A stretch of DNA of 64,000 bases from positions 7,511,103 through 7,575,102 of the forward strand of contig NC_034010.1 in assembly GCF_000346465.2 (NCBI RefSeq). The letters are read 5' to 3'. The DNA is from Prunus persica. Lineage: Eukaryota > Streptophyta > Magnoliopsida > Rosales > Rosaceae. The notes beneath the pieces are model-generated. The model saw only the letters and a list, made by a program, of their open reading frames with translations, did not search any database and was not told the origin of the DNA. The translations under genes were made by a program, and so were the position numbers. Positions 1-64,000 of the stretch are shown here, one piece after another. Position 1 is the stretch's first letter, and every line of letters starts with the position of its first letter.

Positions 1-630
1 TTCATAACGTGATTGAAACAAGACAAGATGGGAAAGAGTTTAGAAAATAATTGAATGAAGATAGGAAAAGATAGGGAAAGATAAGGGAATCCAATAAAGT
101 GAGATGGACAAAGTTGAGCAATGGTTCAGAACATGATTGAAACAAGACAATAGGGGATGGGAAAGAGTTCAAAAAATAATTGAAGAACACAAGCAGAGGT
201 GGGCAAAAGTTCAGAAGATTATTGAATGAGGATAAAGGGATCCAATGAAGTAAAAGTAAAAGTAAAAATGGAAGAAAATTATGGCAATGGCTTCAATGAA
301 GGGTTCGAATTATTCTGGGCATACGTATGGTGTTGTACTTATTTTTATTTTTAAGTGAAATTCTATTACGTTTTGGAATTTTAATTTTTTTAGGTTAAAA
401 TGTTTAGAAAATTAAATCACGAGTATTGAAACAAAAATAATGTCAAGAAAAATTAACAAGAAAAAAAAATTAGGGGTTAATCATTCTTAAACAATTTAAT
501 AAAGTTGCGGACTCAAATTATGAGTCTGCAAGGTTGGAGGAAAAAAAAATTTGAGTCCTAAAAATACATGAATAGTTGTATTTTGGAGGGTGAAAATTTG
601 AGTTTAGCCCCAACATAGTTGAAGATGGTC
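1..630. mobile_element. PIF/Harbinger element, right end only (copy 0)
   Basis: This is the non-coding right end of a Harbinger element whose body lies left of the window. It matches the right ends of the three other copies (about 27287-27888, 49066-49683 and 56609-57213). It ends in GATGGTC followed by TAA (631-633), the same terminus and 3-bp target site as the complete copy at 45695-49683; the terminal repeat here reads AGTTGAAGATGGTC. Open frames on the minus strand inside it are low-complexity shadows and not genes. Confidence 0.8.
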
Positions 631-733
631 TAAATACAGAACTACAGCAGCTGTATCACTATCACAGTAATATTCCCAATTAAAAAATTTCACTCTATAA
701 ATGGTCATCTCACAGTACAAAGTTTATTATAAT

Positions 734-2547
734 TGTTCACCCGCTTTGATTTAATCCTGTCATGGTAGGGTAAAGTTCCCCCATTGGCTTGAAAACCATT
801 GGTGGTTAACAAGTCAACTTTCTTTGGCGTGCGAGTGTGCCACTGTCAGTCAAAATTCTAATAAACTTTATGAAAAAAATAGATAACTTGCGCCCCAAGT
901 TACTGACTTTAAACAAGTGATTGTGAATTTGGGTAAGGAATATCTCCCAAGCATGTTCTTTTCTTGCCTTAGACTGGTGAGGACTTTACAATCTATCATA
1001 GTAAACTGGTAGTTCTAGCCAAAATGAATATTGAAAGATAGATCAAACTGTATCTAAGGAAAAATGGCATATTACAGAACTTTTAAGACAAAAGGGGACT
1101 GCCATGTTTGAAAGGACAATAGAACACTAGGCTTCGATTTCTACTTGGATAGTTGTCTGTAATTCAAGCTGGATTGGATGTATCTATGCTGGATTCAAAC
1201 GTCAGCACCTTCAAATGATGAGGCTCAGCTAGAAATCGATACCAATGTTGAGATTGGCAGAGCTTTAATCTATTCTAGCCATGAAGAGACTTGCTGGATG
1301 GGCAGAACTGAGATTTCTTCAGTCTGGACGGGGCTAGATTGATGATTACTGGCCTGGAACTGCACTACAACACTTGTTTGGCTTGATTATGAGTCATCCA
1401 AGAGCTATTCTAGCAATTCTGAGAGCTCAAGACATCTTTGTAAATTTGTTGAGGTTTTCATATTATGAAAAACCTAAATTCTGCTTGATTTGGCCTATAC
1501 CGAACCAAATTTGTAATGAGAGAGAGCTCGTTTTCTTTGTAAACCGTTTCTCTTAATTGAACTGAAGTCAGAAACTTGAGTTCTAGCTGGTCTGTCTTTT
1601 ATGAGTCAAAGAGTTTGGTTGCTTCAGGGCCTGAAGGCCTTTGACATCAACTGATCTTGTTTTGAATTTGTCAATGTAACTTTGAGAGTTTTTGTTTTGA
1701 TTGAAATTTTTTGGCCCTTAATCCTGTTCACCTCCTCTTATTTTTATAGAGACTCTGAATGAGGGTCTATTCTTTATTATCTGGGGGCAGATATTTTGGA
1801 AATGATTTTTTTTTTCTTTTCCAACGCAAAGAAGGGGGAAGTTATTAATCTGCTATGATGGTCCATTTGGTTTTTCTGAAAAACCAACTCTCTTATTTTC
1901 TGCTTATCTCTTGCAAAACATAACCTATTATGATAGTCCATATGCTTTAACTCTCCTGTTCTCTGCTTATCTCTTGTAAAACATAACCTGCTATGATGGT
2001 CAATTTGCTTTTTCTGGCAAACAACTCTCCTGCTCCCTGTTTATCTCTTGAAAACGTAACCTGCTATGATGCATAGTCTTTCTGCGTATAGAAAGGAAAC
2101 CTGGTCTTCTTTTCCTAGCATTTTAAATGGACATGGAGAGTGTTTTTTGGTTAACCTGCTTTTATTAACTCCATATCACTTCCTCTGCCTTAGTTGAAAA
2201 CTTTGACTTTCAAAGTCAGAAAGTCACATGGGTTCTTTTTTAGAAAAGATCTTCCCAAAAAATCTGCTAACTTGCATTCTGGGATTGAGATTAACGGTGA
2301 TGAGAGCTTTTTAGAAGCTGGGCCTAATCCTGAAATCAATTTAGAAGTTTGATTTGTCCACGTCAAGTCGAAATTTAATGGCGATTAATCTTTAATATGT
2401 GATTCTAATCCTTGCTAATTTGTTTCACAAAGGTCTATGCCTTTAAAACCACTTGGGCTGATTTCTGACTTCAAATAAAGCTCAAACTTCTGTTTTCTGA
2501 TTAGACCAATGAAAATTAGGCTGGTATGTAGAATTTAGGCCCAAACA
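734..2547 (-). mobile_element. Solo LTR of a Ty3/gypsy family related to the Tat element
   Basis: Read on the minus strand, this is an LTR: the plus strand begins TGTTCACCC and ends AATTTAGGCCCAAACA. These termini mirror the ends of the Tat LTR at 7235-8829, and the first few hundred bases match it clearly (the block with 'gataacttgcgccccaag' and 'gtgaatttgggt'). No internal region follows on either side. The left flank ATAAT and the right flank ATAGT (read after removing the hAT insertion) are a plausible decayed 5-bp target duplication. Copies sit at 27976-30555 and 57301-59882, with a truncated one at 49787-51043. I see no gene inside it. Confidence 0.7.
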
Positions 2548-2548
2548 A

Positions 2549-3136
2549 TAGGGGTGGGCGCGGTCCGGTTCGGTCCGGTTCTCACCTCAAACCGGAACCG
2601 AAACCGGTATTATTTAACCGGTCCGGTTCGGTCCGATTTAGGCAAAAAAAATTTCAAAAACCGGCCGGTTCGGTTCTAACCGGTTCCGGTCCGGTTCTGA
2701 CCGGTTCCGGTTTTGAACCGGATTATTAATTTTTTAATTTTTTAATTTTTTAATTTTTTTAAAAAAAAAATTTTTTTTTTTAATTTTTTTTTATAAAAAA
2801 ATTATAATAAATAACTTATTTTTTTAGCTTAAAAATGAACAAATAATCCAATTCATACATTTAGAAATTTTTTGAAGTTGAACTTGGAAAATTAGTGATT
2901 ATAAAAGTTAAAATATGGCATTAGATTTTAAAATTTTGTAAAAATATAAATATAAAATATATGACCGGTCCGGTTCGGTCCGGTCCGGTGCGGAGAGATG
3001 TAAAACCGGAACCGGAACCGGTTGGAACCGGTTCGGTCCGGTTTATTGACTTTTTTGGTCAACCGGTTTTTTTTCCGGTTTTTTTTCACCGGTTCGGTTC
3101 GGTGTTCCGGTTTTCCGGTCCCGATGCCCACCCCTA
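2549..3136. mobile_element. hAT-type MITE rich in CCGGTTCGGTCCGG repeats
   Basis: The element is 588 bp with terminal inverted repeats TAGGGGTGGGC...GCCCACCCCTA, typical of plant hAT non-autonomous elements. It is flanked by a perfect 8-bp target duplication CCAAACAA (2541-2548 and 3137-3144), which is the hAT hallmark. The subterminal regions consist of repeated CCGG/GGTT/CGGTCC words in both orientations, and the centre is AT-rich. The homologous sites at about 30548-30565 and 59876-59890 hold a single CCAAACAA and no insert, so they are empty sites. Overlapping open frames on both strands (about 2928-3254) are products of the repeat composition. Confidence 0.9.
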
Positions 3137-3160
3137 CCAAACAATAGTGAATCCATTTAC

Positions 3161-6103
3161 TAACAGGACCCGATCCCACTTCCACTTTGGAATTCGAACC
3201 AAGCCCTGTACGTGTCCGACACCTGGCAACTGTCGGGCACAAATGATAATTTAACCCTTCCTGCTACAGTTATTCTTAAAAATTTTCTTTGGACTCCGGC
3301 CGAAAATTTGGCAGAGTCTCCCCTGTATTTTGACCAAACCTAAAATCTTCCACCTGTTAAATAAGCAAATAAATTCACCCAACAGCCAGAATACATCCAA
3401 ACAACCATTCACCAGTTCAGGTTTCTTACTAAAATTAGATATCAGAGCATTTTCTAAAGTTTACAGGGTTTCAAGGACTTTTCCACAAAACTCTACATTA
3501 CTTGATGGCGCAGAAGCTAGGAATGGCCCGGTGGTGGATCCTGCGCACTTCTACGGCCTGGGGACGAAAAACAAGTTAAAAATGTGAGTGGACCAAACAT
3601 AAGGTTCTTGAAAACAGTTTACAATCATAATAACCCCCATGGTAAAAATAACTTGGTAAGTAAAACTAGAGTTCAACTGTATTTAATATAAGGTATTCAT
3701 CTAAATGTATATATATATATAATCGTATGTATTTAAATTCGTAAAACTGAACAATTATATGGAGATATAAAACATGCACGAATAATGAGAAAACTGATAT
3801 AAAATGATTGAAATCAATAGCTGCATAAAAGTGCTCAAATTCCTTTAAAACTACCACCTAAATGTACCCTTGTTAATCCGTCAATTCCCCTGGCAGGTCT
3901 CGGGTGACACGCAATCTATCCGAGCCGCAAACTGGCTTGATACAGGGGACTATGGCCAGCCTGATCCGCTGGCAGGTCTCGATGACACCAAGTCAACCCG
4001 AGCCACTTTGGCAAGATACAGGGGACCGTAGTCAGCCTGATCCGCAATCCTGACAGGTCTCGGGGACACGAAGTCAGCCGAGCTGCAAATCCTGGCAGGT
4101 CTCGGGACACCAAGTCTGCCGAGCCGCAAATTCTGGCACTCACGGTCCGAGCGTCCCCGAAACTCGTGAGGCAAAGTCAAGTGCACTGACGTAACTGAAA
4201 TCAGACTGGATGTCCGCAGACATCGGTCCAACTGTGGGTAATCACCAAAGAAAATGGGTACGAGGTGGTTTTAGAATAAATTCCTTTAGAAAAATCTGAT
4301 TAATAACTGAAATTTCAAATTGTGCTGCTATCTCATCTAATTCAAACCTCAAACTCTATTTCTATAACATTATTTGCATGCGTAAGTAAGTAGCACAGAA
4401 TTAGAGAACTAATACTTTACTAATCATGCTCGAAAACATAATAAAACTTGTTCAAAATCAAATAATGAAATTTATTTAGATAAACTCATTTATAAAAACT
4501 TATTTATATAAAATCATCTATGTAAACTCATTCATATAAATTATTTATATAACTCATTTATATAAAATTATTTATGAAAGAAAGTCCACTCACTGCTGGT
4601 CCGAGCTAGCTGGACCTCTTGAAGGTCCCTCCTGTGGTTCTGTCGGGCTTCTGGTGCCTGATTACCCATAAAGATTAAATTAATAAAACTGCTCGATAAA
4701 AGAATTAAATTAAATACCCTACCCCCGGCTCCTAGAAATGTGTGTGCACTCATTTTAAAGTCGATTCTAGGCCCACTTTAGCCTTTCAGACAAATAAAAC
4801 GGTCTTGGAAGACCCGAAGCTTACTAAGCGATAAACCGTCAAACCGGCCGATCCGGGACCCGTAGGGTCCACGATTTCCGATGGCCAATCTGGGCTTCTC
4901 TGAAGGTTCCTCATAGAGAAGGAACCATGTTCCGCGAATTTGGTCCGAAACGGACGGTTGGATTAGCCAAAATCACGTTATCGCTTAAAATCCAAACCAT
5001 AGCCCCAGGGTTCGCGATTTCGGAGTATCCGGGACTCCGATTCGCAATCCGTCGAATCCTACACGATCCTGGAATCATGTAGTATGACATATCCAAAATT
5101 GAGTGCGATCCAACGACTCAAAGACACTGCACCCAAGGATCGCGTAATATGGAAAATTCGTTTGAGGCTCAAACGGACTCCGAATCGAGATCCGCGAAAT
5201 CCTACGCGCTCGTGACAACACGAGGATCGCAAAACTACACTGAGTCACTTCACCACCCTCACCCACGCGCCGCCACACGTGCAGGCAGATTGGGTGTCCA
5301 AAGCGATTATGGGTTGCTGGAAAAACTCGAAACCAAGATTTCAAACTCCTATCCTAGGTAAAACACCCCATTTGGAGTCACTTTTGTTCTGAACATACCC
5401 CAAAAAGTGGCCGAAAATGGCCGATCACGGCGGCCGAAGTTCGGCCAATTTTCAAGTTAAAAATTGAGTGTTCTAGAGCCAAAATCGATCGAAACCCAGC
5501 CAACCATTAGCTAGAACACGAAAAATAGGTGAGAATCCATACCTTACTCGAACGATTTGGTGGAGAAACAAAGAAGAAGTTTCGACTGGAAACCGGCGGT
5601 TTTCGCCAGTTTCCGGCGAACTCCGAGCGGCGCCGTGGCTGAGATCGGTCGGGGAAGAACGGCGAGGGTGTCACGGTTCCGACGGTACCCACGACGGAGA
5701 TCAAGACGGCCTGTGGTGGCCGGGGCAGCGACGCGAAGGGGCGGAGGTCGGGGAGGAGTCGCGCGGGAGGAGAGAGAGGGAGGAGAGAGAAATTGACGGG
5801 GGAAGAGAGAGAGAAGAGATAAAAATCTGACTTATTCCCAAATTACCGTTTTGCCCTTCGCGGTATTTTGACTGTAATTTCTTCGTTACAACTCTGATTC
5901 GGGTCTACTTCGTGTCTACGGACTCGTTTCGTCGCGCTCTACGCAACAGCGTAAGCAGAGTTGCCAAATTCTTTCTCGATCAAAAAGTCAACTTTTTTCC
6001 TATTAAATAATGCGAGGGCAAAATTGTCTTTTTGCTAGAAGATATTAATCCTACATTTTAGATATTTTGTTACTTTTTAGATATTTTGTTTTGGGTTATT
6101 ACA
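3161..6103 (-). mobile_element. LTR of a Tekay/Del-like Ty3/gypsy element (3' LTR, minus strand)
   Basis: On the minus strand the LTR begins TGTAATAACCC at 6103 and ends GGGTCCTGTTA at 3161. Just outside it on the minus strand lies the purine tract AAGGGGGTAGAT, preceded by a GAGGACGAAATTT-like block, the classic 3' end of the internal region in Del/Tekay chromoviruses. At about 2.9 kb it is long for an LTR but in range for this clade. The interior contains repeats of the type 'ggtctcggggacac' (3890-4150) and a GC-rich stretch near 5550-5800. The open frame 5557-5796, rich in Arg and Gly, looks compositional. A shorter relative of the 3161-4150 part sits at 29236-29988 and 58562-59315. Confidence 0.65.
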
Positions 6104-7229
6104 ATCTACCCCCTTATAAAAATTTCGTCCTCGAAATTTACATTCCTGTTATTCAAAGAGGGGGAAGGACTGCTCCTGTATCTGCAACTTGGGTTACTAC
6201 ACCGCATATGTCACTGAAAGCTAAACACTTCCCATTCCAAAATATGAATTGCTTGTTTCCCACACATTCTATAATCTCATTGGGTCCGGTATAGCTAGGA
6301 TTTGACTCCCTTGCTTCCTTAAATCTCACTACACTTCCTTAAGGCGATAAAGGTTGAAGAATACCTACTGAAGATCTTTCTCCTAGTATCTGCATAACTC
6401 TTTGTTAATCCAGGGTCACTTGAGTCTTTTACTGATTAATCCAATAAGGCTTTTTATTTCCTTCAACACTTCCCGATATGACTAAACTTTGCTTACTATT
6501 CCATCTTCATACTTGGGTGGTCTATACTATGTCCCGTATAAGGCATCTATTGGAAACATCTCAGTTATAAATACAAATGGCAAATTTTAGATTTGTAATC
6601 CGAGGAGGTCTGACAACTGTCACTTGAGGCACACTCTCAAAATGGTATCTTTTCACCCCAAACACTCTGAAACTGCAGTATACAACATCCCAGCCACTCT
6701 TTTAAAGTTTGGGTCATTCACTTAAATCGATCATCTGTCATGGGTGAATGGCAGTATTAGACTGCAATTGAGTTCCAAAAGCTTCTTTGAACTGAGTTCA
6801 AACGGAATATAGCCTGGGATTCTCGATCTCAAACAATAAAGATTGGTACTCCATAAAGTCTGACGATCTTTTCTATGAAAATCTTTGCCGATTTGTTCAA
6901 ACTACAGTTGGCTCTCACCGGCAGAACTTATACAGACTTACTGAATCGATCCTTAATTTCCTACACTCCATTCTGGTTTCTCTATGTTCAAGGAGGCTGA
7001 ACACAAAATCCATCATAAGTTACTCCCGCTTCCCTTCAGAATTCGGAAATGGTTGCAAGAACACTGTTGATTCCTGTCGCGGAGCTATTCCTTGCTGACC
7101 GACTCTGCTGTTTCTTCCATCAGAAGAAGCTACTAGTAAAATCTTCATTTTGAAACTTCGCTCTTCATATCATATCATTCAACCTTTACTCGTAGGATTC
7201 AAATCAAGATCCTGAAATTAACCTACGAA
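6104..7229 (-). pseudogene. Decayed pol (integrase part) of the minus-strand Tekay/Del-like element
   Basis: Minus-strand translation in broken frames gives integrase-like pieces. Around 6720-6900 there are words such as IVRLYGVPI and GTQLQSNTAIHP, matching the consensus 'I.RLHGVP.SIVSDRD' and 'LGT.L..STA.HPQTDGQ' of Ty3/gypsy integrases. Around 6170-6330 a piece with NPSYTGPNEIIE resembles the region after the integrase core. No frame stays open for long. The Tat element inserted at 7230-7234 cuts this pol; the next upstream domain (RNase H) continues at 21842. Confidence 0.6.
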
Positions 7230-7234
7230 TATTC

Positions 7235-8829
7235 TACTTGGGCCTAAATTTGGCACGCCAAAGTTCAAAAGACAGGCCCATGGTAAAATTACCTGCCCAG
7301 CCCAAAAAGCTTGAGGGTAACAAAATTAGGATCCAGACAGGTTGGGCTTCAGGCCAGGATGTCAAAAACAAAAAAACCGGGCCCGAGAAGGACCAACGTG
7401 GAAACCGTCATTTGGGCTTCAAGGATTAGCCCATAAATTTTGTTGGGTTCAAACCCAAGGGAATTAAAAACACACCCACGTGATTGCCTCAGCTTTGAAA
7501 AGTCAGCAAATTCAACTAAGTTAAAAATATGAGAGGGACATCTCTGAAACACTGCCAGCAGAAGATCAAAACCCATCTGTGATCGGAGATTTTGCTCCAA
7601 AAAAGTAATACACCATCTTCCGAGGAATTCCCGGGTCACGCTTTCTAAATTAGAACGGGAAACAGGGAGTTGTTCAGAAAATACAAAAGAAAAACCAACC
7701 GCCATAAAAAGCCCACACAGACGGTGGCGTTGGTTGAAATAGAAAGCTGCCACCCAGGAAACCAGGGAAGGGACTGCTTTAGGAGGTGACTACTGAGAGC
7801 CTATCTGCCTTGATTGATAAAAATCCCTTTTACTTTACATTATAGGAGATCTTTTTGCCGCCCATTATTTAAATTTAAAACCACCTCCCCAAGAGGGTCT
7901 CTTATAAAAATAGAAGTAGGCAAGGAAGGAACGGACACTCAATTCATCAATCAATCAAAAAAACAACAACAAGAAAACAACCAAAAGCTCACTTGGATTC
8001 CAAGAGAAACCAGCTTTAGATCAGAATTTCAAAGTTCAGACTTAGAAAATAAGTATTCTAAAAACGAGATCTCTCTCGTTACAAATTTGGTTCAGCAAAA
8101 GCTAAGGCAAGCAGAGTTCGAGTTTTCACAAACGTGGAGACCTCAGCGAACTTATGAAGAGTCCTGCTCAAGCAGAACAACGCTCGTAGTGCAATCCCTA
8201 GCCTACCAAACCCTCGAGAATAGCCACTTCTGCCCCCTTCAAACTGAAGAAGCTGCAGTTCTGCCCACTAAAAGGCCTCACGAAGCGTGAAGTAAAATAA
8301 AGCTCTGCCAAAATCGAACTTTGGTATCGATTTATAGCTCAGCCTAGCATCTGAAGTCACGAAGCAGTAAGAACCAACCCAGGTGCTTCCAGTCAAGCCC
8401 AAGCCAGAGCTTTCTATCCAAGCAGAAACGGAGTTCCGGCCGTCTTTTAACCTTCCTAGCGTCGATATGCATATTTATTGTTTTGTAAAAGGCAGTTCTG
8501 TCTAAAACAGCCCAACTTCTATCGAATATTTCTGGCCAGAACAGCCGTTTGATACTGAGATAAATTATGAAAGTCCTCACCAGTCTGAGGCAAGAAAAGA
8601 ACTTACTCGGGAGATATTCCTCACCCAAATTCACAATCATTTGTTTTAGAAGTCAGTAACTTGGGGCGCAAGTTATCCACTCTAAAAAGAAGTCTGCTAG
8701 GATTTACATTGCCAGCAGTGGCACGCTCACACACCAAAGAAAGCTGACTTGTCGACCAACAAATGGTCTCCAAGCCAGTGGGGAACTTCGCCCTTCCATC
8801 TCTGGAGTAAACGCGAAAACGGGTGAACA
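7235..8829 (+). repeat. 5' LTR of the Tat element
   Basis: This 1595-bp LTR is nearly identical to 20240-21836. Its first bases TACTTGGGCC align base for base with TGTTTAGGCC of the 3' LTR, so the canonical TG has mutated to TA. It ends GGGTGAACA. A probable TATA box is at 7903-7910. An open frame of 134 codons on the minus strand (7349-7753) is kept in both LTRs but matches nothing I recognise. Confidence 0.9.
7903..7910 (+). promoter_or_regulatory. Probable TATA box in the 5' LTR
   Basis: TATAAAAA sits about two fifths into the LTR, where the U3 promoter of a plant LTR retrotransposon is expected, in a GC-poor stretch followed by a purine-rich leader. The counterpart in the 3' LTR is at 20908-20915. 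Confidence 0.5.
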
Positions 8830-8832
8830 ATT

Positions 8833-8850
8833 TGGCACGCCCAGTGGAAC
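8833..8850 (+). other. Putative tRNA primer binding site
   Basis: TGGCACGCCCAGTGGAAC begins 3 bases after the 5' LTR end. TGG followed by a tRNA 3'-end complement is the expected layout. It is not the common initiator-Met site (TGGTATCAGAGC), and I cannot assign the tRNA without a search. Confidence 0.5.
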
Positions 8851-8928
8851 TTCTCAGTATACATACTCTGACAGAATCATTCACAGATTTATAAATACTG
8901 GAAGCTCTAGCCAGAACCCGCACCAGAT

Positions 8929-10772
8929 ATGGAGAGAAACAAGATGGCTCTCAGGGAAGGCCTCGAGTCAGAAGAAAGCGATGCTAGGCAATCAGCCCAC
9001 GGCAGTACAGGAAGTAGACGTTCCAGGACTGGCTCCAAAAGGATGAATCAAATACAGGAGTCAGTACTCCGACAAGAAATCACAGTACAAAGGAGCCAGG
9101 ACACTCTCAATAACATGACAGCCATGATGTAATGACAGGTTAACAGACAGTTCCGGAAGGACCGAGAATCCGCCATGGCCAGAATCCCAAACCCGGATGC
9201 TGTAGTCCAGCAGTTAGATCTCCCTTATGGCCTTCCGCCAGGACTAGCATGGCCATACCAGGAAAACCCCCTAGTTGCACAGATAGCTGGAGTACCGGAC
9301 CACAGAGAAATCCAGGCTGGTCCGAGGGAAGGAGCCCTTCCTAATGAAGAACACGAAGCCCCAGCCCGACCAGATGACCTTGCACTAGCTCAGCAGAACC
9401 AGCCAGAACCTCAGTCCATTCCACCTCATGTGGCCCCGCATGATCAACCTTTGGCACTTCTGCCTGAACCACCAGCAGTACCACCATATAGACCCAGAAG
9501 GATGGACCCTAATCCATTTCCTCCACCCGTAAGAGGGAGAAGAGGCAGAGGGGGGAATAACCTTTTTGCTAATCATGACAGGAATAGGCCGGGGGCAAAC
9601 TGGAGGAATCATTCAGAAGTCGAAAAGCAGGAAGAGCGCAGGGAGGAAGCTCCACCCAGACCATACAGAGCAGAGCCTAGGATCGATTACGTCCAGCCAG
9701 AACAGGGACAAAATCTTCCCCCCGTCAATGCTTTGAATGACATATGAGCATTGCAAAGAATGATCAGAGAAATCATGATCAAATATGAGGCTAGAAGAGG
9801 GGAGAGGCCTACTTACAGAAAGCCATACCCAGCCTATATCGATAGAGGGGAAAGTCTCCAGGTTTCAATGTACCAAACTTCACCTTGTTCAACGGGGAGG
9901 ACCCTCATGCTTCCTCAGTTGAACATATAGGCAGGTTCTCCGTCCAATGCATAGCTATTGAGAACAACCCTCTGTTGAAATTAAGGCTTTTCGGCAATTC
10001 TCTCTCTGGACAGGCTTTCACCTGGTACACCAGCTTGCCAGCTAATTCTGTTCAAACTTGGGAGCAGATGGAAAATGTCTTCCAGGACTACTATTATAGG
10101 ATTCAGCCAGAAGTCACCATCAGTGATCTAGCTGCCCTCAAGCAAAGTGAGGATGAACCGGCTCAAGATTTCATAACCAGGTTCAGAAAGCTCAAAATGA
10201 AGTGCCGAATCCTTATGGAAGAAAGACATTTCATCCAGATGGCCCAAGCTGCCTTTAAAATCTCTCTCAGGAAGAGGTTCGACGGAATGTTGTTCGGAGA
10301 CCTGGCAGAACTAGCTGATAAGGCATCCAAATATGAGGAGTTACTCAGGGAAGAACAGCAAAGGAGGAACTCCTCCAAAGGTACATACTACAAAGCCCCT
10401 TCTTCTTCAGTCCACCTGATCGAGGTGGAATCACAAGAAGATGCAGAAGAATCAGAAGAGAAAGAGGTTTCAGTGGCAGAAATGGCAAAACTAAAACATC
10501 CCATTAGTTGCAAAGCCCTTACAAAGCCACCTAAAGACCAAAGGCCACCACCATTCACAGGAGGATTCGTTCCCAACAAGCCAACGCAAAACAAGGTTTA
10601 CTCTTTTGATTTGACCAAGGTTGATGCTTTGTTCGATGAGATGCTACTGCAGAAGGCGATAGAAACGCTCACGGAATACCCAAGCCCGAAGAACTCAAGG
10701 GCAGACAGTACTGCAGGTGGCACAACTCTTGGAACCATTCTACCAATAGTTGTGTTGTTTTCAGGGACGTAA
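8929..10772 (+). pseudogene. gag: Gag of the Tat element, broken
   Basis: The ATG at 8929 follows the leader. The first 67 codons (coiled-coil-like, Arg/Ser/Gln rich) end at a TAA at 9130-9132. The frame then resumes from 9175 with a long Pro-rich acidic region and stops again at TGA 9745-9747. After a frameshift near 9860 the conserved capsid-like retrotransposon gag domain runs from 9885 to about 10380 (NVPNFTLFNGEDP start; GQAFTWYTSLP; AQDFITRFRKLKMKC), matching the Retrotrans_gag family. An acidic Glu/Ser linker follows, with a final stop at 10770. Gag forms the virus-like particle. At least two nonsense codons and one frameshift make this copy non-functional. Confidence 0.85.
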
Positions 10773-11845
10773 TACAAGAAGGGATAACGGCAGGAAGGTT
10801 GAAACTGGCAGAAAAACCTTCATCGGCCACGACAGATCCTTTCCCTCAACTACAAGTCAATATGGTCGATTTGAATTGGCCAGAATAGAGGGAAACTGAG
10901 CCAATGACAAACGCTGGTTGCAGCAGAGGCAGAAGAATCATAAGGGAAACCAGTCAAATACCAAGAACGACCATCTCGGCTGGGGTGGTGGTCTGTAGCA
11001 GGTGCAAATGTGAAACAGAGCTAGAGGTGGTTCTAGACAGACAAAATCAGCCCACACCTAGTGTCTTCGACAGGATTGGAACCTCATCCCGAGACAAAAC
11101 AAGGCAGAAGAGCTGTCTTAGGCCTACACAATACAGCGAAAGGAGGACGGAGCAACCCAGGAAGGAAATACCAGTCAAGACACCCGAAAATGAAAAGCCC
11201 TTGGCAACGATCATAGAGGGTAGATGGTACTCCGTAAGAAAAAGCGATAGACCAACTCTGGAGCTAACCAGAACTTAGAAAAGAAGAATCCAAAGGCAAT
11301 ACTACACATATCTCAAGAGCCAGGATAATACGCAAGTACGTCCAGAAACCAATTCTGCCAGGAAAGGAAAAAATCCTGAAACACTTCCCCAGACAGAACA
11401 GGAAGCTTGCCAGTCAAGGGAACTGCTAAAAACAGAACCGCCAGCCAGATCTCCTATCCATCTAGCCTCGTCATCCAGCAGTCGTCCCGACACCATACAA
11501 GCACCAAAGAAATCCGGGTCTACCCCGTTACAAGGAGAAGACGACTACACTGAGGAATATGAAGAAGAGCAATTGGACTACGAACCATCTGCAGATGATC
11601 GGAATGAGCCCCTCGGAGCTGTAGAGCAGGATGACTGGACGGAAGAATACGGGGAAGAACTAATGGAAATTGGTGAAGAATTGGACGCAGAAACATAAGC
11701 TTTTGGCGCAGAGTTGGAAGACCTGCTACAGGGTGATCTGGGAATTAACATGGTATTCATCCTACCAGGGAAATTCAGGGCCGCCGAGGGACAAGAAAGC
11801 ACTTTAGAATGAGATGTTTTCTCTCAAGAAAGCTTTGAATGTAGA
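10773..11845 (+). pseudogene. Degenerate gag C-terminus and gag-pro linker
   Basis: This stretch between the gag core and the protease has short broken frames (for example 10904-11278) rich in Lys, Arg, Glu and Pro, as expected of a nucleocapsid and linker region. A piece reading CSRCKCETE might be a ruined zinc knuckle, but it does not fit CX2CX4HX4C. No independent gene is visible. Confidence 0.45.
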
Positions 11846-12304
11846 TTGACAGAAGCAAAGGAGCCACCAGAACGGCAAGCAGACAACCCCAGGACAGGCG
11901 AAACAGCCAATAACCCAGCTATAGAGCAACTTTGTTTCTCCAAACCAACCAGAGAAATGGCAAATCACCTCAGGCCTTTGTTTATAACGGCAAATCTTGG
12001 AGGTATTCCTATTTCCAAGATCATGGTAGATGGAGGTGCAGCCATTAATCTATTGCCCCATAGAATGCTGACCAAAATGGGCAGAACAGAGAAGGATTTG
12101 ATTCCAACACGTTTAACCGTCACCAACTTCGCTGGGGGCATCACAAAAATTCATGGCATCTTAGACGTGGATGTCATAGTCGGAAGCAAAGAGTTGAAAA
12201 TAGCATTCTTTGTGATAGACACTACTTCCACCACCTACAATGCACTACTTGGCAGGGATTGGATTCACCAGAGCCTTTGTATTCCTTCCACCCTCCACCA
12301 GTAG
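11846..12304 (+). pseudogene. Retropepsin-like aspartic protease domain of the Tat element
   Basis: The active-site region reads IMVDGGAAINLLPHRML, the D-G-G variant of the D-S/T-G motif seen in this retrotransposon lineage. It is followed by the flap region and the C-terminal YNALLGRDWIHQ, which matches the conserved 'LGRDWIH' of Ty3/gypsy proteases. The protease would process the Gag-Pol polyprotein. The frame ends at TAG 12302-12304; the same frame then reads on at 12332-12550 before a shift into the RT frame near 12530. The 11846 ATG is internal to the ancestral polyprotein and is unlikely to be a true start. Confidence 0.8.
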
Positions 12305-12525
12305 TTAGCACTATGGAATGAAGAAGGCTGCATGGAGATTATAGAGGCCGATCCATGGCCATTCCTGCCCTCTGCCATGTGCTTTGAAGCAAGGTATTAT
12401 CATGATGACCTCGGTCCTTTCACTTTCCTTGGAGTCAACCAGAACGGCCGCCATCATGGTGTCACGGCCCAAAGACTCATTGAAGAAGGTTTAGCCAGTT
12501 CTCTAGAAGACTGGAATAGACCTTT

Positions 12526-13752
12526 TTGTGCAGAACTACCAGAACTCTGATGTTTAGTCTCAATCAACTGGACAAGGATCGAGCTGCAACAATCCGATCC
12601 ATCACAAAAAGATTGTTGATATACTGGGAAGAAAGGATGTTTTTCATACAGAATCCAGCCATCAATATGGCAGAATTCACCCATGAAAGCACAAAGGAAC
12701 AAAAGGAGGAAATTTTACAGAAGGAAGTATTAGATTTTGCACCAGCAGCACTGGATGACTCCTTGCCAGAAGTGGAGGATCCTTTACAGGAAATAAACTT
12801 AGGGACAGAAGAAGATCCAAGGCCTACTTTCATCAGCACGCTTTTGAAGGAACCACTCAAGACTGAACTCATGGCACTTTTGCAGGAGTTCAGAGATTGT
12901 TTTGCCTGACATTACCACGAGATGCCAGGATTGGACAGGCAGTTAGTGGAGCACAAGCTGCCAATTAAAGATGGCTACCTTCCAGTTAAACAGGCCAGAA
13001 GAAGAATGTCTATGGACACGGAACTAAAGGTCAAAGAAGAGATAGAAAGGCTGCTCAAGGCAAGATTCATCAGGCCAGCCGTCTATGCCGATTAGTTAGC
13101 AAATATTGTGCCTGTTCTCAAAAGAAAAACAGGGGCAGTTAGAATCTGCGTGGATTACAGAAATCTGAATGAGGCATCTCCCAAGGACGAATATCCTATG
13201 CCAATGGCAGACATGCTAGTGGATGGAGCTGCTCATAACCAGATGCTATCTTTCATGGACGGCAATGCAGGTTATAACCAGATTATGATGGCAGAACAAG
13301 ACATCCACAAGACAGCCTTCATGTGCCTTGGACATATAGGTGCTTTCGAATATACTGTAATGCCTTTCGATTTGAGAAATGCGGGGGCCACCTACCAAAG
13401 GGCAATGAATTCCATTTTTCATGATATAATAGGACATTCCTTGGAAGTATACATAGATGATGTGGTGATTAAATCCCCCGAGAAAGGAAACCACATAGCA
13501 AGTCTGAGAAAGGCATTCCTAAGAATGAGGCAGCACAAACTAAAAATGAACCCAAAAAAGTGTGTTTTTGGAGTCCAAGCAGGAAATTTCTTAGGATTCT
13601 TGGTTCACCAGAGAGGCATAGAGGTTGACAGAAATAAAGCAAAATCCATCATAAAAGCCCTACCACCTCGGAACAAGAAGGAACTTCAGAGTCTCCTAGG
13701 AAATATCAATTTTCTAAGAAGATTCATATCCAATTCTGCAGGAAAAATCTAA
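12526..13752 (+). pseudogene. Reverse transcriptase of the Tat element, with nonsense codons
   Basis: An acidic pro-RT linker (12526-12906) ends at TGA 12907-12909, where relatives have Trp. The RT domain then runs from about 12919, with a TAG at 13093-13095, again at a Trp position. Motifs visible: RICVDYRNLNEASPKD, FMDGNAGYNQI, AFEYTVMPFDLRNAGATYQR, the catalytic YIDDVVIKS box near 13450, and NPKKCVFGV...FLGFLV. These are the finger, palm and thumb landmarks of Ty3/gypsy RT. The frame stops at TAA 13750. It would copy the RNA genome into cDNA in the particle; two to three stops in one frame make it inactive. Confidence 0.9.
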
Positions 13753-14169
13753 CCTTTTTTCTTCCCTGTTAAGGCTGAAGCAGGAACAAACATTCAAGTG
13801 GGAAGAACAACACCAACAGGCTTTCCAGGAAATAAAGCATTACCTCTCAAATCCACCAGTTCTTTCCCCACCAAAAAGAGGCAGACCACTCAAGCTTTAT
13901 ATATCTGCATCAGAAGTATCCATTGGAAGTCTGCTAGTTCAAGATAACAAAGAAGGAAAGGAACAAGCAATCTACTATCTAAGCAGAACATTAACAGAGT
14001 GGAGAAAAGGTATTCCGCAATAGAAAGGCTTTGCCTGGCCTTATATTTCACTGCTGTAAAAAACAAACACTACATGCTGCCACACACTATCTACATCATT
14101 GCCAAGACAGACTTAATCAAATACATGCTAACAAGACCAATGCTGAGGGGCAGAATTGGGAAATAGACT
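13753..14169 (+). pseudogene. Classical RNase H domain remnant of the Tat element
   Basis: Shifted frames encode FKWEEQHQQAFQEIKHYL, then PPKRGRPLKLYISASEVSIG and a piece with AIYYLSRTL, matching the RT connection and RNase H start of Ty3/gypsy pol (consensus 'F.W...C..AF..LK..L...P.L..P..G..L.LY...S...V...L'). The rest (to about 14169) is scrambled by frameshifts and stops. At least two frame changes are needed to read through. Confidence 0.75.
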
Positions 14170-14970
14170 TTGGCTTTGACAGAATTCACCTTCAGGTATG
14201 TCCCCCAGAAAGCTGTTAAAGGGCAAGCTGTGGCAGACTTCCTAGCGGATCACCCAGGAGAGGAAATTGAAAACATGGACTCTTTGGACATAGCAAATGC
14301 AGATCTGCTAACTAGAGCTCATATTTGCCTTAACAATCCAATCTATTCGATTCATCTCACACCTTGGAAACTATATTTTGATGGATCAAAGACAGATAAG
14401 GCTTCAGGAGCCGGGATTGTTCTGGAAGAACCATTGGGGGTCAGACAATGCTATTCCTTCCAGTTAGATTTCCAGTGCTCCAACAACAGGGCCGAGTATG
14501 AAGCTTTGATTATACGGCTTGAGATGTTGGTAGAATTAGGAATTCAATCCGTGGAGATCTTGGGAGATTCCATGCTTGTCCTAAAATAGATTGCTGGAGA
14601 ATACAAGTGTCTAAATCCTTCTCTGGCTGTATATCTAGTAGCAGCTAGAAATCTGCTGACAGAATTTAGAGAAGCTACTTGGGAACACATCCCAAGGGAG
14701 GAAAACTTTGCAGCCAATGAACTGGCTCAGGTGGCATCAGGCATACAAATGCTCGAAGACTGCGTCCAAAGGATCATCAAGATAGGAAGGAAAAGTCTAC
14801 CATCTGTTTTGACTAGAGGGATGGAGATAGAAGTCAATTCTGCCTTAATCACTGAAGATGATTGGAGGGAGCCTATCATGACTTACTTAAGATATCCCAC
14901 TCTGCCCTCTAAGAAAAGAGTCAGAATCATGGCTACAAACTACCTCATGTGGAATGAAGATTTGGTCTGA
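14170..14970 (+). pseudogene. Archaeal-type RNase H (aRH) domain of the Tat element
   Basis: Core motifs: WKLYFDGSKTDKASGAGIV (first catalytic Asp in YFDGS), NNRAEYEALIIRLEML (catalytic Glu in AEYEAL) and VEILGDSMLVLK (catalytic Asp in GDS). This second RNase H, close to archaeal and plant RNase HI, is the signature of the Tat clade and lies between RH and integrase as expected. A TAG at 14587-14589 replaces the usual Gln after LVLK. The frame continues to the end of the domain and into the tether before a TGA at 14968-14970. Confidence 0.85.
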
Positions 14971-14985
14971 AAAAGTAAGGATGAG

Positions 14986-16154
14986 GTGCTATTAAGGTGC
15001 CTCGGGAAGGCAGAATACATGAAAGTCATGGGAGAAACCCATGAGGGGATCTGTGGAGCTCACCAAGGGGGAAGAAAGATGTGCTGGTTAATCAGAAGGT
15101 ATGGCTACTTCTGGCCAACCATGATGAAGGATTACATCAACTATTCCAAGGGATGTGAGGCCTGTCAAAGGCACGGCCCAATCCAGCAGGGTCCTTCGGT
15201 TCCCATGAATCCAGTAGTAAAACCATGGCCTTTTAAGGGATGGGCAATGGATCTCATTGGCAAGATCTATCCAGCCAGCAACCAGCAGCACTGTTTCATT
15301 ATTGTTGCCACAGACTACTTCACCAAGTGGGTAGAGGCCAAGCCAGTAAAAACCACAACATCTCAAGAGATCATCACCTTTATAGAAGAACAGATCATAC
15401 AAAGGTTTGGCATTCCAGAATCAATCACAACTAATAGGGGTTCTTCTTTCATATCTAGGGATATACTGGATATGGCAGAAACATTCAAATTCAAACTGCT
15501 TTAATCTACTCCTTACTATGCTCAAGCTAATGGACAGGCAGAATCAAGTAACAAGGTAATTATCAATATCATCAGAAAAATGCTGGAGAAAAACCCAAAG
15601 CAGTGGCATGAGCAGTTATCAGAGACTTTGTGGGCATACAGAACTTCAAAAAGAGAAGCAACTGGCATGACCCCTTATGCTCTAACCTACGGCCATGATG
15701 CAATTCTTCCCATGGAGATAGCAGTCCAGTCTTTTAGAATTGCTCACCAGCACGGTCTCACTGGGGAGGACTACTCTCAAGCCATGTTGCTGGAATTGGA
15801 AGAATTGGATGCAAGCAGGATTGACACCCTCAACAAACTCTTAGCAGGAAAACAGTGTCGAGGGCCTACAACAAAAGAGTTAGAAACAAGAGTTTTGAAG
15901 AGGGAGAGATAGTCTGGAAGGCAATTCTGCCCCTTGGAGCACACATAGCTGGATATGGGAAATGGTCACCTACATGGGAAGGCCCTTTTGTAATTAACCA
16001 GATCCTCGGAATGGGGGCATACAGGTTGCAGGACCGAGATGGAATTATTCATACTGCCCCAATCAATGGTAAATGGTTAAAGAAATTCTATCCAACCATG
16101 TGGGATTCGCAGGCTGTACAGACAGATCCCGGGATAGAAGAGGAACAAGACTGA
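14986..16154 (+). pseudogene. Integrase of the Tat element, with stops and a missing catalytic Asp
   Basis: The N-terminal HHCC zinc-binding part is recognisable (HEGICGAHQGG ... CEACQRHG, about 15040-15175). The catalytic core shows the first Asp in WAMDLIGKI. The second Asp is replaced by Asn (SITTNRGSSF; relatives have a DQG or DRG box). The Glu is in YYAQANGQAESSNK after a TAA at 15502-15504. The C-terminal part (15580-15912) is followed, after a frame shift near 15860, by the GPFVI and GAYRLQDRDG segment typical of non-chromodomain integrases. Integrase would insert the cDNA. One stop, one shift and the Asp loss make it inactive. Confidence 0.88.
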
Positions 16155-16353
16155 CCCTTTTTGTTTCTTGAAAAGAATTTTGTTTGGATCTATTTTTGCT
16201 TTAAAGTTTTTGTGTTTTTGCTTTCGAAACTGTGTCCGGTTATTGCATCAAAAGTAAATGAAAAGCAGTGAAATGCTATTTAAGGGCAACAAATGAACAA
16301 GCTTATATAAAAATAGCCACCCTCGCGGCAAATTATTCAAACAATGAAAGAAA

Positions 16354-17045
16354 CTAAAATCCTAGTTTCGTAAGGGTTTCTTGCAGGTTCGCCTTCTTGA
16401 CAGAAAGTTCTTTCTGGAGCAGCACCCCTTGGTGAATCGAAGCCTCTGCAACCATGCTTTGAACAAGAAAAGTAGCCTTGGTCTTAGAACTCAGTCCAGC
16501 CCCAAGCCTGCTCTGCACCTCCCTGCACTCTGCCAGCTGTTTTTGGAGCTCTTCGATTTGCTTCTCCAGCTTGTCTGCAGTAGCCTTGGCTTCTTTATAT
16601 CCTGCCACCATCTGGTCCAGTTCTGCTTTCTGCTTTGTAAATCAGCCAGGTTGGCTTCATGGGTGGCCTTGCAGAACTCAGAAGTCTTGAAGGTGGGCCT
16701 AAGATCCTCATAACGATCATGCAAATTGAGCACATCTCTGGCCAAGCTTAGGCCCATCTCAAGAATAGGCTTCGGAGCCATGTTCTGTCTGTGTAGCAGG
16801 TCCAAGTCCTTCATCAGCTGATCAAAGGCTTCCTTGTCTTGGTCAAACTCCAGCTCAGTGGACTGCCAGATTTTCAACCTCTCCATGGCCTCCTCCACTG
16901 CCCTAGATTTTGCCCTGCCTGGAGGAGAGCTGAGTTTCTCCAATCTATCCAATTGAGCATCCAGATCCATGGCTTCAAACTCTTCCAGTTCTGGATCAGC
17001 AAAAGAAGCCGTGGTAGATGATCCTGGAAAGGAATGAATATGCAT
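16354..17045 (-). pseudogene. Exon 7 of the antisense PMD gene: coiled-coil tail
   Basis: The exon begins after TTCTGCAG at 17046-17053 and codes for a helical, heptad-rich tail: LDAQLDRLEKL, then EFDQDKEAFDQLMKDLDLL, and after a one-base shift near 16630 the stretch KLEKQIEELQKQLAECREV, ending LTKLGF before the stop at 16354. Such a tail usually mediates oligomerisation. The shift divides the exon into two overlapping open frames (16491-17045 and 16354-16611). Confidence 0.72.
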
Positions 17046-17118
17046 CTGCAGAAGAAAGCATAAGTTAAGACCAAGCAGAAAGTGGAAAATAAGGGGCCTA
17101 AAAGTTATGAAAACTTAC

Positions 17119-18183
17119 AGCAACAATGGGAGGCTTCAGGGGACTGGTCACCGTTGCCAGGACGCCAACAACTTTAGGCACTTCTGCCTGGAAAGGCTAT
17201 AATAGTTAAAAAGGAAGAACAAGGCAGAATCGCAAGAAAATATGGATAGGTAGGGAGGAAAATTACCACAACCACAGGAACAACGGCATTTGTTTCCAAC
17301 TCAGCCTCCGGAACTACAACAGACAGTTCTGCCTGATCCACAGGCTCTGATGCAGACCGCTCCGCCTGATCCTCAGCCGCTGGAGCGGCAGTAGAGTGCT
17401 CTGCCTCGGCATCCTCAAATAAGGCCAGTTCTGAGCTAGTCAGCTCAGCCCTTGGACCCCCTTGTTACTTCTGCGCCAAGGCAACGCTCTCTGCAATCAC
17501 CTCAGCAGGGATCTCCTCCTACAAAACAGGGATCAGAACAGAAGGAATGGGGCAAGAGGGGAACTGATACAAATCACAGAAATAAAACTCACCTCTCCTT
17601 CCACCACTGCCGCTTTTTCCTGGGGCACTCCTTCCAACTCTTCCAGCTCTTTTTCCTGCTCCACCTCTTCAAAAGCCTCTCGCAGCTCTTCATCCGTCCC
17701 AGAAGTAGTGGTAGGGACTGCTACGGTTTCTTCTGTGGCAATGTACTCCACTTCACTCCTCCTTTTAAATTTTTTCAACTTAGTAGGAGGAGGGGAAGGA
17801 CTTTCAGCTAGACAGAACAAAAAGCAAAGATTAGGAAAAAGAAGGCAAGTCAGAATAAAATTGAAAGGAATAGCTGGAACATCACGAGCTTACCTGAAAT
17901 GCCAGGCCGCGTGGTATTGTCCGGAGGAGGGGCAGGTCCTTTTCTTTTTCTTCTGCCAGAAAGAGCGGCCTCAGCAGGAGTTTGTTCTACCTGGACCTCA
18001 TCTTCTTCATCTGCAGAAGGAAGCTCCAAGTCCCCAGCGGCAATAATAGAAGAGACTGCACCAAGGAGTTAGAGATTAGAAACCAATCCAGCTGGAAAAG
18101 ACAGAAGAAAATTAAAAAGGAAAACTTACCGATCACTTCTCCAGCCTGAACAGATTGCCCACCTACGTTGGTCAGAGAAGGAT
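17119..18183 (-). pseudogene. Exons 2-6 of the antisense PMD gene: charged linker
   Basis: Five short exons with GT...AG borders: 18183-18130, 18055-17894, 17807-17593, 17518-17267 and 17196-17119. They encode a low-complexity linker: an acidic patch (LPSADEEDEVQVEQ), a basic nuclear-signal-like patch (SGRRKRKGPAPPP), a second basic patch (KLKKFKRRSE) and a long Glu-rich run (EELREAFEEVEQEKELEEL). Exon 5 contains TAA at 17465-17467 where the sequence otherwise reads on. Two Lys/Arg clusters suggest a nuclear protein. Open frames on the opposite strand here (17452-18046) are shadows. Confidence 0.7.
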
Positions 18184-18257
18184 CTGATATAGGCAGAACA
18201 GACATTAGAAATCGATCATCAAGACAGAACAAATCCCAGACAGAATCAGAAATCTAC

Positions 18258-19893
18258 CTTCTATGATTTGTGCATTAATGTCTTTGATAGTCTGGACCAT
18301 GTGCGTCTTGGCATCCCCATCCGCAAAAATGGCCCAGTTTTCCCAACCATCAAAAAGCACCTTGAGGGCAGTGACAGAAGCAGGCAGACCTTGGAATCTG
18401 GCTTTCCACCAGGCGTCAAAATCAGCGGAACTGCAGGAATTCGAGCTGTTGTTGATTTTGTTCACTGCACACCGGGCATCCTTGTGCACCTCCAAATCAT
18501 CTGCATCCCTCCAAGAGGAGGCCCGGTTACAACTCCGATATGATTTCAGCGGAATGAGCTGAGGACAGCCAAGCTGCCTTGCACAGAAGTTGGGATGATA
18601 GACTTATGCCCCCAGATGATAATTTGGAGGTTTGCCCCCACCGTGGGGCAGATCTCTGGGCAGAGTAATGCTCAGAAATTTCTTCCTGAAGTCTGTTCTG
18701 GCAGCCTCATCTTCTAGCTCCTTCTCGAACAACCGAAATCCGGTCTGGAACCAAGGATAGGTCCTTCTGATCACCACTTGCCACTGAGCTGCCGACCTCT
18801 TTGTACAATGCCTGAAGAGCATCAAGTACTCCTCAACAGAACGCTTGGGCACTTCTGCCGATATCAGAGGAAGGGCCAGGAATTGGTCTTCAGGCAGAAC
18901 TATGTCTGAGAACCTTAGCTCTGGAAAATAGACCTGCAGCCAGATCTGGATCATCCAGAATGCGCTAGGGGCCGACAGGTTCAGTGGATTCTCCAGGGTG
19001 GCAGTGTGCAGATTCTTGTAAAGGTGAGCCAGAACTGATGGCCCAAGCCCCACATCAGTGTGATTGTGAAGCGCTTCTGCCAGATGTCTGTACTCAAGCA
19101 GAACTGCCGAAGACCGATTGGGGAAAACGAACCAGTTCAGCCAATACAAAAGGAACAACATGTGTTGCTGATCCTTGTCCTTCTCAGCGCTAAATTTCTT
19201 CAGATAATTGGAGAAGGAGCAGTTCTGGTTGATCGTGGCTTGAGAGATAGTAAAGGGAATGGCCACTTTTTCTTGATTTTTCCGCCTGTGATAATCTCCA
19301 ACAGCATCAACAGGCCTGCCATAGGGCCTGAACCCAAAGATTTGGGCCATATCCAGCAGGGTTGGCGCCATAGGACCCACACGGAAATCAAACGTGTTAC
19401 TGGCAGAATTCCAGAAGCACAAAGCAGCGGCAAGCAGGTTCTCATCTCTGTTAATCGACTGCTTGGACAGGAGAATGGCATCATAAATCTCGGCTCTCCT
19501 CCAGTGACCCCCATACCTCGGGAGAAGTCTGTCAATCCAGCCTGCCCATTTGACCGGACTGTTCCTCACCTCGCTGGACGTGAAAGACCGGCTCAAATTC
19601 TTGCTAACCCAAGAATAAGAAGCCAGGGCAGAAGTACTCTCAAAGCACAAAGGAGCCTCGGCATCCTTTTTCAGCAATTCTGCCACCTCAACCAGGACAG
19701 AGCCAAACCAGTGAGGCCCTAGCACCAGGGTGTTCTCGAACAAATGAAGGACGTTCTCGTCCAGATTCTTTTGGGCAAAGGGATGAAGCTTGCCCCTGAC
19801 TTCTATCGCATGAGCATCAATCCCGGTCCCAGTAATGTAATCAGGAGGAACTGGAGCTGAAGAAGACTGAGCACGAGACCTTGGGGAAGACAT
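18258..19893 (-). pseudogene. Exon 1 of the antisense gene: plant mobile domain
   Basis: The ATG at 19893 starts a Ser/Arg/Pro-rich N-terminus. The PMD fold follows: SWVSKNLSRSF, then the WAGWIDRLLPRYGGHWR region, a helix with EIYDAILLSKQSINRD, and FDFRVGPMAPTLLDMAQIFG, which corresponds to the conserved 'F.F..GEM.PTL.D...L.GLR..G.PV' block of PMD proteins. Next come LLYWLNWFVFPNRS, ALHNHTDVGLGPSVLAHLY and QIWLQVYFPEL, all characteristic. The open frame is 429 codons to TAA 18604-18606. The same frame continues without a further stop (VYHPNFCARQLGCPQLIP, then WWKARFQGLP) to a GT donor at 18257. The stop therefore looks like a single nonsense mutation within one exon and not the real end. Confidence 0.85.
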
Positions 19894-20226
19894 TTCTGAT
19901 TCGAGGGAAGAAGCAGAGAGAAAGTGAAAGAAAAGGGAGGTCTGAAGGAAACAATGGAAATCCCGAAGAAAAGCTCGGAAGAACGGAGTCAGAAGGGCTA
20001 GGTTTTCAGAAGCGGTGGATTTGAATTTCTTTTAAAAGAGAAGCTCGAAAATGTGGGAAGAAGAAGATGGGACGGCACCTGATGATTATTAGCTAGTAAC
20101 TAGCTAATAACTAGCCGTTTTCCCACGAACTCTAGTTCGTGGTAGGCGGACGTGGCAGACGACTGGCGCGCAAATTAATGGCAAAAGCATTAAGTCTGAA
20201 ACCATTCCAATTCCAAAACGATTCAG

Positions 20227-20239
20227 ACTTAGGGGGCAT
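20227..20239 (+). other. Polypurine tract of the Tat element
   Basis: CTTAGGGGGCAT immediately precedes the 3' LTR start at 20240, the position where plus-strand DNA synthesis is primed. It is short and ends CAT, so the exact primer limits are uncertain. Confidence 0.6.
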
Positions 20240-21836
20240 TGTTTAGGCCTAAATTTGGCACGCCAAAGTTCAAAAGACAGGCCCATAGTGAAATTACCTG
20301 CCTAGCCCAAAAAGCTTGAGGGTAACAAAATTAGGATCCAGACAGGTTGGGTTTCAGGCTAGGATGTCAAAAACAAAAAAAGGGGACCCGAGAAGGACCA
20401 ACGTGGAAACCGTCATTTGGGCTTCAAGGATCAGCCCATAAATTTTGTTGGGTTCAAACCCAAGGGAATTAAAAACACACCCACATGATTGCCTCAGCTT
20501 TGAAAAGTCAGCAAATTCAACTAAGTTAAAAATATGAGAGGGACATCTCTGAAACACTGCCAGCAGAAGATCAAAACCCATCTGTGATCGGAGATTTTGC
20601 TCCAAAAAAGTAATACACCATCTTCCAAGGAATTCCCGGGTCACGCTATCTAAATTAGAACGGGAAACAGGGAGTTGTTCAGAAAATACAAAAGAAAAAC
20701 CAACCGCCATAAAAAGCCCACACAGACGGTGGCGTTGGTTGAAATAGAAAGCTGCCACCCAGGAAACCAGGGAAGGGACTGCTTTAGGAGGTGACTACTG
20801 AGAGCCTATCTGCCTTGATTGATAAAAATCCCTTTTACTTTACATTATAGGAGATCTTTTTGCCGCCCATTATTTAAATTTAAAACCACCTCCCCAAGAG
20901 GGTCTCTTATAAAAACAGAAGTAGGCAAGGAAGGAACGGACAGTCAATTCATCAATCAATCAAAAAAACAAACAACAAGAAAACAACCAAAAGCTCACTT
21001 GGATTCCAAGAGAAACCAGCTTTAGATCAGAATTTCAAAGTTCAGACTTAGAAAATAAGTATTCTAAAAACGAGATCTCTCTCGTTACAAATTTAGTTCA
21101 GCAAAAGCTAAGGCAAGCAGAGTTCGAGTTTTCACAAACGTGGAGACCTCAACGAACTTATGAAGAGTCCTGCTCAAGCAGAACAACGCTCGTAGTGCAA
21201 CCCCTAGCCTACCAAACCCTCGAGAATAGCCACTTCTGCCCCCTTCAAACTGAAGAAGCTGCAGTTCTGCCCACTAAAAGGCCTCACGAAGCGTGAAGTA
21301 AACATAAAGCTCTGCCAAAATCGAACTTTGGTATCGATTTATAGCTCAGCCTAGCATCTGAAGTCACGAAGCAGTACGGACCAACCCAGGTGCGTCCAGT
21401 CCAGCCCAAGCCAGAGCTTTCTATCCAAGCAGAAACGGAGTTCCGGCCGTCTTTTAACCTTCCTAGCGTCGATATGCATATTTATTGTTTTGTAAAAGGC
21501 AATTCTGTTTAAAACAGCCCAACTTCTATCGAATATTTCTGGCCAGAACAGCCGTTTGATACTGAGATAAATTATGAAAGTCCCCACCAGTCTGAGTCAA
21601 GAAAAGAACTTACTTGGGAGATATTCCTCACCCAAATTCACAATCATTTGTTTTAGAAGTCAGTAACTTGGGGCGCAAGTTATCCACTCTAAAAAGAAGT
21701 CTGCTAGGATTTACATTGCCAGCAGTAGCACGCTCACACACCAAAGAAAGCTGACTTGTCGACCAACAAATGGTCTCCAAGCTAGTGGGGAACTTCGCCC
21801 TTCCATCTCAGGAGTAAACGCGAAAACGGGTGAACA
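20240..21836 (+). repeat. 3' LTR of the Tat element
   Basis: The LTR begins TGTTTAGGCC and ends GTGAACA, retaining the canonical TG...CA ends. It is 1597 bp and about 98% identical by eye to the 5' LTR. TATA box at 20908-20915. The flank TATTC (21837-21841) repeats 7230-7234. The antisense open frame 20354-20758 mirrors the one in the 5' LTR. Confidence 0.92.
20908..20915 (+). promoter_or_regulatory. Probable TATA box in the 3' LTR
   Basis: TATAAAAA at the position equivalent to 7903-7910 of the 5' LTR. From here transcription could run out into segment A. Confidence 0.45.
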
Positions 21837-21841
21837 TATTC

Positions 21842-22100
21842 GTGTCCTTAGTACTGATCTTCCCTGAAAAGTGGTTAACAATGCTTCTGATTATTCGTAT
21901 CCAGCTAAACTTTTGTCCTACTATCACTGATTATCTATCTCCTTCGGAGATAAGCCACTTCTCTTGAGAATTTCATACTGAGTGTATCTATAACCTCTGA
22001 CCATTTTCTCCGTCTCAAGTTTTCTTCCTCCTGTATAAAGAAATATGGGAATCCTTTGTGATCTGTAAAGATCTGGCATATTTCCTCATAAAAATACTGC
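21842..22100 (-). pseudogene. RNase H remnant of the minus-strand Tekay/Del-like pol
   Basis: Minus-strand translation gives CQIFTDHKGFPYFF, then EENLRRRKWSEVIDT, the relic of the conserved 'TDHKSLQYIF...LN.RQRRW.E...DYD' part of Ty3/gypsy RNase H. It is the continuation of the pol interrupted by the Tat element at 7230; removing the 14.6-kb insert puts RNase H and integrase remnants in correct order on one strand. The homology ends abruptly at about 22100 where segment A begins. Confidence 0.62.
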
Positions 22101-22201
22101 CATGGAAACTGTCACTCTTCAACTCTAATTTCAAATCTTCTTTTTTCTTTTTCTTTTTTTTTCTCTTTTCAAAATTACCTGAAATTTTGTGCCATTACTC
22201 T

Positions 22202-22643
22202 TGTTGATGCCCAAAATCGGAGGACATCTTAGGTGGAAGAAGTGTCAAGTGTTCAGCATAACAAGAGGGTTGTGGACCTTCGGCAAGGAGAGATCCCACG
22301 AAAGAAATAGGGAGGAAGCAATCATCAAGTTTCGGATACCACTGTGGTACCTACCGAAGGCTCTCCGATACGTAAGTCAACAAGAGTAGGTTATGTAGTA
22401 ATTTTAGTAAAGTAACAGTAAAGGTGAAAAGTAATTACCTTTTTTACTTGGGCACTATTCCTCTTTTATAGAGAATTGAAAGTGAGAGTTTACACAAAGT
22501 TTTGACGTGGAACTTTGTCCAAATCGTTGTAGTGGTGATGCGTGTCCATGGTTCTAGGCTCTGTAACTGAGAGCTTCGGCAGGTTTCGGGTCTATCTTCG
22601 TGCTGGTCCTTTAGTGCCAAATGTGCTTAGTATGGTATAAACA
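22202..22643 (+). repeat. LTR-like repeat, about 440 bp
   Basis: The block begins TGTTGATGCCCAAAATC and ends ATGGTATAAACA, with a TTTTATAGAGAATTG promoter-like stretch near 22471. The TG...CA ends and layout suggest a solo LTR, but I see no clear 5-bp target duplication. Copies: 51811-52252 and, 5'-truncated, 44423-44757. Class not assigned. Confidence 0.4.
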
Positions 22644-22986
22644 ATAGTCCCTCAACTTTTGCGATCAAGAAGTGGCTTTTGGGTTGGATAATCAAATCGA
22701 GTATTTTTGGTCTAGCAAGCGCCGTAGGGCGTTCCCCAATCCCCCAAGTTTGCAAGCTAGAAGTTGCGTCGACCATGGGGGTAACTTGGTGAAGCTGTTG
22801 AGTTGGCGTTTGTTGGGTAGGCGAACAAGCGATCCACAGTAGACTAGTTAGTGGCACATCTAAGTCTTTAATAGAACAAAGTACTTCTACATATGGGCTA
22901 GCACAATGTTGGAATTCTATTCGGCAAATAAAAAGTTTTGCATCATGCAAAAGCTGCTCCAATATAGCTAGCTTAGAGCTTCGCAA
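22627..22986 (-). other. Unassigned open frame conserved in three segment copies
   Basis: A 119-codon minus-strand frame recurs at 44762-45100 and 52236-52595 with nearly the same translation (LLHDAKLFICRIEFQHCAS; LDVPLTSLLWIA). It overlaps the end of the LTR-like repeat. Conservation may only reflect recent duplication. I recognise no domain, and it may be non-coding. Confidence 0.2.
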
Positions 22987-23388
22987 GCGCTGCCCTCACA
23001 GTTGAGGAGCCACAATTTTGATTGACCTATCACAATATTATTATTCACCATGCTCCCTACTCAGTAAAGCATCTTAAAACCTGCAAATAACAATAGAATT
23101 TTAGAAACATTTCAAATTCCTATTTGGGAGTGCTGTATGAGCATTATATAAAAATAAAAAAACATTAATTCAGATATGAATAAACCAAGTATACCATTCC
23201 TTTGAATTGCAAATAGAGAAGGAAACATATCCTGCAATGACATTATCTTAAAAAAGGAATTCTATGAAACCAAAAAACAAAAACAAAAGTATATTAAGAA
23301 AAGACAATAGGGCAAGGGAAAGGGTTTTCAGGGCAAGAAAAGATTTTGGCATACAAGCAGACAAGGAAAAATTTCAATAGAAGCAAAC
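22987..23388. other. No gene seen; intron-like stretch
   Basis: AT-rich sequence between the unassigned frame and the exon-like piece, conserved in all three segments and without motifs that I recognise. It may be the intron following the exon at 23389-23570. Confidence 0.3.
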
Positions 23389-23570
23389 CTTCCCACATTC
23401 AGATCTTAGCTTTGTATCAATGTTCATGCCCATTTTACTCTTGTAAGCAGCAACTAATCGTCTTATGTGTGCTTCTTTAGCAGCTTTTTCTTCAGCTGTT
23501 ACTAGCACTTCCCCCGGGCGTATAACTCTTCCACCACCAAACTGAACATCGATCACATTTTCAATCCCCT
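23389..23570 (-). pseudogene. Exon-like host gene fragment next to the Harbinger element (A)
   Basis: On the minus strand this reads an open stretch with VQFGGGRVIRPGEVLV, then AEEKAAKEAHIRRLVAAYK and MGMNID, ending GAATGTGGGAAG|GTTTGC, a good splice donor. The helical, charged character and the donor suggest a true exon of a host protein captured next to the transposon. Copies lie at 45502-45680 and 52999-53180; the B copy has one extra codon. I do not recognise the gene. No upstream exon is visible because the Harbinger element starts 8 bases away. Confidence 0.45.
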
Positions 23571-24184
23571 TCCCTTAAGACCATCTCCAACCCAAAGGGT
23601 GGAAACTCAAATTTTGAGTTTAGCCTCCAAAAAACTTCTCCAACCCATGTATTTTGGGAGGTGAAAATTTGAGATGACTCAAAACTGGACTGGAATTCCA
23701 GTCAGAATTCTGCCTAGACTGATAAACTTGTGGCGCCTAAATCTGCTTTAATATATATATTTTTTTTTTGAATGCTAGGAGAAGCCCACGTGATGGGCTA
23801 TGTTGCTGGCCCGCTTTGACAAGTGGGAATGAAGATTCCCTTTCCTTTATTGAGAAGCAATGACTACTTTTTCAAATGTTTTGTTATGCTGTTTAAAAAT
23901 ATATATATATTCCAACAGCTATAAAATCAACGATTCTGATTCATTTTAAGCAATCTCAACAGTAAAATTTCATATCCGACAGCTCAAATTTAAATCCAAT
24001 GGTCAAATTAATATTTATAATTAATCTAAGTCAAATTAATATTTATAATTAATCTAAGTCAGATCCAACCCCAAAACTTAATCCAAACTCTATAAATAGC
24101 CATTCATTTGGTAAATAATCCACCAAAATCATTTTTTTCCTCCCTTTATTACAATTTTTCATTCTACATTCATTATTGTTGAGA

Positions 24185-25072
24185 ATGGCCCCAAAACCCC
24201 AAAGAAGTGTGAATTGGAAACCACAAGAAAATGAGGCATTGTGTAGAGGGTGGGTTTCTGTCTTTGAAGATGGGGCTATTGGCACGAATCAATCAAACGA
24301 TTCATTTTGGTTGCGTGTGTACCAAAAATTTTTGGAAAATGATTCGGGCATGAGCGGAGCCGGGGTACGATCACCGCAAGCTATTGCTTCTCCGTTCAAG
24401 ATCATCAACCAACAATGTTCTCTTTGGAAGGCATGTATAACAAAGGCCAATGCAAGGCATGTGAGTGGCTCCAATCTTGAAGATGTGGCGAGTACCCATT
24501 TTTTTCAATGCTTAAATTTATAATTTTAATTGTTTTCAATTATTAACTTGATTTTTTTTTAATTTCATGAGTAGGATATGAATGCAAAAACACTTTTCTT
24601 GAATGATAATAAACCTCTAAATAGGCCTTTCAAGTTGTATCATGCTTGGCAAATCTTAAAAGATTGCCCAAAATGGAACGACCTATGTGAATCTCCCACA
24701 CAAACATTCAAAGATTCTTCTCATAGTGGCAATACAGTCAACTTGGAGGAAGATGAAGATGATGTGGTCATGCCCACTCCAAGGCCATTGGGAAGAGATA
24801 AACAGAAGGATGAAAAAAAGAAAGGGAAATGTGTTGAAAGTTGTCTCAACCAAAGTGGTAAGTTCTTGTCTGAATTGATTCAACAAGGAAATGAGGCAAA
24901 AGAGGATAGGCGGCGAAAGTTAGAGCTCCTACAAGAGCAACATGCATATCAAATCCAACAAGATAAGGAGGCCAATGAACGAAGGATAATGTCCATGGAC
25001 CTATCCAAATTTACTCCAAGAAAGAAGAAGTATTGGGGAATAAGCAAGACGAAATTATTGAGGCCCAGATGA
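24185..25072 (+). pseudogene. Harbinger ORF1 (Myb/SANT-like), copy A
   Basis: Exon 1 is 24185-24487 and exon 2 starts at 24575 after a TTTCATGAGTAG acceptor. The protein begins MAPKPQRSVNWKPQENEALC, a Myb/SANT-like trihelix start with WKP..EALCRGWVSV, and continues with NDSFWLRVYQKF and IINQQCSLWKACI. Exon 2 carries the Lys/Glu-rich region and an 'NAM-associated' C-terminal helix (KLELLQEQHAYQIQQDKEAN). In PIF/Harbinger elements this protein binds DNA and helps bring the transposase into the nucleus. The donor is GC (GTG|GCGAGT) where copy B has GT. A missing G at 25037-25040 shifts the frame, so the last 25 or so residues are lost and the frame ends at 25072. Confidence 0.8.
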
Positions 25073-25278
25073 ATACAAGTTCCCCCTACAATCCAGAAGA
25101 CAACTCTGGAGACTATTATCCAAGCCCTCCACATAGTGGTTATTAATTTACGATTATTTGTAATTGTTGTTTATCTCTATTTATAATTGTCATTTATCTT
25201 TATTTCTAATTGTTGTTTAGCTTTATTTTTAATTATCGTTTATCTTTCTTTGTAATTGTTGTTTATCTTTATATATAA

Positions 25279-25565
25279 CTAGCCTCTCTACACGCGCTTC
25301 CGCGCATGCGAGAGGTTTTTTTTTAAAAAAATTTAAAATTATTTTAGAATTAAAAAAGATAATGGATATTTGTGTTCCATAAAAATAGGACCCATTATCT
25401 GAATTTTCTTTTAATTTTAATTTTTTTAAAACGAAAAATTATGAATTTACCATATTATCCTCATTTAATTAATAATTTCAATTCTTAATGTTTGCATTAA
25501 CCAAGGGCATTTTCTGGTATTTTGAATGTTTCACCATTCTCTGCCTTTTGCTTTATATATATAGA
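25279..25565 (-). mobile_element. Non-autonomous Helitron, 287 bp
   Basis: On the minus strand it starts TCTATATATATAAAGC and ends with a GC-rich hairpin (CCTCTCGCATGCGC / GCGCGTGTAGAGAGG) directly followed by CTAG, the Helitron 3' signature (CTRR). It sits exactly between A and T, with no target duplication. Copies B and C have the uninterrupted site (54883-54895 and 47361-47373, 'tatataattatcg'). The size and the lack of a coding region make it non-autonomous. Confidence 0.88.
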
Positions 25566-25958
25566 TTATCGGTATCTTTTTTTATTTTATTTTATGATTG
25601 TTGTTTATTTTTCTATGATTAGTTTTTTTAATTATAAATTCAATGATAAACCATATAATTCATTAAAATCACACAACCACTTTTATAATTTATACACACT
25701 TTCATAATTTAAACACACAGCATAATTTAAACACGCTTATATAATTTAAACACACTTACATAATTTAAACACACAACATAGCTCATTGCCCCTCTCCTTC
25801 GCATCTCCAAATGTGGTTGATCAAATCATTTCTTAGATTGTGACGCACTTGTGAAGCACGAACTCTATTATGATGGACCATGTAGTCTGAGATAGTTTGT
25901 CTATCTCAGTTTATATCGTACGTGATAGTTGGAGTCTTGGTCTTGCTCTTCTAGATGT

Positions 25959-27112
25959 TCATGGACAATTGTCTTCATCATCAGATTCTGCATCTAGATC
26001 CTCATACTCATCCTCAACAATCATGTTGTGCAATATTATGCACGTCATCATGATTGAATGAAGTTGTTCTTTGCGCCACATACATGCAGGTCCCCTAACA
26101 ATTGCCCATTGAGCCTGAAGTATTCCGAAGGCTCTTTCGACATCCTTCCTATAAGCCTCTTGTTTTTGGGCAAATAGTCTTTTTTTTTGGAGTATCCGGT
26201 TGGGAAATCATCTTAACCAATGTAGCCCAACGAGGGTAGATACCATCAGCCAAGTAATAACCCAGATTATATTCATTTCCATTGACAGCATATTGGATAT
26301 GGGGAGACACTCCATTCACTACATCATTGAACAACGGGGAACGAGCTAGAATGTTTATATCGTTGTTCGATCTGGCAATGCCAAAAAAGGCATGCCATAT
26401 CCAAGTGTCATATGAGGCCATTTCTTCTAGAACGACAGTTGGCTTATGCTTGTAGCCAGTAAACTGGCCTGCCCAAGTAGTGGGGCAGTTCTTCCATTCC
26501 CAATGCATGCAGTCAAGACTGCTTAACATGCCTGGGAATCCTCTGCGACTAGCCTTGTGTAAGAGCCTGTAAAGATCGGCCGAATTTGGGGAATGGAGGT
26601 ACCACTGACCATACACAGCTTCAATAACAGAATAAAACTTTCGCAAACATTCAAGGGATGTAGATTCACAAATCTACAGTACTAAGCGGTTGAGTCTGCC
26701 GAGCATCCATATGCGAGCATTCGAAAAATAGCTGTTAGCTTCTGCTCTGGGGATAGACTTTGTCGTCCACAAGCGTCTATCTTCTGGGTAAAGTATGGCT
26801 CATGTGCAACAACATCATTCAAGATGCGATAGAAAAGCTCTCTTCTCATGCTGAACCGCCTGCGAAAGTCCACTGAGGGATAAAGTGGCTTTCACAGAAG
26901 TAGTCCTCCATGAGACTCTTATGATGTTTTTCTCTCTTCTGATTCTTGTATTCACGGCCTGCAACAGAACCACCATGTTTGGATTGTTGAGCATATTGCT
27001 CCAGCAAAAATGTATGGTGTTGAATAGCCATTGCAATCCTCTGTTGATGAAGGTCATCATCATCAGAATCATCATTGAAGAAATTTTGTATAGCCTTCCC
27101 ACGTGAATTCAT
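25959..27112 (-). pseudogene. Harbinger DDE transposase, copy A
   Basis: The ATG at 27112 opens with MNSRGKAIQNFF and an acidic patch. An N-terminal helical region with MRRELFYRILNDVVAHEPYF and LSPEQKLTAIFRMLAYG is typical of plant Harbinger transposases. The DDE_Tnp_4 nuclease follows: SLDCMHWEWKNCPTTWAGQ (first Asp), RSNNDINILARSP (second Asp), YYLADGIYPRW, and RKDVERAFGILQ (Glu) with ILHNMIVEDEYED at the end. A frameshift near 26665-26690 divides the N-terminal and catalytic parts and occurs in all three copies. An extra T-run base near 26186 shifts the frame again in this copy only. The product would cut and paste the element at TTA/TAA sites. Confidence 0.85.
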
Positions 27113-27975
27113 TGTAAGAAGGAGAATTGAAGCAGATCTTGTGGTCAATTTAGTAGAATAACACTTCTTAAATAGACAAGAGAATGAGATGACCTACATG
27201 TTTGAAAATAATTGAATGAAGATAGGAAAAGATAGAGAAAGATAAGGGAATCCAATAAAGTGAGATGAACAAAGATGAGCAATGGTTCATAACGTGATTG
27301 AAACAAGACAAGATGGGAAATGGTTCAAAAAATAATTGAATGAAGATAGGAAAAGATAGGGAAAGATAAGGAAATCCAATAAAGTAAGATGAACAAAGTT
27401 GAGCAATGGTTCAGAACATGATTGAAACAAGATAATAGGGGATGGGAAAGAGTTCAGAAAATTATTGAAGAACATAAGTGGAGGTGGGCAAAAGTTCAAA
27501 ACATTTTTGAATGAGAATAAAGGAATCCAATGAAGTAAAAGTAAAAGTAAAAATGGAAGAAAATTATGGCAATGGCTTCAATGAAGGGTTTGAATTATTC
27601 TGGGCATACGTATGGTGTTGTACTTGTTTTTATTTTTAAGTGAAATTCTATTACATTTTGGAATTTTAATTTTTTTAGGTTAAAATGTTTAGAAAATTAA
27701 ATCACGAGTATTGAAACAAAAATAATGTCAAGAAAAATTAACAAGAAAAAAAAATTAGGGGCTAATCATTCTTAAACAATTTAATAAAGTTGCAGACTCA
27801 AATTATGAGTCTGCAAGGTTGGAGGAAAAAAAATTTTGAGTCCTGAAAATACATGTATAGTTGTATTTTGGAGGGTGAAAATTTGAGTATAGCTGTATCA
27901 CTATCGCAGTAATATTTCCAATTAAAAAATTTCACTCTATAAATGGTCATCTCACAGTACAAAGTTTATTATAAT

Positions 27976-30555
27976 TGTTCACCCGTTTTGATTTAATCCT
28001 GTCATGGTAGGGTAAAGTTCCCCATTGGCTTGAAAACCTTGGTGGTTAACAAGTCAACTTTCTTTGGCGTGCAAGTGTGCCACTGTTAGTTAAAATTCTA
28101 ACAAACTCTATGAAAAAATAGATAACTTGTGCCCCAAGTTACTGACTTTAAACAAGTGATTGTGAATTTGGGTGAGGAATATCTCTCAAGCAAGTTCTTT
28201 TTTTGCCTTAGACTAGTGAGGACTTTACAATCTATCACAGTAAACTGGTAGTTCTAGCCAAAATGAATATTGAAAGATAGATCAAACTGTTTCTAAGGAA
28301 AAACTGCATATTACAGAACTTTTAAGACAAAAGAGGACTGCCATGTTTGAAAGGTCAACAAAACACTGGACTTCGATTTCTGCTTGGATAGCTGTCTGTA
28401 ATTCTAGCTGGATTGGATGTATCTATGTTGGATTCAAACGTCAACACCTTCAAATGATGAGGCTTAGCTGGAAATCGATACCAATTGGGGCAGAGCTTTA
28501 ATCTATTCTAGCCATGAAGAGACTTGCTGGATGGGCAGAACTGAGATTTCTTCAGTCTGGACGGGGCTAGATTGATGATTACTGGCCTGGAACTACACTA
28601 CAACACTTGTTCTACTTGATTATGAGTCATCCAAGAGCTATTCTAGCAATTCTTAGAGCTCAAGACATCTTTGTAAATTTGTTGAGGTTTTCATATTATG
28701 AAAAACCCGAATTCTGCTTGATTTGGCTTGTACTGAACCAAATTTGTAATGAGAGAGAGCTCGTTTCCTTTGTAAACCGTTTCTCTGAATTGAACTGAAG
28801 TCAGAAACTTGAGTTCTGGCTAGTCTGTCTTTTGTGAATCAAAGAGTTTGGTTGCTTCAGGGCCTGAAGGCCTTTGAGATCAACTAATCTTGTTTTGAAT
28901 TTGTCAATGTGACTTTGAGAGTTTTTGTTTTGATTGAAATTTTTTGGCCCTTAATCCGGTTCACCTCATCTCATTTTTATAGAGACTCTTAATGAGGGTC
29001 TATTCTTTAATATCTGGGGGCAGATATTTTGGAAATGATTTTTTTTTCTTTTCCAATGCAAAGAATCGGGAAGTTTTTAATCTGCTATGATGGTCCATTT
29101 GCTTTTTCTGAAAAACCAACTCTTTTGTTTTATGCTTATCTCTTGCAAAACATAACCTACTATGATGGTCTATTTGCTTTTTCTAGAAAACCAACTCTCC
29201 TGTTCTCTGTTTATCTCTTGTAAAACATAACCTGCTGACAGGACCCGACCCAAATTCCACTTTGGAATCCGAGTCAGACCCTATGCGTGTCTGACACCTG
29301 GCGGATGTCAGGCACGAATGACCTAATTGCCCAACAAAGCTCGGTAAAATAACAAGGTTGACTCCTACTGAAAAATCGGCAGAGTCTCCCTTGTAACTGG
29401 ATCAATACCCAAAAACCTACACCTGCCAAACAAGCATATATACACAACCAACTGCCGGCATACGTATATATACATTCCAACAGTTAAATTCTAATTATAG
29501 TGCAAATTATTAGAGCGACTACTAAGAATTTACAACGGAGTCAATTCTTTTACAAAAAAAAGCTCTACATCAGAAAGGAAAGCGCGGAAGGTGAAAAACG
29601 GCCTGGTGGTGGATCATTGTGCACGCCTATTGCCTCGGGGCGCAAAACATTAAAAGGGTGAGTGGACCCAAAAACAAAGTTTAGAAAAATACATATGAAC
29701 ATATTAACCCCACTGTAAAAACAGTTATACAAACTAAATTATATATATATATATATATGCCAATCATACTCATGGTCAACATTAATTTCTTGAAAGCATT
29801 GAAAACGGTTTAAAACTACCACCTAGGTGTACCCCTTATTTCCGTCAATTCCTCGCATCACCATGGGTGACACGTACTCGCAAGTCTCAGTGACACAAGG
29901 TCAGTCCGAGCCGCAACTCTTAGGATTCAGAGGACCGTAGTCAGCCTGATCCGCATTACTCGCTCCACACGAGTTCGGATACCATAGAACTACTATGATG
30001 GTCAATTTGCTTTTTCTTGCAAACAACTCTCCTGCTCCGTGTTTATCTCTTGAAAACGTAACCTGCTATGCTATGATGCATAGTCTTTCTGCGTATAGAA
30101 AGGAAACCTGGTCTTCTTTTCCTAGCATTTTAAATGGACATGGAGAGTGTTTTCTGGTTAACCTGCTTTTATTAACTCCACATCACTTCCTCTGCCTTAG
30201 TTGAAAACTTTGACTTTCAAAGTCAGAAAGTCACATGGGTTCTTTTTTAGAAAAGATCTTCCCAAAAAAATCTGTTGACTTGCATTCTGGGATTGAGATT
30301 AACGGTGATGAGAGCTTTTTAGAAGCTGGACCTAATCCTGAAATCAATTTAGAAGTTTGATTTGTCCACATCAAGTCGCCATTTAATGGCGATTAATCTT
30401 TAATCTATGATTCTAATCCTTACTAATTTGTTTCACAAAGGTCTGGGCCTCTAAAACCACTTGGGCTGATTTCTGACTTCAAATAAAGCGCAAACTTCTG
30501 TTTTCTGATTAGACCAATGAAAATTGGGTTGTCGTGTAGAATTTAAGGCCAAACA
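27976..30555 (-). mobile_element. Solo LTR (Tat-related), copy A, with a nested LTR fragment
   Basis: Same LTR as 734-2547: starts TGTTCACCC and ends AAGGCCAAACA. It is interrupted at 29236-29988. Its right border reads CCAAACAATAGC, the empty site of the hAT MITE found in the left copy. The 5-bp flanks ATAAT and ATAGC do not match well. No gene inside; the recurring 60-codon frame (28607-28798) is repeat sequence. Confidence 0.68.
29236..29988 (-). mobile_element. LTR fragment related to 3161-4150, inserted in the solo LTR
   Basis: The plus strand starts TGACAGGACCCGACCC and follows the 3161-4150 LTR through 'cgtgtctgacacctggcgg', the 'gcctcggggcgcaaaac' block and the 'ggaccgtagtcagcctgatccgc' block, then ends near CCATAGAA. 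The left copy (2000-2005) lacks it ('aacctgctatgatggtc'), while copy C has it at 58562-59315. The flanks CCTGC and ACTAC are a possible decayed target duplication. The minus-strand frame 29274-29480 is not a gene. Confidence 0.6.
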
Positions 30556-30798
30556 ATAGCGAATCCATTTACAGTACCAACCAATGCAAAGTTCAATGAG
30601 ATAAACCAATTGTCTTGTTGCCATCAGGTCAGATAAATAACATCAATCTATGGTCAAATTAGTTCATGAAAGAATTTTGGACCTGTTTCTTCAAAAGTTT
30701 TAAACACCAAACAGTAACTAGAATACACACTACCAGTGGAAACTTGAAACATGATCAAACAAAATATAAGTGAACATCTTCCTACATGATATGTACTA

Positions 30799-31975
30799 GG
30801 GTTATTTACTGTAGATGTCCTTGAACTTGGCCCCCATTTGCAATTGGGTTCGTGAACTTTTTTTTTGAGACAATTACATCCGTTAACTCGATAAATAGTT
30901 CCAATTGGGTCCTGCCATCCAACTCAATCAATTTGTCTGTCAAAATGAGGGGGTAAAAATATTATTTCGGGTTCTTCATCTAGCATTGACCCCAACTCCA
31001 CCTTTTTCTTCCATCATTGACCCAACAAACCCACCTCCAGAATCTGACTATTTTGGAAAGCCACCTTGTTCTTCCATCATCAATTCAACAACCCCACCTC
31101 AAGAATCTGACTATTTTGGAAAGCCATTTGTTAGAGGAGACTTTGTGCATAAAATTCCAACGTTTTGGAATTTCAGAAAGACAAAAAAAAAAAAAAAAAA
31201 AGCAGCGAGAGAGAAACTTACCCTACCTAACAATTCTCTTCTTCATGGAAACTTCTCAATTCCACAATCTCTTGGCCTCTTCCCGTGGTTTTCACCTTTT
31301 CTTTTGCTTTCGTTTGTGTTCATCAGTCTCCCTCTTTGTCTCTCCCTCTCTCTCCCGCAACTTATTCCCCCTCCTCCTTCAAAATCCAGATCCCAACCCA
31401 ACCTGCAAAAACTTCTTTGCCGAAAACCTTAGTTTAGGTACCTCAAGGAGATACTTTTCTAGTCAAGAAGAAGATACAATACACAACACTCTATTTCACA
31501 TAATGTACAAAACCCAAAATCCCAAGTAGACAACTTCAATCTGTCTTGACGTCAGGACTGTGGAGGGCAAGGTAGAGTACGTTCTTTGGCTTTCTCTCAT
31601 TGATTTTAAGGGGGTTGGGTTGGGATCTGGGTTTTGAGAGGGTGGGATAAGGAGGAGGGGGAACGGGTTACGAGAGAAAGGGAGAGACAGAGACGGGGAG
31701 CTGAGAGATAGCGAAAGAGAGATAGATGGATTTGGGTTTGGATTTTTAATTTTTAAGTTTATTTAATTAAATATAATATAATTATTCAATTTTTAAATTT
31801 TAAAAATATTTTAATTTAAATGGACGGTTTTAGCCCTCAAATTAACGGCCAAATTGACGGAAGGACTCAATTGAAACGGAAGAGAGAGTTGAATGACCTA
31901 ATTGCCTAAAAAAAAAATTCGCGAAACCAATTACAAATGAGTTTGTTCTATGGTCACGACTAAAGTAAATAACCC
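30799..31975. mobile_element. Unclassified TIR element, copy A (internally deleted)
   Basis: Inverted termini GGGTTATTTACTGTAG (30799) and CTAAAGTAAATAACCC (ends 31975) are flanked by TA on both sides. The similarity extends inward for about 80 bp ('cccatttgcaattgggttcg' against 'gcgaaaccaattacaaatgag' in reverse). It contains a 59-bp tandem repeat with 'aatctgactattttggaaagcc' (about 31018-31130), a poly-A tract and a pyrimidine-rich stretch. Open frames 30905-31529 span these repeats and look non-coding. Copy C (60127-63114) is larger because it retains a nested element. TA duplication would fit Tc1/mariner, but the terminus is not a standard Stowaway one. Confidence 0.6.
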
Positions 31976-32033
31976 TATTTACTATGAACAACGCATCTGC
32001 TACTTCCGGAATCAACTGAGGAATGCACATAAA

Positions 32034-32582
32034 ATGGCCCCTATCTCTATGAAACCCTCAGTTTCCCCCAAAATCCCTACCATGGCCCTAGCTTCCAGTG
32101 TTCGCCTTTCTTCCTCCATCCTCCGCTACCGCCTCGCTGCCCCACTCTACCCGACCCGATTTTCCAGTCTCCGTACCTGTCGGAGCTCCGCTTCCTGTCC
32201 GCATCGTCCTCCCGTCCCGGGACCCACATCCGCCCAATCAAAGCGAGGCTCCAGGACGACCCCCAAAAGGAGGACCCAGGCGAGGGGCAGAACGGGAATG
32301 GAAGTGTGCTGGTCAAGGACACAAGTGAGAACAGCGAAGAAAGAATCGTTCGTGTTGAGCTCCACAAGTAGGCCACTGAAGCGTACATGGCTATGTCTGT
32401 CCTGCTCGGCCGCGCCCTGCTGGATGTTCGCGACGGTTTGAAGCGGGTGCACCGTCGTATTTACTAAGGTTGAATGGTGAATGATGTGGGAGCACTACCT
32501 GGCTGGATTTACTAGGTTGATGAAAACAGCGACAGCGACTCTACGTAGATTTTCTTTGCGATTAGCCTTGAAGCCCTGACAG
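32034..32582 (+). pseudogene. Organellar DNA gyrase subunit A-like pseudogene, first exon (segment A)
   Basis: The ATG at 32034 leads a Ser/Arg-rich, transit-peptide-like N-terminus (LASSVRLSSSILRYRLAAP). After a frameshift come IRPIKARLQDD, SENSEERIVRVELHK, a TAG, then [20 protein letters not shown] and [11 protein letters not shown], the very conserved GyrA N-terminus ([26 protein letters not shown]) with two residues missing and Pro replaced. A stop follows and the rest to the GTGAGC donor at 32583 is scrambled. GyrA is the breakage-rejoining subunit of the chloroplast/mitochondrial gyrase. The catalytic tyrosine exon is not recognisable. The same fragment is repeated at 63173-63721. Confidence 0.8.
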
Positions 32583-32695
32583 GTGAGCCCGAATCTCGAT
32601 TTTTGTTTTGATTTGGATGCCTGCCTGCTTGAATTGTACACTCACTGGAAACTCAAGTGTCTTTGGTAGTAGTAATTGCTTTTTCTGAAATGCAG

Positions 32696-32812
32696 ACATA
32701 ACCACGCTAAACCAGTCCAGATTCTTCAAAGGGATTTGAAAACGCTCTTGACATTCGGTGATGAGTTTTTTGATGAAGTATCATCACTGTTTCTGCCGAT
32801 GGTCATTTACAG
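32696..32812 (+). pseudogene. TOPLESS-like CTLH-region exon
   Basis: Between a TTTCTGAAATGCAG acceptor and an AG|GTGTGT donor lies an open exon coding for HNHAKPVQILQRDLK, then FGDEFFDEVSSL. This fits the CTLH segment of TOPLESS/TPR co-repressors (consensus 'AKAVEILVKDLKVFATFNEELYKEITQLL') in spacing and key residues, including the terminal split Arg codon. It is on the same strand as the gyrase A-like exons. The identity rests on memory of the family, so a search is needed. Confidence 0.5.
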
Positions 32813-33232
32813 GTGTGTTGAGCATATTTATTTTCTGATTAGTTTGGCTTTTCATGACACTGCATCACACATGCTATTGTAAAGCAAGCCATGATCATGC
32901 AAGTGTTCGGGTTAATTCAATTGTGGCGTCTTAATTGTTGATCTTGTACAATTAGTCATCCTTGATTTGCTTTGTATTGTGGCATCCAAGTGGTAAGTTT
33001 TTTTTTTGTTTTTTTGTTTTTTTGTTTTGTTTTTCCTGAACATGAAGACATGGGCTGGCAAGGAATGCGGGACCTTACATTTCTTACTTTGACAGGGTTT
33101 GCACATGTATATCATTAGTTTTTTTTTTTTTGGACGTATAAAAATGACTCTTGGAACCAGTTTCTTCTTAATTTGTATAAAAATGAGGGCCATTCTGCAC
33201 TGTTTACCCTTGCTGCTGTCAAAGTCAGGTCC

Positions 33233-34092
33233 TAGGAGGGAAAAATGTCTTTTTTAGTATTAACACAAACTCGAGATCAATTCCCATAATTTTATGACAT
33301 GTAATTAGTTAGGAGGCATAAAATAGTTTCAGATTGAGCTATGAGTGTGTGCGTCCTGTTCGTGTCTTGATTTGGTCGTTCATAACATCTTCCCATAATT
33401 GTGAAATTCCCAGATTTCTTTCACCAAGTACCTATGACCAAGTTAAAATTGGTAGTCATATACAAGTTATAATAATTGTGAAACTCCCCTTGTTTCTTCT
33501 TGCATTGTTATGTAACGCTGCCTTTTCTTGCTTGGCATGTCAAAGGCAACTAGTGCCGTGGATTTTGTGCCTACTTTGAATTGAAGTATGCTTGCTCTGT
33601 AAATTATATTATGTGCAAGTTAGCCTAGGAGGGAAAAATGTCTTTTTAAGTATTAACACAAACTCGAGATCAATTCCCATAATTTTATGACATGTAATTA
33701 GTTAGGAGGCATAAAATAGTTTCAGATTGAGCTATGAGTGTGTGCGTCCTGTTCGTGTCTTGATTTGGTCGTTCATAAAATCTTCCCGTAATTGTGAAAC
33801 TCCCAGGTTTCTTTCACCAAGTACCTATGGCCAAGTTAAAATTGGTAGTCATATACAAGTTATAATAATTGTGAAACTCCCAGGTTTCTTTCACCAAGTA
33901 CTATGGCCAAGTTAAAATTGGTAGTCATATACAAGTTATAATAATTGTGAAACTCCCCTTGTTTCTTCTTGCATTGTTATGTAACGCTGCCTTTTCTTGC
34001 TTGGCATGTCGAAGGCAACTAGTGCCGTGGATTTTGTGCCTACTTTGAATTGAAGTATGCTTGCTCTGAAAATTATATTATGTGCAAGTTAG
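33233..34092. repeat. Tandem duplication (about 390 bp + 470 bp)
   Basis: 33233-33622 and 33624-34092 repeat each other from CTAGGAGGGAAAAATGTC to ATGTGCAAGTTAG, almost identically. The second unit carries an extra internal duplication of about 90 bp around 'ctcccaggtttctttcacc'. The 60-80 codon frames inside (33334-33579, 33727-33915) are copies of each other and have no recognisable domain. It is probably intronic sequence of the pseudogene. Confidence 0.85.
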
Positions 34093-34931
34093 CTTAGTTG
34101 TTTGTCTAATATCTTTATTTTATCTATTTTTTAAGTTTCACAATAACCTCCTTTATTTATTAATTATTTTAAATAAATAGAAAAACAGAAAATCTGCTCA
34201 TGCTAGGTCCACTAGGGCTGCAATGCTTTCTAAAGTAAAAATGTTAATTGATGCAATGTTTTGAAACTAGCTTAGCTTTAAGTGTACCGCGGTAAGGGCT
34301 ATGTTCTTTTCATTCAATTTCACTTTCACGACTAAGTTCTGTTTTGCTGTTGATTTATTTGATATGGTAGCATCTTTTTTATAGCAGCCTATAGCAGACA
34401 GTGTTAATAACCTTATATGAAACCTAATAAATGATTGCTAGATTTTGAGATCTTGGGTCTATCATAACCTTGAGTTTGAATATTCAATGTTAAAGCTTTT
34501 AAGACATTTATATCAGAAAGTGCAAGAAAAAAGTTTGGAAAGCAATTAAAATATATCGGGCCTTCCCCTAAGGTCGACTCGATTATTCCTAACAAAGAAT
34601 CTGTGAACTTTTTATGTCTTCCATCTCCTAAATTGGATAAACCAAGAGTGGGAAAAATTTTGATTTTGAAAACACAACACATAACCTCAAGCCTTTTTAT
34701 AATCAGGCGTGGAACCTTCTGGCCCTTTTAGGGCTTGGACCCCATCTCTCCAGCAGTATCACTTCTAATATTTGAAGTTTGGAGAAAGCGATCATATTTT
34801 AATTATCATTTCTGGATTCTACTCCATTTCTTTTTGAACCTTTTGTCTTTGTAAATATTGATTTAGATCACATTATAATTGGTTATTTAGTTCACGTGGT
34901 CTCCTGATCGCTTTGAAATTTCATTTTCCAG

Positions 34932-35033
34932 GATTTCTCCCTACGATTCCCACTAATTCAAGGGCATGGGAATTTCGGGTCGATTGATGCTGATCCTGCA
35001 GCTGCCATGCGTTACACAGAGTGCATATTGGAG
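34932..35033 (+). pseudogene. Gyrase A-like exon ([17 protein letters not shown])
   Basis: The exon is exactly bounded by TTTTCCAG and GAG|GTATGT and is open in one frame for 34 codons: [17 protein letters not shown], then [14 protein letters not shown]. This is the GyrA motif around the active-site helix region (bacterial '[25 protein letters not shown]'). The exon itself has no stop, so it decayed less than exon 1, yet the preceding exons with the HPHGD motif are missing. Confidence 0.85.
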
Positions 35034-35143
35034 GTATGTTCAGATATTTTAGTTACTTTGAACACTCTATGGGTTTTTAATAGTCATGATATCGAAATGA
35101 ATATTAAGATCTTTAGGTTATATGCTATTCCAGAAACGGGGCA

Positions 35144-35145
<2 letters not shown>

Positions 35146-35206
<61 letters not shown>
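35146..35206 (+). repeat. (CT)n microsatellite, about 30 units
   Basis: Pure CT dinucleotide run of 61 bases between GGCAAC and ATCCCCC. It follows the GyrA-like exon within what would be an intron. Confidence 0.98.
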
Positions 35207-35209
<3 letters not shown>

Positions 35210-35967
35210 CCCCTTCCCTCTCTATGTAGTGATGTTGTAAGTAATTTTTAGTGCTCAAAAAGGCCAAAGATCTTGTTCCAGAGTGTTTACTTAATGCCTA
35301 TTGGCAGAGTGCGAACGTGCTGCAGTGTTTGTTTAATGCCTATTGCACAAATCCAGGGAACCTATTAGACATACACATGCCTTATTGCAAAGGCTGGGTG
35401 ATAAATGCAATAACCTATTAGACATACACATGCCTTGTTGCAAAGGCAAAATGTTAAATGGGAAAGAATAAATTTACGCCACTGAGTTTGGTTTCCAGCT
35501 TGTATGAAGTACTTTATAAGGTGTTGCTTTTGAGATTGGAGTAGGTTTTGGGAAATACCAGTGGACAAACACCAGGTAATTTTGCGAAGGTGTGGAATAC
35601 CTGTCCATTGCAGCAAGCTGCCATTTTTTTCCTTGAAGAAAACAGAAATGTCAGTGAAATATTGCCAATATCACTAGAAGGTAGCCTTAGAAATTTATAC
35701 TATTAGGAATTTGTTTAGATATGATCCACATAGAGGTGCAACCAAGAAGCGTGTGTATAGTGTAGCCTTCATTGCAATGCCACCCATAATGATATTAATT
35801 AACGATCCGATTGGATCAATTTCTTCGCTCAAAATGATTCTGGTTTTACTAAATTATGGCTTTCCATTGTTCTAGAAGTACACCATATTTTCTTGACTGA
35901 ACTTTCTTGCTCAAATGATTCATCACAATGCTTGGATTTTCATTTGGTATTTTTTGTCTATTCACAG
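35210..35967. other. No gene seen; intron-like stretch
   Basis: AT-rich sequence between two gyrase A-like exons. The only structure seen is an imperfect 50-bp direct repeat at about 35365-35450 ('cctattagacatacacatgcc'). Confidence 0.4.
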
Positions 35968-36016
35968 TATTCATAATGGGCAACCTAAGCAGATGGGTCT
36001 AAAGGAGTTGCTGCAG
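35968..36016 (+). pseudogene. Gyrase A-like exon (NGQPKQMGLKELLQ)
   Basis: Between TTCACAG and CAG|GTGACT, an open 49-bp exon encodes HNGQPKQMGLKELLQ. This matches the GyrA segment 'L.NGQPK.MGLKELLQAFLDFR' after the tower/DNA gate region. It lies in the expected order after the previous exon, but many exons between them are absent. A second short splice-bounded piece (36131-36180, NTRPKDQELWGHQI) follows; I cannot assign it. Confidence 0.7.
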
Positions 36017-36260
36017 GTGACTACTTAAGTTTAATCTCTTTATTGGATTTATTTGATATTGTAGCATCTTTGCTAAGCACCCTAAGACTCCCCCCATCTA
36101 ATAACCCTCGTATGTTATGTCATATAGCAGATTCTAAACACGCGTCCAAAGGATCAAGAGCTGTGGGGACATCAGATCAGGTACTTTTCTCCCTCCCTTG
36201 CTTCTGTTAAGTTATTCGCGTACGGTTCCACTCATTCTCTTGTCAATCTGTCTATTACAG

Positions 36261-36352
36261 ATTATGGTATTAAAGTATTGGAAAATGCCGAAGGTGAACT
36301 GGTGCGTTCACTTGAGAATCGTGGAGTTTCAGCAAGTGAGGATGGTATTAAG
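36261..36352 (+). pseudogene. TOPLESS-like WD-region exon
   Basis: Between TCTATTACAG and AAG|GTACTT the frame reads DYGIKVLENAEGELVRSLEN followed by RGVSASED. It resembles the TOPLESS/TPR segment 'DNGIKILANADG.RLLRTLENR..DASR' just after a WD repeat. It supports a second, TOPLESS-type gene relic mixed with the gyrase A relic. A diverged inverted copy of its end lies near 37985-38029. Confidence 0.5.
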
Positions 36353-38029
36353 GTACTTGAAAAAACATTCACTTGAGAATCATGAAGTTTTTGCCTTTGG
36401 GCTGTCTTACTGAAGTGTTGGGAAGGTAAAATTGTTGCATCAGATTTATCAAGCGACTCAAATTTACTAAGTGATTAGAAATGTTGTTAACTAAAAAAAT
36501 TATGTTGCAAGAATCTATAATTGACACATTTAGTACTTCCAATTCTGCCCATGAAACAAACAACGAAGTGCTCAAAATCGAGGTTTTAGTAGTAAATGAG
36601 TATGATACCTTGCGTTAAGTAAGGGAAGTTCTTTCGAGAGCCATGTTGGACTTGGGTTCGTTGGAAACAAGGCTAGCATTTCATTATTCATATGAAGATA
36701 CCCCTTTCATGGTATCTTGTGATGCACATGAGCATCCTAACATGATCGTTATGGACCATAGCTTTGTTGTTTAGTTAGGTTAGGTAAAATCAAGATACAT
36801 GTGGCACGGATGACGTGGGAAGAAGTGAGGACCGGAGGTTGGTGTGATGGTGGTTACAGTGGTGTGAGCTGGTCATGTAGAGGACGAAGAACTGTAGGCT
36901 TTGAGGGAACAATGGAAATAAAGTGGCAAAATAGCTTTTCCTTTTCTTGGGCTGATTGATGTTGTGTTCTTAGGGGAGTAACACGATGATCTAGAAGAGA
37001 TTGCCTCTTTACTTTGGAGCTGCTTTGACTTTGCAAAAGGGAGGAAAGACAGAGTCTATTTAGGAACTGCTCGGTCGCACAAAAGAGAGGAGGGACTTGA
37101 CCTTTCATGTTTCCTAGCTGCCTATACAGAAATCTCAATATTAGAGGAGGACTAACTGCTGAGAGTAGTACTTAATTGTGCTTGGGCAAGAAGAAAATAG
37201 AGTCAAAGCATCTCCAAAGTAGAGGGGCAATATCTTCTAGATCATCGTGTTACTCTCCTAAGAACACAGCATTAATCAGCCCAAGAAAANNNNNNNNNNN
37301 NNNNNNNNNNNNNNNNNNNNNNNNNNNNNNNNNNNNNNNNNNNNNNNNNNNNNNNNNNNNNNNNNNNNNNNNNNNNNNNNNNNNNNNNNAGAAGCTATTT
37401 TGCCCTCTTTATTTCCATTGTTCCCTTCAAAGCCTTCAGTTGTTCGTCCTCTACATGACCAGCTCACACCACTGTAACCACCGTCACACCAACCTCCGGT
37501 CCCTACTTCTTCCCACGTCATTCGTTCACATGTATCTTGATTTTACCTAACCTAACTGAACAACAGAACTGTGGTCCATAACGATCATGTTAGGATGCTC
37601 AAGTGCATTACAAGATACTATGAAAGGGGTATCTTCGTATGAATAATGAAATGCTAGCCTTGTTTCCAACAAACCCAAGTCCAACATGGCTCTCGGAAAA
37701 GCTTCTCTTATTTAACGCAAAGTATCATACTCCTCTGCTACTAAAACCTCGATTTTGAGCACTTCGTTGTTGTTTTATAGGCAGAATTGGAAGTACTAAA
37801 TGTGCCAATTATGGATTCTTTTAACATAATTTTTTTTAGTTGACAACCTTTCTAATCACTTAGTAAATTTGAGTCTCTTGATAAATCTAATGCAACAATT
37901 TTACCTTCCCAACAGTTCAAGAAGACAGCCCAAAGTCAAAAATTCCATGATTCTCAAGTGAATGTAGTGGTTGAACATCTTCGGCATTTTCCAGTACCTT
38001 AATACCATCCTCACTTGCTGAAACTGCTA
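36329..38029. repeat. Large inverted repeat around the assembly gap
   Basis: The arms 36329-37030 and 37201-38029 (the latter including the N run) are reverse complements over about 0.7 kb with scattered mismatches and small indels. The spacer is about 170 bp. Markers: 'gacgtgggaagaagtgagga' at about 36811 against its complement near 37500, and 'gatctagaagagattgcc' at about 36989 against the complement near 37230. The left arm starts inside the TOPLESS-like exon, so the duplication includes it. No gene is visible in the arms beyond that. Confidence 0.85.
37290..37389. other. Assembly gap (100 N)
   Basis: A run of exactly 100 N, the usual placeholder for unknown length. The left arm of the surrounding inverted repeat has only about 4 bases between the sequences flanking the gap, so the real missing sequence may be nearly nothing. 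Confidence 0.99.
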
Positions 38030-38266
38030 GCATTCTTCCTTCCTTTTTAAATTGTAAACAATGAGAATCCTAACACAGATATTAAATCAAGTGTTCTGTG
38101 AACTCTAACATTAACCTCGAAATATATAACAGTGAACGTGATGACCAAAGGTATACAACTTATCACCAGTGAATCTGCAAACAGATAACCATGATGTTTG
38201 TAATAGCAAGCAATAGCCTTATCCATCGCGGTGAAGGAAAATGCCGTATGAACCAAACCTTAATTA
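38030..38266. other. Non-coding flank of the inverted repeat
   Basis: AT-rich; the one open frame (38047-38256, minus) has a hydrophobic stretch but no recognisable domain and no exon borders that I trust. Confidence 0.3.
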
Positions 38267-39062
38267 AGGTTCGTCAATGGGCCGGGTCGGGCTTTAAAGA
38301 GAAGAGAGAAAATGTCGGGTCGGGTTTTTTTAGAAAGTTCAAGCTCGACTCATGAGCCGGGCTTGAGAAATTGGGCTGGGCCGGGCTAAGCCCAAAGGGC
38401 CCTACTTCATTAAAAAAAAAAAAAGGTTTAGGGATTAAACTCACTTAATTCTAATATTTTCACTTCAAACCAAAGTTTCTAAAACACACAACTTATAAGA
38501 TTTTCCACAAAAATAATAAAACTAAGTATTATTTTTGAGGTTATTACATAATTAGATCGTAATACGTTTTAAGAAATAATTTTAAAAAATGATAAGTATT
38601 AAAAAAAAACATTTTTTTAAAGGATGGTATGAATAAATATGCAAATATTTGGTGATGTGTTCAAGAAAAGTATGATTATATTTGGTTTCGTGATATGATT
38701 ATATTTAGTGATGTGATATGTTGTGAAAATCACATGTATATAATTGTTGAATTAATAATTGACACAAATTAATGTGCTAATCATCCAATTATAAACTAGG
38801 AATGAGTAAAGGAAAGTAAATGAAATGAAACAAATTATATATGTGATTTCAGTGATATAATTATAAACCTAAACTCTTATTTATACATAATGTGGGCCTA
38901 ACGGGCTGGGTTTTCTTGGGCTTAATCGGGCTGGGCCTATGGGTCGGGCCGGGCTTTAGACACCCAAGCCAAAGGCGGCCGGGCCATCTCAAAGCCCATA
39001 ATGGTCTGGGGCAGGCGGGCCCACATCAGCTCATGAGCCCGCATGCCAAATAATGAGGCCTA
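38267..39062. mobile_element. Decayed non-autonomous DNA element with GGGCCGGGC repeats
   Basis: Both ends are rich in GGGCCGGGC/GGGCTGGGC words (38277-38405 and 38890-39062) around an AT-rich core, like plant hAT-type MITEs of the 'ggttcgtcaatgggccggg' kind. The left end GGTTCGTCAATGGGCC is recognisable, but the right terminus is too diverged to match it, and no target duplication is clear. Confidence 0.45.
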
Positions 39063-39342
39063 ACTTTAATTGTCTTGTCCTCTCCACAATTTATGATGCA
39101 TAATTTTTTGTTTATGCGAGTGAAAGCAAGATCACTAATATTACTGACATGAGAATCTATCTGGCAGAATTTCATTTAGAAAATCCAATCAACATATAAG
39201 TAATTATAGTCTTTAAAAACATGGATAGTTGTAAACGACCAAGAAACCTTGTTACCCAAATCAAGTTAAACAATACTAGCAATCACAATTCTAGAAATCG
39301 TAAGAGTCACTATATGAAATTAAAAAGGGAAAAGAGAAAGAA
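39063..39342. other. No gene seen
   Basis: AT-rich, non-repetitive within the window, ending at the truncated 5' side of the copia element. Confidence 0.3.
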
Positions 39343-39708
39343 CCTCTAGGTGGTGCTCGTTCAGAGGGCTTAGGTCCAAGGAGCGGTCCATCCATGAATG
39401 GCAAAAATGCATCCCGTAATAAGGGAAAGGCACAGATGAGCCATGTGCCTAGAAATGTTGAAAGCCCTTGTCACAGATGTGGTGCAAGGGGACATTGGAT
39501 GCGCGCATGTCGTACGCCCAGGCATTTGGCGGATCTCTATCAAGCTTCACTTAAGAACAGGAAAGTGGAGATAAATTACATTGATCATGCTTCGCCAGCC
39601 ACAGATGGCTCATCAGAAATATCACGTAAGCTAAACAAGACGCATCTAGATGTTTCTGATTTTGTTACTGAAAAAGGGAATGAAGGTTATGAGTCCGAAT
39701 TAGATTAA
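39343..39708 (+). pseudogene. gag: Copia gag C-terminus with zinc knuckle
   Basis: The reading frame is open from about 39343 (GGARSEGLGPRSGPSMNGK). The nucleocapsid zinc knuckle CHRCGARGHWMRAC fits CX2CX4HX4C and binds the RNA genome. It continues with RHLADLYQASLKN, a typical copia gag ending, and a Ser/Glu-rich tail to the stop at 39706. The capsid part is missing because of the truncation. The ATG at 39394 is not a true start. Confidence 0.82.
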
Positions 39709-39880
39709 ATTCCTTAATGTACTATTTGTATTAGCTGAAGTGTTGTTTAAATTTCAATCCAATAAAAGTGGTAATGTTGTCTTCTTTATTAAGTCCGAAT
39801 TAGATTAAATTCCTTAATGTACTATTTGTATTAGCTGAAGTGTTGTTTAAATAAAAGTGGTAATGTTGTTTTCTTTATAT
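39692..39880 (+). repeat. Direct repeat of about 90-100 bp between gag and pol
   Basis: Two units beginning GTCCGAATTAGATTAAATTC (39692 and 39793) and running through 'attagctgaagtgttgttt' to 'aaaagtggtaatgttgt'. The second lacks about 12 bases after GTTTAAAT. The first unit contains the gag stop codon, so the repeat separates gag from pol. Confidence 0.92.
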
Positions 39881-39909
39881 ATTCCAGCTCATTTTATTTA
39901 TTTGGTGGC

Positions 39910-41052
39910 ATGGATGTAAATTATGGATGCCCTCAAAACAAAGGCTATGGCAGAGATATTTGTCTCGCAGACAGCGCAACTACTCATACGATCTTTCAAG
40001 ATCGGAAGTATTTCTCAAAATTAATGCTTACAAAAGCAAAGGTAACAACCATATCAGGTCCTGCAGATCTGATCGAAGGTTCAGGAATAGCCCAAATTAT
40101 GTTACCGAATGGAACAATATTGTCCATTCCAGATGCTTTGTATTCATCTAACTCCAGAAGGAATCTGTTGAGTTTCAAAGATATACGTTTGAATGGCTAC
40201 CATGTTGAAACAAAGAAAGAGGAAAACATGGAATATCTTTGTATTACCTCCAGTGATACCCAAAAGCGTATACTGGAAAAGCTTTGTGAGCTCTCATCAG
40301 GGTTGTATTACACAACCATACGGACAATTGAGGCACATAGTGTCATGGACCAAGAGTCTACTGACTCAAATGCTTTTAAGCTTTGGCATGACAGATTGGG
40401 TCATCCTGGATCCACCATGATGCGCAGGATCATTACCAACTCTAAAGGACATCCCTTGTTGACTAAACAAATTATGTTATCAAGCGACATCTTTTGCCAA
40501 GCTTGTTCACAAGGGAAGTTGGTGATCAGACCATCACAACCAAAGGTTGATGTTGAGTCTCCATCATTTTTGCAGAGAATTCAAGGGGACATTTGTGGAC
40601 CCATTCATCCCCCATGTGGACCATTTCGGTACTTTATGGTCTTGGTGGACGCATCTACCCGATGGTCACATGTTTGTCTTTTATCTACTCGGAATATGGC
40701 ATTTGCTAGGCTTTTGGCTCAGATAATTAAATTACGAGCCCAATTCCCAGATTATCCCATTAAGTCAATCAGACTCGATAATGCTGGTGAATTTACATCT
40801 CAGACTTTTGATGACTACTGCATGTCATTAGGCATTGATATTGAACATCCTGTTCCCCATATGCATACTCAAAATGGCTTGGCAGAAGCTTTAATTAAAC
40901 GTCTTCAATTGATAGCACGCACTTTGCTAATGAAAACAAAGTTGCCAGTTTCTGCTTGGGGATATGCCATTTTACATGCAGCATCGCTTGTGCAATTGAG
41001 GCCAGTCGCCAATAATCAAGGTTCTCCAATACAACTCGTATTGGGAAATTAA
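39910..41052 (+). pseudogene. Copia protease and integrase
   Basis: The protease active site reads CLADSATTHTIFQD (D-S-A, as in copia). The pre-integrase zinc finger begins FKLWHDRLGHPGSTMMRRI and ends CQACSQGK. The integrase core shows GDICGPIHPPCGPFRYFMVLVDASTRW (first Asp residues in GDICG, VDAS), IRLDNAGEF (second Asp) and HTQNGLAEALIKRL (Glu), so the catalytic residues are present. Pol polyprotein processing and cDNA insertion would be its roles. The frame stops at TAA 41050, just before the conserved HLRIFGCAVYVP, so one nonsense codon breaks the polyprotein. Confidence 0.9.
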
Positions 41053-41904
41053 CCAAACATTTCACATTTAAGAATTTTTGGGTGTGCGGTATATGTGCCT
41101 ATTGCACCATCGCAACGTACTAAGATGGGCCCTCAACGCAGATTGGGAATTTATGTTGGTGTTGATTCACCATCTATCATCAGATACTTGAAATCCCTGA
41201 CGGGTGATATTTTTACCGTACGATTTGCGGATTGTGATTTTAATGAGACAATCTTCCCACCTTTAGGTGGAGAAAAATCTGTGTCTAAAGAACAAGGCAA
41301 ACTCATTCCTGAAAAACGACATGAATTATCCTGGAATGTATCCACATTGTCTCATCTCGATCCTCATACTGCTCAACGCGAAAACGAAGTGAGAAGGATC
41401 GTTCACCTCCAAAGTATTGCAAATCAGATGCCAGATGCATTTAATGATGCAGCAAAAGTGACGAAATCTCATATCCCAGCTGCAAATGCACCCGCACGGA
41501 TTGATGTCCATAATGGACAAAGCAATGTGCCAGCAAATGGTTCATCTGCTGCACGCCTAAAACGTGGCAGACCACTAGGCTCAAAGGATTCAGTTCCTCG
41601 AAAGAGGAAGTTGATGGACAAAATGAATCCAAATGAAATAAATAGAGAGCCCACAATTCATAATTCAAATGCCCCCAAAGAGGTACAGGTACTTCTTGAC
41701 AAGGAAAACGTCATTGGTGAAACAAGTGCCCCTGGAGTGGCAACCGTACCTGAAAGTCAAGAAATCTCCATAAATTATACGTCCACTAATGAATTGTGGA
41801 GTAGAAATGAGATGATCATCGATGATATATTTGCGTTCTCAGTGGCTGCTGAAATCATAAAAGATGATGATATTGAACCGCGCTCTATTAATAAATGTAC
41901 ATAG
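41053..41904 (+). pseudogene. Copia integrase C-terminus and IN-RT linker
   Basis: After the stop the same polyprotein continues: SHLRIFGCAVYVPIAPSQR, then RRLGIYVGVDSPSIIRYLK and VRFADCDFNETIFPPLGG, the copia 'GKLGPRGE.GIFVGYDSPSIIRYL' type of integrase C-terminus. A charged, variable linker with a basic patch (LKRGRPLGSKDSVPRKRKL) follows, ending at TAG 41902-41904. A second stop comes at 41938-41940 before RT. Confidence 0.85.
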
Positions 41905-41940
41905 AGGCAAGATTGGCCCAAGTGGAAGGATGCAATCTAG

Positions 41941-43536
41941 GCAGAATTAAATTCTTTGGAAAAAAGGAGTGTTTTTGGACATATTAGTCCAACTCCACCC
42001 AATGTGAACCCTGTAGGTTACAAGTGGGTATTTACAAGAAAGCGCAATGAGAAAAATGAGATCTCAAGGTATAAAGCGCGACTCGTTGCGCAAGGTTTTT
42101 CACAAAGGCCTGGAATTGATTATGTGGAAACGTACTCTCCAGTAATGGACACAATTACATTCCGTTACCTAATAAGTTTGGCGGTTTCCGAAAAACTTGA
42201 CATGAGACTCATGGATGTCATTACCGCATATTTGTATGGAGAATTGGATACAGATATATACATGAAAGTTCCAGAAGGATTCAGGTTGCCTGAAGCTGCC
42301 AGAAACAAACCACGGGGCATGTTCTCGGTTAAATTGAGAAGATCATTATATGGGCTAAAACAATCTGGACGAATGTGGTACAATCGTCTCAGTAAGTATT
42401 TACTGAAGGAAGGATACACAAATGATCCTGTTTGCCCATGTGTGTTTATTAAGAAATCAAAGTCTGGATTTGCGATAGTGGCAGTATATGTCGACGACAT
42501 GAATCTAATTGGAACTTCTGCAGAGCTTCAAAAGACTGTTGATTATCTCAAACGTGAGTTTGAGATGAAGGATCTTGGAAAGACAAAATATTGTCTTGGC
42601 TTGCAGATTGAGCACAGTGCTAATGGAATTTTGGTGCATCAATCAACTTATACTGAGAAAGTATTGAAATGGTTTGGCATGGATAAAGCCCATCCACTTA
42701 GCACTCCAATGGTCGTTCGATCGCTTGACACTAAGAAAGACCCATATCGTCCAAAAGGGAATGATGAAATGGTCCTTGGTCCAGAAGTACCATATCTTAG
42801 TGCAATAGGAGCTTTATTGTACCTAGCACAATGTACCAGACCAGACATATCATTCTCAGTAAATCTGTTAGCAAGGTACAGTTCTGCTCCAACAAGGCGA
42901 CACTGGACCGGCATCAAACATGTTCTACGATACCTTCGTGGGACAACAGACATGGGGTTATTCTATTCCAGTGAATCAACCAACGCCCAGAGTATTATTG
43001 GTTATGCTGATGCAGGATATCTCTCTGATCCACATCAAGGACGATCACAGACTGGGTATGTATTTACATGTGGAGGAACTGCGATCTCATGGCGCTCAAC
43101 AAAACAAACATTAGTGGCCACATCTTCCAATCACTCAGAAATACTTGCCCTCCATGAAGCCAGTCGTGAATGCGTTTGGTTAAGATCGGTAATCCATCAC
43201 ATCCGAAGCACATGTGCCCTACCCTCAACAACAGACACTCCAACAATTCGGAATGAGGACAATGCAGCTTGTATTGCTCAGATCACAGGAGGATATATCA
43301 AGGGTGACAGGACCAAACACATATCACCAAAGTTTTTCTATACACATGAGCTCCAGAATAGTCAAGAAATCAAAGTCAGACAAATCCGCTCAAGTGATAA
43401 CCTGGCAGATCTCTTCACTAAATCATTGCCGAAATATACATTCCAAAAGTTAGTACATGACATCGGATTACGACAACTCTGCAAGCAATCAAGTTGGAGC
43501 ATGCAAAATCAAGGGGAGCATTCAAGAGTCCTCTAA
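41941..43536 (+). pseudogene. Copia reverse transcriptase and RNase H
   Basis: The RT domain (RVT_2) starts with AELNSLEKRSVFG, then GYKWVFTRKRNEKNEISRYK, ARLVAQGFSQRPGIDYVETY, MDVITAYLYGELDTDIYMK and the catalytic VAVYVDDMNLIGT. EFEMKDLGKTKYCLGLQIE follows. RNase H: IGYADAGYLSDPHQGRSQTG (Asp), SNHSEILALHEASRECVWL (Glu), EDNAACIAQI (Asp) and TKHISPKFFYTHELQ. The frame 41956-43536 is open and complete for both domains; the loss of function comes from upstream stops and the truncation. The ATG at 41956 is internal. Confidence 0.92.
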
Positions 43537-43644
43537 CATAGGACATATGCACGTTGTACTCTTTTTCCTTCGCTTAGATTTTCCCACTGGGTTTTTCCAA
43601 GCAAGGTTTTAATGAGGCAACCAATCTAGGGACATGTGGTCTCT

Positions 43645-43653
43645 AAGGGGGAG
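43645..43653 (+). other. Polypurine tract of the copia element
   Basis: AAGGGGGAG directly before the TG of the 3' LTR, as expected for plus-strand priming in plant copia elements. Confidence 0.85.
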
Positions 43654-44054
43654 TGTTATAAAAGTCTTGGAGTGGAGCCCACTAACTATTCATTACTGTT
43701 CATTTGGCGGCTTTGATAGAGTTTGTCTGTCACGGGTGAACAGTAATGAATAGTGATGAATAGTGATTATTTTAGCCTATAAATAAGAAGAGAAACGGAA
43801 AGAAGAAGAAGAAGAAAAAAAAGAGAATGAAAGAAAAGAGAGAAGAGAAAGCAGAGAGAAATTCTCCTAGAGAGAAAATTCAGTGAGCCACATATGTTGT
43901 AAACACTAAAGTTGTAGCCATATTATTTTATAGTGAAAGGTTACTGCTGCTGCTCTCCGAGGACGTAGGCATAGCCGAACCTCGTTAAAAGCTGTGTCTT
44001 ATCTATTTTACGTGCAGCTCAATATCCGCATATATTCCAGGTTATTTCATAACA
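43654..44054 (+). repeat. 3' LTR of the copia element, 401 bp
   Basis: It begins TGTTATAAAAG and ends TTTCATAACA, a perfect TGTTAT/ATAACA inverted terminus. An A/G-rich stretch (43787-43860) lies after a TATAAATAAG box at 43779-43788, and 'cgaacctcgttaaaagctgtg' lies near the end. Confidence 0.9.
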
Positions 44055-44422
44055 ACAAAGTAAATATTATCTGATGTTTCGCTGGAAAACTAGTACTTTT
44101 TACTACTCACATGTTATTTGAACATTTCCTAGCAATACAGCACTATCAGTAATAAATTCATAAGCATAAAGAAAATATTGAAAGAAATTAAATAAGCCAG
44201 ATAATAAGAAACCATACAAGCATTCTTCGGAACTGTTAGACTAATCAGTCCAACTGAAACTGTTTGGTGTGGACCACAAGACTGGTTAGCCGTCCCTTAG
44301 TGACAGATGCCGTAAAAGGTGCTGGCGGAGGCTGAACTAGCGGAAAATGAAATATATTAAATAAACATACAAATAAAAATTTCTAAAGAAAACTACTTCC
44401 TGATACAGAGACACCTAATTTA
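44055..44422. other. No gene seen; possible minus-strand last exon
   Basis: AT-rich flank of the copia element. A splice-bounded minus-strand piece (about 44345-44251, after TTTTCCGCTAG) reads QPPPAPFTASVTKGRLTSLV and then a stop. It could be a final exon of a lost host gene, but I cannot identify it. Confidence 0.25.
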
Positions 44423-45501
44423 GGAAGCAATCGTCAAGTTTCGGATACCGGTGTGGCACCTACCGAAGGCTCTCCGATACTTAAGTCAACAAGAGTAGGT
44501 TATGTAGTAATTTTAGTAAAGTAACAGTAAAGGTGAAAAGTAATTACCTTTTTACTTGGGCACTATTCCTCTTTTATAGAGAATTGAAAGTGAGAGTTTA
44601 CACAAAGTTTTGATGTGGAACTTTGTCCAAAATCGTTGTAGTGGTGACACGTGTCCATGGTTCTAGGCTCTGTAACTGAGAGCTTCGGCAGGCTTCGGGT
44701 CTATCTTCGTGCTGGTCCTTCAGTGCCAAATGTACTTAGTTGATTATGGTATAAACAATAGTCACCCAACTTTTGTGATCAAGAAGTGGCTTTTGGGTTG
44801 GAAAATCAAATCGAGTATTTTTGGTCTAGCAAGCGCCGTAGGGCGTTCCCCAATCCCCCAAGTTTGCAAGCTAGAAGTTGCGTCAACCATGGGGGTAACT
44901 TGGTGAAGCTGCTGAGTTGGCCTTTGTTGGGTAGGCGAAGAAGCGATCCACAGTAGACTAGTTAGTGGCACATCTAAGTCTTTACTAGAACAAAGTACTT
45001 CTACATATGGGCTAGCACAATGTTGGAATTCTATTCGGCAAATAAAAAGTTTTGCATCATGCAAAAGCTGCCTCAATATAGCTAGCTTAGAGCTTCGCAA
45101 GCGCTGCCCTCACAGTTGAGGAGCCACAATTTTGATTGACCTATCACAATATTATTATTCACCATGCTCCCTACTCAGTAAAACATCTTAAAACCTGTAA
45201 ATAACAATAGAATTTTAGAAACATTTCAAATTCCTATTTGGGAGTGCTGTATGAACATTATATAAAAATAAAAACATTAATTCAGATATGAATAAACCAA
45301 GTATACCATTCCTTTGAATTGCAAATAGAGAAGGAAACATATCCTGCAATGAAATTATCTTAAAAAAGGACTTCTATGAAACCAAAAAACAAAAAAAAAG
45401 TATATTAAGAAAAGACAATAGGAAGCAAGGGAAAGGGTTTTCAGGGCAAGAAAAGATTTTGGCATACAAGCAGACAAGGAAAAATTTCAATAGAAGCAAA
45501 C

Positions 45502-45680
45502 CTTCCCACATTCAGATCTTAGCTTTGTATCAATAATGTTCATGCCCATTTTACTCTTGTAAGCAGCAACTAATCGTCTTATGTGTGCTTCTTTAGCAGC
45601 TTTTTCTTCAGCTGTTACTAGCACTTCCCCCGTGCGTATAACTCTTCCACCATCAAACTGAACATCAATCACATTTTCAA
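45502..45680 (-). pseudogene. Exon-like host gene fragment (B)
   Basis: Copy of 23389-23570 with the same donor (GGGAAG|GTTTGC). It has one extra codon (MGMNIIDTK instead of MGMNIDTK) and a Pro-to-Thr change in the GGRVIRPGEV block. Confidence 0.42.
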
Positions 45681-46290
45681 TCCCCTTCCCCTAAGACCAT
45701 CTCCAACCCAAGGGGTGGAAACTCAAATTTTGAGTTTAGCCTCCAAAAAACTTCTCCAACCCATGTATTTTGGGAGGTGAAAATTTGAGATGACTCAAAA
45801 CTGGACTGGAATTCCAGTTAGAATTCTGCCTAGACTGATAAACTCGTGGCGCCCAAATCTGCTTTAATATATATATATATATATATTTTATTGAATGCTA
45901 GGAGAAGCCCACGTGATGGGCTATGTTGCTGGCCCGCTTTGACAAGTGGGAATGAAGATTCCCTTTCCTTTATTGAGAAGCAATGGCTACTTTTTCAAAT
46001 GTTTTGTTATGCTGTTTTTAAACATATATATATATATATTTTTTCCAACAGCTATAAAATCAAATAATCTGATTCATTTTAAGCAATCTCAACGGTAAAA
46101 TTTCACATTCAACGGCTCAAATTTAAATCCAATGATCAAATTAATATTTATAATTAATCTAAGTCAGATCCAACCCCAAAACTTAATCCAAACTCTATAA
46201 ATAGCCATTCATTTGGTAAATAATCCACCAAAAATCATTTTTTTCCTCCCTTTATTATAATTTTTCATTCTACATTCATCATTGGTGAGA

Positions 46291-47239
46291 ATGGCCCCAA
46301 AACCCCAAAGAAGTGTGAATTGGAAACCACAAGAAGATGAGGCATTGTGTAGAGGGTGGGTTTCTGTCTCTGAAGATGGGGCTATTGGCACGAATCAATC
46401 AAACGATTCATTTTGGTTGCGTGTGTACCAAAAATTTTTGGAAAATGATCCAGGCATGAGCGGAGCCGACGATCACCACAAGCTATTGCTTCTCGGTTCA
46501 AGATCAACCAACAATGTTCTCTTTGGAAGGCATGTATAACAAAGGCCAATGCAAGACATGCTCCAATCTTGAAGATGTGGTGAGTACCCATTTTTTTCAA
46601 TGCTTAAATTTATAATTTTAATTGTTTTCAATTATTAACTTGATTTTTATTTTATTTCATGAGTAGGATATGACTGCAAAAACATTTTTCTTGAATGATA
46701 ATAAACCTCTAAATAGGCCTTTCAAGTTGTATCATGCTTGGCAAATCTTAAAAGACTGCCCAAAATGGAATGACCTATGTGAATCTCCCACACAAACATT
46801 CAAAGATTCTTCTCATAGTGGCAATACAGTCAACTTGGAGGAAGATGAAGATGATGCGGTCATGCCCACTCCAAGGCCATTGGGAAGGGATAAACAGAAG
46901 GATGAAAAAAAGAAAGGGAAATGTGTTGAAAGTTATCTCAACCAAAGTGGTAAGTTCTTGTATGAATTGATTCAACAAGGAAATGAGGCAAAAGAGGATA
47001 GGCGGCGAAAGTTAGAGCTCCTACAAGAGCAACATGCATATCAAATCCAACAAGATAAGGAGGCCAATGAACGGAGGATAATGTCCATGGACCTATCCAA
47101 ATTTACTCCAAGAAAGAAAAAGTATTGGGGGAATAAGCAAGACGAAATTATTGAGGCCCAGATGAATACAAGTTCCCCCGACAATCCAGAAGACAACTCT
47201 GGAAACTATTATCCAAGCCCTCCACATAGTGATTATTAA
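46291..47239 (+). pseudogene. Harbinger ORF1 (Myb/SANT-like), copy B
   Basis: Exon 1 (46291-46579) keeps a normal GT donor (GTG|GTGAGT), and exon 2 (46667-47239) is fully open to a natural stop, ending with PEDNSGNYYPSPPHSDY. It thus shows the intact C-terminus that A and C have lost. Exon 1 carries small deletions around 46468-46510, where GVRSPQAIASPFKII of the other copies is replaced by a shifted frame, so this copy is broken in the Myb-like part. ORF1 binds the element's DNA together with the transposase. Confidence 0.8.
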
Positions 47240-47741
47240 TTTACGATTATTTGTAATTGTTGTTTATCTTTATTTATAATTGTCGTTTATCTTTATTTCT
47301 AATTGTTGTTTAGCTTTATTTTTAATTATCGTTTATCTTTATTTGTAATTGTTGTTTATCTTTATATATAATTATCGTTATCTTTTTTTTTTTTTTTATG
47401 ATTGTCGTTTATTTTTCTATGATTAGTTTTTTTTTTTAAATTCAATGATAAGCCATATAATTCATTAAAATCACACAACCACTTTTATAATTTATACACA
47501 CTTTCATAATTTAAACACACAGCATAATTTAAACACACTTACATAATTTAAACACACAACATAGCTCATTGCCCCTCTCCTTCGCATCTCCAAATGTGGT
47601 TGATCAAATCATTTATTAAATTGTGATGCACTTGTGAAGCACGAACTCTATTATGATGGACCATGTAGTCTGAGATAGTTTGTCTATCTCAGTTTATATC
47701 GTACGTGATAGTCGGAGTCTTGGTCTTGCTCTTCTAGATGT

Positions 47742-48891
47742 TCATGGACAATTGTCTTCATCATCAGATTCTGCATCTAGATCCTCATACTCATCCTCAA
47801 CAATCATGTTGTGCAATATTATGCACGTCAGGATTGAATGAAGTTGTTCTTTGCGCCACATACATGCAGGTCCCCTAACAATTGCCCATTGAGCCTGAAG
47901 TATTCCGAAGGCTCTTTCGACATCCTTCCTATAAGCCTCTTGTTTTGGGGCAAATAGTCTTTTTTTTGGAGTATCCGGTTGGGAAATCATCTTAACCAAT
48001 GTAGCCCAACGAGGGTAGATACCATTAGCCAAGTAATAACCCAGATTATATTCATTTCCATTAACAACATATTGGATATGGGGATACACTCCATTCACTA
48101 CATCATTGAACAACGGGGAACGAGCTAGAACGTTTATATCGTTGTTCGATCTAGCAACGCCAAAAAAGGCATGCCATATCCAAGTGTCATATGAGGCCAC
48201 TGCTTCTAGAACGACAATTGGCTTATGCTTGTAGCCAGTAAACTGGCCTGCCCAAGTAGTGGGGCAGTTCTTCCATTCCCAATGCATGCAGTCAAGACTG
48301 CTTAACATGCCTGGGAATCCTCTGCGACTAGCCTTGTGTAAGAGCCTGTAAAGATCGGCCAGATTTGGAGAATGGAGGTACCACTGACCATACACAGCTT
48401 TAATAACAGAATAAAACTTTCGCAAACATTCAAGGGATGTAGATTCACCAATCTACAGTACTAAGCGGTGGAGTCTGCCGAGCATCTATATGCGAGTATT
48501 TGAAAAATAGCTGTTAGCTTCTGCTCTGGGGATAGACTTTGTCATCCACAAGCGTCTATCTTTTGGGTAAAGTATGGCTTATGTGCAACAACATCCTTCA
48601 AGATGGGATAGAAAAGCTCTCTTCTCATGCTGAACCGCCTGGGAAAGTCCACTGGGGGATAAAGTGGCTTTCACAGAAGTAGTCCTCCATGAGACTCTTA
48701 TGATGTTTTTCTCTCTTCTGATTCTTGTATTCATGGCCTGCAACAGAACCACCATGTTTGGATTGTTGAGCATATTGCTCCAGTAAAAACGTATGGTGTT
48801 GAACAGCCATTGCAACCCTCTGTTAATGAAGGTCATCATCATCAGAATCATCATTGAAGAAATTTTGTATAGCCTTCCCACGTGAATTCAT
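47742..48891 (-). pseudogene. Harbinger DDE transposase, copy B
   Basis: The catalytic part is one open frame (47742-48425) with SLDCMHWEWKNCPTTWAGQ, RSNNDINVLARSP, YYLANGIYPRW and RKDVERAFGILQAQW, ending DAESDDEDNCP. The LADGIYP motif of A and C is LANGIYP here. The N-terminal part (48426-48891) is separated by the same frameshift as in A and C and has further changes (for example an added stop near 48820). Near 47828 six bases are lost compared with A and C. Confidence 0.85.
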
Positions 48892-49786
48892 TGTAACAAG
48901 GCGAATTGAAGCAGATCTTGTGGTCAATTTAGTAGAATAACACTTCTTAAATAGACAAGAGAATGAGATGACCTACATGTTTGAAAATAATTGAATGAAG
49001 ATAGGAAAAGATAGAGAAAGATAAGGGAATCCAATAAAGTGAGATGAGCAAAGATGAGCAATGGTTCATAACGTGATTGAAACAAGACAAGATGGGAAAT
49101 GGTTCAAAAAATAATTGAATGAAGATAGGAAAAGATAGGGAAAGATAAGGAAATCCAATAAAGTAAGATGGACAAAGTTGAGCAATGGTTCAGAACATGA
49201 TTGAAACAAGATAATAGGGGATGGGAAAGAGTTCAGAAAATAATTGAAGAACACAAGTGGAGGTGGGCAAATGTTCAAAACATTATTGAATGAGGATAAA
49301 GGAATCCAATGAAGTAAAAGTAAAAGTAAAAATGGAAGAAAATTATGGCAATGGCTTCAATGAAGGGTTTGAATTATTCTGGGCATACGTATGGTGTTGT
49401 ACTTGTTTTTATTTTTAAGTGAAATTCTATTACGTTTTGGAATTTTAATTTTTTTAGGTTAAAATGTTTAGAAAATTAAATCACGAGTATTGAAATAAAA
49501 ATAATGTCAAGAAAAAACAATTAGGGGTTAATCATTCTTAAACAATTTAATAAAGTTGCAAACTTAAATTATGAGTCTGCAAGGTTGGAGGAAAAAAAAA
49601 ATTTTGAGTCCTGAAAATACATGAATAGTTGTATTTTGGAGGGTGAAAATTTTAATTTAGCCCCAACATGGTTGGAGATGGTCTAAATACAGAAATACAG
49701 CAGCTGTATCACTATCGCATTAATATTTCCAATTAAAAATTTTCACTATATAAATGGTCATCTCACAATACAAAGTTTATTATAAT

Positions 49787-51043
49787 TGTTCACCCGTTTT
49801 GATTTAATCCTGTCATGGTAGGGTAAAGTTCCCCATTGGCTTGAAAACCTTGGTGGTTAACAAGTCAACTTTCTTTGGCGTGCAAGTGTGCCACTGTTAG
49901 TTAAAATTCTAACAAACTTTATGAAAAAATAGATAACTTGCGGCCCAAGTTACTGACTTTAAATAAGTGATTGTGAATTTGGGTGAGGAATATCTCCCAA
50001 GCAAGTTCTTTTTTTGCCTTAGACTGGTGAGGACTTTACAATCTATCACAGTAAACTGGTAGTTCTAGTCAAAATGAATATTGAAAAGATAGATCAAACT
50101 GTTCCTAAGGAAAAACTGCATATTACAGAACTTTTAAGACAAGAGGGGACTGCCATGTCTAAAAGGTCAACAAAACACTGGACTTCGATTTCTGCTTGGA
50201 TAGCTGTCTATAATTCTAGCTGGATTGGATGTATCTATGCTGGATTCAAACGTCAACACCTTCAAATGATGAGGCTTAGCTAGAAATCGATACCAATTGG
50301 GGCAGAGCTTTAATCTATTCTAGCCATGAAGAGACTTGCTGGATGGGCAGAACTGAGATTTCTTCAGTCTGGACGGGGCTAGATTGATGATTACTGGCCT
50401 GGAACTACACTACAACACTTGTTCTACTTGATTATGAGTCATCCAAGAGCTATTCTAGCAATTCTGAGAGCTCAAGACATCTTTGTAAATTTGTTGAGGT
50501 TTTCATATTATGAAAAACCCGAATTCTGCTTGATTTGGCTTGTACTGAACTAAATTTGTAATGAGAGAGAGCTCGTTTCCTTTGTAAACCACTTCTCTGA
50601 ATTGAACTGAAGTCAGAAACTTGAGTTCTGGCTGGTCTGTCTTTTGTGAATCAAAGAGTTTGGTTGATTCAGGGCCTGAAGGCCTTTGAGATCAACTAAT
50701 CTTGTTTTGAATTTGTCAATGTGACTTTGAGAGTTTTTGTTTTGATTGAAATTTTTTGGCCCTTAATCCGGTTCACCTCCTCTCATTTTTATAGAGACTC
50801 TGAATGAGGGTCTATTCTTTAATATCTGGGGGCAGATATTTTGGAAATGATTTTTTTTTTTCTTTTCCAATGCAAAGAATCAGGAAGTTATTAATCTGCT
50901 ATGATGGTCCATTTGCTTTTTCTAAAAAACCAACTCTCTTATTTTCTGCTTATCTCTTGCAAAACATAACCTACTATGATGGTCTATTTGCTTTTTCTAG
51001 AAAACCAACTCTCCTGTTCTCTGTTTATCTCTTGTAAAACATA
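49787..51043 (-). mobile_element. Solo LTR (Tat-related), copy B, truncated
   Basis: Starts TGTTCACCC like 734-2547 and follows it for about 1.26 kb, then breaks at CTTGTAAAACATA and joins unrelated sequence. No gene inside. Confidence 0.7.
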
Positions 51044-51708
51044 TGGCACTTCTTCAAATATCCGTTTAAAAGTGAAAGCCCCTATTCATGCTTAATTTTA
51101 TATGCATGTATCAAGCACGTTAATGTAACACTAACTGTGACATTAACTGTCACACCGTTTTTGAAGAAACTTTTGGCTTGTAAAGATCTGAGTTGTCTCC
51201 TTGAGTCTGCTCTGGCTTCCGTGCCACTGCATCAAAATTTCAAGCGTCCCCCGACTATAATCTCAACATCAGGTGAGTCCCCTTCTGGAAAATAGTCTGC
51301 CATTGGAATCCACAGTCCTCTATACTCCTTAACCGCAGAGCCAAGTCCCACAAAATCAATACTTGAAACTGACGATTTTCCCTTCTTGTCTACTATCTCA
51401 TTCCCCAAGTTTCCCCCAGTACTTTCCTCCAAACCTATAAGACAATACAAATACAAATTTTACCCCACATTTTAAGTTACATAATTCATTCTTGAGAAGA
51501 AATCCGATAGTATTTTGTGTTTGCTATCACCTTTAGAAAACTCTAGTGCATTGCTCAGAAAAATAATGGAAAAGCAAACTTAGAAAAAACATAAATCAAA
51601 TTAATAACTTATAGATTATTAAACCTTCTACCATTGATGAAGAAGCAAATAAACAAACACCTAAATTTATGTAAGTCTACGGCAAGTACCTGTTTCACTT
51701 CAATAGAA
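51044..51708. other. Unique spacer between segments B and C
   Basis: Not repeated elsewhere in the window. It contains the exon-like piece at 51232-51434 and is otherwise AT-rich without recognisable features. Confidence 0.35.
51232..51434 (-). pseudogene. Possible last exon of an unidentified host gene
   Basis: After a TTGTCTTATAG acceptor (minus strand) the frame is open for 66 codons to a TGA: it contains EIVDKKGKSSVSSIDFVGLG, KEYRGLWIPMADYFPEGDSP and VEIIVGGRLKF. Its codon use and composition look coding, unlike the surrounding sequence. I do not recognise the protein, and no upstream exons are visible. Confidence 0.4.
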
Positions 51709-51810
51709 CATGGAAACTGTCACTCTTCAGCTCTAATTTCAAATCTTCTTTTTTCTTTTTCCTTTTTTTTTCTCTTTTCAAAATTACCTGAAATTTTGTG
51801 CCATTACTCT

Positions 51811-52252
51811 TGTTGATGCCCAAAATCGGAGGACATCTTAGGTGGAAGTAGTGTCAAGTGTTCAACATAACAAGAGGGTTGTGGACCTTCGGCAAGGAGA
51901 GATCCCACGAAAGAAATAGGGAGGAAGCAATCATCAAGTTTCGGATACCACTGTGGTACCTACCGAAGGCTCTCCGATACTTAAGTCAACAAGAGTAGGT
52001 TATGTAGTAATTTTAGTAAAGTAACAGTAAAGGTGAAAAGTAATTACCTTTTTTACTTGGGCACTATTCCTCTTTTATAGAGAATTGAAAGTGAGAGTTT
52101 ACACAAAGTTTTGACGTGGAACTTTGTCCAAATCGTTGTAGTGGTGACGCGTGTCCATGGTTCTAGGCTCTATAACTGAGAGCTTCGGCAGGCTTCGGGT
52201 CTATCTTCGTGCTGGTCCTTTAGTGCCAAATGTGCTTAGTATGGTATAAACA
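51811..52252 (+). repeat. LTR-like repeat, copy in segment C
   Basis: Same TGTTGATGCCC...ATGGTATAAACA block as 22202-22643. Class not assigned. Confidence 0.4.
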
Positions 52253-52998
52253 ATAGTGCCTCAACTTTTGCGATCAAGAAGTGGCTTTTGGGTTGGATAA
52301 TCAAATCGAGTATTTTTGGTCTAGCAAGCGCCGTAGGGCGTTCCCCAATCCCCCAAGTTTGCAAGCTAGAAGTTGCGTCGACCATGGGGGTAACTTGGTG
52401 AAGCTGTTGAGTTGGCGTTTGTTGGGTAGGCGAACAAGCGATCCACAGGAGACTAGTTAGTGGCACATCTAAGTCTTTAATAGAACAAAGTACTTCTACA
52501 TATGGGCTAGCACAATGTTGGAATTCTATTCGGCAAATAAAAAGTTTTGCATCATGCAAAACCTGCCCCAATATAGCTAGCTTAGAGCTTCGCAAGCGCT
52601 GCCCTCACAGTTGAGGAGCCACAATTTTGATTGACCTATCACAATATTATTATTCACCATGCTCCCTACTCAGTAAAGCATCTTAAAACCTGCAAATAAC
52701 AATAGAATTTTAGAAACATTTCAAATTCCTATTTGGGAGTGCTGTATGAGCATTATATAAAAATAAAAAAAACATTAATTCAGATATGAATAAACCAAGT
52801 ATACCATTCCTTTGAATTGCAAATAGAGAAGGAAACGTATCCTGCAATGACATTATCTTAAAAAAGGAATTCTATGAAACCAAAAAACAAAAACAAAAGT
52901 ATATTAAGAAAAGACAATAGGGCAAGGGAAAGGGTTTTCAGGGCAAGAAAAGATTTTGGCATACAAGCAGACAAGGAAAAATTTCAATAGAAGCAAAC

Positions 52999-53180
52999 CT
53001 TCCCACATTCAGATCTTAGCTTTATATCAATGTTCATGCCCATTTTACTCTTGTAAGCAGCAACTAATCGTCTTATGTGTGCTTCTTTAGCAGCTTTTTC
53101 TTCAGCTGTTACTAGCACTTCCCCCGGGCGTATAACTCTTCCACCACCAAACTGAACATCAATCACATTTTCAATCCCCT
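52999..53180 (-). pseudogene. Exon-like host gene fragment (C)
   Basis: Copy of 23389-23570, same splice donor and frame (VQFGGGRVIRPGEVLV, AEEKAAKEAHIRRL). One Thr-to-Ile change near the end. Confidence 0.45.
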
Positions 53181-53792
53181 TCCCCTAAGACCATCTCCAA
53201 CCCAAGGGGTGGAAACTCAAATTTTGAGTTTAGCCTCCAAAAAACTTCTCCAACCCATGTATTTTGGGAGGTGAAAATTTGAGATGACTCAAAACTGGAC
53301 TGGAATTCCAGTCAGAATTCTGCCTAGACTGATAAACTTGTGGCGCCTAAATCTGCTTTAATATATATTTTTTTTTTGAATGCTAGGAGAAGCCCACGTG
53401 ATGGGCTATGTTGCTGGCCCGCTTTGACAAGTGGGAATGAAGATTCCCTTTCCTTTATTGAGAAGCAATGACTACTTTTTCAAATGTTTTGTTATGCTGT
53501 TTAAAAATATATATATATTCCAACAGCTATAAAATCAACGATTCTGATTCATTTTAAGCAATCTCAACAGTAAAATTTCATATCCGACGGCTCAAATTTA
53601 AATCCAATGGTCAAATTAATATTTATAATTAATCTAAGTCAAATTAATATTTATAATTAATCTAAGTCAGATCCAACCCCAAAACTTAATCCAAACTCTA
53701 TAAATAGCCATTCATTTGGTAAATAATCCACCAAAATCATTTTTTTCCTCCCTTTATTATAATTTTTCATTCTACATTCATTATTGTTGAGA

Positions 53793-54682
53793 ATGGCCCC
53801 AAAACCCCAAAGAAGTGTGAATTGGAAACCACAAGAAAATGAGGCATTGTGTAGAGGGTGGGTTTCTGTCTCTGAAGATGGGGCTATTGGCACGAATCAA
53901 TCAAACGATTCATTTTGGTTGCGTGTGTACCAAAAATTTTTGGAAAATGATTCGGGCATGAGCGGAGCCGGGGTACGATCACCGCAACCTATTGCTTCTC
54001 CGTTCAAGATCATCAACCAACAATGTTCTCTTTGGAAGGCATGTATAACAAAGGCCAATGCAAGGCATGTGAGTGGCTCCAATCTTGAAGATGTGGCGAG
54101 TACCCATTTTTTTCAATGCTTAAATTTATAATTTTAATTGTTTTCAATTATTAACTTGATTTTTTTTTTTTATTTCATGAGTAGGATATGAATGCAAAAA
54201 CACTTTTCTTGAATGATAATAAACCTCTAAATAGGCCTTTCAAGTTGTATCATGCTTGGCAAATCTTAAAAGATTGCCCAAAATGGAACGACCTATGTGA
54301 ATCTCCCACACAAACATTCAAAGATTCTTCTCATAGTGGCAATACAGTCAACTTGGAGGAAGATGAAGATGATGTGGTCATGCCCACTCCAAGGCCATTG
54401 GGAAGAGATAAACAGAAGGATGAAAAAAAGAAAGGGAAATGTGTTGAAAGTTATCTCAACCAAAGTGGTAAGTTCTTGTCTGAATTGATTCAACAAGGAA
54501 ATGAGGCAAAAGAGGATAGGCGGCGAAAGTTAGAGCTCCTACAAGAGCAACATGCATATCAAATCCAACAAGATAAGGAGGCCAATGAACGAAGGATAAT
54601 GTCCATGGACCTATCCAAATTTACTCCAAGAAAGAAGAAGTATTGGGGAATAAGCAAGACGAAATTATTGAGGCCCAGATGA
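53793..54682 (+). pseudogene. Harbinger ORF1 (Myb/SANT-like), copy C
   Basis: Exon 1 is 53793-54095 and exon 2 starts at 54185. It is nearly identical to copy A, including the GC donor (GTG|GCGAGT) and the one-base loss (TATTGGGGAATAAGC) that truncates the C-terminus at 54682. Exon 1 is open and complete. Confidence 0.8.
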
Positions 54683-55281
54683 ATACAAGTTCCCCCTACA
54701 ATCCAGAAGACAACTCTGGAGACTATTATCCAAGCCCTCCACATAGTGGTTATTAATTTACGATTATTTGTAATTGTTGTTTATCTTTATTTATAATTGT
54801 CATTTATCTTTATTTCTAATTGTTGTTTAGCTTTATTTTTAATTATCGTTTATCTTTATTTGTAATTGTTGTTTATCTTTATATATAATTATCGGTATCT
54901 TTTTTAATTTTATTTTATGATTGTTGTTTATTTTTCTATGATTAGTTTTTTTAATTATAAATTCAATGATAAACCATATAATTCATTAAAATCACACAAC
55001 CACTTTTATAATTTATACACACTTTCATAATTTAAACACACAGCATAATTTAAACACGCTTATATAATTTAAACACACTTACATAATTTAAACACACAAC
55101 ATAGCTCATTGCCCCTCTCCTTCGCATCTCCAAATGTGGTTGATCAAATCATTTCTTAGATTGTGACGCACTTGTGAAGCACGAACTCTATTATGATGGA
55201 CCATGTAGTCTGAGATAGTTTGTCTATCTCAGTTTATATCGTACGTGATAGTTGGAGTCTTGGTCTTGCTCTTCTAGATGT

Positions 55282-56434
55282 TCATGGACAATTGTCTTCA
55301 TCATCAGATTCTGCATCTAGATCCTCATACTCATCCTCAACAATCATGTTGTGCAATATTATGCACATCATCATGATTGAATGAAGTTGTTCTTTGCGCC
55401 ACATACATGCAGGTCCCCTAACAATTGCCCATTGAGCCTGAAGTATTCCGAAGGCTCTTTCGACATCCTTCCTATAAGCCTCTTGTTTTTGGGCAAATAG
55501 TCTTTTTTTTGGAGTATCCGGTTGGGAAATCATCTTAACCAATGTAGCCCAACGAGGATAGATACCATCAGCCAAGTAATAACCCAGATTATATTCATTT
55601 CCATTGACAACATATTGGATATGGGGAGACACTCCATTCACTACATCATTGAACAACGGAGAACAAGCAAGAACGTTTATATCGTTGTTCGATCTGGCAA
55701 TGCCAAAAAAGGCATGCCATATCCAAGTGTCATACGAGGCCACTTCTTCTAGAACGACAGTTGGCTTATGCTCGTAGCCAGTAAACTGGCCTGCCCAAGT
55801 AGTGGGGCAGTTCTTCCATTCCCAATGCATGCAGTCAAGACTGCTTAACATGCCTGGGAATCCTCTGCGACTAGCCTTGTGTAAGAGCCTGTAAAGATCG
55901 GCCGAATTTGGGGAATGGAGGTACCACTGACCATACACAGCTTCAATAACAGAATAAAACTTTCGCAAACATTCAAGGGATGTAGATTCACAAATCTACA
56001 GTACTAAGCGGTGGAGTCTGCCGAGCATCCATATGCGAGCATTCGAAAAATAGCTGTTAGCTTCTGCTCTGGGGACAGACTTTGTCGTCCACAAGCGTCT
56101 ATCTTCTGGGTAAAGTATGGCTCATGTGCAACAACATCATTCAAGATGCGATAGAAAAGCTCTCTTCTCATGCTGAACCGCCTGCGAAAGTCCACTGAGG
56201 GATAAAGTGGCTTTCACAGAAGTAGTCCTCCATGAGACTCTTATGATGTTTTTCTCTCTTTTGATTCTTGTATTCACGGCCTGCAACAGAACCACCATGT
56301 TTGGATTGTTGAGCATATTGCTCCAGTAAAAATGTATGGTGTTGAATAGCCATTGCAACCCTCTGTTGATGAAGGTCATCATCATCAGAATCATCATTGA
56401 AGAAATTTTGTATAGCCTTCCCACGTGAATTCAT
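55282..56434 (-). pseudogene. Harbinger DDE transposase, copy C (best preserved nuclease)
   Basis: The catalytic region 55282-55968 is one open frame with all three acidic motifs: SLDCMHWEWKNCP, SNNDINVLACSP and RKDVERAFGILQ, plus YYLADGIYPRWATLVKM and CIILHNMIVEDEYED. The N-terminal part (56434 down to about 56004) contains MRRELFYRILNDVVAHEP and LSPEQKLTAIFRMLAYG. A frameshift near 55985-56010, common to all copies, separates the two. Except for that shift this copy would read through. Confidence 0.87.
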
Positions 56435-57300
56435 TGTAAGAAGGAGAATTGAAGCAGATCTTGTGGTCAATTTAGTAGAATAACACTTCTTAAATAGACA
56501 AGAGAATGAGATGACCTACATGTTTGAAAATAATTGAATGAAGATAGGAAAAGATAGAGAAAGATAAGGGAATCCAATAAAGTGAGATGAACAAAGATGA
56601 GCAATGGTTCATAACGTGATTGAAACAAGACAAGATGGGAAATGGTTCAAAAAATAATTGAATGAAGATAGGAAAAGATAGGGAAAGATAAGGAAATCCA
56701 ATAAAGTAAGATGAACAAAGTTGAGCAATGGTTCAGAACATGATTGAAACAAGATAATAGGGGATGGGAAAGAGTTCAGAAAATTATTGAAGAACATAAG
56801 TGGAGGTGGGCAAAAGTTCAAAACATTTTTGAATGAGAATAAAGGAATCCAATGAAGTAAAAGTAAAAGTAAAAATGGAAGAAAATTATGGCAATGGCTT
56901 CAATGAAGGGTTTGAATTATTCTGGGCATACGTATGGTGTTGTACTTGTTTTTATTTTTAAGTGAAATTCTATTACATTTTGGAATTTTAATTTTTTTAG
57001 GTTAAAATGTTTAGAAAATTAAATCACGAGTATTGAAACAAAAATAATGTCAAGAAAAATTAACAAGAAAAAAAAAATTAGGGGCTAATCATTCTGAAAC
57101 AATTTAATAAAGTTGCAGACTCAAATTATGAGTCTGCAAGGTTGGAGGAAAAAAAAAAATTTGAGTCCTGAAAATACATGTATAGCTGTATTTTGGAGGG
57201 TGAAAATTTGAGTATAGCTGTATCACTATCGCAGTAATATTTCCAATTAAAAAATTTCACTCTATAAATGGTCATCTCACAGTACAAAGTTTATTATAAT

Positions 57301-59882
57301 TGTTCACCCGTTTTGATTTAATCCTGTCATGGTAGGGTAAAGTTCCCCATTGGCTTGAAAACCTTGGTGGTTAACAAGTCAACTTTCTTTGGCGTGCAAG
57401 TGTGCCACTGTTAGTTAAAATTCTAACAAACTTTATGAAAAAATAGATAACTTGCGCCCCAAGTTACTGACTTTAAACAAGTGATTGTGAATTTGGGTGA
57501 GGAATATCTCTCAAGCAAGTTCTTTTTTTGCCTTAGACTAGTGAGGACTTTACAATCTATCACAGTAAACTGGTAGTTCTAGCCAAAATGAATATTGAAA
57601 GATAGATCAAACTGTTTCTAAGGAAAAACTGCATATTACAGAACTTTTAAGACAAAAGAGGACTGCCATGTTTGAAAGGTCAACAAAACACTGGACTTCG
57701 ATTTCTGCTTGGATAGCTGTCTGTAATTCTAGCTGGATTGGATGTATCTATGTTGGATTCAAACGTCAACACCTTCAAATGATGAGGCTTAGCTGGAAAT
57801 CGATACCAATTGGGGCAGAGCTTTAATCTATTCTAGCCATGAAGAGACTTGCTGGATGGGCAGAACTGAGATTTCTTCAGTCTGGACGGGGCTAGATTGA
57901 TGATTACTGGCCTGGAACTACACTACAACACTTGTTCTGCTTGATTATGAGTCATCCAAGAGCTATTCTAGCAATTCTGAGAGCTCAAGACATCTTTGTA
58001 AATTTGTTGAGGTTTTCATATTATGAAAAACCCGAATTCTGCTTGATTTGGCTTGTACTGAACCAAATTTGTAATGAGAGAGAGCTCGTTTCCTTTGTAA
58101 ACCGTTTCTCTGAATTGAACTGAAGTCAGAAACTTGAGTTCTGGCTAGTCTGTCTTTTGTGAATCAAAGAGTTTGGTTGCTTCAGGGCCTGAAGGCCTTT
58201 GAGATCAACTAATCTTGTTTTGAATTTGTCAATGTGACCTTGAGAGTTTTTGTTTTGATTGAAATTTTTTGGCCCTTAATCCGGTTCACCTCCTCTCATT
58301 TTTATAGAGACTCTGAATGAGGGTCTATTCTTTAATATCTGGGGGCAGATATTTTGGAAATGATTTTTTTTTTCTTTTCCAATGCAAAGAATCGGGAAGT
58401 TTTTAATCTGCTATGATGGTCCATTTGCTTTTTCTGAAAAACCAACTCTTTTGTTTTATGCTTATCTCTTGCAAAACATAACCTACTATGATGGTCTATT
58501 TGCTTTTTCTAGAAAACCAACTCTCCTGTTCTCTGTTTATCTCTTGTAAAACATAACCTGCTAACAGGACCCGACCCAAATTCCACTTTGGAATCCGAGC
58601 CAGACCCTATGCGTGTCTGACACCTGGCGGATGTCAGGCACGAATGACCTAATTGCCCAACAAAGCCCGATAAAATAACAAGGTTGACTCCTACCGAAAA
58701 ATCGGCAGAGTCTCCCTTGTAACTGGATCAATACCCAAAAACCTACACCTGCCAAACAAGCATATATACACAACCAACTGCCAGCATACGTATATATACA
58801 TTCCAACAGTTAAATTCTAATTATAGTGCAAATTATTAGAGCGACTACTAAGAATTTACAACGGAGTCAATTCTTTTACAAAAAAAAGCTCTACATCAGA
58901 AAGGAAAGCGCGGAAGGTGGAAAACGGCCTGGTGGTGGATCACTGTGCACGCCTACTGCCTGGGGGCGCAAAACATTAAAAGGGTGAGTGGACCCAAAAA
59001 CAAAGTTTAGAAAAATACATATGAACATATTAACCCACACTGTAAAAACAATTATACAAACTAAATTATATATATATATATATATGCCAATCATACTCAT
59101 GGTCAACATTAATTTCTTGAAAGCATTGAAAACGGTTTAAAACTACCACCTAGGTGTACCCCTTATTTCCGTCAATTCCTCGCATCACCATGGGTGACAC
59201 GTACTCGCAAGTCTCAGTGACACAAGGTCAGTCCGAGCCGCAACTCTTAGGATTCAGAGGACCGTAGTCAGCCTAATCCACATTACTCGCTCCACACGAG
59301 TTCGGGTACCATAGAACTACTATGATGGTCAATTTGTTTTTTCATGCAAACAACTCTCCTGCTTCGTGTTTATCTCTTGAAAACGTAACCTGCTATGCTA
59401 TGATGCATAGTCTTTCTGCGTATAGAAAGGAAACCTGGTCTTCTTTTCCTAGCATTTTAAATGGACATGGAGAGTGTTTTCTGGTTAACCTGCTTTTATT
59501 AACTCCACATCACTTCCTCTGCCTTAGTTGAAAACTTTGACTTTCAAAGTCAGAAAGTCACATGGGTTCTTTTTTAGAAAAGATCTTCCCAAAAAAATCT
59601 GTTGACTTGCATTCTGGGATTGAGATTAACGGTGATGAGAGCTTTTTAGAAGCTGGACCTAATCCTGAAATCAATTTAGAAGTTTGATTTGTCCACATCA
59701 AGTCGCCATTTAATGGCGATTAATCTTTAATCTATGATTCTAATCCTTACTAATTTGTTTCACAAAGGTCTGGGCCTCTAAAACCATTTGGGCTGATTTC
59801 TGACTTCAAATAAAGCGCAAACTTCTGTTTTCTGATTAGACCAATGAAAATTGGGTTGTCGTGTAGAATTTAAGGCCAAACA
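57301..59882 (-). mobile_element. Solo LTR (Tat-related), copy C, with nested LTR fragment
   Basis: As 27976-30555: TGTTCACCC start, AAGGCCAAACA end, interrupted at 58562-59315. The hAT empty site CCAAACAATAGC is at its right border. Confidence 0.68.
58562..59315 (-). mobile_element. LTR fragment nested in the solo LTR, copy C
   Basis: Copy of 29236-29988, beginning TAACAGGACCCGACCC. Position and both junctions are the same as in A, so the insertion is older than the A/C duplication. Confidence 0.6.
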
Positions 59883-61296
59883 ATAGCGAATCCATTTACA
59901 GTACAAACCAATGCAAAGTTCAAGGAGATAAACCAATTGTCTTGTTGCCATCAGGTCAGATAAATAACATCAATCTATGGTCAAATTAGTTCATGAAAGA
60001 ATTTTGGACCTGTTTCTTCAAAAGTTTTAAACACCAAACAGTAACTAGAATACACAATACCAGTGGAAACTTGAAACATGATCAAACAAAATATAAGTGA
60101 ACATCTTCCCTACATGATATGTACTAGGATTATTTACTGTAGATGTCCTTGAACTTGGCCCCCATTTGCAATTGGGTTCGTGAACTTTTTTTTTGAGACA
60201 ATTACATCCGTTAACTCGATAAATAGTTCCAATTGGGTCCTGCCATCCAACTCAGTCAATTTGTCTGTCAAAATGAGGGGGTAAAAACATTCTTTCGGGT
60301 TCTTCATCTAGCATTGACCCCAACTCCACCTTTTTCTTCCATCATTGACCCAACAAACCCACCTCCAGAATCTGACTATTTTGGAAAGCCACCTTGTTCT
60401 TCCATCATCAATTCAACAACCCCACCTCAAGAATCTGACTATTTTGGAAAGCCATTTGTTAGAGGAGACTTTGTGCATAAAATTCCAACGTTTTGGAATT
60501 TCAGAAAGACAAAAAAAAAAAAAAAAAAAAGCAGCGAGAGAGAAACTTACCCTACCTAACAATTCTCTTCTTCATGGAAACTTCTCAATTCCACAATCTC
60601 TTGGCCTCTTCCCGTGGTTTTCACCTTTTCTTTTGCTTTCGTTTGTGTTCATCAGTCTCCCTCTTTGTCTCTCCCTCTCTCTCCCGCAACTTATTCCCCC
60701 TCCTCCTTCAAAATCCAGATCCCAACCCAACCTGCAAAAACTTCTTTGCCGAAAACCTTAGTTTAGGTACCTCAAGGAGATACTTTTCTAGTCAAGAAGA
60801 AGATACAATACACAACACTCTATTTCACATAATGTACAAAACCCAAAATCCCAAGTAGACAACTTCAATCTGTCTTGACATCAGGACTGTGGAGGGCAAG
60901 GTAGAGTACGTTCTTTGGCTTTCTCTCATTGATTTTAAGGGGGTTGGGTTGGGATTTGGGTTTTGAGAGGGTGGGATAAGGAGGAGGGGGAACGGGTTAC
61001 GAGAGAAAGGGAGAGACAGAGACGGGGAGCTGAGAGATAGCGAAAGAGAGATAGATGGATTTGGGTTTGGATTTTTAATTTTTAAGTTTATTTAATTAAA
61101 TATAATATAATTATTCAATTTTTAAATTTTAAAAATATTTTAATTTAAATGGACGGTTTTAGCCCTCAAATTAACGGCCAAATTGACGGAAGGACTCAAT
61201 TGGAACGGAAGAAAGAGTTGAATGACCTAATTGCCTAAAAAAAAATTTCGCGAAACCAATTACAAATGAGGGCCAAATTCAGTCACGGCCATGGTC

Positions 61297-63087
61297 TTAA
61301 ATATCGATAGTTTCGGAAATATCGGTGGTTCAAAAACACGGAAATATCGATGGAAATATCGGGAAAATATCGATATCGATAAAAATTGGATAAAAACCAC
61401 GGAAATTATGATAAATACTTGGAAATTTTTAATGAAACTTTAGAAGAAGTTTATTTAGTCAATCATCTATTATTTTGACACAAAAAATTGGAAGAAAATG
61501 CATTGCATAGTGGGTTTGTGTGATTTAAGTTGATTATATTGCGACCTGACAAACTCTGTGACTTAGAAAATCTGAAGTAATTAATGAAAGAGAATTAAAC
61601 ACTCCTTAGTAATTTATTTATCATTTTTTAGTACAATATTTTACTCTTTATAAATTGCATGATAAGATACATGAGTAACCTTATTTCACGTTATTCACTG
61701 GACATGGTACACGTTGTTATATCTATTAATTTATAAAAAATTGAAAAATAATTAAAGATGTAAACCAACTTGATTTGTCATGAAAATTAGGCACTTTAAT
61801 AGTGAAGATTGAAAATTAACTAAGAACATAAATAAATTTATCCAGTGAAGAATTAAATAGGAAATAATGAAAATGATTATAGAAATTTAAGTAATTAAGC
61901 AACAATTTATTTCACGTTATTCATTGGACATGGTACACGTTCTTATATTTATTATTTATCAAAAAGTGAAAAATAATTAAAGATGTAAACCAATTTGATT
62001 TTTCATGAAAATTAGGCACTTTATCAGGCTTAAAAAATAATAGTGAAGATTAAAAATTAACTAAGAACATAAATAAATTTATCCAAGGAAGAATTAAATA
62101 GCAAATAATGAAAATGATTATAAAGATTTAAATAATTAAGTAACAATTTGAAGGAGAATTTAGTAATGTAAGTACTTATAATGAATAATAAAATAATCAA
62201 TAACATTAAATGAATTAAATAGAAAAAAAATAAATTATATTAAGTAATTAAGTCACATTTCCCACTTTCCAATTACTTTCACGTTTTCCTGCCTCCCTCT
62301 TCCACTTCCCAAGGTTTTTTTAACCTTTTTTTTTGTTTGAATTTCCCAAGGTTGCAGATACATGCAACCTGCCTTCTCTCTCTCTTTTAGGCATTCACCC
62401 ATCTCTCCCTTTTTATTTTTTTTTATTTATTCTTCTTCCTCTTCCGTTTCACACTCCCACTCTCTCTCTCTCCCTTTCTTCTTCTATCTCTCCGTCTCTT
62501 TCTCTTCTTCATCTTCCCTCTTCTCTCTCCTCCATCACAATCCAAAACACTTAAACATAAAGACCAACTCCACACATTTTTTCCCTCTTCTTCCCTTCTC
62601 TCTCTCGCTCTTCTCTATCTGCTTTTTTTTTTTTTTTCTTTCTTCTTCTATCTCTCCATCTCTTTCCTTGCTTCCTCTTCCCTCTTCTCTATCGCTTCAT
62701 CACAATCCAAAATAGCAAAACATAAAAACCCACTCCATAATTTTTTTTTTCCTCTTCTTCCCTTCTCTCTCGCTCTCCTCTTTCTGCTTTTTTTTTTTTC
62801 CTGAGTTGAGAGACAGAGAAAGGGTGAGTTTCAGAGGCTGAGGGGTTCATCTGAAGGCTGAGTTTAATTTTGTAAGTTCATATCGCGATATTATCGATAA
62901 TATCGCGATATATTGTCCATTTAAAGCTACAACTTGAACGAAAATATCGTTATTGAAATATCGGCGAAATTATCGAGGAAATTATCGATAAATTGACGAT
63001 ATATATATGGAAATGTGCTAAAATATCGTAGCCCCAAAAAAACGATAATTTCGCCGAAATATCGGCGAAATTATCGATATTTTGTTC
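61297..63087. mobile_element. TATCG-rich palindromic element, about 1.8 kb
   Basis: The ends are inverted repeats built of ATATCGAT words: left AAATATCGATAGTTTCGG and right CCGAAATATCGGCG...TTATCGATATTTT. They are flanked by CCATGGTC and CTATGGTC (8 bp, one mismatch), a probable target duplication, as for hAT or MULE elements. The interior has a 235-bp AT-rich tandem duplication (about 61681-62150) with 'ggacatggtacacgtt' and a pyrimidine-rich region. There is no coding region; the CT-derived frames (62333-62715) are compositional. Confidence 0.6.
62370..62815 (+). repeat. Pyrimidine-rich tandem-like repeat
   Basis: About two and a half imperfect units of roughly 170 bp rich in TCTCTC and TTTTTT with 'cttcttcccttctctctc' and 'catcacaatccaaaa' as recurrent landmarks. 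It lies inside the TATCG-rich element. Confidence 0.75.
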
Positions 63088-63172
63088 TATGGTCACGACT
63101 AAAGTAAATAACCCTATTTACTATGAACAACGCATCTGCTACTTCCGGAATCAACTGAGGAATGCACATAAA

Positions 63173-63721
63173 ATGGCCCCTATCTCTATGAAACCCTCAG
63201 TTTCCCCCAAAATCCCTACCATGGCCCTAGCTTCCAGTGTTCGCCTTTCTTCCTCCATCCTCCGCTACCGCCTCGCTGCCCCACTCTACCCGACCCGATT
63301 TTCCAGTCTCCGTACCTGTCGGAGCTCCGCTTCCTGTCCGCATCGTCCTCCCGTCCCGGGACCCACATCCGCCCAATCAAAGCGAGGCTCCAGGACGACC
63401 CCCAAAAGGAGGACCCAGGCGAGGGGCAGAACGGGAATGGAAGTGTGCTGGTCAAGGACACAAGTGAGAACAGCGAAGAAAGAATCGTTCGTGTTGAGCT
63501 CCACAAGTAGGCCACTGAAGCGTACATGGCTATGTCTGTCCTGCTCGGCCGCGCCCTGCTGGATGTTCGCGACGGTTTGAAGCGGGTGCACCGTCGTATT
63601 TACTAAGGTTGAATGGTGAATGATGTGGGAGCACTACCTGGCTGGATTTACTAGGTTGATGAAAACAGCGACAGCGACTCTACGTAGATTTTCTTTGCGA
63701 TTAGCCTTGAAGCCCTGACAG
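63173..63721 (+). pseudogene. Organellar DNA gyrase subunit A-like pseudogene, first exon (segment C)
   Basis: Virtually identical copy of 32034-32582 ([20 protein letters not shown] and [11 protein letters not shown] after the TAG), with the same frameshift, stops and donor. The defects therefore predate the duplication. The following TOPLESS-like exon is repeated at 63835-63951. Confidence 0.8.
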
Positions 63722-63834
63722 GTGAGCCCGAATCTCGATTTTTGTTTTGATTTGGATGCCTGCCTGCTTGAATTGTACACTCACTGGAAACTCAAGTGTC
63801 TTTGGTAGTAGTAATTGCTTTTTCTGAAATGCAG

Positions 63835-63951
63835 ACATAACCACGCTAAACCAGTCCAGATTCTTCAAAGGGATTTGAAAACGCTCTTGACATTCGGTGA
63901 TGAGTTTTTTGATGAAGTATCATCACTGTTTCTGCCGATGGTCATTTACAG
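63835..63951 (+). pseudogene. TOPLESS-like CTLH-region exon (segment C)
   Basis: Copy of 32696-32812 with the same acceptor and donor. It shows that the mixed exon arrangement was present before the A/C duplication. Confidence 0.5.
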
Positions 63952-64000
63952 GTGTGTTGAGCATATTTATTTTCTGATTAGTTTGGCTTTTCATGACACT

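Follow-up and report, generated by a model that had tools for sequence, protein, structure and literature searches.

Why does a retrotransposon carry an intron-bearing gene on the strand opposite to gag and pol, and what does the gene do for the element? The question was raised by a 64,000-nt stretch of the Prunus persica genome (the window), in which an initial annotation had read a spliced gene with a plant mobile domain (PMD) inside a Tat retrotransposon.

The host element

A Ty3/gypsy element of the Tat lineage, 14.6 kb long, occupied positions 7235-21836 of the window. Its LTRs (5', 7235..8829; 3', 20240..21836; both on the plus strand) were 98.0% identical, with 32 substitutions over 1594 aligned bases. 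The target-site duplication TATTC was read on both sides (7230..7234 and 21837..21841), just as had been proposed.

The gag-pol pieces, all on the plus strand, comprised gag (9846..10769; Retrotrans_gag, PF03732, E=4e-13), aspartic protease (11813..12301; PF13975, E=1e-4, under the curated cut-off), reverse transcriptase (RT; 13096..13749; PF00078, E=1e-23), a first RNase H in two frames (RH; 13718..14163; PF17919, E=5e-18, and PF17917, E=4e-6), a second RNase H (aRH; 14167..14967; PF13456) with a stop at 14587-14589, and integrase with the end of pol (INT; 14971..16154; PF17921, PF00665, a match to P0075, and ORFs). The last was interrupted at 15502-15504 by a stop and near 15850 by a frameshift.

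Two RNase H domains, with aRH preceding the integrase (which starts at 14971), bore out the assignment to Tat. In both Ogre and Retand, aRH is described between RH and INT (PMC6317226). Neither the window pieces scanned nor the related proteins P0002 and P0003 gave a match to PF04195 (TRP28, the Retand marker), and the element would thus appear to lie outside the Retand subclade, which is marked by an antisense TRP28 gene. PMD extra ORFs are given for 57% of Ogre elements (PMC6317226), a point absent from the initial annotation. Of the traits that mark Ogre (a PMD extra ORF, an intron splitting the gag-prot and RT ORFs, and the tRNA primer type), the PMD was present in the window element, and gag-pol was too heavily damaged for an intron to be read. 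The element would most likely be Ogre-type within Tat.

Structure of the antisense gene

The gene ran on the minus strand from an ATG at 19893 to a TAG at 16354, in seven exons; the six introns between them, each GT-AG, measured 73-86 nt (phases 1, 1, 1, 0, 0, 0). The exons contained 49-57% G+C; the introns contained 36-42% G+C and 46-50% T. The gene and pol were convergent, with about 200 bp separating their stop codons.

Exon 1 (18258..19893) encoded the PMD. The match to PF10536 (E=3.9e-36; 125 bits against a curated cut-off of 34.9) confirmed the domain and its orientation opposite to gag-pol. After intron 1 (18184..18257) came the 54-nt exon 2 (18130..18183), placed by the exon model and a tblastn block from P0003, and intron 2 (18056..18129). 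Exon 3 (17894..18055) encoded an acidic stretch and a first basic patch, and exon 4 (17593..17807) a second basic patch, both placed by the exon model and relatives and separated by intron 3 (17808..17893). Intron 4 (17519..17592), exon 5 (17267..17518; exon model), intron 5 (17188..17266), exon 6 (17119..17187; exon model and tblastn) and intron 6 (17046..17118) followed. Exon 7 (16354..17045) encoded a conserved helical, perhaps coiled-coil tail. The window copy was broken by stops in exon 1 (18604-18606) and exon 5 (17465-17467) and by a frameshift in exon 7 (near 16626-16641), and against its relatives it also had small in-frame gaps.

Intact full-length relatives were found in P. armeniaca (P0002, 1048 aa, a cluster of 40) and P. 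brigantina (P0003, 1038 aa); both had the exon joins of the window gene, with the caveat that their gene models may derive from protein similarity. By tblastn, the two proteins matched the window in exon-wise blocks, most of whose ends lay within 7 codons of the predicted borders. Two block ends in the fast-changing linker fell 11-13 codons short, and P0002 gave no block for exon 2.

Conservation of splice sites and unspliced copying

With the window left out, 94 of the 96 introns in 16 aligned peach copies kept their GT-AG dinucleotides, as did 47 of the 48 in 8 further copies (141/144 in the 24 copies combined). Four of the first 20 copies (L013, L023, L025 and L027) were excluded from the alignment for rearrangements or gaps. 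With the window counted in the aligned set, introns 1, 2, 3 and 5 kept both dinucleotides in 17/17 aligned sequences and in 8/8 further copies, intron 4 in 15/17 and 8/8, and intron 6 in 17/17 and 7/8. In the 16 copies, the other intron dinucleotides were conserved at a mean of 71%, and the intron bodies drifted. None of 20000 draws of 12 other intron dinucleotides matched the splice-site total. The ATG start was present in 16 of the 17 sequences, and in 8 of 9 in the second set (window in both). The seven-exon spliced structure of the initial annotation stood on these counts and on the exon-wise tblastn matches.

Three of the six exon-exon joins were probed with window letters, up to 3 mismatches being allowed; the probes detected 0 intronless copies in the peach genome, against 56 sites for the unspliced control at the donor side of intron 4 (exon 4 probe only); such probes could miss diverged processed copies. 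This supported the earlier proposal that the gene is copied with its introns during retrotransposition. The introns survive because they are antisense to the genomic RNA; they would escape removal, and the gene would multiply in intron-bearing form. At another peach locus, L029, the PMD protein lay in a single uninterrupted frame, which indicated that introns are dispensable for such a gene.

Recurrence in the family

Of the 40 integrase matches listed, a list that gives a lower bound, 36 were followed at 3.8-4.1 kb by a PMD domain in the opposite orientation. The family members predicted to carry the gene at the same place were thus found, and in most of the copies listed the coding region between pol and the 3' LTR is an antisense extra ORF (aORF-3R or eORF-3'R). 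The gene was also met in Malus and in more than one species of Prunus, and at three further peach loci PMD frames lay antisense to pol-like ones. A search for relatives in IMG/VR gave 74 pattern hits, none confirmed.

The encoded protein

The predicted protein begins with the PMD, continues with an acidic linker bearing the two basic patches, and ends in the conserved helical tail. PF10536 scored 130-139 bits in P0002, P0003 and P0005. The basic patches were retained in P0002 and P0003; under the same rule none was found in P0130, a distant Prunus relative. The exon 7 tail of the relatives gave weak heptad and leucine-zipper signals, the latter under the cut-off, and in P0002 a stretch within the PMD equalled the tail in a crude heptad count. 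A coiled coil in the tail is thus weakly suggested.

A domain scan of P0002 and P0003 found no phosphatase domain. Two AlphaFold models of the PMD were both poor (mean pLDDT 41 and 50), and Foldseek with the latter returned 36 matches at E<=10, none of them at E<=0.001. A single PDB match by sequence (E=0.65) was taken as chance.

Selection on the protein

Pairwise dN/dS was 0.09 for exon 1, 0.06 for the PMD core, 0.06 for the tail and 0.22 for the linker, against 0.07, 0.08 and 0.06 for RT, aRH and integrase (the pieces that represented pol) in the same copies, a set taken in order of PMD score and so favouring intact PMDs. Variants present in at least two copies gave 0.04-0.08 (PMD and tail), and singletons 0.33-0.42. 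Eight copies chosen by integrase, in which the PMD gene alone was analyzed, gave 0.14 for exon 1, 0.13 for the core and 0.12 for the tail. Purifying selection therefore acts on the encoded protein with a constraint of pol order (0.06-0.09 for PMD and tail; 0.06-0.08 for pol), and this part of the initial annotation held. With splice sites and protein sequence kept elsewhere in the genome, the element seems to need the PMD protein.

The further claim, that fewer lesions than in gag-pol reflected longer or more recent constraint, did not survive. Three lesions in the PMD gene against an assumed 12-17 in 7 kb of gag-pol did not differ significantly (P=0.28-0.10). Nor did the stops in the 17 sequences, where the PMD gene had 14 in 17281 codon cells and pol 14 in 13047 (Fisher P=0.45), a slightly uneven count in which pol codons were taken minus three window-stop places and the PMD gene kept its two. 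In the integrase-chosen copies, 14 stops in 9131 cells of the PMD gene showed no deficit.

Intron divergence had seemed oddly low beside the dS of nearby exons; the gap at four-fold sites was small (0.211 against 0.170 in introns; 0.177 against 0.156 outside CpG).

A candidate promoter

Upstream of the antisense gene, a non-coding block (20044..20193, minus strand) was conserved, with a pairwise difference of 0.097 against 0.17-0.22 in the introns, the pol-PMD spacer, the LTR and the 5' UTR side, and is a candidate promoter. An inverted repeat at 20123-20142 was rejected as a protein site: its left arm varied among copies, and it occurred once in the window.

Possible roles

We infer that the gene is expressed, and consider it likely to be an accessory protein gene of the Tat-lineage element. 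Transcription would start near the 3' LTR, from an antisense promoter belonging to the element itself, the host would splice the antisense transcript, and translation would give a nuclear protein composed of the PMD, the acidic linker with its two basic patches, and the helical tail. For the antisense gene23 of Grande, a nuclear product and an own promoter are described (PMC7264820).

Anti-silencing would be the favoured role for such a protein. Host MAIN and MAIL1 act in silencing (PMC5418596), and the PMD protein may target host chromatin or transcription by way of their partners, allowing the element to evade or tune silencing; we hold this tentatively, at somewhat less than an even chance. 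The PMD core of P0002 was 26-33% identical to five genic-type PMDs, which makes the sharing of partners with MAIN/MAIL1 a guess.

It is also possible, again at less than an even chance, that the protein serves replication instead, either by bringing the integration complex into the nucleus or tethering it, or by controlling LTR transcription directly, like retroviral accessory proteins. The basic patches, the level of constraint, which in the same copies equals that of integrase and RT, and reviews that favour a similar function for other antisense ORFs (PMC7264820, PMC11963269) are consistent with this. However, nothing in the present data ties the protein to integrase or LTR, and the LTRs are strongly divergent among gene-sharing copies (mean difference 0.20; some about 75% identical to the window). 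The dN/dS values would come out the same under the anti-silencing and replication roles.

A fuller version of the anti-silencing role appears unlikely. It would make this a standard antisense, host-style gene of Tat/Ogre, driven from a promoter of its own, and the PMD protein would intercept MAIN/MAIL1-PP7L silencing; in the window family, the introns kept through reverse transcription would allow the host to treat the mRNA like any ordinary spliced message, sparing it the small-RNA pathways directed at TE transcripts that lack introns.

Very unlikely is an action of the antisense transcript as RNA, pairing with the genomic RNA and feeding small RNAs that tame the element. The convergent layout would suit it, and PMD genes give 21-nt phasiRNAs in tea (PMC10673657). 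An RNA role alone predicts no preference for synonymous changes, however, and the dN/dS of 0.06-0.09 with the kept splice sites points to selection at the protein level, which largely refutes it as the sole role.

That the gene is a functionless passenger, a captured fragment of a host gene, is highly improbable: the peach genome does hold genic-type PMD loci, and cases of transduction by LTR elements are on record (PMC7264820), but dN/dS was far under 1, and the recurrence in Prunus, Malus and the three further peach loci, and beside 36 of the 40 integrase matches listed, speaks against it. The chance that the exons were imposed on decaying sequence, as the two stops and one frameshift might suggest, is negligible given the exon-by-exon tblastn matches and the splice-site conservation.

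Relation to known systems

Extra ORFs with a PMD were reportedly described in Tat/Ogre Ty3-gypsy elements by Steinbauerova in 2011. Those of Neumann 2019 (PMC6317226) share lineage, domain and a place outside gag-pol with the window gene. That survey used single getorf ORFs of at least 250 codons, which would leave exons 2-7 and the tail unjoined, and the available part of its text does not mention introns in extra ORFs. The PMD-A1/A2 clades of Ikeda 2017 (PMC5418596) consist solely of Gypsy-encoded PMDs and stand separate from PMD-B and PMD-C; the available part says nothing of orientation or splicing, and the likeness is by description. The TRP28 genes of Retand (PMC11963269) and gene23 of maize Grande (PMC7264820) are likewise antisense, between pol and the 3' LTR, and proposed regulators. 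Their N-terminal domain differs from the window PMD, some Retand/Grande antisense genes have Smc-like domains, and the word intron is absent from the main texts as available.

The host proteins MAIN, MAIL1, MAIL2 and MAIL3 (PMD-C; PMC7156037) have the PMD in common with the window family. In a midpoint-rooted tree with long branches, the window family fell outside the genic-type group, split 100/100 from Rosa P0146 and four peach loci labelled genic by score and tandem place; it would thus not belong to the genic PMD-C (MAIN/MAIL) clade. A mixed-profile protein search found 32 proteins, of which Rosa P0146 alone looked genic, and did not reach MAIN/MAIL1.

Earlier work thus already covers PMDs carried by Gypsy/Ogre elements, as well as extra ORFs lying antisense in Tat elements. 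Splicing of the antisense PMD gene, the constrained tail and the conserved upstream block were not found in the literature searched. Surveys of single ORFs truncate such spliced proteins.

A review that asks for a search of antisense and spliced transcripts treats it as an open question what antisense extra ORFs do in the LTR retrotransposons of plants (PMC7264820). The peach family offers a clean case: a seven-exon gene under pol-like constraint, a candidate promoter, and as host a crop species whose RNA data should be public. Ikeda et al. leave open whether MAIN/MAIL1 descended from retrotransposon genes or the reverse (PMC5418596), and the peach family bears on the direction of this descent.

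An antisense gene within a Tat-like element

The LTR retrotransposon in the window spans 14.6 kb (7235–21836) and is flanked on both sides by TATTC. Its two LTRs differed by 32 substitutions over 1594 bases (98.0% identity). At substitution rates that we take to be 7e-9 to 1.3e-8 per site per year, the LTR distance of 0.0204 gave an insertion age of about 0.8–1.5 million years. Domain matches on the forward strand ran in the order gag, protease, reverse transcriptase (RT), RNase H, second RNase H (aRH) and integrase. This gag-pol region was heavily damaged, with about 10 in-frame stops and about 7 frame changes, counted by reading the frames of the window copy itself. In Ogre and Retand, which are subclades of Tat, an aRH is described between the first RNase H and integrase (PMC6317226), and the window element likewise has two RNase H domains, the second before integrase.

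The opposite strand (19893–16354, minus) carried a gene model of seven exons and six GT-AG introns of 73–86 nt, in phases 1, 1, 1, 0, 0 and 0. The introns were T-rich and low in G+C, and the exons were the opposite. The initial annotation had placed a plant mobile domain (PMD) here, and a search of exon 1 for PF10536 confirmed it (E=3.9e-36). Exons 3 and 4 encode two basic patches in an acidic linker, and exon 7 encodes a tail rich in leucine and charged residues, for which there are weak signs of a coiled coil. In P0002, a relative from P. armeniaca, a leucine-zipper match scored under its cut-off, and a crude heptad count was as high in a stretch of the PMD as in the tail. The window copy of the gene contained two stops, one frameshift and small in-frame gaps.

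Downstream of the element, 22101–64000 contained a segmental tandem duplication of about 29–31 kb. Its arms 22101–25278 and 25556–31941 matched 51709–54888 and 54880–61270 at about 99%, 31942–32861 equalled 63081–64000, and a 7.5-kb repeat was nested inside. The duplicated segment held a NAM-associated frame (24575–25069) and a PIF/Harbinger-like transposase frame (Plant_tran, PF04827, at 26152–26673).

Copies in the peach genome and retention of introns

The PMD search of the peach genome produced at least 120 matches. A PMD domain lay 3.8–4.1 kb downstream, on the opposite strand, in 36 of the 40 integrase matches listed. One of the other four retained exon 7 and the exon 4/intron 4 site, another retained this site, and no trace of the PMD gene was seen at two (one on a small contig). 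Among the first 20 copies fetched, 16 aligned to the window across nearly all of 8 kb and four were truncated or rearranged; pol lay upstream in sense in 19 of the 20, and locus L013 had only its very end.

The GT-AG borders were retained in 94 of 96 introns in the 16 other copies, and in 47 of 48 in eight copies chosen by integrase. The mean conservation of the other intron dinucleotides in the 16 copies was 71%, and none of 20000 random draws of twelve of them was as high as the splice-site total. With a 32-base probe spanning the exon 4/intron 4 border (up to 3 mismatches), 56 genome sites were found, all 56 with the GT kept, as judged by eye. Probes for three of the six exon joins (1–2, 4–5 and 6–7) found zero sites. 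From these counts, 24 copies bear introns, and the three join probes found no processed copy. This fits the earlier proposal that the gene multiplies with its introns, which, lying antisense to the genomic RNA, would be expected to survive retrotransposition.

Two further groups of loci were noted. Four strong PMD matches within about 14 kb (L001–L004, contig C4:13078349–13092441) probably represent genic PMDs arranged in tandem. In L021–L028, the internal part was 84–93% alike to the window element and the LTRs only about 75%. This difference suggests LTR exchange between subfamilies.

Selection on the protein

Pairwise Nei-Gojobori dN/dS was computed for 17 sequences including the window, with copies taken in order of PMD score. 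Exon 1 had a ratio of 0.09 (bootstrap 0.08–0.12), the PMD core 0.06, the linker 0.22 and the tail 0.06; the pol pieces gave 0.07 (RT), 0.08 (aRH) and 0.06 (integrase). For the eight integrase-chosen copies and the window (PMD gene only), the values were 0.14, 0.13, 0.32 and 0.12 for exon 1, core, linker and tail. The protein is therefore constrained at both ends, to the order of pol, and less in the middle. In the 17-sequence set, variants common to at least two copies had ratios of 0.04–0.08 (PMD and tail) or 0.25 (linker), versus 0.33–0.52 for singletons, as expected from selection on active copies and decay of dead ones.

The initial annotation had also taken fewer lesions than in gag-pol as a sign of constraint. 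This was not supported: stop density did not differ between the PMD gene (14 in 17281 codon cells) and pol (14 in 13047; Fisher P=0.45). In the set chosen by integrase, the PMD gene had 14 stops in 9131 codon cells.

Within the 17-sequence set, dS was higher in the PMD gene (0.33–0.43) than in pol (0.20–0.25), and four-fold sites differed in the same direction (0.21 versus 0.13). Recombination is one possibility.

A conserved block upstream

Between the PMD start codon and the 3' LTR, 20044–20193 differed among copies by 0.097 per site, compared with 0.17 in intron bodies, 0.18 in the pol-PMD spacer, 0.20 in part of the LTR and 0.22 just downstream. We take this block as the candidate promoter of the PMD gene; no clear TATA box was seen in it by eye. 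With the LTR border nearby, a role in reverse transcription is a possible alternative.

Relatives and other PMD families

The protein query consisted of the joined exons to the end of exon 4, with X at the first stop. At E≤0.001, 132 proteins matched, and nearly all of the 120 listed were from Prunus. P0002 (1048 aa, cluster of 40) and P0003 (P. brigantina, 1038 aa) were intact across the whole gene, and both matched all six junctions of the window model. Six other Prunus models were compared, of which several missed or misread entire exons near the same borders. With tblastn on the window, P0003 gave one block per exon (exon 7 split in two) and P0002 gave blocks for six of seven exons. Most block ends fell no more than 7 codons from the predicted borders, and two linker ends stopped 11–13 codons short. 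Several almond relatives (e.g. P0012 and P0018) are named 'autoinhibited Ca2+-ATPase 11', apparently a propagated annotation error.

The Malus relatives were 36% identical across 71% of the query. One Malus model, P0114, had an extra stretch near the position of intron 1, resembling a retained intron. This hints, from two gene models, that intron 1 predates the split from Malus.

At three further peach loci (L029–L031), a PMD frame lay antisense to a pol-like frame and converged on it. The pol-like frame of L029 and L031 matched the integrase part of P0075, a Prunus persica record matching pol; that of L030 was judged by eye. L030 and L031 were close relatives of one another. The L029 protein was a single uninterrupted frame of 981 codons, and splicing, as predicted here, thus belongs to some families, not all. 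A midpoint-rooted tree of 15 PMD cores, which contained long branches, united the window family with Malus and other Prunus proteins in one group (100/100). Neither the genic-type PMDs (peach and Rosa) nor L029–L031 fell within it.

Possible role of the PMD protein

PMD is reported as the most frequent extra domain of Gypsy elements, in 10 species, or 40 without filter (PMC9289625), and in 57% of Ogre elements (PMC6317226). PMD clades A1 and A2 are described as confined to Gypsy elements (PMC5418596), and antisense extra ORFs occur in Tat elements (PMC7264820, PMC11963269). In the literature searched, no antisense PMD gene was described as spliced; Steinbauerova 2011 or the Grande gene23 paper may describe splicing.

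The sequence data establish the gene's structure, its recurrence in the family and the constraint on splice sites and protein. Beyond these, antisense transcription would start from the upstream block and the transcript would be spliced; the basic patches would bring the protein into the nucleus and the tail would mediate self-association. In the favoured reading, the protein would act there on host chromatin or transcription. The host PMD proteins MAIN and MAIL1 take part in silencing, and for PMDs captured by MULE elements an anti-silencing use has been suggested by Ikeda et al. (PMC5418596). The main rival reading is that the PMD protein serves the element's own replication.
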